A DNA stretch of 64,000 bases. It comes from Moniliella sp. 'wahieum'. Lineage: Eukaryota > Basidiomycota > Moniliellomycetes > Moniliellales > Moniliellaceae. Position 1 is the first letter of the stretch; every line of letters starts with the position of its first letter. Made by a program: the position numbers and the translations under genes. Where the stretch lies: NCBI GenBank assembly GCA_003971905.1, contig RSEE01000034.1, positions 186,001 to 250,000 on the forward strand, read 5' to 3'. Of the stretch, positions 1 through 64,000 are shown one piece after another. Under the pieces are notes generated by a model. The model saw nothing but the letters and a program-made list of their open reading frames with translations, did no database searches and had not been told where the DNA came from.

Positions 1-53
1 TTCTCTCTTTACCACCACCGCTACTCCCCCTTCGCTCTCCTACTGTCAAGGCC

Positions 54-1683
54 ATGCCCAATCCCCTGTGCGTCCCTCTCTGCACTCGCCTTGGCAGCGC
101 CGTAAGCTTTGGTACCTGCTTCCGCAGCTTTCCAGTAACAGCAACTGCAACTGTAACCCCCATCGCCCTCCGTCCGTCCGTATTGTCACCCAACCATCAG
201 TGGGGTAATGTTGCATACTCTTATCGGCCGCTTTCTTCATCGGCACACGCTCCACAAGCAGTCCCCGTCGATCTGCCCGCTTCTGTTGATGCCCGCCGTG
301 CGCCACGCGGGTCATCCCAGAGCAGCGGTCGCAGTATGTGTCACCCAAGTTCTGTATCCAACCAGCCGAGTACCTGACCATTTCCATCTGTCCTCAGATC
401 TTTTGACCGAAGTGCTCGAATCCCGCCCTAAGCACTCGACAGCACTGCGTCCCATTTATCTGGATTCCCAGGCGACCACCGCACTCGATCCACGCGTGTT
501 GGACGTCATGCTGCCCCTGTTGACCAATCGGTACGGCAACCCCCACTCGCGCACCCATGCATATGGCTGGGAGGCAGAGGAGGCGGTCGAAACGGCTCGC
601 GAACACGTTGGTGCCCTAATTGGAGCGGATGCCAAGGAAATTATCTTTACGTCGGGCGCGACCGAGTCCAACAACTTGGCGCTTAAGGGCGCAGCCCACT
701 TTTATGGCTCGAAAAAGAAGCATATCATCACAGTCCAGACAGAGCACAAGTGTGTGCTAGATTCGTGCCGAACGCTTCAAGAGGAAGGGTATGAAGTCAC
801 TTACCTCCCCGTTCAGAGTAATGGGATGATTCGTCTCGAGGACCTCGAGGCTGCCCTGCGCCCGACGACGGCAATCGTGTCGATCATGTCGGTCCACAAC
901 GAGATTGGTGTAATTCAGCCGCTTAAGGAGGTTGGGCAGTTGCTTAAGACCAAAGGAGCCCAGCTTGCCAAGGAGGTGGGGCTAAGTGGCAAGCCACTGT
1001 TCCACACGGATGCGGCCCAGGCTGTGGGCAAGATCGCATTTGATGTGAACGAGATTGGGGCAGATTTGGTGTCCATGTCGTCGCACAAGATCTATGGGCC
1101 GAAGGGGATTGGCGCCATCTACATTCGCCGACGGCCGCGCGTGCGCCTGATGCCAATCATCTCGGGTGGAGGACAGGAGCGTGGCTTGCGCTCCGGTACG
1201 CTAGCTCCTGCCCAGGTAGCCGGGATGGGGGAAGCAGCACGCCTGGCCAAGGCCGAACGAGAATACGATTACGCGCATGTGATGGCGCTGTCGAAACGGT
1301 TGCGAGAGCGGATCGAGGGCAAGGTGACCCACGTCTTATTCAACGGCGACGAGCACGGTTACCCCGGCTGTGTTAATTTGACCTTCCAGTATGTTGAGGG
1401 GGAGTCGCTGCTCATGGCGCTCAAGCGAATCTGCCTTTCATCCGGGTCAGCGTGCACGTCCGCCTCGCTCGAACCTTCCTACGTTCTTCGTGCGCTCGGA
1501 TTGAACGACGAGAATGCCCACTCTTCTCTCCGGTTCGGCATGGGTCGCTTCACCACCACAGAAGAGGTTGACTTTGTGGCGGATCAGATCATTGCCGTGG
1601 TGGAGAAGCTGCGTAACATGTCCCCGTTATGGGAGATGGTGCAGGAGGGTATTGACCTCAACTCGATTGAGTGGTCCGAGTGA
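54..1683 (+). CDS. NFS1: Mitochondrial cysteine desulfurase
   Basis: PLP enzyme that takes sulfur from cysteine for Fe-S cluster assembly and tRNA thiolation in the mitochondrial matrix. The mature part begins at the RPIYLDSQATT motif. The PLP lysine lies in SSHKIYGPKG and the catalytic cysteine loop is SSGSACTSASLEPS. The C-terminus SPLWEMVQEGIDL is typical of the family and full length. The open frame could start at the ATG at 208, but I place a 64-nt intron at 334-397 (donor GTATGT, branch CTGAC, acceptor CAG). Its removal joins the body to the frame that starts at ATG 54. This gives a long basic Ser/Ala-rich presequence suited to mitochondrial import. No frameshift is needed in the body. 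The enzyme identity is certain; the N-terminus is inferred from splice signals. Confidence 0.95.
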
Positions 1684-4402
1684 CTCTTGGTTGTCAGGAG
1701 TGTGCCAAGCCTTTTCATTTGTTTACTTTTTCTTCTCTGATCTTCTCGACCTCTCCTTCCCCGTTTCTGTGTTGACATTGTCCCTTTCCCCCCTCACCGA
1801 CCCTGGTAATCTATTCTCACCACGTGAGACGGGCCTCAGCGGCCTTGCCCTCCTGGAGACATAACTCCTTTGGCGGTACGCAGTCGGGACGGGGGCGTAC
1901 CCTGACGTACCCTCTCAGTTGACAGTGTGACATGTACAATGGACTGGTGCTCGATGGCAGCCAGCAGAGTATGGAGAGAGTACTCCTAGTCCACAGGGAA
2001 ACCGGGGTGGATTGAGGAGTTTGAAATACTACTAATATGACGGTAATATGGACCCGCGATGGGACGCTGGGCCTGTATGCCGACGGTGGACGGAGCAGGA
2101 GATTGGCTCGCTTGTGCGGTCCATCTCGCTCTCACCATTGCCCACCGCCACACCACTGCATGGCATCACTTTAATTGGAGATGATAATTCGTAGTGAAGC
2201 CACACGTCATTTTCATGCATGGAATATAGTGTCCCGAAATCGCTTTTCCAAGCAAGATGTAACGAGCGTGGATACGAAATGAGGGTGTTAGACATTCATA
2301 TATGTGGCCTGTGTGGGGGGTGAGCCACACCCCCAATGAATATAGGACTCATCACTTACTATTTCATTCCATCATTCCCAAACATCTTGCTGGCCGTATA
2401 GCATCCTTGCGTCGTCTCGTGATCGGCAGAAGGGAAAGAAAAAGGTTCTTAAGTGTGACCCTGGTACGTTTGGCGTTTTTGTCGCATTCGACTTGTCCCC
2501 CAACCGTCGAAATGCAGCTCATTCTCCCGGCCTCCACAGGCGTGTGGCGGTGGCCTCATGTGCCACCCTTCTCATCCTGGTAGGCAGTTATCGCATCGTT
2601 TTTTTTGTGCTGGAACCCAGCAAAATGTGGTTCACCTCCATTCTGATTCCTCCAAACGCTCCATGTCCCATCACTTGGTAGTCCGTACGCATCTCCTTCT
2701 CCCGCCCAATTCACATCGTCCCCTCCTACTCTCCAGTCGGCGCCTGTATGAATGTGAATATTGGGGATTTACCGCACAAGAATGAGGGTGTCTCTCCCTC
2801 AGCCTCATTCAATGCGTCCAATTTAGACTAGGTGCGGCGCGAGCCAACTATGAAGGCTCAAAAAGCGAAGTGGACATAGCTGACCACACACTTGCACTTA
2901 CTGCGCGAGGAACGGGGCAGGGTAAGGGTAGCTGTTGGGGCCAATCCGTGAGATATACTAGGAAGAATATTGCTCTATTACTTTTGCTATAGGAACATGT
3001 ATTGCCATAGTGTAGAGAGACGCCTGACGATGCAGAAGAACGAGAAATGACGGGCAGTTTAATCGGAGGGGGTGAGTTAACATTCATCTCATGCGAAAGG
3101 AAAGCAATGGTTTTGATGAAAGAGGGGTCGAAAACGCACATCGCCAGGATGTAATGGGTGGATGAACCCTCATCTACTCATGTGCGGGCTACTGTTATAC
3201 TCCCCTATTTCCGGCGTAAAGGTGGAGCTTGTAACAATGGCGAGTCTTCGTGGCACTCGTGGTGCACCCAGCGAACTGCCATGAGTAGCACACGTGGGTG
3301 GGTCAACCAGTCCTTCCCCCCTCCCCGAAGATTGCCTCCATGATGTGGAAGCGGGCTTGTGCATCCAATGTGATCGATAGTCTCTTTCGCGACCGCCAAT
3401 GTCGGGATCACACCCACCTGGTTACCCATACAGCCACCAGCTTAACTGGTCCCTGATTTGTTCTACCCTTCTGTTTCCCCCCTTTTTCTTTCACCGTGCG
3501 ATTCAGCTCACATGTTCTCTCTTATTCTCCGAGGCATACATACCTCACCCCCTTTCCACTCTATGAATAATATCATCCTCATCCTTTCCCCCATCTCTCC
3601 ATCTCCTGTTAGCCAATACACGTAGTATAAATATGCGGTCCTGTGTTGGTCTATAGTATCTCATTATTGGAAAATGGAATAGTAAAGCATGGCTCACGCG
3701 TAAACCCAACGCGCCCAATGCACCTATGCATCAAGAGACCCACACCAAAATCCCAGTTATTGGATTCAAAGCGGGTGTCGTTGTAGATTCGACACTATTC
3801 CGTCATGTTGACGCGAACCAGACCGTCTGAAAAAGAATTGAGACCCAGACGTAATGTCGACTCCTGTTGTTGTGCCCTGTTCCAGTTGATCTGCGTACTG
3901 TGGGAAAAAATATGGAGACAGCGGCAATCCACAATCCCGCACACTGACTACTCATCCCTCTGACTCGCCCTTGCCTACGTTTCCTCAATAACGCCCTTCC
4001 ATGGGACGACGATTGAGAGCGGGGAAGAGAGAAAACCGGAAAACGTGTGTGGTCAGATGCAAATCAGATTTTTTGATGAGTATAACTGTGGATGGCAGCA
4101 TATTAGAGTAGGGCCGTGAGAAAAACAAAATGGTGGGTTGAAAAGACCGTTAAAGGACCGAACAGTCAGGGGAGAAGGTGTGCGTGCTGTGCACAAAAGA
4201 AAGAAATTTGGATATGACGGAAACGATTGTGAGAACACTTGAGCGCCAACGCTTGTGATGCACGTATTCCTTGGTCCATAATTTAGGTGGATGTCTTCAC
4301 AGGGAGTGCGAAAAGAGATAGCTCCCGCGGTACAATTCAGGAGATGAGAAGGCCGTGCCGTCGTTTTTAGTGCACAGAATTCTTTAATCTACCGATGTTG
4401 GA
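1684..4402. other. Gene-poor intergenic region
   Basis: About 2.7 kb downstream of NFS1. I see only short open frames without conserved motifs or coding-like composition. Pyrimidine-rich stretches near 3440-3620 could be leader or terminator sequence. I found no tRNA-like A and B boxes. Confidence 0.5.
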
Positions 4403-4978
4403 TCAGATGCGATTCGGGAGTGATCGAGCTGGGTAGAGAAGGGAAAGTGACTGAGCCAAAAAGGCACCAACATGCAGGATGGACCTTGAACGTTCACGAG
4501 TCGATGCCCGATTTGGTGGACGGTCTTTCGCACATAGACTTGCGTCGACGGGAGGCGCGGTTGGAAGCAGCATCGAAGCATGGGCCGGGATCGGAATGCT
4601 ATTCCGCTGAGAGCTTGAAGGTGAGGAAATGGGAAATGGTTGCGGCCCTTCGGGACGTATGTCATAAGATGGGGGTGGAATAGTGTCATCACATTGGCGA
4701 GCACGGCGGGTGGCGCCGAGGGTTATGATGGTCAACGGCTCGCTGTCCTCATGCAATGAGGCAAATGCTAAAGGAGAGTCAACATTGTTGTACGGCGAGG
4801 CTGGTGGACAGGATGTGAAAAGATGGAGAAGCGGACCGTAGGTGCTGCTGCTGGGATAGCAACCATCATTCGTCGGGCCGATATTACTTAGGCCGAGGGC
4901 GTTGCCTGTCATCTCGGAGGTGGGACCGTCAACATTGGGATCAAGCGCCATTTGGTGCCCAGGGGTAGGTGAGAGCAT
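4403..4978 (-). CDS. Hypothetical proline/serine-rich protein
   Basis: A 191-codon frame starting at ATG 4978. The product is rich in Pro and Ser, has a PPPSYD motif (a possible WW-domain ligand) and no membrane segment. A TATA-like box on the minus strand (GTATAAAA, 5097-5104) lies about 119 nt upstream of the ATG, close to the spacing at other genes here. The leader between them is pyrimidine-rich. No family recognised. It could be a chance frame or the remaining piece of a frameshifted gene. Confidence 0.3.
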   Translation of the reverse strand: MLSPTPGHQMALDPNVDGPTSEMTGNALGLSNIGPTNDGCYPSSSTYGPLLHLFTSCPPASPYNNVDSPLAFASLHEDSEPLTIITLGATRRARQCDDTIPPPSYDIRPEGPQPFPISSPSSSQRNSIPIPAHASMLLPTAPPVDASLCAKDRPPNRASTRERSRSILHVGAFLAQSLSLLYPARSLPNRI

Positions 4979-5096
4979 AAAAGGGAAAAAGAGAGTAACA
5001 GCCCAGGAGAGGAGGAAGAGAAGGGAGTGGGAAAAGGTGGTAGAGGAAGCGAAGAGAAGAGGGGAGACACGATTTATAGGACCGTGTGGATTGAAG

Positions 5097-5104
5097 TTTT
5101 ATAC
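5097..5104 (-). promoter_or_regulatory. TATA-like box upstream of the 4978 ATG
   Basis: On the minus strand the sequence reads GTATAAAA, about 119 nt before the candidate start. It supports, but does not prove, that the short frame is transcribed. Confidence 0.3.
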
Positions 5105-5719
5105 TCTGCCTTTTTGAATGACAGGGGGGGCAATGACACCCCGGTACGAAGTGTTATATCCTTTGCCTGTGATGAGTTGGAAGGGCGTCGTTCGGCATCA
5201 TGTTTCAAGATCTTCGGTGGTCATGCTGAGGTCCTCAGCACTGAGGACTGAGGGGTGTGGTGGATGGGGATGCGCATGTGAAGGGCTGGCCCTTGGGCTC
5301 TAGAGGCCAGAGGGGCCTATTGCCCTTAAGGCCTCAACACTCAGTTTTAGCCTTATGTTCCGGACTTTTTTATCAACAGCTTTGTGGCCTCTCTCTCTCA
5401 CAGCATGTGGATCTATATCAAAAAAGTAATGCCCTGCCTGAGGCCTGATGTGCTTGGCGTTCAGGATGAGCCTTATAATGCTCACATACTAACTCACTGG
5501 ACAAGGGTTTTCACACAGCACTGCGGCGGGCCAGCTGTCGGCGTTATAGCTGTTCATGCACGTGCACCATGAGTGCATGAGAGATGAATGGGATCTGAGA
5601 GAAGCGGATGAGCTTGGGCTCGATTCTAGCCCTCTGATTGACGTGCTTGACCCTGTTCTCTATATATCCTCACAGGCCAGAATCAAATGGGCATTGGGCC
5701 TCGAATACCTTCAGTACTA

Positions 5720-5945
5720 TTCACTCAGCCAGTCACTATATAATCACTATAGTCACTAGAGTCACGAATCACTAGTCACTCTAGTCACTAGTCACTAGTA
5801 ACCAGTCACTGCAGTCACTAGTAATCACTACTAGTCACTATAGCTGGAAGTACCTAAGGCCTAAGGCCGGCCTAAGACCTATATCATGCAGCCGCGGTGA
5901 GTACTCAGTACACTCAGTCTGAGTACTGAGACTCAGTACTTAGTA
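5720..5945. repeat. Island of iterated CACTAGT and CAGTACTGAG words
   Basis: Roughly fifteen imperfect copies of a TCACTAG/AGTCACT heptamer run from about 5720 to 5845. They are followed by an AAGGCCTAAGGCCGGCC stretch and then GAGTACTCAG/CTGAGTACTG words to 5945. Each word is nearly its own reverse complement, so the island reads alike on both strands. It lies in a gene-poor interval and resembles islands elsewhere in the window. Confidence 0.75.
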
Positions 5946-7417
5946 GCTCAGCATCCAAAAAGGTCCTCAGGGCGCAGGAGAGGCACTGGGGCGCTCACGT
6001 GTCGCATTTCTATAGCCATCTATATAGCACGCCCCGTATATGTTGACAGAAGAGCCATTCAAACATTCCATGGTACGTGGCATCGATACGCATTTCGCCA
6101 CTTGAATTTGAGGGAGGATCTGGGGGAGACCGAAAGTCCGCGGACTATGAGGCCCACGTTGAACACCGAGATGCGACTTGAAGCTTGAAGAGCGTGATCT
6201 CAAGCTTGAGGAGCTTGGCGGCGGCCTTAGGAAAGGATATATACGAGAGGACCACCGACCCTACGGCCCCGTCAGCTGGGGATTCGCCCTAGCTTGGTAC
6301 GCAGCTGCGTCGCCACCTTAGCCACCCCTGGTTCCTTAACAGGGGTGTCGCTACCAAGTAACTCACGCAAGATGAACGGGTCGGTTTAGGCGTAGCATTT
6401 CCCTGTCCCAACCTTAAGCTCTGTCAATGATATGGATGCAAAAAGTAGAGATACAGGATACTCGGTACACAATACTCGGTACAGTCACTAGTCACATAGT
6501 GATGCTAAAGTTAGTCCCCCAGTGCTCAGTACCCAAGGCGCTCAGTGGCCAATAGTTATAGATGCCGTCCACGGCATATCATACATCATGCATCATGTGC
6601 ATGACGCACACGATCCACATCTCTTGTCCTATAGAGTTGTCGGCGTCACGCCCCGCCACCAATCACCGGCATGCATCACTAAGGCCGGAGGAGTAAGAGC
6701 TATAGTAAGCAGATCCCCCGGCCTTTCGGTGGCAGAATGTGGCGCATCGCACAGTGTTTCGATATCCACGCCATTGATCTTGATCGAGTAAGGCTACAAC
6801 AAGCCCGATTTGTATGGAAATCCTTGCAGATCATGTCTAAGAGGCACATTGGGGGCGTCCACACACTCGATCCGTCCAGCAAAAATGCAGGGCTGAGAGC
6901 AGGAAGCGTTCACCATGGAGGCGGGCCGGGCAGGGGCGGTCAGATACAGCAGGGTCCAGACCCTGCCAGCTACTGTGCTTCCGTTCGAACAAGCTATTTT
7001 AAGAGAGCCACAGCGGTACTCTTCGACGGACAGTATGCTTCATAGAGATCTGGAGGAAAAGGCCGCAGATAAGACGACGTACACGTGAAGTGGCGTCAGG
7101 GACCCGCTGACACGAGAACCAAGTCGGGGGTGGAACGGTGGGAGCGCTACGGCGCCGAGTTTAAGGATGGGATGCTTGTGTGGCGAGCCCAGCGCTCTGG
7201 TTCGCCAATGGTGTGCGCTAGGTCCAGTACTGGGGGTACAGCGGGGTTGGTGTGAACATAGTCCGTGGCTGTAGAGACGGCCCTTGTCGGAAGCCAAAGT
7301 ATATTCAACACAATTCCGCCTCTCACGGCGGAATGGATCATTAATTAGCACCCGCGTCTGGGGGCACCAACACCGCCAACCCCAACTCCCTTCCCCGTTC
7401 ATCCCCCACATGCCGCC
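5946..7417. other. Gene-poor interval before TOP3
   Basis: No supported gene. Further CACTAG and AGTACTCAG words occur at about 6455-6545 and a GCATCATGCATCATG run near 6580-6600. A hairpin is listed separately. The last 100 nt before the TOP3 ATG are CA- and C-rich, as expected of a 5' leader. Confidence 0.5.
6293..6358. repeat. Nested inverted repeat (hairpin)
   Basis: An outer 7-bp arm CTTGGTA (6293-6299) pairs with TACCAAG (6352-6358). Inside it, CACCCCTG (6323-6330) pairs with CAGGGGTG (6340-6347) around a 9-nt loop. Between the left arms is the palindrome CGCAGCTGCG (6300-6309). The whole could fold as a branched structure. It is not a tRNA: no T-arm or B-box consensus. Confidence 0.6.
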
Positions 7418-10227
7418 ATGGCCCGGCGCGTGCTCTGCGTGGCCGAAAAACCATCGGTGGCCAAGGAAGTCGCTTCCATTCTTTCAAGCGGCACTACCCT
7501 CACCAACCGTGCCGGCATCGACCGGTTTTGCCGCAACTACGATTTTCGTTACCGCCTCCCCGACCTCGGGGACGTCGCCATGACCATGACCAGCGCCCGC
7601 GGCCATCTCACTGAACTGCAGTTCCCGTCCAGCACCCGCTCTTGGCGCGCTATTGACCCCATTCAGCTTTTCACCCTCCCAGTCCACACCAGCATTAGTG
7701 CAGACGCGCTCGCCATCTGTCGCAATCTCGAAGCTGAGGCGCGTGGTGCCCAAATGCTCATGATCTGGACCGACTGTGACCGTGAGGGCGAGCACATTGG
7801 TTCGGAGATTGTGGCTGCGGTTCGTAAGGCCAATAGTACGATTACCGTTCGCCGCGCCCGCTTCAGCGCCCTTATACCGGACCAGATTCATGCGGCTGCT
7901 CGGAACGCGGGCGAGTTGGACTGGCAGGCCGCCGCTGCCGTTGAGGCCCGCAGCGAAATTGACTTGCGCATCGGCGCTAGTTTTACGCGGCTCCAAACTT
8001 TGGGACTTCAGTCCCAGCCAGGTATGGCCGCATTACACGCTGAGGACGGAAAGAGCCGCGTGATTTCTTACGGGCCTTGCCAATTTCCCACACTCGGCTT
8101 TGTCGTAGAGCGGTATGAGCGGGTGGAGCGCTTTGTTCCTGAGCCTTTTTGGGCGTTGGCTGTACACCATCGCCCAAACGGACTGTTACCTACTTTTAAG
8201 GAAATCGTATTTTCTTGGGACCGCGGCCACCTGTTTGACTCTTCTGTGGCTCAAATGTTGCATGCCATGTGCACCGACTCCAATCAGGCCACGGTGAAGA
8301 GCGTCGTGTCCAAGCCCACGCGCAAATGGAAGCCCTATCCGCTCACCACTGTCGATCTGCAAAAGGCGTGCTCACGCTTGTTTAGTCTGAGTCCCCAACT
8401 CACGCTCAGCATTGCTGAGAAGCTCTACAACAATGGGCTTTCTCTTACCCCCGCACAGAAACAAGCGTGTTCGACCGTAACTTCGATTTGCCTCGCTGAT
8501 CGAGAAACAGACGTCTGACAGCCAATGGGGCTCATTTGCATCCGCCCTGAACCAGGGCGCATTCGAGCGTCCCCGAAACGGACGCAAGGACGATCACGCA
8601 CATCCTCCTATCCACCCTATCAAGCACGCCAACGGTCTCCGGGGCGACGAGAAGAAGGTGTACGACTATGTAACGCGGCGTTTCCTCGCCTCATGTTCCA
8701 CCGATGCGATGGGGCAGAACACGACGGTACGGATTGACGTGGCCGGTGAAGGCTTTAAGGCCACGGCTTTAGTTGTGCTTCAGCGCAATTACCTGGATGT
8801 GTTTCCCTATGACAAGTGGGAATCTTCCGCTTCATTTCCTGCGGGTGCATACACCCAGGGAGACCGCTTTCGTCCGTCGGCAATTGAGCTTAAGGAGGGA
8901 GAGACACAGCGCCCGCGCTACCTTACTGAGAGCTGACCTCGTCGGTCTCATGGATGCCCATGGTATTGGGACAGACGCTACAATTGCCGATCACATTGCT
9001 AAGGTCATTGAGCGTGAATACGTGTTCAAGCGAAGCGAGGGACGTGGCGCCCCCGTATTGGTCCCATCCACTTTGGGTATTGGCCTGGTGGAGGGGTATA
9101 ACCTGATTGATTTGGAAAAGAGCCTGAGCAAGCCATATTTGCGCGCCGAGGTAAGTTACTACTACTCCTACATACTGAGGTACTCTGGATTGACTCTTCT
9201 TTATTTCAGACTGAACTTCGTATGTCCCGCATTGTGGCTGGCGAGCGGACCAAAGAAGACACTGTCGAGGAGAGCGTGCGCGAGTACAAGGCCATGTTTT
9301 CCCGAGTCAAGGAGAAGTTTGATGTATTGGCCAGTAGCGTCGCTACCTATTTGAACCAAACCATGGACGACAACGATCCCGATCCGCCAGAGCCTGATCC
9401 GCAACCGACGCGAAGAAGGCGACCTCCCGCTCCTCCACGGAACGGGAATGATCATCATATGAGTTCGGACTCAGACTCAGACCCAGATGATGAGCCTCCT
9501 CGCGGTGGTGGGGCGAATAGAACGCGTACTGCTGGGGGGCGACAAGTACGGCGTACACGTACTCCCCGCCGCCAACCAGAGACGACACTCCGCGGGGGTT
9601 ATCCCCAAACGTGCTCGCCGCGATAACCCAAGACAAGCGCCGTCTGTCGCACCTATGTGTCAGTGCAATCTCCCTTCCGTTGAACGGACGGTCCAGAAAG
9701 ACGGTCCCAACAAGGGTCGGCAGTTTTATGTCTGCAGCCGAGACCGAGAGGACCAAGGGAGATGCGATTTCTTCGAGTGGGCCGATCAATCGTCACGGGG
9801 TGAAGGAGGTGGGTTTGGGGCACCTGCGGCCGCGAGAAGGCAAGGTGGAAGGGCGGCAGGTACGAGCGCAATTCCGCGCTGCCAATGTGGTTTGGAAGCG
9901 GTGGAGCGTACGGTGTCTAAGGAAACTGCCAACAAGGGGCGCACGTTTTGGACATGCTCCAAGGCAAACGAGCGCTTGCGCTGCCGCTTCTTCGAGTGGT
10001 GCGACGAGCCGAGCGAGGGCACGGTGCGCCCTGGAGGCGATGCACGGACAGGGCCCTTTCCACGCCGAGGTGGTGCCCAGGGCGGTGGCAGAGGCAGTGG
10101 CAGGGGCGGTGGCAGGGGTGGTGGCAGGGGTGGTGGCAGAGGAGGAGGTGGAGGAGGTGATGGAGGCAACACATGCTTTCGGTGTGGACAGCCAGGCCAC
10201 TGGGCCAACGCATGCCCCGAGGCCTAG
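7418..10227 (+). CDS. TOP3: DNA topoisomerase III (Top3-alpha type)
   Basis: Type IA topoisomerase that, with RecQ helicase and Rmi1, dissolves recombination intermediates. The Toprim domain starts right after the ATG (VLCVAEKPSVAKEV) and carries the acidic WTDCDREGEHIG motif. The catalytic tyrosine is in SYPRTETS, near 8445-8465. LMDAHGIGTDATIADHI follows. The C-terminal tail has two GRF zinc fingers (about 9656-9780 and 9880-10005), an RG/GG-rich stretch and a CCHC knuckle (CFRCGQPGHWANAC). An intron of 59 nt lies at 9151-9209 (GTAAGT to TTTCAG). The frame breaks at about 8442 and 8510 (each one base short), about 8933 (one extra base) and near 9595 in a G run. All junctions restore conserved Top3 sequence, so they look like read errors. 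Confidence 0.93.
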
Positions 10228-11003
10228 TAAGCATCGTACACATATGACACAATCGAATATACCCTGGCAGTGTGGCCCAAAAGACATGCCTTTGGAGTGC
10301 ATTGAGGAACTGGCGCATAACGGACAACGATGGTGTTGCCCTGTTGTACCCGAATAGACCTTATCCATCGAGTCACAACTTGAGAACGTCGCTACCGAGT
10401 ACTCGTCTGTTTAACACGACGGTTATCAGCAGCATTGCTCCTGATGCGTTGAAATGCCTGATGGGCCAAAACACCACACCTGAGGTCATTTCCTCTGCCT
10501 CCAACCGGCCGAACCTTGGTCCCGCATTTGCGACACTCAAGCTCTTAAGCTGCCGGGAACGCTACCGTCCAGACCCTGCTCGCAAGCACACACAGGCAAA
10601 CACCACATCAAGCTTCAGGCTGACACAGACTGACACCTGCTGACACTCGGAGTCGCGTCGAGGGATGCGTCAGTCTCTGGCGTTCAGCAGGCGTGTTTTT
10701 TTGCCGTGCCGTAGTGATTGCTGCATAAACCTGGCACGTGATCCTATGTCAGTTCCAGCCACATTCAAATATTCAAATGGAACAGGACACCCTGGCTGAA
10801 TAGTGTGCCGCAGCATTAGTTAAACACAGCCCCTCCGGCTTAGTTTCAATCCTTCCCATTCCAACCCTGTGGCAGATCAGTTAGGGTTCCTGTGATCACC
10901 CCTCCCTCCCCTTTCCGCATTTGGCTTGCTACGCCGGGGGCGTTGTCGCTTGAAGCTCGCTTCCGCCGACTAGCCCGTCTGACCTTCAGTCCAACTACCC
11001 AAC
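10228..11003. other. Intergenic region, eS1 promoter side
   Basis: No gene seen. The 3' half becomes pyrimidine-rich and leads into the ribosomal-protein ATG. A TGACAC iteration occurs at about 10618-10645. Confidence 0.4.
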
Positions 11004-11785
11004 ATGGCGATTGGCAAGAACAAGAAGCTCGGAAAGAAGGGCATGAAGAAGAAGACGGTCGACCCTATGTCGCGCAAGGTGTGGCACGACATTCGGGCGC
11101 CCACCTTCTTCGACAACCGCACTGTGGGCAAGACGATTGTCAACAAGTCGCAGGGTCTGGTGAACGCCAACGACTCACTCAAGGGCCGCATTGTCGAAGC
11201 TTCCCTCGCCGACCTCAACAAGGATGAGGAGCAGTCCTTCCGCAAATTCTCTTTGCGTGTAGACGAGGTGCAAGGCCGCTCATGCTTGACCAACTTCCAC
11301 TCGATGAACTTCACCACGGACAAGATCCGTTCCCTCGTTCGCAAGTGGCAGACGACCATTGAGGCGCACCAGGATGTCAAACTGACCGACGGCTACGTTG
11401 TGCGTCTGTTTGTCATTGCCTTTACCAAGCGCCGCTCCAACAGCGTGTCCAAGACCACCTACGCCCAGTCTGCCCAAGTGCGCGCCATCCGGCAAAAGAT
11501 GTTCCAGATCATCAAGCGTGAGATTGAGACCTGCGACATCAAGGAGCTGGTGCAGAAGCTTATTCCCGAGGTTATTGGCCGCGAGATTGAGAAGTCCACT
11601 CGTGGAATCTACCCCTGAAGGATGTCTTCGTCCACAAGGTCAAGATCATCAAGAAGCCTAAATTTGACGTTTCGCGTCTAGTTGAGCTTCATGGGGGTGC
11701 GGCCAACGTGGTGGGGGCTGAGGACCTAGGCGCCAAGGTTAAGAGTGCCGAGTTTGTGGAACCTACACCTTTGGCGAGTGTATAA
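11004..11785 (+). CDS. RPS1: 40S ribosomal protein eS1 (S3a/Rps1)
   Basis: Small-subunit ribosomal protein eS1, about 257 aa, near normal length. It begins [17 protein letters not shown] and contains [29 protein letters not shown] and the basic C-terminal [13 protein letters not shown]. The frame is open to 11618. There a run of four C (11612-11615) must be read as five to continue as [11 protein letters not shown] and reach the stop at 11783-11785. Loss of the last 50 residues of an essential ribosomal protein is unlikely, so I treat the break as a missing base in the sequence. No intron seen. Confidence 0.95.
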
Positions 11786-12399
11786 GTGCGAGCTTAGCTA
11801 CTCTCAAGCTGGTCTACATTCCTTGTGCCTTCTGTACCTTCTTTGCATTGCCCCAAAAGAGCTGTGAGAGAAGAGGTGATTGCCCACAGCTGCGCCTTGT
11901 ATGGCTCTGTCGTGCCTTGGATGCGACGCTTGACTGAACCGGTGGGACGTGTATGCTTATTGTACCCCCTTAGTCTCTTCTACCCCTCTAGCGCCTCCAC
12001 CGGGCAGTTAATATGACCTCAAAACGCAATTGCGATATCAAATCTTGCGAACGACTGAAGTTAAAGTCATTCATCCGTCCTAGGTGGTTCTGCCCTGAGA
12101 GTAGTCCGCTCGAAGTCGGGAAGTCTTAGTAGATGTCGAGTTCTGTTACATGTCAAGGTAGCACGGGCGACACGAAGCTGTGGCGAAGGGGCTTTGGCGG
12201 GAGCGCAAATAATTGCGCAAAAAGCCAATTAAAATAAATTCCGTCGCGCTTTCCATTTTGGTCGTCGCCACGCACACGCGCTTGAGTTGATCAAAGGCTT
12301 CTCGTTCTTATTCGTACCTCTCCACCATCACCACCACCACCACCGTCACTACCCCCCGCCACTCTTTTGTTGGCTCTTGTGCCCAGTCATCTGGCTACC
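11786..12399. other. Intergenic region between eS1 and CET1
   Basis: No gene. A CACCATCACCACCACCACCA run at about 12323-12345 lies in the CET1 leader, 55-75 nt before its ATG. Confidence 0.4.
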
Positions 12400-13391
12400 A
12401 TGTCGTGGCCCGATCCGCCTCTCGAGCGGTCCATGTTTGGCATCGATCCACGCGACGAGTTTGCCGTCTGCGTTTCCGAGTGGATTTGGCAAGAGGTCCA
12501 GGGCATCGATCTGGCCGGTGGCCAAATCGAAATTGAGGCCAAGCTGGGGACACTTGTCAATACGGCCACCCAAGAGCGCGTGTACCTTCCTATTTCTACT
12601 GAGACCATCACCGCCTTTCCGCCTGGGGAGACACGCTTCCAGGCCTATGTAACGCCACAACAACACAAGGCTCTCAATCAACTGCTCAACGAGACAGTCC
12701 AGAACTCCCACAAGCCCGGCTACAGCGGCGCCCCTGTCTCTTACCAGAGCACCAAGGCGACCGACACGTTTCATCCACCTGGTCCTGGCGACAACGTCCC
12801 GCCCAATTCACGCATCCGCCTTACCTCTGATCATAAGACGGGCGCCAAAACTGCCATGATCAAAACACGCGTTGCCAGCTTGGACATTTTGAGCCCGAGG
12901 GGGATGGTGGATTACCGTATTAGCATCAACATTGAAACTCCTCGTACGTTTGCGATTAGGCCGCCGCTCTCGTATTCTTGCCCCTCACTTTCGCTTTCCT
13001 CTCCACTTCCATCCGCTGACATCATATCTTACCACCAGACCCGGTGCCGAGTTCCCGCGCCGAGCTCAAGAGAGAGAAAACCCGAATGTCGTACAAACAC
13101 CAAAACTCGCAAGTTGACATTACCCAGGTCACAGCACCTAATATGCATTCATTGTACGAGGTTGAGGTGGAGATACAGAATGGTAACGAACTCATTGAAC
13201 TGGCGCGCTCTTGTAAAGAGTCAACCCAGGCAAATGAGTGGACGCCCTTTGAAGACCAAGTTCTCATTTTCCTCAACAATGTGCGTCTCTTGTTACGGTA
13301 TGTGTATTCCCCTTTCTCTTTTTGTGGTACTGACATCACTTCGTTGTGGGGATCAAGCAATGTGCCTTATTCCGAACAGCTACGCGTATGA
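12400..13391 (+). CDS. CET1: mRNA-capping RNA 5'-triphosphatase, tunnel family
   Basis: Removes the gamma phosphate of nascent mRNA before guanylylation, working with the capping guanylyltransferase. The two metal-binding glutamate strands of the fungal triphosphate-tunnel family are visible: QIEIEAKLGTL near the N-terminus and LYEVEVEIQNG near the C-terminus. RIRLTSD and VDYRISINIE lie between them. ATG 12400 is chosen because it begins MSWPDPPLERSMFG right before the domain. One intron at 12944-13038 (95 nt; GTACGT, CTGAC, CAG). A second candidate at 13298-13357 (60 nt; GTATGT, CTGAC, AAG) is a multiple of three without stops. Either way the frame ends at 13391. A coding-like stretch in another frame runs to about 13513, so the true C-terminus may be longer. 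The protein is compact, without the long N-terminal extension of yeast Cet1. Confidence 0.88.
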
Positions 13392-14517
13392 TCACCGAAA
13401 TGCCAGTCAGCAGACGTGATTTACGCCTGTATCGTGAACGGGTGACTTCGTCGTCCTGGGGACGGCTTTTGGATTGTGGCTTCCGTGTCCATACCAGTAT
13501 TCTTGGTCAGTGACTGTACCTTGTGTACCGTAGCAGGCCTGCATGTCAACGATTAGTGATCGAACGAGCCAGCCTATGCTGATGAGGATTCGTTGTGATG
13601 TAACAGCTACTTCCTAAGGTTGGGGGAAGATTGTTTCGGATATACAGAACAGCTAGTAGTAAACAGTTGGACAATGGCGGAGCAAGGCAGATTGATGTAA
13701 CCTGCCAGACTTACCGAGCCTGAGGCCTCAGAGGCCTAATACAAGCCAAGAGATTCAAAGGGCAGGGAAACAGCAGAGGTAGGGAAGAGAGAGAACGTTC
13801 CAGTGCCTGGGGCTACAGGGTCCAATGTCCCACTGCAACCGCATGCTATGAATGCTTGCCACGGGTATCTTAATGTACGACACACTCTAAGTTCTACTAT
13901 ATCTCAAACCTGGCAAGAGCCTGCCGCGATGTTTCCTTAGTTTCATTGGAGTGCACCCAACGTTTTTGTTTGGCGCACTCTGCTCGGCAAACCCGTGGGC
14001 TGGCCCTTGCCCCCTATCCTATACCCCACTGAAGCCCCACGGGTGCCCATTCAGCTTGCACGTGTTTCTATGCATCTCCTTGTCAGCGGATTATTCTGGA
14101 AAGGTGGGGGCGCTAGTAGTAATCCAACATTATGACGAGCAATGCGCTTGCCTTTAACGAGAGGTTCAACATGGGAGAGATACCAATCGAGAAGGAAGCT
14201 GAAGTGAAGGATGCCACGCCAGTGTGCGTTGGTCTGCCGAGAAATGGATCGAGTACGCCCCAGTGGTTACCCTATGTTGCAGACGCCAACAATACCGGTA
14301 ATTGACGGAAGCCATCCATAACAGAGCCCAACTACACATGTTAAAACAAAACAGGCATGTTCACCACCACGGAACAGACATGGTGTGGGTATGACAACCA
14401 TGGATCAAACGAGATTGGGAGTAAAATGGGGGAGATGGAAGGAATCAAGCAGAAAATATGAAGGTAGACAAGTTTCGTCCCGTCGGCCGAGAGAAAAGAT
14501 AAGAATAGGAGGGACGA
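13392..14517. other. Intergenic region
   Basis: From 13392 to about 13513 an alternative frame reads like coding sequence and may belong to the CET1 3' end. The rest holds no recognisable gene. It is convergent space between CET1 and the minus-strand ligase gene. Confidence 0.4.
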
Positions 14518-16126
14518 TCAATCGCCTCGACCTGGGGACGGAGGCCGATGGGTAGGACACCCGGCCCCCCTGCCTAGCCAACCACGAAGACAAGGTTCAT
14601 GGAACGCACATAGGCACGTCATCCGCGCTATCATTTCGTTAACCTCGAAATCTTCCATGCAAATCAAGCATTCGCGACCAATCAGCGGGTTGCCCATCCG
14701 AAGTGTGTCACGCGCATAGCGGGAATGGGGATGCGGTCCTCCGTGGCTGTTGCATCGGGGTCGGAGTCGAGAAAGAAGAGGAAGGAGAAGAAGGGAGAAT
14801 GCCGCTGGCTGCCCAAAGAGCTGTGGTGGGGGATTCGACGCAGGCGCGCACATGGGCCTCTAATAATGCATCTTCTCCCTCAGGCACGACCAGGCGGGTA
14901 CACACGGGACACTCAAGCATAGCTGGCCTCTGGCGGTGCGTGGTTTGGGTAGGAAGCGAACGAGAGAGCTGTGGGGTAGCCTCTCGCTGTAAAAGGAAGG
15001 GAAAGTATTGGGCCAAGACGTTGCTGTCGGCTTCCCCGGCTGTACTGCTCGGCCGCTCAATCATTCTTGCCCGAGTGGGAGACAGGACAGGGTCCGATGA
15101 ATCTTCTCCTCTGCCTGCATATCTTGCCCAGCTCTGACACACATTCATCGCACACACGCACCACTTCTGCCTCGGCACCACTGGCGGCGTGGGCGAGGGG
15201 AGGCGGCACCGAGACGCTGCGGTTATGCGACGGAGCGGCAGGTATGGAAGCCAAGAGCGCCTCCTCGGCTGTAGCAGGTGGGTGGACGATACTGTGTTGA
15301 GGAAGCATGCTGCGGTGGCGCGTGCACTGCGCACAACACACTCGTCCGCACGAGCGGCAATGATGGCGACGGGTAAACAGTCCAAACATGCGATGGCAAA
15401 GACGACACTTGTCCGCTGCCTCATCCGGTTCCCATTGGCCATGCGCTACGCGCGGAGGTAGAAATGGAACGGACGGTGTGCGCCCCCGCCTCCCACCCAA
15501 GGATTGGGTCTGTGACTCGGCTTGTACCGGCGCAGGGACGACGAGATGGGAGCGGGGGCGGGCAAGGAGCGGAGGGGCGCGGCAGGGCGCTGGCTGGGCA
15601 CAGGATTTAGAGTCGGTTGCGGAGAGGCAAGCGAGGAGTGGGACTGGAGCGATTCCAGGTGCCGCGCATGGGAAGACTCAGTTTCTGGGGCATCGGACCG
15701 GATCAAATTCAGTCCGCTCAGGCCTGGCACCACTTCGGCCGGAGAGAGTTGGGGAACAGCCAAGTCGAGTGCAGGATGCAAAGGGAAAACGCCGTCCGAG
15801 CTGGAGTGAGATTCAACCCACTCATCTTCATCGTCATTGTCCTCATCCTCTCCCTCATGTTCAGCAGCATTCCCTTCGTCTTCGTCCTCAATTTCGTTCC
15901 CGTCGTTGGCACGCTCGTCCGCATCCTCAGCTTGGTCGCAAGAGGGAGTCGGAGGCAAAGGGCTGCTGGCGTGGAGGGTTGAAGGCGAATGTGGGTGCTC
16001 GTGGCGCGGGATGGGCGGGAGAGAACGGGAACAGGCAAGAAGTCCCTGAGGGGAATCTGGATCTGGCCCTGGCATACGCTTGGGCGGAGGCCGAGGCGTT
16101 GGGGACAGGGTGAGACCGTTGAGCAT
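14518..16126 (-). CDS. PIB1: FYVE and RING finger E3 ubiquitin ligase (Pib1-like)
   Basis: Predicted endosomal or vacuolar E3 ligase that binds PI3P. The N-terminal 220 residues are Pro/Ser-rich with an acidic patch (DEDEGNAAEHEGEDEDNDDE). A FYVE domain follows at about 15440-15140, with WEPDEAADKC, RRHHCRSCG and VRVCDECV. A Cys2-His-Cys finger (CPVC to HVRAC), like a Rad18-type UBZ, is at about 14950-14870. A C-terminal RING lies at about 14670-14545 (CLICMEDF, HEPCLRGWLGRGAGCPTH). These parts sit in different frames, with breaks near 15490 (a G run), 15130 and 14800; all parts keep family order. The FYVE then C-terminal RING layout is that of yeast Pib1; the middle finger is an addition. 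No intron seen. Confidence 0.82.
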
Positions 16127-16609
16127 CGGGCCAATACGCTCGATGGTCAGTTCGCGGTGCGTAGCGGCTCAACTCAAAGATCAAATCCAGCGTGATTGAG
16201 ATCAGAGATCTAAGAGGACCAGGCTCGCTGACATAAGACACCCAAATTCGCGGTTTATTTTTGGACTTTTGTGATGTGGTGATATACATAAGCAACGCCT
16301 GTCAAAACCCACTGTATATATAGTGCGAGCCTTCAGGCTTTCAGGCCTCAGGAATGGCTGTCAACCGACCACGCCCAGCGCCACCTTGTCCAAACATTGA
16401 TGCATAATTCGTGATGAAGATGATGCTACCGTAGATTCAGACATTCACAGACGTGTCCACTCGAAAGTTGAGACGAAAACGTGAGCAGAAAAGAGGGAAG
16501 AAGAAACAAGGGGGAGAAAACACAACTGTTTTAAGGGGATAAAAAGTGAGATTGGTGAAGGGTGCAAGATTATTGTGCAGGTGGCTTCTCGATGAGATGA
16601 AGATGATAG
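16127..16609. other. Intergenic region upstream of the FYVE-RING gene
   Basis: No gene seen. The right half, towards the 3' end of the MFS gene, is A-rich on the plus strand. Confidence 0.4.
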
Positions 16610-19121
16610 CTAGGCTTCTTCCTGGCCCGTACTCTCCGCCACATCCCCCAGGGCCGAGTGACTTACAGTGCTGACATGTGTGTTGCGGCGTGAGCCAAGC
16701 TCGGGGCGGAGACGGGCTTGCAGGCGCTCCACCATGTTGAAAGGAACCATATTGTTTCGTTCCTCTTCGAACGAGTTTGTTCGGCTGGGCGCCTGCGAGC
16801 CGACACGTGAGCCAACACGCGACCCGATACGTGACCCGACCCGACTACGGTCCGCGGATGCACCTTCGGTAACAAGGTAACTGGACCGACGTGAGCTCAA
16901 GCCTGGCCGAATCCGCTCCTCTTGCAACCCACGTGCGGTGGAGTGGCGGCGCGGCAAACCCGGGCGAACTGAAACAGGTGGCAGGGTTTCGGGTGCCTTC
17001 TCGATGTCTTCTTGTTCTCCGTGTTCCTGAGGACTTCTGGCCATGTGTTGCTCTTGTCTCTCGTCGTTGAGCTGTTGGGCAAAGGGCGAGCGCCGGCGCA
17101 AGGCAGGTCCGTAAAAGTAAATCAGATACACAGCCAGCACCAGAACTGTGGAGATGCAAAACAGGATAGTCGAAGCATATTCGAGGTGGCGATAGTGTTT
17201 TTCACCGTGACTGTGGGGACCAATGTTACTGAAAAAGGGCACTGCGGGCACGGTCAAGATACCGGCCAAAATCGCGTGACCATCCGTTGCCCCCGGTTGC
17301 GGAGGCTGAGTAAGGGCCGTAGGCAGCCACCATGTAATCAATTGTCGCTGCGTACACGGCGAAGTTGGCAATCCCTACCAAAGCCGAGCAAATCATTGGG
17401 CCAATCCAATGGATCGGAGGTCCAGAGGAAGTCCAAGCAAAGGTGATTAGCCCAATGGGCAAGAGCCAACAAAGAAAGAGTAGCCACCACAGTCGCTCCT
17501 CGAACTGCACACGCTCATCATCAGGAAATTGGCGACGACGGCGAATGTTGCGCTTGATGGAAAAGAAAAAGGAGGCGTACGCAATGAGATAGCCTGTTCC
17601 AACGGGAACGAAAGAAAGGCCCACCTCAAAAGGTTTAAAATTGTACTGACCATAAACGAGGGAGAAGCTCTGAATAAACATGAAAATGAGAGCATCCGAA
17701 AAGCCTGAGAGGAGGGAAAGGAAAAGAACGATGGGCTCGGTGACATACACTGTGGAGGGTCACCACAAAATGGTCAGTGAGGTGCGCAGGGCAAAATGGA
17801 AGCCGCGTTTTGAGCCCCACGGCAAAGGAGCAAAAGAGATGTGTTATACGTACTGTAAAACGGGCGGGTCCAGATGGCGATGACCTCCTTGGTGGAAAAA
17901 CGTTCGCTCCACGGCAGCACCTCGTTCGGGCCCCACACGTCCTCTCCCTTTGCGCGACGCCGTTTGGCGATGGCGGTCATCATGGTGGTTGACCTTGACT
18001 CGGGAATGAAGAGAACAAGGATGTTGACAAAACCCCCGGCACAAAGTTGCAGCCAGATGCACCATTGCCACTTCAGCCATTGCTCACAGAGCCCTCCAAT
18101 GATCGCGCCAACGATGGAACCACCTGAAGACATGAATAGGACAAAAAGGGATTAGGTTTGGGTGCGAAGAGGGATTGGATTGGGGTAGGATTCTGCCGAA
18201 AAAAAGAAGGACGTACCAACAGAGGAGAGGACGATGAAGTTGATCCCGTACTGGTGATCTTCAGGCTCATACATATCCGCCACCATACCCAACGTGACCG
18301 ATCCACCCGCCGAGAACAATCCGCCGAGTGCGCGTCCGGCCATAACCGTGCCAAAGTTTTTTGCTACCCCGACTGGGATTTGCCACACATTGACGAAAAA
18401 GAGAGAGGCAAACAGAGTGATTTTCCGCCCCAGCTCCTCGGACCAAGGAGCCCACAGCTGACAACCAAAGGCGTACGTCACAAGAAACACCATCGCACCA
18501 CACCGGGCCGCCTGTTCCGAGATGCCAAAATCTTCGGCCATACCCTTATGATGGGGATGGGAGGCAACGGCGTTGGAGTAGAGAGAGGTGTTGAGGTTCA
18601 TGCTTGTCTGAATCAAGAAGATTACCGTGAGAGTCCACCTAGGCAACCAGAAGAAAAAAAGGATGGTCAGACCTTTATAGCGGTAATATATCAGAGAAAT
18701 AGAACCCCGCCTCATCGTCTCATGACCCCCAACTTGATCCTGGTGAACGAAGGAAACAATCCTATCCATGCAGAGAGGATACGACATGTCCAGACAATGA
18801 AAGTGGGAAAGGAAGGAGGGATGGAGGGGGGGGGAGAAGATGTAAAGGGACACACCATTTTTTCCAAGCAGGCCAGCAAAATGCCAGCTCTTCGTAGCAC
18901 TCCTCCTCGGTCAAAACCCTCTTTTCGTTCTTTTCGGGCTGCGGACGATCGCGTTTATCAGGGGCATTATCAGTGGAGAGGTAGGTAACGCGGCCCTCAT
19001 GTGGTTTGGTTGAGGTGGCATGAGGTGTGTCGTATGATGGGTCAGAGGGCGTCTCAGCGGGCTTAGTAGAGGCGGACGTGCCCGATGCGGTGGAGTGGCC
19101 GTCTACCGAGTGGTGTGTCAT
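16610..19121 (-). CDS. MFS drug/polyamine-type transporter (DHA1-like)
   Basis: Twelve-helix plasma-membrane H+ antiporter type, closest to fungal DHA1/Tpo exporters. Exon 1 is a hydrophilic N-terminal tail ending CWPAWKKW, the usual lead into helix 1. Helix 1 contains IFLIQTSMNLN. The loop signature SEELGRKITLF and RALGGLFSAGGSVTLGMVAD follow, then RPFYMYVTEPIVLFLSLLSGF and ASATGGNG. Three introns: 18639-18855 (217 nt), 18124-18216 (93 nt) and 17750-17853 (104 nt; CTGAC branch). Start ATG at 19121. One break near 17277 in a T run (RDF to LAGI); two missing T restore the frame. The cytosolic C-tail of about 150 residues carries SRVGSRIGSRVGSRVGS and many RxxS sites. Substrate cannot be told. 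Confidence 0.85.
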
Positions 19122-19227
19122 GTCTCTCGTGAGATAGACGAAGGCAATGTTCGCGTCCAACGAGGAAGGAATTGGTGGGGTGTTGGATACGAGGCGTGAG
19201 GAGATACAGGAAAGCCTGTGTGGGTGG

Positions 19228-19234
19228 TTATATA
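19228..19234 (-). promoter_or_regulatory. TATA box of the MFS gene
   Basis: TATATAA on the minus strand, about 108 nt before the ATG at 19121. A TTG-initiated extension of the frame passes through it, but the TATA position argues for translation from 19121. Confidence 0.5.
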
Positions 19235-19659
19235 CCAAACGGTACCTGGGGGTGGGGGCAGGTACCCCATTTCATATGCGAAGATGAGAAATGGTTTTAG
19301 GGGGGGCTGTCTGCTAAGACGAACCCCACTCGGCTGGGGTGGTGTGATGGGCTATGTTGGCCCGCCTGCCCCCCCGTCCCCGTTCCGGGAACGATCTCCA
19401 GGGACGAGAAGGGTGAGGCCGGTGAGGGCGCGAGTTCCTCTACAAAGAAGGCCATCGATGAAAGCACAGGGACATCGATGACGATTGATCACAATGACGC
19501 GCTACGGGGAATGTTGTGGCGTTGATGCGACGATGCGCCGATGCCACGAACTGTGGACCCCACACGGCCAATACTAACGCAAGAACCTCCCGCTCCCGCC
19601 TCCCCTCGGGCTCAGCACAAACCCCTTTTTCATAGTCCCACACGTGTGTGAGAGTCCTC

Positions 19660-19805
19660 GTGCTCAGTGCTCACATGTCACAGTGCTCAGCCTCAGCGCT
19701 CTCAACGTCTCGACCGCACAACGGCTTCGCGGCTTAGCGGCTTAGCGGCTTAGCGCTTAGCGCTGGAGAGTTCACCGTTTAGCCGCTGCTCAGCACACTC
19801 AGCAG
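19660..19805. repeat. Iterated CTCAGTG and GGCTTAGC words
   Basis: Overlapping CAGTGCTCAC/CAGTGCTCAG words are followed by three to four tandem copies of GGCTTAGC and then TTAGCGCTTAGCGCT, ending in AGCACACTCAGCAG. The units are 7-9 bp with palindromic centres. Confidence 0.65.
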
Positions 19806-20237
19806 TCCTGGAATAGCAACATGCAGCCATTGGACCTGGGTAACGAACTCAACGACTGCCCTCTCGAGCTTGGTGTCTTACGGAGACCCTATCGATCCCA
19901 CCTCTCCCCAACCAAGCGATAGGATAGAGATCGAGAGCGATTCCCTATAGTGCTTACGTTGTATTCCGATAAAGATGAGACGCGGCGCACTTTGTCGCTC
20001 TCCCCAACGTATTCCACGATCTATAACCGTTTGTGCGCGCTTTACTTGACCATCGTTCATCGTGGCATGGCACTATTGGTACTATATCAGTGACGATGGG
20101 GAGAAAACCGTCGGGTCGCAAGCAACAGCCGGCATATATCTCGCCACTAAGTTCTAATAGCCACTGCCGCGAGGTGTGGTATCTTTGGTTATATATCGTC
20201 TCAGTATCTCCGCCTGTCTGCCCGCCCCGTCTGCAAG

Positions 20238-20470
20238 TGTGTGCGCTGAGGCGCTGAGGCCCCACAGCCTGAGGAGAGCGCTCAGCCTGAGCTCAGTGCG
20301 TCCGGCTGTGCTCAGCTGAACTGCTTGGTGGCTGAGACGCCGAGCCGAAGCTCAGCCTGAACTCACGCTCTGTGGCGGCGTGTCATCGAGTCATCCACTG
20401 AGTATCACCTGAGGCCTGAGGCTCAGGCCTGACCGGCGGCCATGGCCTTCTGAGGTTCTGAAGGGGCTTG
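20238..20470. repeat. Iterated CTGAGGC/GCCTCAG words
   Basis: GCTGAGGCGCTGAGGC, CAGCCTGAG repeats and a near-palindrome CCTGAGGCCTGAGGCTCAGG around 20407-20430. The core word AGGCCTGAG recurs at other islands in the window. Confidence 0.65.
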
Positions 20471-22440
20471 AACAACAGCAAACACAACGTTCTTCCGCTC
20501 CATGTGCCCCCGTGGCCCCACCGCCACAGGAAAAGCAAACCTCCGCATGATTCATGCATCATACGCCTTTCTTCCGGCCACTGCCCCGGTCCCAAGAAGA
20601 GACTGCCGTTGCCAACTTGACGTGGAGATCGGAGAGCTCTTCATATTGGCACAACGTCCCCGTTTTCCTCCGCAAGTTTTTTGGCTGTGGCAAGATCACC
20701 GGTCACACTCGGTCGCCCGACCGCCGGGGCTTGCGAGCTCCCATGGGGCAGTGCGCCCCCGTGCCGGTGGCGCGATAGCCATATGTTAGTCGCGCTCATG
20801 CATCATGCATCATGCCACTCTCTGAGACTGGGGATGCGCTGGGATGCCAAGGGATGCATCGGGGCCCCACACCCTATCATTACAACGGCGGACGAGAAAT
20901 AAAATTTAAAACCACAGTTGTCCCGTTGGCTCCGCCGGCGGGTGTATGTCCATGTCGACGTCAGTGGCAGAAGAAAGTCGCTCTCAGCAGTTACTAGTTA
21001 CGTCGGCCGCGGGCGCTAGCCTTGGCCAGCTCGGCCAGGTTGCTACTGATGCATGATACAACATGAGAAGATGTTAGTACTTAGTACTGACGCACTGAGT
21101 ATTACGTGAATGATGATCGATGATGCAGATGCTGCACCCCAATATAGCAACTGTGACGACTACTTAATGAGATCTGAGATATGGCCGCCAAGTGGTGCGG
21201 CCTGGAGCGGCTCACCGCCTGTCGCTGCGGGGTAGACATTGCACAGCGTGTTGGGCCTCAGGCCTGCCTCAACGGTGAGGAGTCCGGAGTGCTTCACCGC
21301 CGAGAGCGGATGTGAGCCAATGCAACAGAGGGACCCATGTGGGTGGGGCCGCCTGGGTTATCGATGAGATTGATGATAGCACCCTCTATCGAAACATTGC
21401 AGTGGCAACTGACGCTCGCCCCTTGGCAGTGGAGATGTTCCCCCCCTTTCGGTGATATTCATCGATCATCTCTTACTCCATTTTTATATACTTTTTTTTG
21501 CTCACAAAACAATCAATCACCTTTTCGACATATCTGTCGAGGACAGATCTGACCTTTTTTTGGCTGTTGATAGACTCTCTTTTGATTTTCGCTTAGCATC
21601 TTCTTTGGACTGTGGATCCTACTTCATTTTGCGCTAGGGAGAGACATAAATTGCACGCGTGGTGTTGGTGAGAAGAGCATTTTTGGAATGATAGCACTTT
21701 TAGTCCAAATATGTATATGCTGAGTACAACTACTAGTAGAGAGGGCTGGGGAGGGTATTACTTTGCACAGAAGATAGTTTCTGGTGTGTGTCTTAATTGC
21801 AAAAGTATGCACACGCATGCATGCATTTTAGCGGTTGTAATCATGCCTCTCCTTGTCGACTCTCCCCTTTGTATCTTTCCTCCGTTGGGATTATCTCTTC
21901 TTGGAATGTATGATGCGTCGTCTGTTAACTAAAAATGTTTCGCCAGTGGGGGCAATCAAGGTGTCCCGGGCCTTTTGAGAGCATAAACAAAATTAGCTGT
22001 CGTGTGGGGTAGAAGGGGTAATAAGAGATACCCCATGCACAAAGAGGGTTAATAGTGGTATGCACCAGGATGCCCCGCATGGTGGAGGGTGAAGCTTGAA
22101 GGCCTGGTTAGCTAGACGCGACTGTGCGGGGAGACGTCTTGGATGGTATCACATGTATTACACCTGTCTACGTTCAACACGTTCAACATGCTAACAGTCG
22201 CATGTCCATATAGCCGAAAGTGCAACGGGAGGGCGCGAGGGGAGCGGCGAATATTGAATGTTGCTACTATTTTGAGTAGATTGAAAGTGGCAAAACCCCG
22301 CTGCCGGGCACCACGCAGCAATCCAGCGATGCAGTGGGAATTTTCAGCGCAAAGCCCCCTCCCTAGCCGATGCGGCCCGAGGCGTCCAGCCCCCCCCCGC
22401 CGTTCTGCCAACACCCGCGCAACACGCCGACAGCGTGGAG

Positions 22441-24753
22441 ATGGCCGTCGCCAGCCCGTCTCCCGCCATTGCGTCTGCGTCTGCGTCTGCGTCCGCATCT
22501 GCGTCTGGCTCTGCCCACGCATCCACCGCCCCCACCGCTCCCGCCCGCCCGCCCTACGCCCTACCCGCTTTCACCCTTGACCTTGACGCTGTCACCTACA
22601 GCAGCGCCCACTCCTTTCCTGTCCGCCCCATCGTCTTCCGTCCCGCCGCCCATGCCACCACCAGCAGCTCGTCCTTCGGCTCCGAGCCTGCATCAGGTCC
22701 CTCCGCAGACCTTCCTCCTCCTGGCCCCGCCGTCGCCTTGCCTGCCCATGAGCCACTCCCCGCGCCACCTCCGCCCCCCCCTCTGCTTGCCTCGCGCCAT
22801 TCCTTCTCGCACCTTCGCCCGCATGCCCCTACTACAACTCGCACATCCACCTCCAGTTCAACATCTAGTTCCGCATCCAGCTCTGCGTCTTCCCTTCCAC
22901 GCACCACCCCACACACGCCGAGCAGAATAACCGCCCCCGCCCACGCTCCGATCGGCACCGCATCGTTGCGGGTCTCGCTGCGACAGAGGCGGAGCTGCGT
23001 AAAGAAGCCGACCGGCTCAGTTCTTCCCCATTTTCTCATCCCCCTTCCGTGCCAAGGTCTGCCTTACACTCGTCCTCATCCTTGATGGATGTACATAGGG
23101 ACTTGCCGCGGGCACATCGCATCATCCGGCCCCGTGCCCGCTCCCCGACTGGCCGTTCGATCCGGAGCGTTGCCTCTGCCCCTGGAGTGTTTCCGGACAC
23201 ACACCTCTCCTATCCATCCACCCACTTGCAGCAACAACCACCCCCAACGCGCTTCATTCTTCTTCTCCCGACGAGCCCGATCCGCCCTCTGGACAGTCCG
23301 GGACCACAACACGCTACCGCTCCAACACCCAACCTGTCCGACTATTTCCTCCTATCGCCTCAGCGTCTACCACACGGCGACGCAGGACACCGATTCACCA
23401 TGCCCAGCCTGCCTCCTCGCCCTCGAGCACGACATTTCCTATGTCCACCGGCATCGCTCCTCCTGGCTCTTTGCCAACTGTGACACCCTCCCTTCCAACT
23501 TCAGATCTGGACTCTTCCCCTCCCCCTCCGCCACCCTACAGTCCGCCCCGGAGTACCGAACCTGCCATTATGGCGAGCCAAGTCCCACGGGGTAATGGTC
23601 CCGTATTTGCTGCCGAAGAGAACGCTACCGATGAGGACACTGTCGACGAGGACTTGGTCCCAGATGCCGATTCGGGCGCCGAGGAGGTCACGCAGGAGGA
23701 GGATTTGATGGATGAGGTGGTAGAGGCTATGGTGGCCGAGGAGGATGATGGAGATGCGCTAGTCCACATTTTTGTCTTGCATCCACTACTACGCTTGCTG
23801 GCAGCGGTTCCTGGTCTGCTGGGGACGTTGTACCTATGGCGCAAGTGCGTTATCGTGGCATTGCGCAACCAAGATCTGCGTCGGATTGGCGACCGATCTG
23901 TCCCGGGCGCATTGGACTATTTGACTGCTTCAGGATGGGTGAGTGCTGGCGGGTTCTTGTTTTCATTTTCCGTTCCTGCCAAGTATACAACTGCGTAAGC
24001 AATCCATATTGACCCAGTTCTCTTTTTTCTTTTCTGTTGTCTGTCTAGTCGATGGCCACCGCCTTTCATGCACTGTCAATGACTACCTTACTCTTACGCC
24101 GCTGGCTGCTGTACTACGGCCTGCTACCTTCGCTCGTGCGACTGGTGGCACTCCAAGCAATCAGCGGGGCATTGTTGCAACTCAATTTTCACAAAATTTT
24201 CGGGTCAACTCACCCGTTGGCAGCGTGGGTAGTAGCGAGCGTAACAACTTCCTCGTTCGACGTATTGGTACGCTGGATCACAAGCAATATTGTGGACAGA
24301 CAGGCCGATCTGTTTCTTCTCTCGCCGCCCACCCGCACCGCTGGCCATGCTACCGGTCTCGCTGCCCGCTCTTCGCTGGCCATGTCACTGGTGGTGGGCG
24401 GGGGCGAGGCGCGCCAGCGTAGGCGCGGTCGTCGTTCGGCCCGTGCTGATGGGCGAGACACGATTGCACGCGACGCTGAAGCACGCCATGCGTTGGCGGT
24501 TGCGGCTAGCGCGCGTGCACGTGCAGAGGAAGCTCTTCGCCAGGCAGGCAGTGGCCTCCTGCCTCCCGCCCCGTCTACGCTGCGCGGAACCTACATCCAA
24601 TCTTTGATTACCACCAGGCGGCGCGTGTTCCACTGGGATGTGGCTGTCCGACGCAATTTGTTCTCCCTGGCGTGCCTTAGCTTTGTGAGCATGTGGGTCC
24701 TACTGCTCGACTCGATGTACCCGGGGCCGCTGCCCACAGGCGGGAAGGAATAA
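22441..24753 (+). CDS. EOS1: EOS1-like ER membrane protein (N-glycosylation)
   Basis: Resembles fungal Eos1, an ER membrane protein linked to N-glycosylation and oxidative-stress tolerance. The conserved C-terminal half holds four to five hydrophobic segments: LHPLLRLLAAVPGLLGTLYL, then DYLTASGW, SMATAFHALSMTTLLLRRWL, LVRLVALQAISGALLQLNF and LACLSFVSMWVLLLDSMYPG. The long N-terminal half is low-complexity Ser/Ala/Pro, including an (AS)n stretch encoded by GCGTCT hexamers at 22470-22512. One intron at 23939-24048 (110 nt; GTGAGT to CTAG). At least one break lies between about 22950 and 23440; the frame giving IVAGLAATEAELRKEADRLS looks coding. ATG 22441 is the first good start. Family call is from the membrane core only. 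Confidence 0.65.
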
Positions 24754-24831
24754 GACGCGATGCATGTGAGAAGGGGGGTAGTCATACAGTGGAACTCAAA
24801 ACGAAGGGGAAGGATAGGGGCGAGATAGACA

Positions 24832-25208
24832 TTAAGATGCCTCGGGGGTGTCACTAGCGGCGGCCTTGGAAGGACCGGGCCCATCGATGCTCTCAAGGTT
24901 AAACACCAGGTTACGGCGGTACTGCCCACGCTGAGGTTAGTCATCCACCCACCCAGACACAGAAGCACACCAGCAAACGACCAACGTACCGAGGACCACA
25001 GATGACTTGCAATCACAGTGCTGCGGTTGTGCCGGTTGATCTCGTCCACCGACCGCGCCAGCTCCTCCAGCGACTGGTGCAGCACATCGACGTTGCGGAT
25101 GATGCGCTCCAGCAACACAATCTGGTTCTCTTCCTGAATATTGCCACATCATCTGTCAGTATGCGTGGATATGATGCAGGGATAGACGTACGTGCGGATT
25201 GTTCATGG
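24832..25208 (-). CDS. DAD4: DASH complex subunit Dad4
   Basis: Small kinetochore-microtubule coupling protein, about 79 aa, split over three exons. Exon 1 (25192-25208) encodes MNNPH. Intron 25134-25191 (58 nt, GTACGT to TTCAG). Exon 2 (24990-25133) encodes EENQIVLLERIIRNVDVL and the coiled SLEELARSVDEINRHN. Intron 24931-24989 (59 nt, GTACGT to CTCAG). Exon 3 (24832-24930) encodes QYRRNLVFNLES and a short tail. The start MxNPHEExQ and the final YRRN block match Dad4. No frameshift is needed. It converges with the EOS1-like gene (78 nt apart) and diverges from SPF1 across about 240 nt. Confidence 0.9.
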
Positions 25209-25449
25209 TGGGAGCGGGAGCGAGAGCGGTGGTGGTGGTGATGGTGGTGGTCGGTGTCGTTTCAATGTTGGGTGTTGATTGGCTGGGTCTGAAACCGCAA
25301 CTCGAGTCGCATCGCATCACGTGACCGGGTGGCTGCCCATTTCAAAAAAGTTCCGCCGCGCAGGCCGGGCTTAGGTGGTGCGCGTTGCGTTGGCACCACT
25401 GCTTCCTTCCCTCGCCTCCACCGCCACCACCCACACGCCCTTGGACGGC

Positions 25450-28400
25450 ATGTGCGTACCCCTCCTGGCAAGCGCCGCTTCCCGGATGCTGATCCCACCC
25501 CTTCTTTCCTCTCTCCAGGGCTTCTGTGCCGGTCGTTTCTGATGAGATCGCGGCTCTGGCACTCTACCGCACCACCTCTCCGCTCTTCCGCCTCTATGCA
25601 CTGCCCAGCGCCGCGGCCTATGCGCTACTCGCTGCTTCTATTCGTTATCTTGAGCTTGGTCGTGAGCCTTCCATCGTCGCTGCCATTTCGATAATCTCGT
25701 TGCATGTTCTTCTCTTCCTATCTACGCGCTGGAGTGTCGCTGCTCGTGCCCTCCTTGAAGCACGCCCGGCCCGTACCCTCTCAGCTGCATCTGCCGTGCG
25801 CGTCACTCCGGTGGCTCACCGGGGCCCCGGCGAACTGGTCGGCCTCCACCGTACACGTCTTCCTGGAGGCGCGCTTGAGTTCAGCTTCGAGTATCAGGGC
25901 GCTAAGTACCTCTACGTCGATAAAGCATTCCGTCGTCCTGCCTACCCTGCCGACGCCCCCACCCGGATCGCCCCTCTCTTGGCCCACTCCCGTGTTGGCC
26001 TGATTGACGAGTCTGCTGTGCGCAGTTCCACAGCAACCTACGGTCCCAACATTGTACATATCCCTGTCCCCACCTTTGCACGCCTTTTTGCTGAACACGC
26101 AGTCGCACCTTTTTTCGTATTCCAAGTCTTTTGTGTTGCGTTGTGGATGCTGGACGAGTACTGGTACTACTCGCTTTTCTCCCTCGTCATGCTCGTGGTA
26201 TTTGAAAGTACCGTTGTCTTCCAGCGCCTGCTCACTCTCCGCGAGTTCCGCACCATGGCCTTGCCCCCTTCGCCGATATGGGTCTACCGCACTGGCGCCT
26301 GGCGCCACATGTCCAGCGCCGCCCTCCTTCCTGGCGACGTTGTCTCCCTGACTCGCTCTCGTGACGATGCATGCGTGCCTTGTGATCTCCTTCTCTGCTC
26401 CGGAGAAGCGATCGTCAATGAGGCCATGCTATCGGGCGAATCGACGCCACTGCTGAAAGAATCCATCGCTCTGCGGCCCCCAACGGACATGCTCGATGCT
26501 CATGGAGCGGATCGATCAACTGTTCTGTTCGGCGGGACCAAGGTCCTTCAAACCACCTCGGGTCCCGCTCCGTCCGCGACAGAGTCCCCGGCCCTGACTA
26601 CTCCTGATGATGGCGTTCTGGCAATTGTGCTTCGCACTGGCTTTGGCACCACTCAAGGTGGGCTCATTCGTCTCATGGTCTATGCCAATGAGGCCCATGT
26701 CGGTGGTGGCAATTGGGAAACAGTGTTTTTCCTTCTGTTTCTGCTCGCATTTGCCATTGCTGCCAGTTCTTACGTTTGGATCAACGGTGCTGCGCTGGGA
26801 CGGCCAAGAGGCAAGCTGCTGCTGGACTGCATCCTGATCGTCACCTCTGTCGTTCCCCCCGAGCTGCCGATGGAACTCTCGATGGCGGTCAATGCCTCGC
26901 TCCAATCCTCTCTCGCTACGCCATCTATTGCACTGAACCGTTCCGGATCCCGTATGCGGGCAAGGTAGACGTGTGTTGCTTTGACAAGACGGGTACCATC
27001 ACTGCCGAGCAGCTCCAACTCCAGGGCGGCTCAAATTGGGCCCCATGGCAAGCCAGTCCAGCATCCGGCTGCTCTGAGCAACAAAGAAACCACTTTGACC
27101 ATTGCAGCTGCCCATGCTTTGGCGTTGCTGGAAGACGATGGTGTGGTGGGTGATCCGATGGAAAAGACCACGGTTGACGCGCTCGGGGGAGGTAACCAAG
27201 GACGATATCATTGTGCCCAAGTCAGCGCAGGGCCGTAAAATGGTGAATGTGCAAATCCGGCGGCGGTTTCAGTTTCCTCGACACTTAAGCGCATGTCGAC
27301 CATCAGCGTTGTGGCCGAGGCCCACGGTTCGGTTGTTAGCAAGCACGGCTTTGTCGCTGTCAAGGGTGCTCCTGAGACGCTGCGCAGCATGTACGCATCC
27401 CTGCCTGAGGGGTACGATGAAGTGTATAAGGGCTACATGCGAAGCGGCAGTCGCGTACTGGCCTTGGGATACAAGTGGCTCGATACCCATTCGGCCAAAG
27501 ACATCAATTCCAAGACACGGGAGGATGTGGAAGAAAACCTGGTTTTTGGAGGTTTCCTCATCTTTTACTCCCCCCTCAAGCCGGACGCAGCCAAGTCATT
27601 GATGCACCTCAACGATTCCAATCATCGCTGCATCATGATCACGGGCGACAACCCGTTGACTGCAATCCACGTAGCGGAGCAAGTTGAGATTGTCGACCGG
27701 CCTACCCTCATCCTCGACAGCCAAGAAGACGGCGCGGACGATGCGGGCTTGGTCTTGCGATCGGTTGACGAGCACTTGGTCATCCACGTCAACCCGGACG
27801 AACCTCTGGATGAGGTCCTATTTGAAAAGTACGACCTCTGCATGACCGGTGCTGCCATGCGTCAGTTTGAGAGTCGTCCCAAACAATGGGCTACATTGGT
27901 AGAAAATACGTGGGTGTACGCGCGTGTGTCGCCGACCCAAAAGGAAACGGTGCTCAACTCACTTCGTTCGCATGGATACGTGACGCTCATGGTGGGGGAC
28001 GGAACAAACGATGTGGGCGCGTTGAAGGCAGCGGATGTGGGGGTGGCATTGCTGGATGGGACGATGCAGGACATGGAGATGATGGCTGAGCATGCTCGCT
28101 TGGTGCGGATCAAGAAGGCCTATGAGGGCTCGGTCACCCTCGCTGTACAGCGCAACCGGCTGCCTCCCGAGGTGCCTGCGGTACTCAAGGCCAAATTTCC
28201 CGAACTGGAGCGGGCACGGGAGAAGGCCATGGCACACGTCAGCAACCATACTTCGACTCCGTTTAACTTTTCTTCTACCGCCGAACGCTTAGCTTCCCTG
28301 GAGGACGACAACTCTACCCCTCAAATTCGACTGGGGGATGCGAGCGTCGCTGCTCCCTTCACTAGCAAGCTCAGCCAAGTTGATTCGATCATCCGCATCA

Positions 28401-29203
28401 TTCGCCAGGGCCGTTCCACCCTTGTTGCCTTTACGCAGATGTACAAGATCCTCGCGCTCAATTGCCTCATCACGGCGTACAGCTTGTCGGTTCTCTATCT
28501 CCACGGTATCAAGCAAGGGGATTATCAGTCGACAGTGTCGGGCATGCTAATCAGCGTCAGCTTCTTTTGTGTCTCGCGTGCCACGCCCAACTCACATCTC
28601 TCTCCCGAACGGCCCCTAACCCGAGTCTTCAGTCCTTATATCTTCCTCTCTGTCGTCCTCCAGTTCGCGTTGCATTGTGGCGCGACTCACTACCTCGTTA
28701 CCGTACTGGTCCCGATCTACGAACCCCCACAGCCCGTCACTGATTTGGAGGCCAAGTTTGCTCCCTCGTTGTTGAACACGGTCATTTACCTTATCGGGCT
28801 TAGCCAGCAAGTCAACACCTTCTCTGTCAACTTTATCGGTCGCCCGCACCGGGAGGCCCTGAGCAGCAACAAAGCCATGTACTATGGACTGATTGGCTGC
28901 GTCGCAGTGGCTGTGGCTGGGGTGGTGAACCTGGTGCCGCTGATGAACCGCTGGCTCCAACTTGTGGTCATCCCGCCCCGTCTGCAGCTCGAGCTGCTGT
29001 GCATCATGGCTGTTGACTTTGCCGGCTGTTATGGACTGGAGTGGACGATCAAAGCTCTGATGGCCGACCAGCGGCCCAAACCGATCATCACAAAACGTCG
29101 TCAGGGGTTGCGAGCACGACGAGCCCAGCGCCAAGCCAACTTTGATGCGATTGCGGCGAGTCTGCGCGAGCGCGAAACCAAGGCCCAGGGAAAGGCACCC
29201 TAA
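25450..29203 (+). CDS. SPF1: P5A-type ATPase (ER transmembrane helix dislocase)
   Basis: P5A ATPase of the ER that removes mistargeted tail-anchored helices and affects ER Mn, Ca and glycosylation. Seen in order: N-terminal hydrophobic segments, the P5A signature [24 protein letters not shown]-equivalent [29 protein letters not shown] in helix 4, the phosphorylation site [10 protein letters not shown], the hinge [19 protein letters not shown], and six C-terminal helices. Breaks at about 26906, 27024, 27187 and 27273; three are one base short in a run of C, G or T, and 27187 (a G run) is ambiguous. All restore conserved sequence. The body opens near 25519 without an ATG. I infer a tiny first exon with ATG 25450 and an intron ending CTCCAG at 25518, but the phase does not close cleanly, so the start is uncertain. 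Confidence 0.9.
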
Positions 29204-30192
29204 AAAGATGGGAGAGGAAGAGGCGCATGGAATCTCATCTGATCTTTCAATCTCATACCCCATCTCTAGCCGCTAGACCCGCGGTTCTCAGCATTCCCTG
29301 CGCATGCCCACCTGTTGTTGCCGTCGGAGCCGAGTGCAGCATACCAGATAGTGAGTGGACAGATGTTGGCACTTACACGCTACGTTCATACGCAGTGCGT
29401 ACACACTGTGTGTGGGGGATGGCACATGTGGGGCACGCTCCCCCCCACTCATCGAACTCATCCCACTCGCCAATCCTCTTGAACTCTTGACTGGCCATCA
29501 GGCGTTACATGTTACATCCATTAGGGGAGATGTCGATGAGCTACATCCGGCGGTGGCTGTGCCTCCTGTCCATGTCATAGCAGGATCCGCAACGATTTCT
29601 CCCTTGAGCTCGAGGATGTGGAGGAATCATCTATTCTTCTTCGATCCGGCGGGCACCCGAACAAAATGTGTCGTTTTTGTACAATGCCAGTGGCGCCGTA
29701 CTGGCAATGCCGGCCCTGTCCAGTCAGCTGGGGGCCAGCATGCACCGCGGCGCCGTGCGCGGCGCCGCGTGCGGTCTAGTATCTGTGGCCCGTGCGCAGT
29801 TCCTCCATCGGATGTGTTGCTCCACTTCTCTCCCCTCTGTGTCCCCCTCCATCGCATCCACACCATCCAGTGTTGTGATATCGAGTCGCGGAGAGAGCTG
29901 CAAAAGGTAGGCAAGTCCGGTAATAACAGCGTTGGACCACTCTGTGGGATACTATGGGCTGATGATCGATGAAGGCTGAGGCCGCGCTGAGGCCGTTAGT
30001 TCCCTCACGCCGGCCACAACGAGGCGAAATTGAAGAGCCATTGCATTACAGGTGCACTTTAGTATACCACACGTATATATATGCAAAATTGAGGATGATG
30101 AGAATAGCCAACACCCCCACAGCTCATTCTCGTTGTTCTCATACCAACGCGACTTGCTACATCATCGACATCATCCTTTACGACACAACATC
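29204..30192. other. Intergenic region
   Basis: Short frames only. A GC-rich GGCGCCGTGCGCGGCGCCG palindromic patch lies at about 29748-29768. The last 60 nt before 30193 are CA-rich leader. Confidence 0.4.
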
Positions 30193-31157
30193 ATGTCGGC
30201 CGGAAAGTACATTCTCCTGGGCGCTGATGGCCAACTGGGTCGTTTAGCCGCATCGTACGCATGCAAAATCAAGACTGCAGGACAAGAACTGGTTCTGGCC
30301 AGCTACAAGGTGAATGAAATTCCCTCAGAGTTGCGCTCTGAGTGGGAGAGCAAGGGTGCACATCTGATCTCCCTAAGCTACGACGAACCAGACAAGATGG
30401 CAGAGGCCTTTCAAGGAGCTGAAGCGGTGAGCTTTGTTTCTACTTGGCTAATTGGTGCCCGTCGCCGTGGCCAACACAAGAACGTGATTGAAGCCGCCAA
30501 GAAGGCGGGGGTGAAGCGGATTGGGTACACCTCTTTTTGCGGCGCAGGACTTAAGTACGACCTTCCGGTCTTGCCCCAAGACCACAAGGCAACCGAAGCC
30601 ATGATCTTTGCCTCGGGCTTGCCCTACACCCTGCAACGCAATTACCTCTACGCGCAAAACATCCCTCAGCTTTTCGCCCCATCCTGGCCTTATTGTGGAA
30701 CGTTTGGCTGGACAATACTGGCGGTGTGGCGGGCGCCTATGTATCACGCCAAGATTGTGCCGAGTGTATGGCTGCGATTCTCCTGGGAAAGGGCAAAGCG
30801 AATACGATCTACACCATTACTGGCCCGCAACCCATCACCTCGCAAGAGGCATTGGACCTGTGCGCAAAAATCTCTGGTTACAAGGCCACCTTAAAGCCCA
30901 CAGAGGACGTGGATCTATACAATTTCTGGGAATCGCGTGGGGTTCCCAGAACAATCGAGGGGGACGCATCCAAGAACTCGACACCCATGAAGCTCATTAC
31001 GGACGATTTGGTTGCCTGTGGGCAGGTCATCCGTCGGGGCCTCATGGCTGAAGTTACCACTGCCGTCGAAGAACTCACGGGGCACAAGCCTATCTCTCCT
31101 CAACAAGTTTTTGAAGAGTGCCGTGACATCTTGCCCAAGGCCACCAACAATCCCTAA
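30193..31157 (+). CDS. NmrA-family NAD(P)H:quinone reductase-like protein
   Basis: Rossmann-fold atypical SDR of the NmrA/QOR2 type. The dinucleotide loop is LGADGQLGRLA near the N-terminus. Downstream are KKAGVKRIGYTSFCGA, LPYTLQRNYLYAQNIPQLFA and GAYVSRQDCAECMAAILLG, all characteristic positions of bacterial QorB-like enzymes. Length about 321 aa is normal. One break at 30677-30680: four C must be five to give FAPILALLWNVWLDN. Substrate unknown; a quinone or a redox-sensing role are both possible. No intron. Confidence 0.8.
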
Positions 31158-31674
31158 ATGTGCTTTCAGTGTCTCTATACACTGCTGTGGGCCTTTCCCT
31201 TTTTTAGTAGAAAATGGAGTCCGACACCAGGAAGTGAGATCAGCAAACACCTGCCTACATGATATCGCCCCAGTTTCTAAACCGAGGCACTTATAATACT
31301 TTCTCTAGATAGGCAGAGTGCACCTACAACCCCCATATAGACGTTGCATTCCGGAACCATCCCTAATAGACGGAAGACAAGACTGAATAGAAATGGGCCG
31401 GTAGCTCACCCATCCTACCTTCCCACTCAGGCGGGCGGAAGTGGGGCGGCGGAATGGAGAGGGCAACCCTAGTGGTGGTGCGGCAGGCGGCGCGAGCGCA
31501 GTGTGGGGTGTGGCGTGGACCGGCGGGCGACTGGCGCGGTGCGACAGGCAAGCAGGGCAGCGGGAGAAAAAAAACCACAGCTGGGCGTGTTTTTTTATGG
31601 CGCACTTTCTCGTCCAGGCGCCGCTGCTTCCCATCCCCCACCTCCTGCGCCCCGAGCGTTGTACGGCACTCGCC
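31158..31674. other. Intergenic region, KAP123 promoter side
   Basis: No gene. GC-rich in the second half with an A8 run near 31568 and T6-8 near 31590. Leads into the importin ATG. Confidence 0.4.
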
Positions 31675-34600
31675 ATGGCTGCCGACCCTCAGTTTGTTGC
31701 GAGCATCAACCAGCTGCCCAGAACTCCCTCCTCCCCGACACCAACACTGTCAAGGCGGTGCGTACCACGCCCATCTTCCCCTCTTCGTCCCCGTGCTGAC
31801 CCGCGCACCGCAGGCCACCGAGGGTCTTCAAGCGCAGTACAAGAACCCGGCTATCGTCCCGGCTCTCTTGCAGATCCTTGCGAGTCCCACGGAAAATGGT
31901 GTTCGCCAACTAGCCGGTGTTGAGCTCCGGAAGCGCATTGCCAAGAGCGCCAAGGCCTGGTCCGCCCAGACCGTCGAGGTGCGCACGGCCATCAAGTCGC
32001 AGCTGCTGGAGATCGTCAAGAACGAGCCTAACAACTCGGTTCGCAACTCCTCGGCCCGGGTTGTTAGCGAGATCGCCCGTCGGGAACTCCCCCAGAATGC
32101 GTGGCCTGAACTGCTTCCGTTCCTTTTCACTGCCGCCGAGCAGGGCAACGCTGCCCAGCGTCAGGCTTCCGTCTTTGTTTTCTTCACCCTCCTGGAGACG
32201 TTCAACGACGAGGAGTCGGTCCAGGGCTACCTCCTCCTCAGATCATGCAACTGTTTACTCGGACTATCAACGACCCCGAGTCGCTTGCTGTGCGTGTGAC
32301 CACTGTCCGTGGCCTCGGCAAGGTTGGTGACCTGCTCGACAGCGACGCCACCGCCGACTTGGCTGCCGTGCAATCTGCCATTCCTCAGATGGTCCATGTT
32401 CTTCAGCAGGCCATCGATGGTGGTGACTCCGAGTCGGTCACGTTCGTCTTGGACGTTTTCGACACGTTCTGCCTTTCGGAACTGCCGATTATCAACTCCT
32501 GCCTCAGCGACCTGCTTGCATTCTACCTCTCGACGGCCGCTCGCGATGACCTGGAGGACGAAATGCGCGAGGCCGCACTCAACTCGACAATCTGGACCAT
32601 CAACTACAAGCGCCAAAAGATCCAGCAGCTCCAGCTGGCCAAGGTCATGATCCCCCACATTATGGCCATCCTGCCGACCGGCGACTTTGATGATGACGAG
32701 TCCAACCCTTCCACACTCGCCTTGCGATTGCTTGACACTCTGGCCACCGAACTTCCTCCCTCGAATGTTTGGCCCCGCTGTTTGAGCAGCTGCAGGCGTT
32801 TGCCCAGAACCCTGATCTTACCTACCGTGCTTCAGGCCTCCTGGCCCTTGGTGTTTCGTGTGAGGGGCTGTCGGAGACGCTGCGGCCGCAGATGGACCTG
32901 GTGGCAGTTTGTCGATGCTGGCATCAAGGACCCCGAACCCCGCGTTCAGCGCGCGGCGGCCATGGCCATTGCTTACCTTTGCGACCAGCTTGGGGATGAG
33001 ACGGTCAAGTACCACCAAGCGGTCATGCCCGCTCTCATGCATATGATTGGCCAGCCCGAACACAGCGCGATGCTACGCGTGCCCTTGATCGTTTCCTGGA
33101 GAACTTGGGCGAGGACATTAAGCAGTACTTGCAGCCGGTCATGGAGACCCTCGCTGGCTACCTCGACACGGTCCCTCTGGAGATCAAGAAGACGATCATT
33201 GCTGCCATTGGTTCCGCCGCGCACGCTTCGAAGCGGGACTTCCTCCCCTACTTCCCTGCTACCATGGCTAAGCTCACTCCGTTCCTTCAGTTCAAGGACA
33301 CGACCAACAATGAGCAGATGGACTTCCGTGCCATCACACAGGACACGGTCGGCACCTTTGGTGACGCGGTGGGCGCGGAAGCCTTCCGTCCTTACTTTGC
33401 CGACACGATGGCCATTGCTTATGATGCGTTCGAGTTGGACCAACCTCGTCTGCGCGAGTGCTCATTCATCTTCTTCAGCACAATGGCTAAGGTGTTTGGT
33501 GAAGAGTTTAGCCAGTTCCTTCCCCAAATTGCGCCAAAGATCCTCGAGAGCTTGCGGCAACAGGAGCACGAGCCTGTTGCAGGCGCCTCAGGTGACGCCC
33601 AAGCCCTCCTGGCTGGCGCTTCGGCTGAGGATGACGATGACGATTTCGTGGACATGGAAGACCTCAACGAGATCTTTGGTTCAATTTCTTCGGCCATTGC
33701 GATTGAGAAGGAGGTTGCGGCCGATTCGGTGGGGGAGATTTTCCGGTACACCAAGTCGGGCTTTTTGCCCTACCTCCAAGAGTCGGTGCAGGAGCTGGTT
33801 ACGCTTTTGCAGCACTTCAGCTCCGGCATCCGTAAGTCTGCTGTCAACTCGCTTTTCACTTGCATCAGCACCCTCAACACGATTCAAAATCCGGGCGAGT
33901 GGAAGGCTGGCCTCGCCGTGCCGGTACCCATCTCGTCGGATGTGGAGCAACTAATCGACATGGTGATGACCAACGTGTTCATCTTGTGGGAGGAGGAGGA
34001 TGACCGGTATGTGTTTCTTTTCCAATTGTCATTCCCTTGTAGGATGACAAAACTATCTCAGCTCACACCTAGTGGTGGAATAGGACCACCGCAGTGTGGA
34101 AAACCTACGTGGAGAAACTGATTCTTTTGCTGCATTATTTACTTTGAAAAAACTGTTACTGACTTGTTGTCTTTCCAGGTTTGTGGCGACGCAGTTGTGC
34201 GAGTCGCTGAGCGAGACGCTCAAGGAGGTGGGCCCGGCGGTGATTGCCAAGCGCACGGGGGATGTGGCTGATATTGCGATGAACATCCTTGAGAAGAAGT
34301 CCATTCCCCAATCTTCTCCCGGTGGGGATGAGGAGGAGGTCGACGAGGACAGCTCTGAGTACGAGACATGCTCATCTCTTCTGCGATGGATCTTGGGGTG
34401 CTATGGCCGACACGCTTGGTGCCGACTTCCAACAACCGTTGCAACGCTTCTTGCCTCAGATTACCAAGTACTACGGTCCGACCAAGGCTGTGGCCGAGCG
34501 GGCAGCCACGACGTCGGCGCTGGGGATGCTGGCTGTTGGGATGAAGGAGCATGTGACGCCCTTTACGATGCCCATGCTTGCTACTCTCTCCCACGCTGTG

Positions 34601-35125
34601 ACGGACGAGGATCTGGGCGTGCGCACGAACGCGATCTACGCGGCGGGTTTGTTGATCGAGAACTCGCAGGAGGATTTGACGGCGCACTACCCAGCTCTCC
34701 TCACCGCACTCCAACCGGCACTGAGTCTGCCGGCGGACAAGTCGCAGTCGACGGAGGCCAAGGCGCTGAAGGACAATGCGGTCGGGTGCCTGGCGCGGAT
34801 GGTGCGCAAGAGCCCTGCCACCCTCCCGCTGACGGAGACGTTCCCGCTCATCTTTGGCAGCTTGCCGTTGCTGTACGACGATGCGGAGTGGGCGCCGGTG
34901 ATCCAACTCACTATTGCTCTCATCCAAGCCAACGACCCGATTGCCCAGCAGCACATTGACGACATTCTCCGTCTCTTTGCCCATGTTCTGGGGCCAGCCG
35001 CCGAGGGCGAGTCGGATGTGCTGGGCGCCGAGCTGCGTGGTCAGCTGATTACCTTCATCAGCCACCTCAACACCCAGATCCCCGACAAGGTCCAGGCGGC
35101 CGGTCTCGCGGGCTACCTTGTTTAA
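31675..35125 (+). CDS. KAP123: Karyopherin beta, importin-4/Kap123 type
   Basis: HEAT-repeat nuclear import receptor for ribosomal proteins and histones. The importin-beta N-terminal domain reads ATEGLQAQYKNPAIVPALLQ then GVRQLAGVELRKRI. Central repeats include NSTIWTINYKRQK and RECSFIFFSTMAKVFGEEFS. An acidic loop DDDDDFVDMEDLNE follows, as in importin-4, and the C-terminal HEAT array ends AAGLAGYLV. Introns: 31758-31813 (56 nt, GTGCGT, CTGAC) and 34007-34178 (172 nt, GTATGT, CTGAC). At least seven breaks (about 31718, 32235, 32769, 32903, 33072, 34365, 34400). Six are exactly one base short and one (32903) is ambiguous. Every join restores family sequence, so the gene is almost certainly intact in the organism. 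About 1,070 aa after correction. Confidence 0.9.
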
Positions 35126-35882
35126 CTCCCGAGGGTTCGTTCTTTCTTCTGGTCCTTTGCGCCTCCCCTCCCCTCCCCCCCACCCCCCCAAAAAGGGCAC
35201 CCCATGAGCTACCCTCGGATCATCATTTGCCTTGGATAAGAGTGTGGATGGGGGCGGTGGCCATAGCTCGGCTTCGTGCTTCCACCCCATCCTACAATGC
35301 TGGTCTTGGTCTGTCTTGCCCATCTTGCCCAGCATCCGCCTTTCCGCCTTATATCTTTTTCGACTTCTCTTCGCTCCAGTTACCCCGCCCCTTGGGCCTC
35401 TCTTTTTCTCTCCCTGCTTAAATTTCACAGCGTTTTCCATCTCCCTCTTCTGAGCCTTAGTAGTTAGTAGATCCCTTGGCGCCCAAGGCTGCACGTCATA
35501 TGCGCACTGTTGTTTCCTGCTTGTGCGATACGACGGACGGTCGTCTGGTGGGAGCGAGAACTGTCAGTGGCAGGTGGTGGTTCAGGAGGGCCTAAGGTGT
35601 CTCCTTCCCGAGTGTAGATATGCGGGCAAGATGCGACGAGAGCCATCAAAGTCCCCGGCGTGTGACAGCTGCCATGGCCCTGTCAATTAGACAGTCTACT
35701 GGTCGGAGGGGTAGATCGACAGTTCCACCCAAGTCAGTGTGGTTCTGCCGGCCACGGGCATGCGCATAGCCAACCCCAGACAGCAAGGCCAAAAGGGTAT
35801 AAATACTGGATGAGGTCGACGAGGGCCAGTGCCTTTCAGATATCCACTGTCCAACGCGCAGAATCTGGTACGCGTCTTCACC
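35126..35882. other. Intergenic region downstream of KAP123
   Basis: C-runs right after the stop, then pyrimidine-rich sequence; no gene seen. Confidence 0.4.
35798..35805 (+). promoter_or_regulatory. TATA box (TATAAATA)
   Basis: Good TATA match on the plus strand, about 78 nt before the ATG of the small frame at 35883. Confidence 0.35.
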
Positions 35883-36146
35883 ATGCCTCTTCTCCCACCT
35901 GGATACCATCTCGACCATCCTGCTGTTGCTGCTCCTGCGACGCCCCCCCCTCTGCTCCAGCCTGCTTCCCATCCCCCTGTGGGCAGTGTCAACGAATCAC
36001 ATCAATCTCATTCTTTCTGGGTTTTCCATAGGTACTACGGGGCCATAGCTAAAAAAAGTCGAACCAGGACGGTGCCCTTTCAGGACAGAAACGAAGAACA
36101 ATGGGCCGCGCCGAGTGGCGCGACCAAACCGGGGCGAAGGGCATAA
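35883..36146 (+). CDS. Candidate small protein, 87 aa
   Basis: ATG-initiated frame after a TATA box, starting MPLLPPGYHLDHPAV. Pro- and His-rich at first, basic later. No family recognised and no signal peptide. It converges with the polyketide synthase 3' end 47 nt away. Could be a chance frame. Confidence 0.2.
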   Translation: MPLLPPGYHLDHPAVAAPATPPPLLQPASHPPVGSVNESHQSHSFWVFHRYYGAIAKKSRTRTVPFQDRNEEQWAAPSGATKPGRRA

Positions 36147-36193
36147 TGGAACCAGGAGAGTGGGGGTGGGTGGGGAGTTAGAATCATTGTACC

Positions 36194-39100
36194 TCAATGC
36201 ACCACCTGCGCCACCACCCCGAGCGCATTGGGAAGGAAAGTCTGGTGGTCCCCAGCGACCTCTTGGACTTGCAAGTCGGCCGAACGGAACACTTCTTTCC
36301 AGTCCGACACTTTGGACGTCATCAAGCTCGGCGTCAGCGAGTCGTCCGACGCATTGACAATCAGCACGCTTGCCGGCTCCGCCCACTCGAGCGAGAAGGT
36401 GTGGGTGGGCACAGCTTGGGCGGCTTTGATGAAGTGCTGCCGTGACGGCTCGTACTCGACCGACGCCAACAACTTGTCCAACGAGCCCGGGGGAAGCGGG
36501 GGCATTTTCTTGTTGCTCCGCATCGCTGGCGAGTCGAGCAAGATCAACCGTTCCACCCCTTTGCCCTTGTGCACCAACTGACGCGCCACCTCGACCGCAC
36601 ACATGGCCCCAAGACTGTAGCCTCCTAGGTTGTACAGGCCATCGGGCTGGATCTGCTCGATGATCTTGGTATACTCGTCGGCCAGCGCCCGGAACCCATT
36701 CGTGGCTGGCCACCGGTCCTCGTGGCCTAAGAAGGGGGAGTTGAGTGCAATCACCGGCCGGCCCCACGTTGGCCCCATCACAGCCCGCGAAAAGCACCCA
36801 CCCACTCCACCACCATCCGGAAGCAGGATCAACGGTCCGGGCGAACTGGCATCGGGCTTGTAGGGTGGACCAGCAATTTGGAGCCAGGCCTTGCTGCCCT
36901 TGAGCACGCCTTCGGTCGTCAACATGGTGTCCGCCCCACCGGACGAGAGGGCAGGGCGGGGGGGCGACAGGCTAGCCCGCTGCCGCGCCGCCGTCGACAG
37001 GGCTGCACCCGATTGGTCCAGCTCGTGAACCGAGCTTCGAGAGCGAGCGGCCGAGCGCGGCGGTACAGCTGGAACAAGGGCACTGGGGATGAGGTGCTTG
37101 GTGCGTGCCTTCATTTGGTCAAAGGCGGTGGAGAGCAAGCGCTGCAGAGCAGAACGACGGATTTGCTTGAAGCAGGCATCGAGCATACACCCCACCAAGT
37201 TGTTATCTTCGTCGACCCAATACACATCCCCTTGTGCCACGTTGCCTTGCACCTCCATCCGAGACCAAGTCTTAAGCGTGCCCGAGTTGGGGCCAAACTG
37301 GGTCAGGCGAGGAGTGACGAGCGTGCGGCCAATGCCGTCTGCAATGTACACCGTATCCGGCTCGGCAATCATCACGTTGCAAATGAAGCCGGTCAGGCCG
37401 CCAAGCGAGTCGAGAATGTCGGGAGAAGCGATAAACTTGCCGTTGGTGGCCTTTTCCGGCCACCGGACCTGAGCCACGGCAGCCTCGTGCTCATCCGAGA
37501 TCCACATGCGCTCCATGCCTTGGTACGCCTCGCCATACTTGACAATCGCCTCAAACCGACGGTAAATCATGCTCTTGCGCAGCACCGTCGATGCTTCCGA
37601 GGGCATGTTGGCGATCGACTTGGTGACCAAGTGGCGCAGCCGCGCCCATTCCCGTTCGATAGTGGGCATGTTGACGAGACGGACGGTGCAGGTACCGTGT
37701 TGGTGCGTCGTCTCGCCTTCACGGGTGTAAAATTGGACGGTGCACCCATCTGGGTCCATCGGACTGCCAATCACCTCGACCAATACGGCTTGCTGCGGCC
37801 AGTCCGTGTTGATAAAGACGGAGCTAAACATCGAAAGGTTCAGCACCTCAAACGCCTCCGTTGTCGAAAGAGCGCCCGCCTCATCGGACAATTTGCTGCA
37901 CAGGTACTCCGCCGCTTCCATGGCCAACTCGCCAAACAGATGGGCAGGAGCAATCGCCACACCCACAACTACGTGGCCCAGAATCATCTCCCGCATGGGC
38001 GACTTGTTCAGCAGCGATTCGAAGGTGGCTGTGCAAGGCTCGGCGAGTTGTAGCTTGGTGCAGGATCCCAGTAAACTGCACTTGGGTGCCGGCAGGGACA
38101 CCCGACTTCCCCCCACTGAGCTCGCGCGCGAACGGGTTGTACGCGCCATGCTCTTCTGCTTCTCGACATTCACGTCGCGCAGTCCACGGTCCTGTTTAGG
38201 AAGAGAAAGAAGTCAGTGTCTGCAGTCCTTTTGCAATCCAGGGGAAGAGAGAAAGAGAGGACGGCACATACCATGTACGGGATGACATACTCGTCATAAT
38301 CAAACGCATACGACGGCAACTCGGCTGCGATGGCAACTGTGTGTGCACGCGAGTAGCCTAGCGAATCATGGATCGCAGCCCAGTCCATTTGAATATTGGA
38401 CTGGACGAGCTTAAGGAGTGTCTCTTGAAGCATGTGCCAGGCGCCTGCGCCGCGCTTCAGTGTGGGGATCATTGCCGGCGGCTTGGACTCGGAGGCAAAG
38501 ATGCTGCGCCATGGGTACCACCGTGCTGTGAGGGCCCAGCTCAACGAAGCACCGGATCGGAGGCAGCTGGTTCCGCTCCAGAGTCAAGGTTAGGGCAGAG
38601 ATGGCGTCGGCAAACCGGACGGGATCGCGCAAGTGCTTGACCAAGTAATCAGCGTTAAACACCCCGCCCCGCTCCACCACACGCCCACAATTGGCAGCGA
38701 CCATTTTGACGGGGGCACGGAAGGTGGCCTGGGCGGCAATAGGAGCATAGTGTGGCATCAGGGGCTGGACCGTCCGGCTGTGGAACGCATAGGGAACAGT
38801 GAGGAGCATGTTTTTGATCTTGGGTTCGGCTTGGTCGGCGAGAACCTTGACACGCTGGCATTCGGGAAGGGGGCCAGCAAGGACAAGGTCGTCGATCGAA
38901 TTGTAGCAAGCAATCTCACAGTTGTTTGCGGTAGCTTGCTGCATCAAGCGACGAACCACCCCCTCAGGTGCCTTGATTGCCAACATAGAGGAGGTATTAG
39001 CCTCGCAATGCTCAATCATTAGCTCGGCGCGCTTGCCCACCAACATGAGCACATCTGTCAACGACAATACGCCGGCCACATGCAAAGCGGCATACTCGCC

Positions 39101-42100
39101 TAGACTGTGGCCCATGACCGCTTGTACCGGAACGTTCCACAGCCGCAATAGGCTCGCCAGACTAATCTCGACAGCCACCAGGCCCAACTGAGAGTGGACC
39201 GGAGAGGGTTCCAAGCCCCCCGGCCCTTGGGCGGGATAGATGGCACTGATAAAGTCACCAAACCCAAGTGCCTTGGCCACATCGTTGCATTTGTCCATCG
39301 AGGCGCGGAAAGGAGGACTGCGGGCATAAAGCTCATGACCCATGTGGGAGTACTGCGATCCCTGGCCAGTGAAGGCGTAGGCAATCCCATGACCCTCGGC
39401 CGGCGGACGCGGGGCTTCCATGGGTTCTTGCTTTTCCAACAAGGTGCGCACCTCGTGGATCGTGTGGACCAATCCAACGACACGGTACGTGTGGTGTTTC
39501 CGCGTAGCCAGTGCCGCGCACAGGTGAGCGACGTCTGTGTGGGGATGCGAATCAAGCCAGGTAAGAAGACGCTTGCAATTCTCATTGACCGAGTAGAGGG
39601 TCGCGCCTGAGATAATGAGCAGTGCTGGTACCCGTTCGGTCAAGTGCGGGCTATCCTCCACCACCGGCCCAGGACGGACGATCAAGGAAGAGTTTCCGGC
39701 CGCGGCGGAAAAGTTGGCCACCCCATAGACACGGTCATCGTGGTGCTCAGAATGGGGCGGTAGTGGAGTGTTTTCCATAGGGATCTTGAGGCCATCCATG
39801 GGGGGCAGCCGAGTGTTGAGCTGCGTCCGAATGCCAATGTGACGTGGGACAATCTGATGCTTGGAGACCAGAAGGGTCTTGAGCAATGCAGAAGCCCCTG
39901 CCGTAGACTCAGAATGACCAATGTTGGCCTTGACGCTTCCAATCACTAACGGCCGGCCTGCCTCCCGGATTTTGGCATACGTCTCCACCACACCAGTCAC
40001 CTCTTCAAAGTCCCCTGCTGCGGTGCCGGTTCCGTGCATCTCGTTGTAAGCAATCTCGTTGGGGGTAGGGATCTTAGACGCGACCATGGCGCTGCGGTAG
40101 AGACGGCGTTGTGTGGGATTGTGCGGGTGAGTAATGGAATAGGTTTGTCCCGAGTGGTTGGTCACCGCCGAGTTGATTACCCCGAGGATATTGTCACCGT
40201 CGTTGACAGCGTCCGAGAAGCGTTTCAACACACAACAAACGCTAGCGCGTCAGCCCGTGAATAGCCATCGCCCTTGTCGTCCAGCGTCTTGCATTGTCCC
40301 GTGTCGGATAGGAAAAATCCACGGTCCAAGCCAATGAAGATTTGCGGCTGAGTAAGGACGTTGATCCCGCCAGTCAGGACGCGTCGGCTTTGCCTTGGAG
40401 CAGAAACGAACAGGCGCTTTCAATGGCAACAAGCGCACCGGAGCATGCCGTGTCACACGTGACGGATGGCCCACCCCAACCGAAGAAGCGATTGATTCGG
40501 CCGGGGATGTTGGCGCGCAGCAGGGCCGGGGCAAAGGGGGCAGAGATGGTGTAGGAGCGATTCTGTTGGTAATCGTCACTGCAGATACCAAAGATGGACC
40601 CAAAGCGGGACGGGTCATTGGAAGTACCTTTACGCGGAGCGTACCCTGCCGAGTCAAGCGCTTCGACTGCGACCGAGAGCGCAAGGCGTTGCTGTGGGTC
40701 CAGTTTGCGTGCCATTGTTTCGTCCATGCCGAAATAGGTTGGGTCCCAAATCCACGGGCGATCAATAAAGTTGCCCTGCATTGCCCGCATGGTGTTCTTG
40801 TCGCGGTACGAAGGGGTGCGGTAATCATCAACGTTAAAGAGGCGCTCGGGAATACGCTGGCACATGTCTTTGCCGTCCAGAAGGTTTTGCCAAAACGCAT
40901 CGACGGTCTCGGCTCCGGGAAGACGACAGGCCATGCCCACCACGGCAATCGACTCGGCCACGGTACCCCGCACGGCAGAGAGATTGACGGGCCAGTGCTT
41001 GTCAATCGGTTTAAAGTTGCCCTTGGCTGTGTCTGTCAGCACATCAATCGGCTCCGACAGGGTGACTTGAGCTTGAACGGCGTGGTAAGCCAAGTCCATT
41101 TGGACACTCTGGAGCAAAATTGAATTGGCTCCGATAGAGAAGAGCGCCACCTCATGCGCTTGGTCCGACGCGGTAGCCTGGGCTACGATTTGAGAAAAAT
41201 CAAGAGTGGTGGGTAGGGTCCGTCCACTGATTAGGTCACGGAGGACAAAGGTGCGCTTGGGCATGCTGCCATGGAGAAAGGCGAGATCAAGACCTTCAAT
41301 GAGGGGCATCAGGTGCTGCTCCACCACATCGAGAGCTGTTTCGACAGGCAGATAGCCAATCCCTTCAGCCGGGCTCGAGGCGAATCCATTGACCAACAGC
41401 TCGAGATCGAGGGCACCAAGGCTCATACGGGTGCCAGTGACCAAGGTAAAGTTGCCTGCTTTGATCGAGAGCATCTAAACAGAGAGGCCGAGACGGGGTT
41501 AGCACCAAAGATAAAAACGAATAGGGATGTGAAAAGAAAAGAAAAAACATACCTCTTTGGCGCCAGTCGGACCGACAAGGTGGGCTGCCGTCTTGGGAAC
41601 AATGAGGCGGTGGCTAAGGTTTTCAGCACCCATCATGGTAGCTTGGGTGTCGGTGGTATAGGCCAACGACCAAGCCAGAGCGACGGCTTGAGCACCATAG
41701 TGGGCCACATCGGTCATTCCAGTCGAGGCAGTGAGCACGCTCTCGGCTAGTCCGTAGGTGGTGAGATCGAGGAAGCCCTGGGTGCCGTACTTGAGGAGGC
41801 GGGCCAGTAGGTGGGGCTCGACGCCAGCTGTCACAGTGTTGGGGTTGAGGCCGGTGCTAGCGGCGATGATGGTAGCAAAGATAGCAATGAGTTCAAGCGC
41901 CGGGGTGTAAAGCGGGTCTGCGCTGAGGGTTGCCAGGGTGTTGGGAGCGGCAAGCTCGGCGAGGCTGAGGCAGGCCGCCTGGGGCTCCTCGCCGTTGGTC
42001 ACCAACATCTTGGCAACTTGGACATTGAGTGCGGAAAGAGAGGATTGAAGAAAGGCGGTGAGAAGCGGGAGGGAGGAGGAGAGACGGAGGAGAGTGGTGA

Positions 42101-42215
42101 GCTGGTGGGTGAGGGTCAGCTGCTGGGGATCGCCGAGGACAGTGACGAGCGGGGCGCGGTGGAGAAAGTGGAGCGGGTGCTCCCTGTCGGCGTCCGAGTC
42201 AGCGTGGTGGGCCAT
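36194..42215 (-). CDS. Non-reducing polyketide synthase lacking an ACP domain
   Basis: Iterative type I PKS of the fungal non-reducing class. Order: SAT-like (42215 to about 41050), KS (about 40970-39750), acyltransferase (about 39400-38500), product template (about 38080-37150), thioesterase (about 36880-36200). KS has Cys in [13 protein letters not shown] plus [11 protein letters not shown] and [11 protein letters not shown] has [14 protein letters not shown] has [13 protein letters not shown] and the aspartate in ILDSLGG. TE has GGYSLGAM and GDHQTF. The SAT region lacks the GxCxG and YHAPH motifs. The linker between PT and TE (about 36900-37110) is Ser/Arg-rich with no carrier motif, so no ACP is visible. 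Introns 41475-41552 (78 nt) and 38192-38271 (80 nt). Breaks at about 40380, 40247 and 38517. No tailoring genes flank it. Confidence 0.88.
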
Positions 42216-42309
42216 GGTTGGGAGAGGGGGGTCGTGGGGTGTGGGGGGTGTGACGGGGTACGGAGGGGCGGGGGGTGCGGAGGCGGAGGACAGGCAGGGG
42301 TGCAGGCTG

Positions 42310-42317
42310 TTATATAG
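42310..42317 (-). promoter_or_regulatory. TATA box of the polyketide synthase
   Basis: CTATATAA on the minus strand, about 95 nt before ATG 42215. Confidence 0.5.
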
Positions 42318-42773
42318 AACACTGGGGCGGGCAGGCGGTGACGGTGCGTGCTGCAAGGGGGGCGGGCAAGGGGGGCGCTGGCAGCAGGCCAGTGTGGGCC
42401 GGCCTTCTCGGGCCGCCCAAGGCGCAGCACGCGGGCATCTCGTCGATGCTCCGCCGGGACCCCGTTGGGGCGAGGCGGATGCGGATAGGCGAGGTGTGCA
42501 GGGGGCAGGTTGCGGCGGTAGGGGGGCACGCTATGAACAAGCGAGGTGTACTTTACCTCAATCGGCTACTGCGGCAGGCGCTGCGGGCGCTGCTGCAGCA
42601 TTACGTACGCCGGACGTATCCATTCCGTATTCGCTTTTCTGGTCACCTGACCGGCCACAGATCTTCCCTCGTTGCTCTCCGTCTGGTGTGGTGTGGTGAG
42701 TGTACTAAGTGTGCTGAGTACTATAAGCGAAGGTGTCAGTCTAAGATGAGCTTGTCGAGGCCTACAATTGCAT
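42318..42773. other. Intergenic region between PHD gene and PKS
   Basis: GC-rich upstream region of the PKS. A GTGTACTAAGTGTGCTGAGTACT word cluster lies at 42699-42721. No gene seen. Confidence 0.4.
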
Positions 42774-45495
42774 TCACGCTCTGCGTCCCTCTGCCCCCGT
42801 GTCTGGCTCTGAGCCTGGCCCTGGCTCGGACGCAGCCTGTGTCATGGGCGCGAGCCAGGGCGGGCGCTGGGACAACCGAGTCTTGGCGATCGCCGAGGGG
42901 GACGCCAGAGCAACCCTCTTGTTCGTTCCCCTACCGCAGTAAGACGAACGTACCAACGTCCGACCTGTCTCTTGTCCCGGCGCAGAGGCTGGCGTTGCTG
43001 GTGTGCCTGGCGTGCCTGGTGTGCCAGGGGTCAACTGGACCCCCGACCCCGTCGTTCCAGCTGTTGAAGTAGCAGAACGGCCGGCAGCAAGACGGGCAGC
43101 GAGCGAGCCTGGTGCGGGACGGTGGGTCCAAGGTCGGTCGGCGAGGCGGGTGGAAAGTAAGGTCCGCTGAGGCGTAACGTCCTTCCTAGTCGAGTTAGGT
43201 CGCGCGGGCGGGACGGGGTACGACAAAAGGCGACGCCCCGGGCGGTGGGGTGGCTGACCAAGGTGCGTTGGGACTCCTCCGATCCGAGCGTCGACAAAGG
43301 CGGCGAAGGCGTTCGAGTTCGCCGGGCAGGGGTCAACATGGGGGTGGCTGTTGCTGGTTGTTCCGCTCGGCGTCCAAATGGGAAGCCGAGGAGGAACGTT
43401 TTCGTTTCCCTGGAATCGAATCGGGGGCCTTGGCCTTCGTCGCGAATGGAGAGCTAGGCGGCAAAGGCGGTGTTCGCGTACGGGCTGGGGAACGGGGCCA
43501 GTCCGATTGAAGCATGGCCAACGCCCTTGCTGCACTTTGCGTCCTCCCCTGAAGCAAGAGAGGAGGCGCAGTGAACCGTGATCTGTCCTCGGCTCCTGGG
43601 ACCGGGGCGCAACTGCGGGCTGGGTCTAAGCGGGCCAATGGCGCGTCCCCTCTCGGAATACATGTTGGGATCGTCGGGCGGTAGGCGAGGCAGGCGCGAA
43701 CGTGGCGTGTGACGGTAGGCAACAGGTGAGGCGGGCGTACGACTGGCAGAGCAGCGGGATCAACAGGCCTTGATGACCATTGGCCTGCCCTGCCGTGGAG
43801 TGGAACGAAGATCGGATTCGCCCATGAGCCCTCTCGTGCGACGCAAGTAGGATGGTGTGCGAGGCGTGTAGCCTTGCCACGACGAAAGCGCGCGCCGCAT
43901 AAGAGAGGGGGTAAGCGTGTCTGGGTTGCGGGCTGATGGGAATGCAGTTCCAGTCCTGGGTCACGAGAGACGTGGGTGGGGAGGGAAGAGCACAGCTCCG
44001 ACATGTATACGCTTCTGGTGATCCGACCGCGCCGACGCACGTTTGGTGGAACGTGCGCTGGCAGTGCTCGCATTGCACAGTGGGTCGAGCCGCGTTGGGC
44101 AACCGCAAAAGCACGTTTCCGCCATGGGCGTCTCTCTTCCCCTGATTGAGAAAAGGACAAGTCCGAGTCCGAGTCGGAGAAGGACATTGAAGGGGAATCC
44201 GTATCGGAGGAAAAAGGGGGAGGCGTGGCAGGACGAGCCCTAGACAGCAATGCGCTGTTCTTGAGGGAACAGGGGTGCGCGGGGGATGGCGCACAGCCTT
44301 GGCTGGTGGTGGGAGAGAGGGCGGCAAGGGGTCCGGTTGCTTGCGCTGCTTCTTGTGAGTCTTATTCCAAGCGCAGCAAGACAGAACATGAGCCACCATG
44401 GGGGGGTGTGGGAGTGCGTCTGGATTGGACTGCTGCAGACTGCCGGTGTGAGCGTGGGACCTGGAAGAAGAGGAAGGGAGCTCGCGCTCGTGAAGGATGC
44501 GCAGGGGCACCTCGTCATCATCGTCCGAGCCAGGCTCCGGGGTCTGGACTTTGGCTTCGGTCTTTCCCAGCCGAGGCGAGGCAGCACCAGATGACGTATC
44601 ATCGTCACTTGCTTCTAGCCATGAGGACAGGTCGGCCAGGCGAACTGCGTACTGGGCCTTGCTGCGTTCCGATACTGGTTCCGTGTCGGGAGGCCAGAGG
44701 AGCTCAGGGAAGGTGGAAGGAATGGTGTGTAGGCGCGCGACCGAAGGCGGATGAAGGCAGGAAGTACGGGACAAGCAAGGCGGAGTAGCCCCAAGGGTCA
44801 AGGTAAGAGGGTACTCGAGCTCGGGCTCAGTTGCTGGGGTCGAGGCTGAGGTGAGATGGGACGAAGGAGCTATGCTTATAGCCTCGTCCGACTCGACAGC
44901 AGCAGCAGCGGCAGCAGCAGGCGGGACAGGAACTAGGGAGGGTGGCACAAGGATGCGGCCAACATCGGGCACATCTGTGGGGACGAGAGAACCGATACGG
45001 TCGGGAGAGGGCGAGTGAGGTGGAAAGAGGGATGGAATGCGGTCGAGAAGAGCACGCTTGCGACGCGAGCTGCTTTCGGTGGAGTGGTCGGCTGGGCGCG
45101 TGGACACGGGAGAGGTGTCTTCCGGGGCCACTGCAACAGAAGATGGACCACCAGTTGGGCGCGGCGGGCGGTCCAAACTGGGCCAAGAGGCGGGGTAGGG
45201 ACAGCGCGGCCTGCCTGGGCGGCCAAGGCTGCACGGGTGGGGCGGGAGCGGGAGGGGGTGGCGTGGGGGTTGGGAGGAGACTGGGCTCAGACGTGGGCTG
45301 GGCCTCTGGCTGGCTGGGCGCAGGAGCAGGCGGAGGCTGGGCCTCAAGCGGCTGCTTGTATGCGGGGCCGAGGTCGAGCGCGAGACGGCGGCCATGGTGG
45401 GGGGTGGGCGGGGAAGCACGCGCGGGGGGGGCGCGACGGGGTGGTCCGTAGAGGGCAGCCTGGGAGAAGGCCGGGTGGAGCTGGGGCCCACGCAT
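42774..45495 (-). CDS. PHD-finger protein with long disordered arms
   Basis: Probable chromatin reader. A single PHD finger lies at about 44130-43990: CFCGCPTRLDP, VQCEHCQRTFHQTC and YTCRSC supply the C-x-C, C-x2-C, H-x2-C and C-x2-C ligands. The two halves are in different frames and join if CCC at about 44080 is CCCC. The N-terminal arm (MRGPQLHPAFSQAALYG start, ATG 45495) and the C-terminal arm are Pro/Ser/Arg-rich with acidic patches and TPGTPGTPATPA. The arrangement recalls fungal Cti6-like Rpd3-complex subunits, but the arms are not conserved enough to name it. At least three other breaks (near 45200, 44230, 43400) make the arms approximate. Confidence 0.6.
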
Positions 45496-45682
45496 GGCGC
45501 AGGCGACCGGGAGGCAGGGCAGGCGGCAAGGCAGGCGGCGAGGTGGTGGTGGCAGGCGCAGCACACGAGGGCGGGGGGCGCACGCGGCGGGCTGGCTGGT
45601 CCGCAGGGCGTACAGAGCGACGCAGCAGCTCCATCCTGGCCAACCAGCCGTAGTGCGTCGCACTTGATCCTCAGTGGTCGCG

Positions 45683-45704
45683 CTCACGCGTCACGCGTCA
45701 CGGT
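45683..45704. repeat. Short CACGCGT iteration
   Basis: GCTCACGCGTCACGCGTCACGG, three overlapping copies of a heptamer with an ACGCGT palindrome. Confidence 0.6.
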
Positions 45705-46013
45705 GCTGCTGGAGGCGCCCACGCAGCGCCACGCCCGCCTCGGCTCGGCCTCCCCCCCAATCGGGCAGGCGCGCAGGCCGCCCCCGCCGCACCACAGCCG
45801 CCGTGCCCCAGCCCCCCGTTCGCTGCATCGCCCTTCACGACGCGTGTCACACTGGCCCCCTGCTGCTGCCCCCCCAGCAAATTCTACGGCGTGCGGCCCT
45901 GTGCCGCGCCCTTTTTCCTTCCGCTCCGCGTCGCGTTCCTCCTGAGGTCTGAACGAGCCACATGCCACTTCCAGTTCCGCTCTGCAGCTCCCGCCTGGCG
46001 TCACTCGTCACGT

Positions 46014-46082
46014 GCCCCTCGCCCTCACTAGTCACTTCCGCGCCGTCACGCGTCACGCGTCACGCGTCAGGCCTCAGGTGAG
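46014..46082. repeat. CACTAGT/CACGCGT island
   Basis: TCACTAGTCACTTCC followed by four tandem GTCACGC units and AGGCCTCAGG. Two word types found separately elsewhere are side by side here. Confidence 0.65.
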
Positions 46083-46438
46083 GACCCAGAAGCATAACCG
46101 CATCGCCCCGCCGCAGCTTTTCTCTTCTCAAATCCCAAACGGAATCCCATGCGGCACAGGCACAGGTACAAGCAGCAGTTCCATTCGGTCAAGCAAGTGT
46201 GGGGTGGCAAGTACATTCTCGAGGCACCCCAACCAGGGGCGGGCTATGCCCACCTCGGTACCCAAGAAACGGCAGCAGGGGGTGTCCGGAAGGGAGGAGA
46301 GTGGTCCTATAGGTGGCATGGGAAGAGGTACAGCAAACGGGGAATCGGCGCGCATAGGGTAGCAAGCAGAAAAGGGGGAGGAGAGGGAGAGCAACGCATG
46401 GGATCAAGCTAGATCAAGGGAGGAATGCCCGTGGGCAC

Positions 46439-47632
46439 TCAGGCACGCAATCCCCCAATTTCGGCGCTGTGGGCCTTACCCTCGTAGATCAGTTCGGCCA
46501 TGACCTTGCCTGTGCCGGGTCCGAGAGTAATGCCCCAGCAAGTATGGCCGGCAGCAATGTAGAGTCCAGTCTCAGGGAGGCCATCGATCAATGGGCCGCG
46601 GAAGGCGCCAGCGGGGAGGTAGCAAGCGTGCTGGGCCTCGAGCAGCGCGCCATCGCCCAAGCAGGTAGGAGCAATGATGCGAATTTGTTCCATGAGCTTT
46701 TTGGTCTGTCGCGGTTCGTACCCAATATCATCTGCCAACGCTGGCAACGGCTCATTGTCCGAGCCACCGCAGATGTACACCGTCCCGTCCCCACGCGCAT
46801 AGATCTCCGGCCCACGCGCCACGATGCCCGTGTCACCAAAGCGCATGTCGGTGAAGAGACAGTGGGCGGTCGTGGGTCTGGTACCGCGCAGGATGATCGA
46901 GTGGGCACGGGAACCGCCAACGGTACGGCCCTTGCGAGCGACCTTGCTGTGGTAAAGCAGGCTAGTCGGCTTGACCAGGCTCTTGAACAGTTCGCCGGTC
47001 CACGGACCTGCCGCCACCACCACCCGGTCGCACGCCAGCACCTCAGTACGAGCACCATCCACGCTCTCCATCACCAAGCCCTTGATCGTATCCTCCTCCG
47101 ACAGGAGAATCTCTGTGGCCTTGGTACCAACACGGCACTCGACGCCTTCCTCCTTGCACGCCTCTTCCACCAAGTATTCCACAAGGAACTTGGGCGTCAC
47201 CTGGGCCGTCGAACCTTTGCCGCCCATGTGCTTGGTGGAGGTGACGATCTTGGGGTCAATCCAGTGGAGCTCCTTGGGGCACTTGGACCGATGCTTGGCG
47301 GTATCAATGTTGACCTGCAACGTCTCTACCTCGCGGTACCCCCAGCGCTCCACACCATTGCCCTCCTCGGCAAGATCCTTGTGCAGCTGGTAACTCAAGC
47401 GTGCCAAGGAGGACGTGGAGAAGCCGTGCCAATCACGGGCCAAGAAGCCCCCCGACCGCCCGCTGGCCGAGGCCGCCAGCTCGTAGCTCGCTTCGAGCAG
47501 GGTCACTTTGCTCCCGGCCGGACGATAGGGGTGTGGCCATGTAGTACAAGATGGAGGCGCCAATGATGCCGCCCCCGATGATCACGACGTGCTGGGGGGC
47601 GTGTGGGTGTGGGTGTGCTGGAAGGACGACAT
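46439..47632 (-). CDS. TDA3: FAD-dependent oxidoreductase (DAO fold, TDA3-like)
   Basis: Glycine/D-amino-acid-oxidase fold flavoprotein. The N-terminal Rossmann motif HVVIIGGGIIGASILYY appears once one C is added to a C run near 47595. KVTLLEAS, ASGRSGGFLARDW, RVVVAAGPWTGELF and the C-terminal GLYIAAGHTCWGITLGPGTG follow in order. The pattern, with CGGSDNEPLP and the His in GHTCWG, fits yeast Tda3 and relatives rather than true sarcosine or D-amino-acid oxidases. Length about 397 aa is usual. A second break near 47545 is either one extra base or a lost CA. No introns seen. Substrate unknown. Confidence 0.75.
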
Positions 47633-48415
47633 GGCGGGCAGCAGGAACGAGGATCGATGGTGGAGGTCTGACTGGTGGCGCCTAGCGGCGGGGAGCGGGA
47701 AGAAGAAAGCTGCTGTCGGTACCACATTCGCCGGGTGTCATGCATGGGATGCATGACATCTTCCTACCGACTCCGATTGCGCTGTTGGCGCCACGCTGCG
47801 GGTCGGCGGCACACTGGCCCTGCGCGAGGCAGATCCAGAGCTGCTGTTCCCCAGGGCCCGCTGACGGCATCCGCGCTAGCCGCCCCGCGGCAGTCTCCGC
47901 AAGCCACACCGCCAGAAGGCTTTAGGCAGGCTGGATGCGTGACGCGTGATGCATCCTGGACGAACGGATGAGCCTGTTGGCCACAACGAAGTTCGGTGTT
48001 GGCGCGCTCACCGGCTCACCGGGTTCACCACCAGCTGGAGGGCCTTGTTGTTGCGGCTTGGGGACTGGGCAGGGCTGGACAGGGCTGGGCCCTGCTGGGT
48101 CAGGCTGGACTTGGAGCTCTTGAAGCTCGAAGGCTCACGCGCGCTCACGCGCTCACCCTCACTGCTTCACTGGTTCTCGCAAGTGCCAGTAAGCCCCACT
48201 AGCCACTAGCCTCACTAGCTCACTACGCCTCACGTGTACTCCATACCTACGGTGCTATACGACAATACCCACCATCTCCATTTAGTATACAGTACACTGA
48301 CTGCAGATGGTCTGAATGCTCAATGGATGTCAATGCAGGTCATGCAGGCCATGTAGCCTGACACGGAAGGGCTTCCCAACGTCAGAAGCAGGATAGTTGG
48401 GGGTTCGTGTTTTCG
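47633..48415. repeat. Intergenic spacer with CACTAG and GTGACGCGTGATGCAT words
   Basis: No gene. GCGTGACGCGTGATGCATCC at 47936-47955, GCTCACCGGCTCACCGGGTTCACC near 48005-48030, and CACTAGCCACTAGCCTCACTAG at about 48197-48220. Promoter side of the FAD oxidoreductase. Confidence 0.5.
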
Positions 48416-49671
48416 TTACACCGGCTCCAGGATGACGGCAATGCCCTGGCCACCACCAATGCAGGCTGCACCCAGCGCATACTTCTTATCAAGTCGGTGC
48501 AAGTTGTGGGTCAAGTTGGCAAGGATCCGAGCGCCCGAAGCACCCAGGGGGTGGCCAGAGGAAATCGCGCCGCCAAAGGGGTTCGTGATGTCTTCTGGCA
48601 GCTCCAGCTCCTTTTGAACTGAAAGGAACTGAGCTGCAAATGCCTCGTTCACCTCAATCAGACCCATGTCGCCAATCGTCAGCCCAGCGCGCTTGAGCGC
48701 CATCCGGATGGCCTCGACCGGACCAATGCCCATAATTTCCGGAGCGCACGCCGTCACGCCGTACGACACGATCCGGGTCAACGGCTTGAGACCAAACTTC
48801 TTCACTGCCTCCTCGGACGCCACCACATTGGCAGCGGCACCGTCACAGATGCCCGATGCATTGCCCGCGGTGACTGTCCCGTTCTTTTGAACACAGAGGG
48901 AAGACGGGCAAGCGATTCGGCCGTCGTCTTGGCACGAGGATGCTCATCCCCAGAAATCGTCTCGGTCGTCTGCCAGTCCCATTTGCAGTCAGAACCTATC
49001 TTCCTCCGAACCTCGCGCCATAACAGCAGGGTGGGGTCACGCACCTTCTTCACCGGCACCTCCACCGGCACAATCTCATCAACAAAAGCCCCCTCTGCCA
49101 GACCCTTTTGATACAGCGTCTGAGACCGAAGTGCAAACGCATCGCACTGCTCACGAGTAATACCATATTTGACCGCCAAGTTTTCCGCTGTGATGCCCAT
49201 GGGAGTCGGGTGAGGGTAGGCATCCGTTAGCGAAGCCATTAGCGAATCGACGAGCTTGAGGTCAACACCAAACTTGCCCCCGCCAAAGCGGACGCCATGG
49301 AGAGTGTAGGGCGATTGTGACATGCTCTCTGTACCACCCGTCAAGACCACCTGGCTGTCGCCCACCTTGATTTCCTGCACAGCGTTGATTACGCTCTGGA
49401 AGCCCGAACCGCACAGCCGGTTGACTGTCAGAGCCGGCGTGGTGACGGGCAAGCCGGCACGGTGACCAACGTGACGGGCCAGGTAGGCAGCCGAGTTGTC
49501 GCTAGCGTGCACGTTGCCAAAGATGGTCGCGTCTACCTCGACGCCTTCGGGCAGCTGGGCCAGGGCTGCCTTGGAGGCGATGCCACCCAGGTGGGCAGCA
49601 TTGAAGGAGGAGAGTTTGCCGCCGAATGCGCCAAAGGGCGTCCGCTTGGCTGCAACAATAAAGGACGACAT
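48416..49671 (-). CDS. 3-ketoacyl-CoA thiolase, ACAA2 type
   Basis: Last step of fatty-acid beta-oxidation. The start [16 protein letters not shown] resembles mitochondrial ACAA2, which has no cleaved presequence. The nucleophile cysteine is in [10 protein letters not shown], followed by [20 protein letters not shown], the His in SGHPLGASG and the second Cys in [11 protein letters not shown]. No PTS1 or PTS2 is seen. Intron 48970-49044 (75 nt; GTGCGT, CTGAC, GGCAG) is a multiple of three with no stop, so an unspliced reading stays open. One break near 48893: four A must be five to give [14 protein letters not shown]. It lies downstream of and parallel to the TDA3-like gene. Confidence 0.92.
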
Positions 49672-50853
49672 GGCTGGCAAGAAGAGGAAGCGAAGACGGA
49701 GACGGCAGGTGGCAGAAAAGAGCGAGTGGGCAGGGGAACAGGAGGAATACGCGTGTGGCGCTTCGGCGATGATGCATAGCAGACCTGGCATGCAGCAGCC
49801 GGATTGATCCGGGCCGGGCTCTTACCGGCTGAGCCCCTCACCGACCCCCAGCTACATTCGTATCTCCGCCTGAGGAGGCGCACGGCGCCTGTGAAAGCGT
49901 GAGAAGCATTGTAAGGCGCAGGTGCCACCGGCCACCCAATGCAACGTTGAAATCCCAGCGCGGTTAAGCTGCAAGCATTAGTCCACAGAGTCACGTGTAG
50001 GGAGGCACGTGGCACCCCCAACCCAAGGTCCCTGAGGTCGGAGGACGTCGAGCCTGTTAACGTCATCGATCATCCTGCTCCAGCAGCACATCGTATCAGA
50101 GTCACTAGTCAGACCCAACCTGCGCCGTGAGCGCGTGAGCGCGCGAGCGCTTTTGAGCACGCATAGACACAGTAGCTTAGAAGCATTTGCTGTAGAAGAT
50201 TGACCAGCCCGGGAGAAACTGAGTTCCATTCTGAAGTAGACGGAAATGGAGGAAGCGCAAGAGAAATGCATGTACCAACAACGTATCTGTGTATACACAA
50301 CAGATCCCTTTGAAGCACCACATAAAGTGAGCCACCCATAGAACCCAAATGCCCCGGGCACTGGAGTAAAGACAGCAAGGCAAGCGAACCAGAAGCTGGA
50401 CTCACAGGCGGATGTTATACACTTCTTCGCCCACTATCCACATTGAATCAAAGTAGGGTAGTGCTAGTGTTTACCGCTCACATGCATGGCATGCCTACCA
50501 CTCTCATTCGTATCCACACGCGCTACATCTGGTCTGAAAGCGAGTGGCGCGCGCCAGAGGATCCCGACTTGCTGGAGACTCCACTGACTGCATTCCAACT
50601 TGGGCTTGATGCCAACAAGCAGCACACGCCGGATGCCAAGCCTGTTAGGCGCAGCGCATTTGTTTTGTCTCGGCCAGCCTTAAGCTCTCTCTGTAAACGG
50701 TATGAATGCAACAGTAGAATTCTCATCTGACCCACAAATGTAGGCACGACACAAAAAGTCCGAAGCGATGCAAGACGATGGTACAGTGTTTTTTCTTTTT
50801 TCTTTTTCTCTTTTTTCATACTTGTTGAGGATCAGAGATCAGCTTGTCGAACG
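49672..50853. other. Intergenic region
   Basis: A GTGAGCGCGTGAGCGCGCGAGCGC run at 50125-50150 and a CACTAGTCAG word near 50103. A 95-codon frame at 50443-50730 has no motif and I do not call it. Confidence 0.4.
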
Positions 50854-51460
50854 TTACGCAGTCGAGGCAGAAATAGGCTGAGAAACAGAAGGGGAAGAAG
50901 CAAAGACTGAAGTCGGCTGTCCTGGTCCCGCACTCCGTTGATGAGCCCTCGACGAAAGTAAGTCGTAGAGAACCCCAGTGGCACCGCCAAGACTAGCACC
51001 ACCTAGGACACCGTTCACGAGCCCAGCACGACGGACTGGGGGGGCACAGGGGAAAGTTAGCTGCCAACATGTTTGACCACGCGCAGAGCATGGAAAAGAG
51101 GAGGAGCGAGCGTACACAACAGAGCAGGCATAGCCAAAGCACCAATCGAAGCACCTAGAAGGAAACAATCTGTATGGCCGCATATCGTGTGGCACATGTA
51201 CAAAAAGAACGGTGAGCTCTCCCAGTTTCGATCGTGTCTTCTCAGCAGGCAGTGTGCAGGAGTACCAAGACGTACCTTCTGTCCGAATGCGATGCACATC
51301 CGCCCGAATCGTCTCCGCTGCGTGGAAAGTGGCCATGGGAGCTTGGTTGGCGATCTGGAATCCGCATGCCGTTGCACCAATAACTCCTCCGATGAGGGGC
51401 ATAGCCCAGCTGTATACAGCACGTCAGAAAGAAAAGGCCAAGGTGGTAGAGGAAGAGGAG

Positions 51461-51512
<52 letters not shown>

Positions 51513-51857
51513 GCAATGGAGTACACACCTAGTGCGCAGGGCTGCGCGGAAGGAAAAGCCCCTGCGGGCGGCGTAGAGCAGGTAGAGGGGAGGCGCAAGC
51601 ACTGTGGAGAGGGTAGCTGCGCCCAAGGCAGCCTTGCCGACAAGGTAGCGGCGGTAGCGCTGGGCGTCAATGATGGCGGTGATCGGCGGGCGTGTGTCCA
51701 TAGAGTTAGATGCAAGAGGCGAAGTCTGGGCATCCCCCTCCGTGGCAGCAGACGAGGAAGACCCGCGGGTAGCACGGTGGGGCTGAGCAGCCGTAGCGGT
51801 GGCGGCAGCAGCGGGGGTGAGGGCGGTGCGGAGAGAAGCGCCGGTGGCGGTAAGCAT
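50854..51857 (-). CDS. Unrecognised small membrane protein, Gly/Ala-rich helices
   Basis: Split gene with about four hydrophobic segments: VGKAALGAATLSTVLAPPLY, then PLIGGVIGATACGF, GASIGALAMPALLCTLAPPL and GLVNGVLGGASLGGATGVLY. The N-terminus MLTATGASLRTALTPAAAA is Ala/Arg-rich without acids, suggesting mitochondrial import. The glycine-rich hairpins recall Tim17/22-type proteins, but I cannot assign it. Introns at 51410-51528 (119 nt) and 51155-51275 (121 nt) have good signals. A third gap near 51030-51065 ends CCCCCCAG but its donor is poor and the phase needs one correction. The first intron contains a 47-nt dinucleotide tract. Confidence 0.6.
51463..51509. repeat. (GA)n microsatellite inside an intron
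   Basis: About 23 uninterrupted GA units. On the coding (minus) strand it is a CT tract between donor and branch site of the 51410-51528 intron. Confidence 0.95.
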
Positions 51858-52541
51858 GGCACAGAGGATGGGTGGAGAAGCGGTGGTGGTGTGGCAACGG
51901 GCAAGGGAGAGAGATGGAGGTGGGGAAAGCAGAGCCCCCCCCACAAAACGGTCCGAGCACCCAACCCCAGTAGGGGCTGTAGTCACAATCAGTGTGTCAT
52001 CAAGCGCATGTGCTGCCTCTGGTAGGGGCGATGGCGCCCCCACATGCGAGCTCACGCGCTCAACCGAGTGCTGGGGGTACGGCCTACGATCTCAGACCAG
52101 CGCCCGGCCATCGGCGCTTGAAGCTTGACGCTTGACGCTCCGTGCTCGGTGCTCGGCGCTCGACCGTCTCTTCCCCAGTGCATTTTGATTTACTGTGGGG
52201 CTCCGCACTCAGAGGAGCCCTGTTGATGCATGATATATGATCGGTGATCCCAGGCGCTCGGGCCACCAGCCGGCCAGAGAGCGGCAGGCGGCGACCGACG
52301 CTGTGCTTGGGCAAGCGTACTGCTGCCCTGTGCACCCTTCTCCTCACATGTCACAGGTCACAGGTCACATGGTCGTTCAACGTTCATGACGTTCATGTCA
52401 CATGTCACGTGCCCTCCCCATCACACCTGCATCACCTGCATCGCCACCCTCGCGCGTCACGTGCATGCACAGCACCCCTGCCTTCAATTTCCACCCGAGC
52501 GAGCGCCGCTCGGCCACCACCGGCCACCCGTCCATGCACCC

Positions 52542-52573
<32 letters not shown>

Positions 52574-52613
52574 GCCACCAGCCCTCACCACCGCCAGCGC
52601 CAAACCTCTGCAC
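51858..52613. repeat. Intergenic spacer with iterated words
   Basis: Divergent promoter region between the membrane-protein gene and the large disordered gene. GAAGCTTGACGCTTGACGCT and GTGCTCGGTGCTCGGCGCTC lie at 52119-52160. TCACAGGTCACAGGTCACATGG and CGTTCATGACGTTCATGTCA lie at about 52350-52400. Confidence 0.55.
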
Positions 52614-55600
52614 ATGGGAACGCGCATCCAGCGCACCCTCCTCCTCGCCACCCGCGCCGAGGAGGCCTATGCTGACTTTTGCGCCTCTGCCCCACCGCCA
52701 CCCGACTCCACCCCAGCCTCTCCGTCTGCAACCCGCCCACCACATGCCGGATGGTACCAACTCATCACCGACCTCCGCCTGGTCGCCACCGATCCATTCA
52801 TAACCGACTTTGATTCGCCCGGAGCGCCCTACTCGCCATCGACGCAGTTCCTTGTCGACCTCCTTGTCTCCTGCTCCCGTCTACCCGCCGATGACCAATG
52901 GCTCCTGGCCACTGCCCGCGGTCGGTACGGCGAACGAGTCGCTGCGTTCCTCTCGCACCAGCTCAACATCCATCCCCATCCCACAACCAGCTCCGATCTA
53001 CGCCCTTCGCCTCGCACCACCCTCCCTTTCAACCTTGGTTCGCCCACATCCCTACCCTCCTTGGCCAACGTACCGCCACCGCCGCGCTTCCCTTCCCTGG
53101 ACCCCCGCCTGCGCGTCTCCGCGTCCCCCTCTTCTACCGTCCAAGCAGGAGATACAAACTCCTTCGCTGTTCCCTATATGGGTGCCGCAGCGACGTTGCA
53201 GGGCCCAGCCCCCGCGTTACTGGATTCTTACCATCGCCGTGAAGCACTTATCCGTGTTCAACGAGTGGTCATTGATCGCATCCAAGAGTCACTGCAGGCC
53301 CAGGCCCGCGATGGGCTCAGTCGCACCCCATCGGACGAGAACAGCAGCAGCAGAAGGCCGGGCGCGGTCCAACGTGCTCCCTGGAGGTCCGGCTTGGAGA
53401 CGGACGGACAGTCCCGTGCGGCGGGGCGCGTCGCAGGACCCGACCGTTCTCAGCGTTCAAGCACAGAGCGATATTCGGACGTGATGGACCTTCTTGAGCA
53501 CTTATTTACGGCACAGCACGAGCGAACGATCGCTGCCAGCTCTGCGGCTGCCTCAGCTCGCAACACTACCGGTGCCGACCCAGAAATTACCCCCGTCGGG
53601 CGCTCTCGGACCCTTGGACCCTTACCCCATGCCCTATCCGGATCTAATGAGGACGTTCTATCTGCTTCCCCATCCTCCCGCTCTGCTCATCTTGAGCCAC
53701 CTGCCCACGACTCTCCGCCGCGTCCGTCCAGCCCCCTTTCATCCATGCGGACCCATCAAACCCCCTTTTCAGGCCCACCAACTCTCGACCCTCCCCCCAA
53801 TACTGAGTGGCCTTCTCAGTCCACCTCTACCTCGAGCTCACTCGTTTTGCCGGAAAATCGCAGCTTGTTGCCACCCCCTTTGCCCCAGCGTCGAACCGAA
53901 CGACCCACACCGTCCCAATCTCCCGACCCGTCCTCTGGAGGTACGGCAAGCGCAGGAAACAACTTGACTGAGGCCATTCCACCATCCCAGAGAGCACACG
54001 CTCGTTCACAGTCCCTGCAACGATTGGAGCTGGATTGGGGATCCCATTCTTCATCGACACAGTCGGGCCCAGCAACCGCCCGCCTGCGCAGTCGGCTTCA
54101 GACTCTTCCCTATCGCCACCCGCATCGCTCGGCCCACGTATACGTGGTGGATGAGGATGATCCCACCAGTGAATGGGCATTGATGCGTAAGTTTTGTTTC
54201 TATGAATTGGACGGATAAGAAAGCTGACTTTGTCTTAGGCGACGCTCAGCGTTCTTCACCACAAGTGCCCGATAGAAACACTGATCCTGACGGGGAAGAT
54301 CTGAATTTCAATCGGGAGGACATGCTGGTTCTACCCGACATCCCCGTCGCCTCGCCTCAAGGGTCGCTGGATTTTCCCCCGCCCCATTGTCCTCTCCACC
54401 GGACAATCCTCTGCCTAGAAGGGAACGGTGGCAGTTGGAAGGCTTCGCTCGAGACCTGCGGCTTCGCACCAGGCTGTCCCCTCCGCCTCTCCGACGCGGG
54501 GAAGGTACCGATGCCCTTCGACAGCAAGAAACCGAACCTTTGCTCCCTCCCTCGCCCCAACCCGAGGGTGACCTGCGTTCGACCCGGGGTCCCAGGCGCT
54601 TGCCTTCCATCACGGACGAGGACGTGCAGAACTTACGTCCGCAGGAGGGAGAGCGCCGCTTCTCCCGTGCTCCGGGAGGATACGCCCCCGGTGCACCCGC
54701 GTTGCAATCCCGCCGGACCCATAACCTGCGATATTTCAGATGGTACTCCGGTGTCAGCAAGTAGTGAGCTTCGGTCCCGAACACGGACCATGGCCGAGAC
54801 GATAGCGCAGTACCGTGAGGCGACGGCACTGTTGCAAAGCCTGCGTGTTCGGTTAAATGCGTTGGACCTGAGAGGGATGGGCGATAACCGAGCGACGTCC
54901 CAGGCAGTGGTGGAGCGCAATGTGGCGCGGCTGTCCGAACGAGGTGGCCGATCTGAGTCCCCGCCTTTGCCACCGCACACGCTCACTGGTTCTACAGCTG
55001 GGGGGCGGGAGGGGCCCTATGCCTCCCGCCAGCGCCTTGGCCGTGCAAGGACGTCGGAAGGGACTTCTTCCGTGCCTCTTGCCTCCCCGATACTGAGAAG
55101 TAGCGAACAACTCATTTCTCCCTCTGTCATACCAAACCGTCACTCCACCCCCCACCCCAGCTGACTCCCCTTCCCCCATGGCATCTCCCGCCGCTCATAC
55201 GGAAGAACAGTGCGCACCTCTCCCAGTCTGGCTGAACAAGGTACGCTCTCGCGTTGACATGGGCCAGAGGGAGGTACTACCCGCGCCGCTCCTCGGGCTC
55301 AGCATCGCGGATGGATCGTATCCCCAGCGACCATGTCTCGTGCCATGGACCTGTTCAATTATGGGAACGGGTCTCTTCCTGCATCCGTGGGAGCTTGGGC
55401 TGCGGCCATCGACTTGGTTGCTTTGCATTGGATCCTCACGGCACCACTTCCTCCTCCGTGGCAGAGTACGCAGCCGAACCCTTGCTCCGACGACCCCGAT
55501 CGGCCTCCAAAAAGCACTTATTTAGTCAATCACCCACACAGTTGGAGGTGGACCCTCTTGAGAACTTGGTCTCCGTCTCGCCCCAGTTAGCTGTGGGCAC

Positions 55601-56895
55601 GTTTACCATCTCTGGAGCGCCTTGGGAGCCACCTAGCGCCAAGGTGGAACTGCCGGAAAAGCCCACGCCGCTCTGTGCCCAAGCCACAGAGGAGTTGCTG
55701 GAGATGGTGAAGCATGGCATGACGGATCTTTGTGAAATGCCTGGGCGCGCATGGGACGCGGCGTTCGAGCTGAGTGCGTGCATGGACTTGCTCGATGGTG
55801 GAGTGCTCTGGGCTGCAACCCCACCGGGCTTGTTGGACACGGAAACAACAGCCCGTAGTGGACCGCAAATCCTTCACGACCTCGACTTGGCTTATCCAGA
55901 TGTGCGGGATGGAGTGCGTGCTGTGCACCTCGACGCTGTACCTCACGGTGTTGTGGGTGGAACGTATGCTAGCATTGCTCAAGCACATCCAAGCCCATCT
56001 TGCTCCTCCCTCGGTGGATCACGTAGGCCAACGTACGATACCGCTGCTCGAACTTACCCAGCTCCGCTTACCCGTCCTCTAGGCCGAGCCGGCGGTGGGT
56101 TACTCGAGATGCGGGACAAGAAGCAAGTGGATTCTGTCATGGATTCGACATTGGCTCTCGACCCTCACCATGGTCCTCACATCTCCATTCGGATGCGGCA
56201 AACGTTACCTCCGCGTCTCTTCTCCGTTCTGGACGATCGCAACGTTGTGCCTCTCCGACCACGGCCTCATCTGACCGATGCGTTGCCTACCATCACAGTT
56301 GCCGTCTTCTGTTCTCCCGCCACAGGCCTGGCAAAGGACCACGTGGCCCAAGCCAGCACGTGGATGGCGAACTATGAAGCGACTGAACTGACGCGTGAAG
56401 AGCAAAAGGTGAATGAGGAAGGAAGTTGCGCGTCTGGGTCTGCCAAGGGGATCTGCCCCTATGCTCTGTTTTCCTTGCTCCCGGTCATGTGGTAGCTGAT
56501 ACGGTGCAGTGGTGGGGCGGATGCGGGACATCTTCCCCCACCCCGCCCGTAGGCCCCGTAACGTCCTCGGAACGATGGAAAGCATGGGCCGCCCGCGCGG
56601 CGGCCCGTGCCGAGGGGAAAAGCACGACTGAAGAGGTGTCAAGTACCGCTACCAGTTCGGATTCCGAGCGCTCGCAAGTTTCCGTCAGTCCGCCCCTACC
56701 ACTCCCGTCTCCGGGGCTGCGCCATCCGGAGCGGGCGCAGAAATGGTGTTGACCGTCGCGGTAGCCGGTCCGGATGCGGAGGAGGTGCTGGAAGGCTTGT
56801 CGGTCGAAGTGCGAGGCATCACAGGTCGGCTTACCCGCCTCACATCAGCCCCGCCCTTTCTCTCCCGTCCGTACACCTCGCTCTTTTCTGTGTAG
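52614..56895 (+). CDS. Large, mostly disordered protein of unknown function
   Basis: Runs from ATG 52614 (MGTRIQRTLLLATRAEEAY) to a stop at 56893-56895, about 1,400 codons. The first 100 residues look folded (STQFLVDLLVSCSRLPADDQWLLATA). Then follow several hundred Ser/Pro/Arg-rich residues, a possible coiled stretch (TIAQYREATALLQSLRVRLN) and a C-terminal region with LCAQATEELLEMVKHGM and DAEEVLEGLSVEVRGITG. Intron 54187-54238 (52 nt; GTAAGT, CTGAC, TTAG) is well supported; another is possible at about 56408-56508. The frame switches at least near 54375, 54690, 55170-55260, 55900 and 56090. It could be two genes. No family recognised. Confidence 0.45.
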
Positions 56896-57675
56896 TATCT
56901 GGAAGAAGGAATGGATCGGTGATGACAAGTGCGATGGCTGTTTCTGGGACAGCTGAGATGGGCGGTATGTGCATGGAGAACTAGGGGTTAGTTGCTCACC
57001 AAGCCGATCTATCCTTTGGCCAGCCAAATGATCGATACCCTGGTTTGGAACGAGGGCGGGTGCATCTGGGTGGCCTTTTGAAGCTTGAACCTCCATGTCG
57101 ACGTTCTCCCTCTCGGCATCCTACCGCTTGGTAATAACGCAGCGCATGTCCCCGCTCCAAAATGTCAGGAATTTGCATGTGTTATTCGGACAGGTCCATG
57201 CGGATCAACTCCGTATGTCGCGATAATCATTTTCCAACTCTTGAGGCGAGGATTGAGAAGATAGCGAAGGAGCGGTAAATCGGCCGAGCCTTTGGTACAG
57301 CCGCCCCACCACTGTACCTACATGAGTCTTGGTCCGCTCTCCATACTAGTCACAGATGTCACACTTCTGAGTATGCCATCCAATTCCCACAAAGCCAATC
57401 CCTCCGACCGCGCCGGCCGCAACCTTCCGTCCCCACCTCCAGGCCCACCTCCCGACGGACGCGACGGATAACACACTGACAACGGTGGCTGCTACTACGT
57501 ATCGCCCCGTGAGAACCTCCGCCTTGGAAAGGTATTACCCACATCTCCAATCCATACTCAAAATGTTCCATTCAGGATATAGACAACGCACTCCGACGCA
57601 AAAAACATGACGAAAACAGTGACCGTCAGAAAGATTGGTTGGACCTTTCTATTAGTAGCATGCACATTTAGTGAC
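56896..57675. other. Convergent intergenic region
   Basis: Lies between the 3' ends of the large disordered gene and the amine oxidase. Nothing recognisable. Confidence 0.4.
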
Positions 57676-60024
57676 CTAGAGCTTGGACTTGCAGCAGGCA
57701 GCCCCCGCATTGGCAGGCACGGAAGCCGGGTCTTCGGTAGGCTTGATGTCCATCGCAGGGTTGCGAGGGAAGAAGAGAAATTGGGTTTGAAGTAAAATGA
57801 GACTTCATCCGAGGGCATGACAGGGAAGCTGGAGGAGAAAAGTGGAATGGGTCAGTCAAAAGAAAATAGAGAATGGGCAAGAAAGGCACATACTCCTCGG
57901 CGCGGGGCAAATGGGTAATGCCCGTTGTGAAAAAGACGACAATATCCTTGTTGCGGATGGGAGCTGTGCCATCGCCCACCCAAGCTTCGACCGTGTCGTC
58001 GGGCGTCTTGGTGGTCTGCACCAACATGCTTCCCAGCAGGGTACAGCCGGCCCTCCTCATATGGCACAGTCCACAATGCGTGCTTGGCAAATGGTGCGCG
58101 GGTGGCTAAGCTGTCCTTGTGCGCCAATAACTTGGGTTGCTGCGGATGACCAACTTGAATCCCACGGGTTTTTGGTTGGCATAGTGCTTTGTTCTCATTC
58201 ACAATCATCCACCCCCGCTCCGAGTCGGCATGCGCATCGCGCACCCCATCGCCAGTTCTTTCAAACGTCGTTGCGGTGCAATGTAGGCGTTTCCAGCCCA
58301 GTTGCGCGGATGGCCCGTGGGGTAGGGAGACGACTCCACATGTTGTTCCACCACACTGTTCAGGGGGCCATCAATGTGGGGGTCGATGCGAACGCTGTGC
58401 AAACCAGGGTTAGAGAAAAATAGGTTGGAATAGATGCGCAGGGGGGGGGCATAAACCTAAACAAGTGCTGATGGTACTGGGCGTTGATCCGGGGTGCCAC
58501 TTCATTGCCGTAGGTGGTCGTTTCCCCAGGGCCCAGAGGCGAGAGGTTGAGAATTCCGGTCAGATTGAGCTGCAACCCAGGTACCGTCAAGGAAGAACTC
58601 CCACGAAGCCTGAAACAAGATATCGTTAGCTTATCACGCAATTGGGATGGGAAGGAAACGGAAGGCGAAGTAGAGGGTGGGTCGCTTTGCATACCTTGTA
58701 CTCGTAGTTTGCCACAGTATACCGACGAAATGACAAGCTTGCGCTGGCGCACCGTGGCCCGCAGACCGCCAGGCCGGAAATCAGCATGGGTCCATGCTGT
58801 GCCGGCATTTCCTCGTGATGCAGATAGCGTTGCGAATGGTACGGAATGATCCATCGTGTTGGACCACGTGCCCATCCATGTACTCAATGCTGCCCAGGCA
58901 ATCGCACCCCAGCGACAACTCGTTGGCCAACATCCCCAGCCCGTACTCACCCACATCAAACGCAAACTTTTTGTACCAGGGGTAGGGGGGAGAGTAGGGC
59001 ACCACATCTCCGACAACGAGGCGCGATTAGAAACAACGGTCGCTCCACGGGTTTTCAGGCTGGCGCCAGGCGCTTCCGAGTCCTTGTACGAAATGGTAGA
59101 GAGGACAATACCTTCGCGCGGGTGAAAACCAACGTGGATCTTCCACTTTTGCCACTCTAGCACATTGTTTGCACGGAAAAAGGAGACGCCTTGGGGTTGG
59201 ACCACCTGGAGCGGCTTCAGATCGTCCCGGAACTCAAGCGGTTTGGTCCCTTCTGGGTTCTGTACCATTTTCGGGTGCCACTCGTGCTTTTTGCGCGGGG
59301 GGCCGTAGCGCGGACGCAAGGCTGGATCTGGCTTGGTGAAGCCAGCAGGTGGAGGCGCACTGGTAGCAGATGTGGACAGGTCGCGATTGGGGCCCTGGGT
59401 TCGCATGGGAGGGTAGTCAATTGCGAGCACCTCACCCGTGTTGCTGTCAAAAACAGGCGCAAAGTCCAGGGGATGCGCATAATGGTTATCGTCGGGGCTC
59501 CCAAAACGGGCATAGCAGTACGCCTCTTGAAGACGACGGCCGGGGAAGCGTGTGTCCCACCCAACGCACCACCCATCGGCATAGAGCTGGTGCGGCTCAA
59601 CACCAATTTCCTTCAACGCTTCGATCACCATAGGCGACTTGCGCAGCACTTCCTCCGCCTGGTCCAGCTCTTCAACCGTAAGCGTTGGCTGGACCCCCTC
59701 GGGCAGGAGCACGACGTGGTACACTGTGGCTTCGGGTGCCGACGGTGGGAGGGTGATGTACAGTTCGTATGCGCGGCCACCAATGGCATCAATAAGGTGC
59801 AGTTCGACTTGCCGCTCAATCTTGGTCTTGGGTTTTTCGGCAGCGCCTCCGGGCCATCGAAGGTACTCGATCACTGCGTTCTTCTCGGGCTCTTGCAAGT
59901 AGACATTGGTGATCTTGAAGGCCTTGAGGTGGAGCTGCTCGACGGCATGCTTCTTGGCCACCGCGGTGGCTGCCAGGATCTCGGCGGGCGTGGGCGGGTC
60001 GAGGGGGTGGAAGGGCAGCGACAT
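57676..60024 (-). CDS. Peroxisomal copper amine oxidase
   Basis: Oxidises primary amines (methylamine in methylotrophic yeasts) to aldehyde, ammonia and H2O2. Order seen: N-terminal HPLDPPTPAEILAATAVAKK, WCVGWDTRFPGRRLQEAY, VGFHPREGIVLSTISYKDSE, the catalytic base region FAFDVGEYGLGM, the topaquinone tyrosine in TVANYEYK, copper ligands in QYHQHLF, then ITHLPRAEDFPVMPSDEV. The protein ends SKL, a PTS1 peroxisomal signal. Introns: 58610-58694 (85 nt, right after the TPQ site), 58395-58456 (62 nt) and 57829-57893 (65 nt, CTGAC). Start ATG 60024. Breaks include about 59020, 58805, 58740, 58560 and 57755; each join restores family sequence. Divergent from the formaldehyde dehydrogenase gene. Confidence 0.93.
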
Positions 60025-60627
60025 GGTGGTGTGGGGGGGGGGGAGGGGGCGGCGATTAGGGGCACGAAGAACGGAGTAGATATATAGGCGGCACGGCGCC
60101 CGCCTGGTACCACAGAGGACGGATGGCCGGCCTGGAACGGCAGCCCTCCCGGCCAAACATCCGAGCGTATCTGTCTCTTTGGGGCTGGCGGGGTGGAGTT
60201 AGCTGCTTGCAGGCACAGCTACTATTAGATACTCAACCAGTGCTCAGCTACGTTGAGATTGGGATGATCGATGCTGGATGCTTGATGATAATGACTAGCT
60301 AATGACTAGACTGCCGACGGCCAAAGGCACAGCGGGCGCCGATTATCGCGGCACCCCACCTAGCGCACGGGGCCACTCTCAGCGCGCTTAGCGTTTCCCA
60401 TGCACCCGGAGTTATTAGCACCCCCTATTTGAACATTTAGCACCAGGCACCCTACGTAAGCAGCCACGGCGACACGGTGCGCGCAAACGGAAGAAGGAAG
60501 AAGGGCCGTGCGCCCCGTCGGCGCTTTTGCGGTCCCAGTGTCGTGTGCCGCCCAGAATTAAAAGGGCGGCCAGGCGCATGCGGCAGCTGCCCATCCCCAT
60601 CTCCTTCCTCACCCCCCTCGTCTCCTC
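60025..60627. promoter_or_regulatory. Shared divergent promoter region, amine oxidase / formaldehyde dehydrogenase
   Basis: 603 nt between the two start codons. Contains a TATA box for the oxidase, word iterations TGCTGGATGCTTGATGATAATGACTAGCTAATGACTAG-like (broken at 60268-60310) and a GC-rich leader before 60628. No gene in it. Confidence 0.5.
60079..60088 (-). promoter_or_regulatory. TATA box of the amine oxidase
   Basis: CCTATATATC on the minus strand, about 57 nt before ATG 60024. Confidence 0.5.
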
Positions 60628-61859
60628 ATGTCGACTGTTGGCAAGCCCATCCAGTGCACCGCCGCCGTTACCTGGGGTCCCGGCGAAGACGCCAAGATCG
60701 AGCAGATCACCGTCGACCCGCCCAAGGCTGATGAGGTCCGCGTCAAGGTCGAGTACACGGGCGTCTGCGAAACCGACCGTTTTGGCGGGTCGGGCAAGGA
60801 CCCCGAGGGAGTCTTTCCTGTTGTTCTGGGCCACGAGGGCGCTGGTGTGGTCGAATCGGTAGGGGAGAATGTGGACAATGTCAAGGTCGGCGACCATGTC
60901 ATCCTCCTCTACACGGCCGAGTGCCGCAAGTGCAAGTTCTGCCTGTCGGGCAAGACCAATCTGTGCCAGGCTGTGCGTGCGACCCAGGGCCAAGGCCTGA
61001 TGCCGGACCGTACAGTTCGCTTCCACGCTCAAGGTGTGTCTTCCCCCCCTGTCGCTCCTCCAACCCCCCTCTCACTTGCTGTAGAATGGTCCATTAACAT
61101 TCTCCTTTTTCCTGTGTTTGACAGGCAAGGACATTTTCCATTTCATGGGCTGCAGTGCATTCAGCCAGTACACGGTTGTGAGCAAATATTCGCTGGTGGC
61201 TGTGGACCCCAAGGCGCCTATGGACAAGATCTGCTGCTTGGGTGCGGTGTGACGACCGGATGGGGCGCAGCGGTCAAGACGGCCAAGGTGGAGGAAGGCA
61301 GCACTGTGGCAGTCTTTGGGATTGGCTGTGTCGGTCTGGGCGTGATTGATGGTTCGGTGTTCCAAAAGGCCGGGCGGATCATTGCGGTCGACATCAACCC
61401 CAAGAAGGAGGCATGGGCCAAGAAGTTTGGCGCGACTGACTTTGTCAATTCGGCCGCTCTGTCCGAGGGCAAGACCATCACTGACCATCTCATTGAGATG
61501 ACCGATGGTGGACTGGACTACACGTTTGACTGCACAGGCAACGTCAAGGTGATGCGGGCCGCGTTGGAGGCGTGCCACAAGGGCTGGGGCGTCAGCACCG
61601 TCATTGGTGTCGCCGCCGCAGGCCAGGAGATCAGCACACGGCCGTTCCAGTTGGTCACGGGACGCAAGTGGCAGGGCAGCGCGTTTGGGGGCGTCAAGGG
61701 CCGCACCGAATTGCCGGGCATGGTGGAGAAGTACCTCTCGGGCCAATTCAAGTTGGACGAGTACATTACCGACTCGACCGACATTGACAACATCAACGAC
61801 TCGTTCAGATCATGACGGGAGGTGAATCGATTCGATGCGTTGTGACGATGCACAAGTAG
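60628..61859 (+). CDS. SFA1: S-(hydroxymethyl)glutathione dehydrogenase (class III ADH)
   Basis: Glutathione-dependent formaldehyde dehydrogenase and GSNO reductase; zinc enzyme of the cytosol. [15 protein letters not shown], the structural-zinc cysteines in [31 protein letters not shown], the NAD loop [14 protein letters not shown], and [21 protein letters not shown] are present. The usual CHTD after the catalytic Cys reads CETD, a His-to-Glu change. Intron 61034-61125 (92 nt; GTGTGT to GACAG). Breaks near 61245 (one G short) and at about 61807 (one C short). With the latter fixed the tail reads [19 protein letters not shown] and ends at 61857-61859. Lies divergent to the amine oxidase and convergent with the DUF3445 gene. 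Confidence 0.94.
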
Positions 61860-62230
61860 ACGCAGCCCGCCCGAATATCCACCCCTCATCTCAATTTATC
61901 TAACCACGTATGTTCCCAACTTTACAGGCTCTCATGCTTTTTAGTCTATGCTTATAGAGGCCGCAGGAGATTGGGGCCGATTAGCGGTTAGCGCTTAGAC
62001 AACTGCGATGACGAAGAGGCGCCTTAAGACTTTAGGCTGATTTGGCCTCATTGTGGATGATGATGCAAGAACGTGTAGAAAGGCATGTGGTCGATGGGTC
62101 CGGGTAGGTCTGGACCACTTGCTACTTATGCGGACAGGTTCTGCATTGCTAAAAGCAGATAAGGGGGTCTGGGAATCAAATGCATCATGTATTAACAATA
62201 CCATGCTCTCGGGGTCATGCACACAGCGAT
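61860..62230. other. Convergent intergenic region
   Basis: 371 nt between two 3' ends. AT-richer than its surroundings, with GATTAGCGGTTAGCGCTTAG at 61978-61997. No gene. Confidence 0.4.
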
Positions 62231-63755
62231 CTAGAACGGATACTTCTTGCGGTCGGCATCCTTATCATCACCAGCCCGTTCTTGAGCTGCTCCTCGTGTT
62301 TGGCGTCGAGAAAAGGCAAGACGTGGTCGACGTACAAATCACCGCCCTTGTACCAGCGCACATCGTCCGGCCAGCAGCGCATCGAAGAAGCCAAGCGACC
62401 AGGCACACCCACTCGTCGACCATAGTGAGAAAGGGGACGATGTACGTGCGCACGGTAAACACAATCGCCTCTGATTTGGGAAGCGACGGAGAGATTGCCG
62501 TTCAGTACGCATGACCAGGTGCTCGTAAAAGCGCTGCTGCTCTGCTTCCGACGATTGAGCATGATGAGCTGCACTGATGGCCATCGGATCGTACCCCGGC
62601 CGGAGCAATCGGGTTGGGATCGTGGCTCTCCTTGGTAGTTTGGTCATAGTACTCTTCCCGCCCGTTCATCAAGCTTCCCCAGTTGATTTCTGCCGGGTCG
62701 GGCATCTCCTTTCCGCCATACGGAAGGGAGGCCAGGTCGTACGCGCTCGACTCGCCCTTGGGACAGAGTTGCAGAAAAAGTTGTTGCGGCTGATAATGTC
62801 GTCGGGGTCATGCGGGCAAAGTACTTGTCCATAGGACCCTGCAGCTTGGCCTTGTACTGCGGTACACTGCCTTCATATGCAGCTCCTGCAGTGTCAGCCC
62901 CAGTTTGTCGGACAGACGCCAAAAGCCGGCCGTGCACGCGCTCCCGCCAATCACTTGGAACTGATCTCCGCGGGTCGGGTCGCGATCAAAAGGAACGTGT
63001 CGTCCGGTTGAGGCTGCCGACCATCTCGAGTGATCCCTCAGGGTGGTAAGGTCGTACACCTCTTTCAATTCACCTGCCCGCTCCACCGTGTCGTTCCCTT
63101 ACCCGTCAAGATAGGCAGGCAAGACGTGCAGCCGAACCGCCACTTGCTCGCCCGACGAAGAGCTGTGCTCTAACCGAAAAAGTCAGGGTATTTGGTACTC
63201 AACCAATGGCCATGCCCAATCTCCAGAAACGGGCCTCGTGCCGGCCATCGTCACTGGCAAAATGGGTTGGCATTTTCCGGCATGGTCTGTTGCCGCCACC
63301 GACGCAAGGTGTGTGGTACCGAGGAAAGTGACGGTCCAGCCTAAGCCAATCCGACCAGCCGACCTTGACAAGGCCCATGTTGATAGGGTAAATGGGACCC
63401 CAGCGGAACGGACGGTACTTGAACGTTCGGGAATGTCGGATGCACCCCGGGCTCTACCTCGCCTTCCCATGCGAACTTTTGCTGGACTGGCCATAGGAAC
63501 AATGACATAGATACGTTAGCGTTTGGGTTTTTGGTTCCAGCCAAAATACAGATCCGGAAGACGGGAGCGTACCTTAGGATCCGAGGCAAGAGCTGCGACG
63601 GGCTTCTTGACTTGCTGTTGGCGTTGGGCAAGCTGTTGCGCAATCAGCAGGGCGATGGCAGCGACGAGAGCAACCAAGACGGCATGCTTGCCATGCGCCT
63701 CGAACAGGGGCACGAGACTGCTGGCGCTGGTGGTGCTGTTGGCGATGACACTCAT
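62231..63755 (-). CDS. DUF3445 / heme-dependent oxidative N-demethylase-like protein
   Basis: Member of the DUF3445 family. A bacterial relative is a PAS-fold heme enzyme that demethylates dimethylamine to methylamine and formaldehyde. N-terminal anchor: HAVLVALVAAIALLIAQQLA. Then GEVEPGVHPTFPNVQ, a YRPFRWGPIYPINMGL-type block, DWLRLD, the tract GGSACTAGFWRLSDKLGLTL, NNFF, the strongly conserved RTERQSLRRFPKSEAIVF, and YKGG with PFLDAKHEEQL, ending KKYPF. These blocks follow family order but lie in several frames; many one-base breaks (63486, 63400, 63240, 63100, 62880, 62500, 62255). Intron 63487-63572 (86 nt, CTAAC). ATG 63755. It could be a decayed copy, but breaks are of the same kind as in essential genes nearby. 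Confidence 0.8.
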
Positions 63756-64000
63756 GTGGGTGAATGGAGGGGGGGGGGGGGGGTCACACTGGGAGCCCTT
63801 GTATAAGGTGCCGCAAATTTACCAATCGTCGGGTGGCTGGCGAAGGGAGAGGCTGGGACAAAGGATGGGTGTGGAGTCTGACCGACCTAAGGGGCAGGTA
63901 CTAGGCTGGTATACGAGCTGCTTGGCTGTCGCCGTCAAAGGGCCCAAGCGGTTAGACGGGCAAGGAAGCCGGCGCCCCCAGTGCTCTTGCCTTTCTCTAT
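63756..64000. other. Promoter side of the DUF3445 gene, with a G15 run
   Basis: A run of about 15 G at 63769-63783 lies 14 nt before the ATG, so on the coding strand the leader holds a C15 tract. The rest to the window end shows no gene. Confidence 0.5.

Follow-up and report, generated by a model that had tools for sequence, protein, structure and literature searches.

Gene content of the locus

Three neighboring genes in the 64-kb stretch of DNA analyzed here (the window, part of contig C34) were assigned to a copper amine oxidase (CAO), a formaldehyde dehydrogenase (FDH), and a member of the PF11927 (DUF3445) family (Table 1). All other contigs mentioned (C6, C22, C20, etc.) belong to the same genome. 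CAO and FDH are oriented head to head with start codons at 60024 (minus strand) and 60628 (plus strand), while FDH and the DUF3445 gene (FDH stop at 61859, in a shifted frame; DUF3445 ATG at 63755) lie tail to tail. Both arrangements, including the 603 nt between the facing start codons, had been reported correctly in the preliminary description of this DNA, which also placed the three genes properly; that none of the three occupies a clean single frame was absent from it.

Table 1. Features of the locus, in window positions
Feature	Position	Strand	Remarks
CAO, peroxisomal copper amine oxidase gene (predicted)	57676..60024	-	introns; SKL end; frame changes in second half; Pfam, PDB, alignment with C6, C22, C20
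CAO-FDH divergent promoter region	60025..60627	.	603 nt
One-mismatch copy of palindrome TAAGCGCGCTTA	60379..60390	.	holds sole CGCGCTTA of the 64-kb window
FDH, S-(hydroxymethyl)glutathione dehydrogenase / class III alcohol dehydrogenase gene	60628..61859	+	TIGR02818, PDB, 6-copy alignment
PF11927 (DUF3445, HODM alpha-subunit-like) gene	62215..63755	-	N-terminal membrane anchor (predicted); heavily frame-broken; 3' limit approximate

The DUF3445 reading is spread over three frames and is more broken than CAO or FDH, each of which also changes frame. Private single-base indels were observed in all four CAO copies, in four of six FDH copies (the coding sequences on C6 and C20 had none), and in all six copies of a karyopherin gene, which is presumably essential and displayed 3–15 breaks per 3.5-kb copy. 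As most of the copies compared are similarly broken, the broken frames most likely stem from an unpolished assembly, and we take assembly error rather than pseudogene formation as the default reading, though less firmly for DUF3445. The assignment of the DNA to a fungus builds on three other features: a non-reducing PKS whose domains include a product-template-like one, an mRNA triphosphatase of the fungal/protist type, and a DUF6533 match of borderline strength.

The open pieces of the window CAO matched PF02727, PF02728, and PF01179 (N2, N3, and enzyme domains) above cut-offs. The best PDB match was the Hansenula methylamine oxidase (1ekm/1a2v, E 5.6e-39); a second Hansenula-type structure, 3loy, and phenylethylamine oxidases matched more weakly. 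The pieces contain TVANYEY and YHQHLF, fitting the TPQ precursor motif T-x-x-N-Y-(D/E) and the copper ligands H-x-H, which we take to be the marks of copper amine oxidases. The protein ends in CCKSKL followed by a stop at 57676, and the SKL, a C-terminal PTS1, is kept in all four aligned copies (window, C6, C22, C20). Domains, best structural match, and conserved C-terminus agree with the earlier assignment of a copper amine oxidase ending in SKL. We infer that CAO is a Hansenula-type peroxisomal enzyme with methylamine as its presumed substrate.

FDH has one intron at about 61036–61124 and a frame change near the C-terminus. Its best PDB match was a class III alcohol dehydrogenase (ADH; E 6.7e-49). 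TIGR02818 was the best of the 23 families listed, the broken and intron-containing window frame reaching 476 bits against a cut-off of 544; scored exon by exon, no FDH copy exceeded that cut-off. Class III enzymes are marked by zinc-ligand cysteines and an arginine after the structural zinc lobe; in the alignment with the human class III enzyme, FDH has these cysteines and, within AVRATQG, the arginine. The residue following the catalytic-zinc cysteine is E, not H. By homology, FDH is best assigned to class III ADH and would act as an S-(hydroxymethyl)glutathione dehydrogenase.

In the window DUF3445 gene, colinear PF11927 pieces were found at profile positions 114–144, 144–171, 186–225, and 234–272 (E-values 0.00059, 0.00017, 0.0011, and 0.23, respectively), all below threshold; three of the seven pieces submitted gave no PF11927 match. 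The window copy is not above the PF11927 cut-off and is missing from the genome-wide PF11927 search list, and the sister copies on C45 and C64 exceed the cut-off with 179 and 127 bits. The C45 copy matches 5lte (E 3.3e-9), the bacterial haem-dependent oxidative N-demethylase HODM, and a conserved His near its VPQY/PVP motif aligns with that structure; 'HDOD-type', as the family had been labeled before, is a slip for HODM-type. An N-terminal membrane anchor is predicted in six of the seven copies, that of the window included. No DmmA- or DmmB-like protein was among the open frames scanned next to the window and C64 copies.

Conservation of the CAO-FDH pair and placement of DUF3445 genes

The divergent CAO-FDH pair recurs on C6, C22, and C20. 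C22 and C20 are alleles, and the near-identical pairs C22/C20 and C18/C21 were each counted once. The window pair shares 75–76% (CAO) and 81–82% (FDH) DNA identity with these copies, whose intergenic stretches comprise 1032, 1094, and 1075 nt (C6, C22, and C20, respectively). Beyond the pair, one 30-bp match is all that C34 shares with C6/C22/C20 in flanking DNA. Judged by this comparison, CAO-FDH is a conserved unit, the pairing being kept at three diverged loci while the flanks changed. FDH also occurs without CAO, at C29/C117.

The six other DUF3445 copies detected lie on C45, C13, C64, C90, C30, and C3. On none of these six contigs was a CAO or class III ADH match obtained. The weak matches on C13 and C45 (44 and 24 bits, respectively) are to dehydrogenases of other kinds. 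Conversely, DUF3445 queries yielded nothing credible at any of the three other pairs (C6, C22, C20), and the C64 and C45 proteins gave no match on C20, C22, C6, C29, C117, or C31. One DUF3445 piece matching C20 (E 3e-4) was rejected as an out-of-frame tail. By its placement, DUF3445 forms a gene family of its own in this genome, not linked to the pair except for the one neighboring copy on C34. The preliminary description had proposed a joint cluster of all three genes and had named unlinked genes in relatives as the finding that would speak against it. CAO and FDH do belong together; the conserved membership of DUF3445 could not be upheld, and it was copies within one genome that revealed the third gene to be unlinked.

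Between about 44.5 and 51.9 kb, C34 is collinear with C31. C31 then carries, in inverted orientation, the counterpart to window positions 393–1681, and neither the pair nor DUF3445 was found on C31 163501–193500. Since this part of C31 lacks both, nothing follows from it on the insertion of a three-gene block.

It is quite conceivable, if somewhat short of an even chance, that the window DUF3445 is a decaying pseudogene brought beside the pair by rearrangement, so that CAO-FDH alone matters. Aligned to the C64 protein (42% identity over 276 residues), it requires 16 frame changes, or 5.8 per 100 residues, compared to 1.4–3.7 in eight CAO comparisons and 0–1.7 in ten that used other DUF3445 copies. 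The quoted range excludes four of the twelve calibration comparisons, those with the C66 protein, in which only 30–63 residues aligned. The end of C34/C31 collinearity between 51.9 kb and the pair would fit such a rearrangement. However, when guided by the C45 protein the alignment needs 2.6 changes per 100, the window copy retains 25 of the 33 columns that do not vary among the other six, and breaks by indels are frequent in this assembly, as the karyopherin copies demonstrate.

A sequence element in the promoters of formaldehyde-disposal genes

The CAO-FDH promoters have the 8-mer CGCGCTTA in common. It occurs once in the 64-kb window, twice in 21.5 kb of C6, three times in 20 kb of C22, and three times in 19 kb of C20, and every one of these sites falls in the CAO-FDH intergenic stretch; the background is 2 sites in 195.7 kb. 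The exact palindrome TAAGCGCGCTTA occurs at four sites in the 69.5-Mb genome, two in CAO-FDH promoters (C20, C22) and two before the gene for S-formylglutathione hydrolase (FGH; C18, C21), 194–198 bp upstream of the presumed ATG. A control pattern yielded two exact sites, so the case for the palindrome rests on where its sites lie. The one-mismatch form, to which the window site belongs, is not enriched (64 sites compared to 75 for the control). Formate dehydrogenase promoters were set as a test before their upstream DNA was looked at, and CGCGCTTA was found 366 bp (C21) and 397 bp (C18) before the ATG. The element is absent upstream of the formate dehydrogenase gene on C135, at the loci of FDH without CAO (C29/C117), and at the CAO loci L001, L004, L007, L026, and L027. 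At least one common 9-mer was obtained in 16 of 200 shuffles, making a shared 9-mer weak by itself, and nine of the 13 bipartite half-site matches fall in other places. Taken together, the shared element suggests a methylamine/formaldehyde regulon.

GATA-type nitrogen sites were considered and rejected: HGATAR was not enriched in any of the four CAO-FDH promoters, and raw GATA in C20 (p 0.034) and GATAAG in C22 (p 0.042; both against mononucleotide shuffles) are inconsistent and unconvincing after multiple tests. In the literature searched, the 11–12-mer occurs in artificial P22-repressor test DNA (PMC9976882) and also in PMC3878828.

The half-site GCGCTTA is located 132–516 bp upstream of all six other DUF3445 copies (three lineages) at a background of 0.077 per kb, its length having been chosen after the fact; none lies within 1.2 kb of the window DUF3445. 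These half-sites give hints of co-regulation for the unlinked copies.

CAO and FDH might be neighbors by ancestry only, with CAO acting on other primary amines such as phenylethylamine, benzylamine, or ethylamine. Homology does not fix the substrate, the weaker matches to 3loy and phenylethylamine oxidases would be in line with this, and FDH stands without CAO at C29/C117. We regard it as unlikely, as the pairing persists at three diverged loci with changed flanks and the promoter element is shared with FGH and formate dehydrogenase. A selected three-step cluster, in which DUF3445 would demethylate secondary or tertiary methylamines to methylamine, CAO would deaminate methylamine, and FDH would clear the formaldehyde released by both reactions, appears improbable: it can call on adjacency at C34, the relationship of a sister copy to HODM, chemistry fitting bacterial dimethylamine monooxygenase (PMC5520151), and the half-sites of the six other copies, but these contigs lack CAO and class III ADH, the three other pairs lack a credible DUF3445, and the window copy, aligned to C64, has more frame breaks than any other gene compared and has no nearby half-site, the length of which was set post hoc.

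A putative methylamine module and its relation to known systems

We consider it likely that the locus harbors a divergent two-gene module for methylamine as nitrogen source, co-regulated through the dyad with FGH and formate dehydrogenase, with DUF3445 as a separate gene. This reading builds on gene identities by homology, the conserved pairing, and the sequence element. The case for linking CAO with FDH is that C34, C6, and C22/C20 all retain the pair although the rest of the neighborhood at C34 differs, and that a promoter element is shared with the two enzymes acting next. In the presumed route, CAO would convert methylamine in the peroxisome to formaldehyde, ammonia, and H2O2; formaldehyde would form an adduct with glutathione, which FDH would oxidize to S-formylglutathione; and the unlinked FGH and formate dehydrogenase would complete the conversion to CO2. 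A single transcription factor is the probable common regulator of these genes, acting via a dyad of the half-site TAAGCGC, with TAAGCGCGCTTA as its best form. A rare palindrome at the promoters of consecutive formaldehyde-disposal genes would offer a handle on the regulator of the route.

According to Linder (PMC5816127), SFA1 is essential and AMO1/AMO2 contribute during growth of Scheffersomyces stipitis on methylated amines, and the enzymes by which yeasts demethylate di- and trimethylamine are described there as unidentified. Carbon monoxide and cyanide inhibit these activities, which are assigned to the endoplasmic reticulum; deletion of two P450 genes gave no phenotype, and a non-P450 haem enzyme is deemed possible (PMC5816127). 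The anchored fungal DUF3445 proteins fit this description and provide a single-gene candidate for the demethylase. As a membrane anchor is expected of a yeast microsomal haem demethylase, DUF3445 is a good candidate, and its role as an amine demethylase a good hypothesis. That it represents the microsomal, CO- and cyanide-sensitive non-P450 di-/trimethylamine demethylase and also shares one TAAGCGCGCTTA-dyad regulon with CAO, FDH, FGH, and formate dehydrogenase is a bolder proposal, which we put forward with considerable doubt.

The fungal DUF3445 proteins belong to the same PF11927 family as bacterial HODM (5lte) and DmmABC; in contrast to these, six of the seven fungal copies carry a predicted membrane anchor. 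According to PMC5520151, activity of Ruegeria DmmABC in E. coli needed all three genes, and the bacterial dimethylamine monooxygenase chemistry fits the step proposed for DUF3445. Human ADH5 structures and TIGR02818 are the nearest PDB and NCBIfam matches of the window FDH; where the human class III enzyme has C-H-T-D-A-Y, FDH has C-E-T-D-R-F, identical in the coding DNA of all six copies. The order of N2, N3, and enzyme domains in CAO is that of the Hansenula polymorpha methylamine oxidase (1a2v, 1ekm, 2oov), although the match of CAO is split in two by an additional segment (query 210–263). No description of such a pair with a shared dyad was found in the titles and abstracts searched, and the promoter element of the pair, recurring before two further formaldehyde-disposal genes, appears to be new here. 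With methazotrophic yeasts (AMO, SFA1/FLD, FGH, and FDH1; PMC5816127) the system has in common the enzymes, the presumed flow, and the PTS1 on the oxidase; it differs in that CAO and FDH form a conserved divergent pair sharing a dyad found before FGH and formate dehydrogenase as well.

Conserved pairing of amine oxidase and formaldehyde dehydrogenase

The features of the locus, which lies on contig C34 (window at 186001-250000) of an assembly of 69.5 Mb in 223 contigs, are listed in the table. A domain search of the window identified N2, N3 and enzyme domains in the copper amine oxidase (CAO), and its nearest PDB match was the Hansenula methylamine oxidase (E 5.6e-39). The first exon of the class III formaldehyde dehydrogenase (FDH) was closest in PDB to human class III ADH (E 6.7e-49); the whole frame reached 476 bits with TIGR02818 against a cut-off of 544, because it is broken and contains an intron. 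The start codons of CAO and FDH face each other across 603 nt, as the preliminary description had stated, and the PTS1 it had assigned to the oxidase was borne out by the C-terminus. In FDH, C-E-T-D-R-F stands in place of the C-H-T-D-A-Y of human class III ADH. This reading is supported by the coding DNA of all six FDH copies (window, C6, C20, C22, C29 and C117, the latter being other contigs of the assembly), the only class III ADHs detected in the genome search.

Coordinates of features in the window
Feature	Position	Strand	Remarks
CAO	ATG 60024, stop 57676	minus	ends SKL
FDH (class III alcohol/formaldehyde dehydrogenase)	start 60628, stop 61859	plus	
DUF3445 (PF11927) gene	start 63755	minus	
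Karyopherin gene	31665-35130		further copies at loci L044-L048
Non-reducing-type polyketide synthase pieces	36197-41474	minus	ketosynthase, acyltransferase, PS-DH (product-template-like) and thioesterase domains

Using the DNA of the whole locus as query against the genome, we found CAO copies on C6, C22 and C20 (75-76% DNA identity to the window CAO), each adjoined by FDH (81-82%), and FDH without CAO on C29 and C117 (83-84%). Every pair is divergent, with start-codon spacings of 1032 (C6), 1094 (C22) and 1075 nt (C20) outside the window. C22 and C20 represent alleles of each other (94.5% across 16.4 kb), which leaves three pair lineages; C29 and C117 are likewise alleles (92.8% over 12.7 kb). 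Apart from CAO and FDH, C34 has a single 30-bp match in common with C6/C22 and nothing further with C20, while C6 and C22 have a GH79 gene and further stretches in common as well. Judged from its sequence, CAO-FDH is a conserved divergent module, predicted to act on methylamine and formaldehyde. Window 44552-51862 is collinear with C31:163616-173687 (a thiolase and its neighbours) up to a break before CAO, past which C31 carries an inverted counterpart of window 393-1681.

A candidate regulatory element

The CAO-FDH intergenic regions of C34, C6 and C22 have five 8-mers in common (0.97 expected), a number reached in 1 of 200 shuffles. The single common 9-mer, CGCGCTTAG, is not convincing alone as a shared signal, since as many occurred in 16 of 200 shuffles. 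The 8-mer CGCGCTTA, a longer form of the GCGCTTA half-site, lies between CAO and FDH at each of its occurrences in the 64-kb window (1/1), in 21.5 kb at C6 (2/2), in 20 kb at C22 (3/3) and in 19 kb at C20 (3/3), against 2 occurrences across the 195.7 kb fetched as background. The exact palindrome TAAGCGCGCTTA, a dyad of TAAGCGC half-sites, occurs genome-wide at four sites, in the C20 and C22 pair promoters and in two S-formylglutathione hydrolase promoters on C18 and C21; a control pattern has two sites. With one mismatch allowed, no enrichment was obtained (64 sites, control 75), and the palindrome of the window is one of these 64. A bipartite half-site pattern gave 13 sites in the genome, four of them at three pair promoters and nine elsewhere, versus 3 for its control. 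The element is absent within 1.1 kb upstream of FDH on C29 and C117, and from the CAO loci L001, L004, L007, L026 and L027. Tandem TTAGGC/TAAGCGC-like repeats resembling the half-sites occur at C36:414769, C77:177246, C89:43155 and C23:551102.

The two S-formylglutathione hydrolase matches in the genome are PF00756 esterases (C21, 274 bits; C18, 180 bits; cut-off 282), and in both TAAGCGCGCTTA lies 194-198 bp before the presumed ATG. Formate dehydrogenase upstream regions had been chosen beforehand as the next test; CGCGCTTA was present 366 (C21) and 397 bp (C18) before the ATG, whereas on C135 the 4 kb preceding formate dehydrogenase lack it. A shared regulatory dyad spanning the pair, the hydrolase and formate dehydrogenase is plausible from these upstream positions. 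On C135 (139857-147538; L004, L007, L055), about 5.3 kb separate a copper amine oxidase of a second type (plus) from formate dehydrogenase (minus); here too an amine oxidase is paired with an enzyme of C1 metabolism, and the 4 kb fetched between them contain no GCGCTTA.

Linkage and integrity of DUF3445

The preliminary description had joined DUF3445 to CAO and FDH in a candidate three-gene cluster, which did not hold up as a conserved unit in this genome. A profile search of the genome placed PF11927 matches on C45, C13, C64, C90, C30 and C3, and genome searches detected neither CAO nor class III ADH on these six contigs; all these searches give lower bounds, since that for PF11927 missed the broken copy of the window itself. 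Weak matches to other dehydrogenases were obtained on C13 and C45 (44 and 24 bits). In a direct search of the pair regions, the queries were the C64 and C45 proteins together with seven open stretches from the window DUF3445; no match was found in the fetched C6, C22, C29, C117 and C31 regions, and a single piece matched out of frame in that of C20. The C64 copy is flanked by an OPT transporter and an M28 peptidase. By gene order within this genome, DUF3445 is outside any conserved cluster.

None of the three genes (0/3) forms a single clean frame in the window. Private deletions in the four-copy CAO alignment, introns and flanks included, numbered 9 (C34), 4 (C6), 3 (C22) and 11 (C20), and in the six-copy FDH alignment 3 (C34), 0 (C6), 3 (C22), 0 (C20), 1 (C29) and 3 (C117). 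The karyopherin copies carry 3 to 15 private frame-changing, non-triplet indels each (6, 10, 9, 15, 15 and 3). As this presumably essential gene is broken in all six copies, an unpolished assembly is pointed to as the source of the frame breaks. Several window genes are duplicated elsewhere in the assembly at 70-84% identity, and many gene copies form near-identical pairs (92-95%; C22/C20, C29/C117, C64/C90), a pattern we read as a hybrid, polyploid or mixed assembly.

The window DUF3445 aligned to the C64 protein at 42% identity over 276 residues with 16 frame changes. Guided by the C45 protein, it showed 2.6 frame changes per 100 residues; the same program gave 1.4-3.7 in eight CAO comparisons and 0-1.7 in ten comparisons among other DUF3445 copies. 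Measured against C64, this copy shows heavier frame damage than the other genes compared; it keeps 25 of the 33 columns invariant across the six others. The damage may reflect either decay to a pseudogene or poor assembly of the gene.

DUF3445 as a candidate amine demethylase

A hydrophobic 19-residue stretch (score at least 2.4) lies near the presumed N-terminus in six of seven DUF3445 copies; that on C3 has none at a threshold of 2.2. GCGCTTA precedes the presumed ATG by 132-516 bp in all six copies outside the window, at positions kept inside each of three lineages (background 15 in 195.7 kb, about 0.04 per 520 bp), and the longer CGCGCTTA only upstream of the C13 and C30 copies. The window copy has no GCGCTTA within 1.2 kb. 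These half-sites are suggestive, motif length and upstream distance not having been fixed beforehand.

The mentions of fungal DUF3445 found in the literature searched were in passing only: a figure abbreviation in PMC10406608 and an entry in an A. niger expression table in PMC6320622. A possible role of DUF3445 in amine demethylation, proposed earlier by bacterial analogy, is worth testing. According to passages of Linder 2017 (PMC5816127; Scheffersomyces stipitis), the identity of the di- and trimethylamine demethylases is not known, two deleted P450s were ruled out, and the activities are located in the endoplasmic reticulum and sensitive to carbon monoxide and cyanide. The bacterial dimethylamine monooxygenase is described in PMC5520151 as DmmABC.
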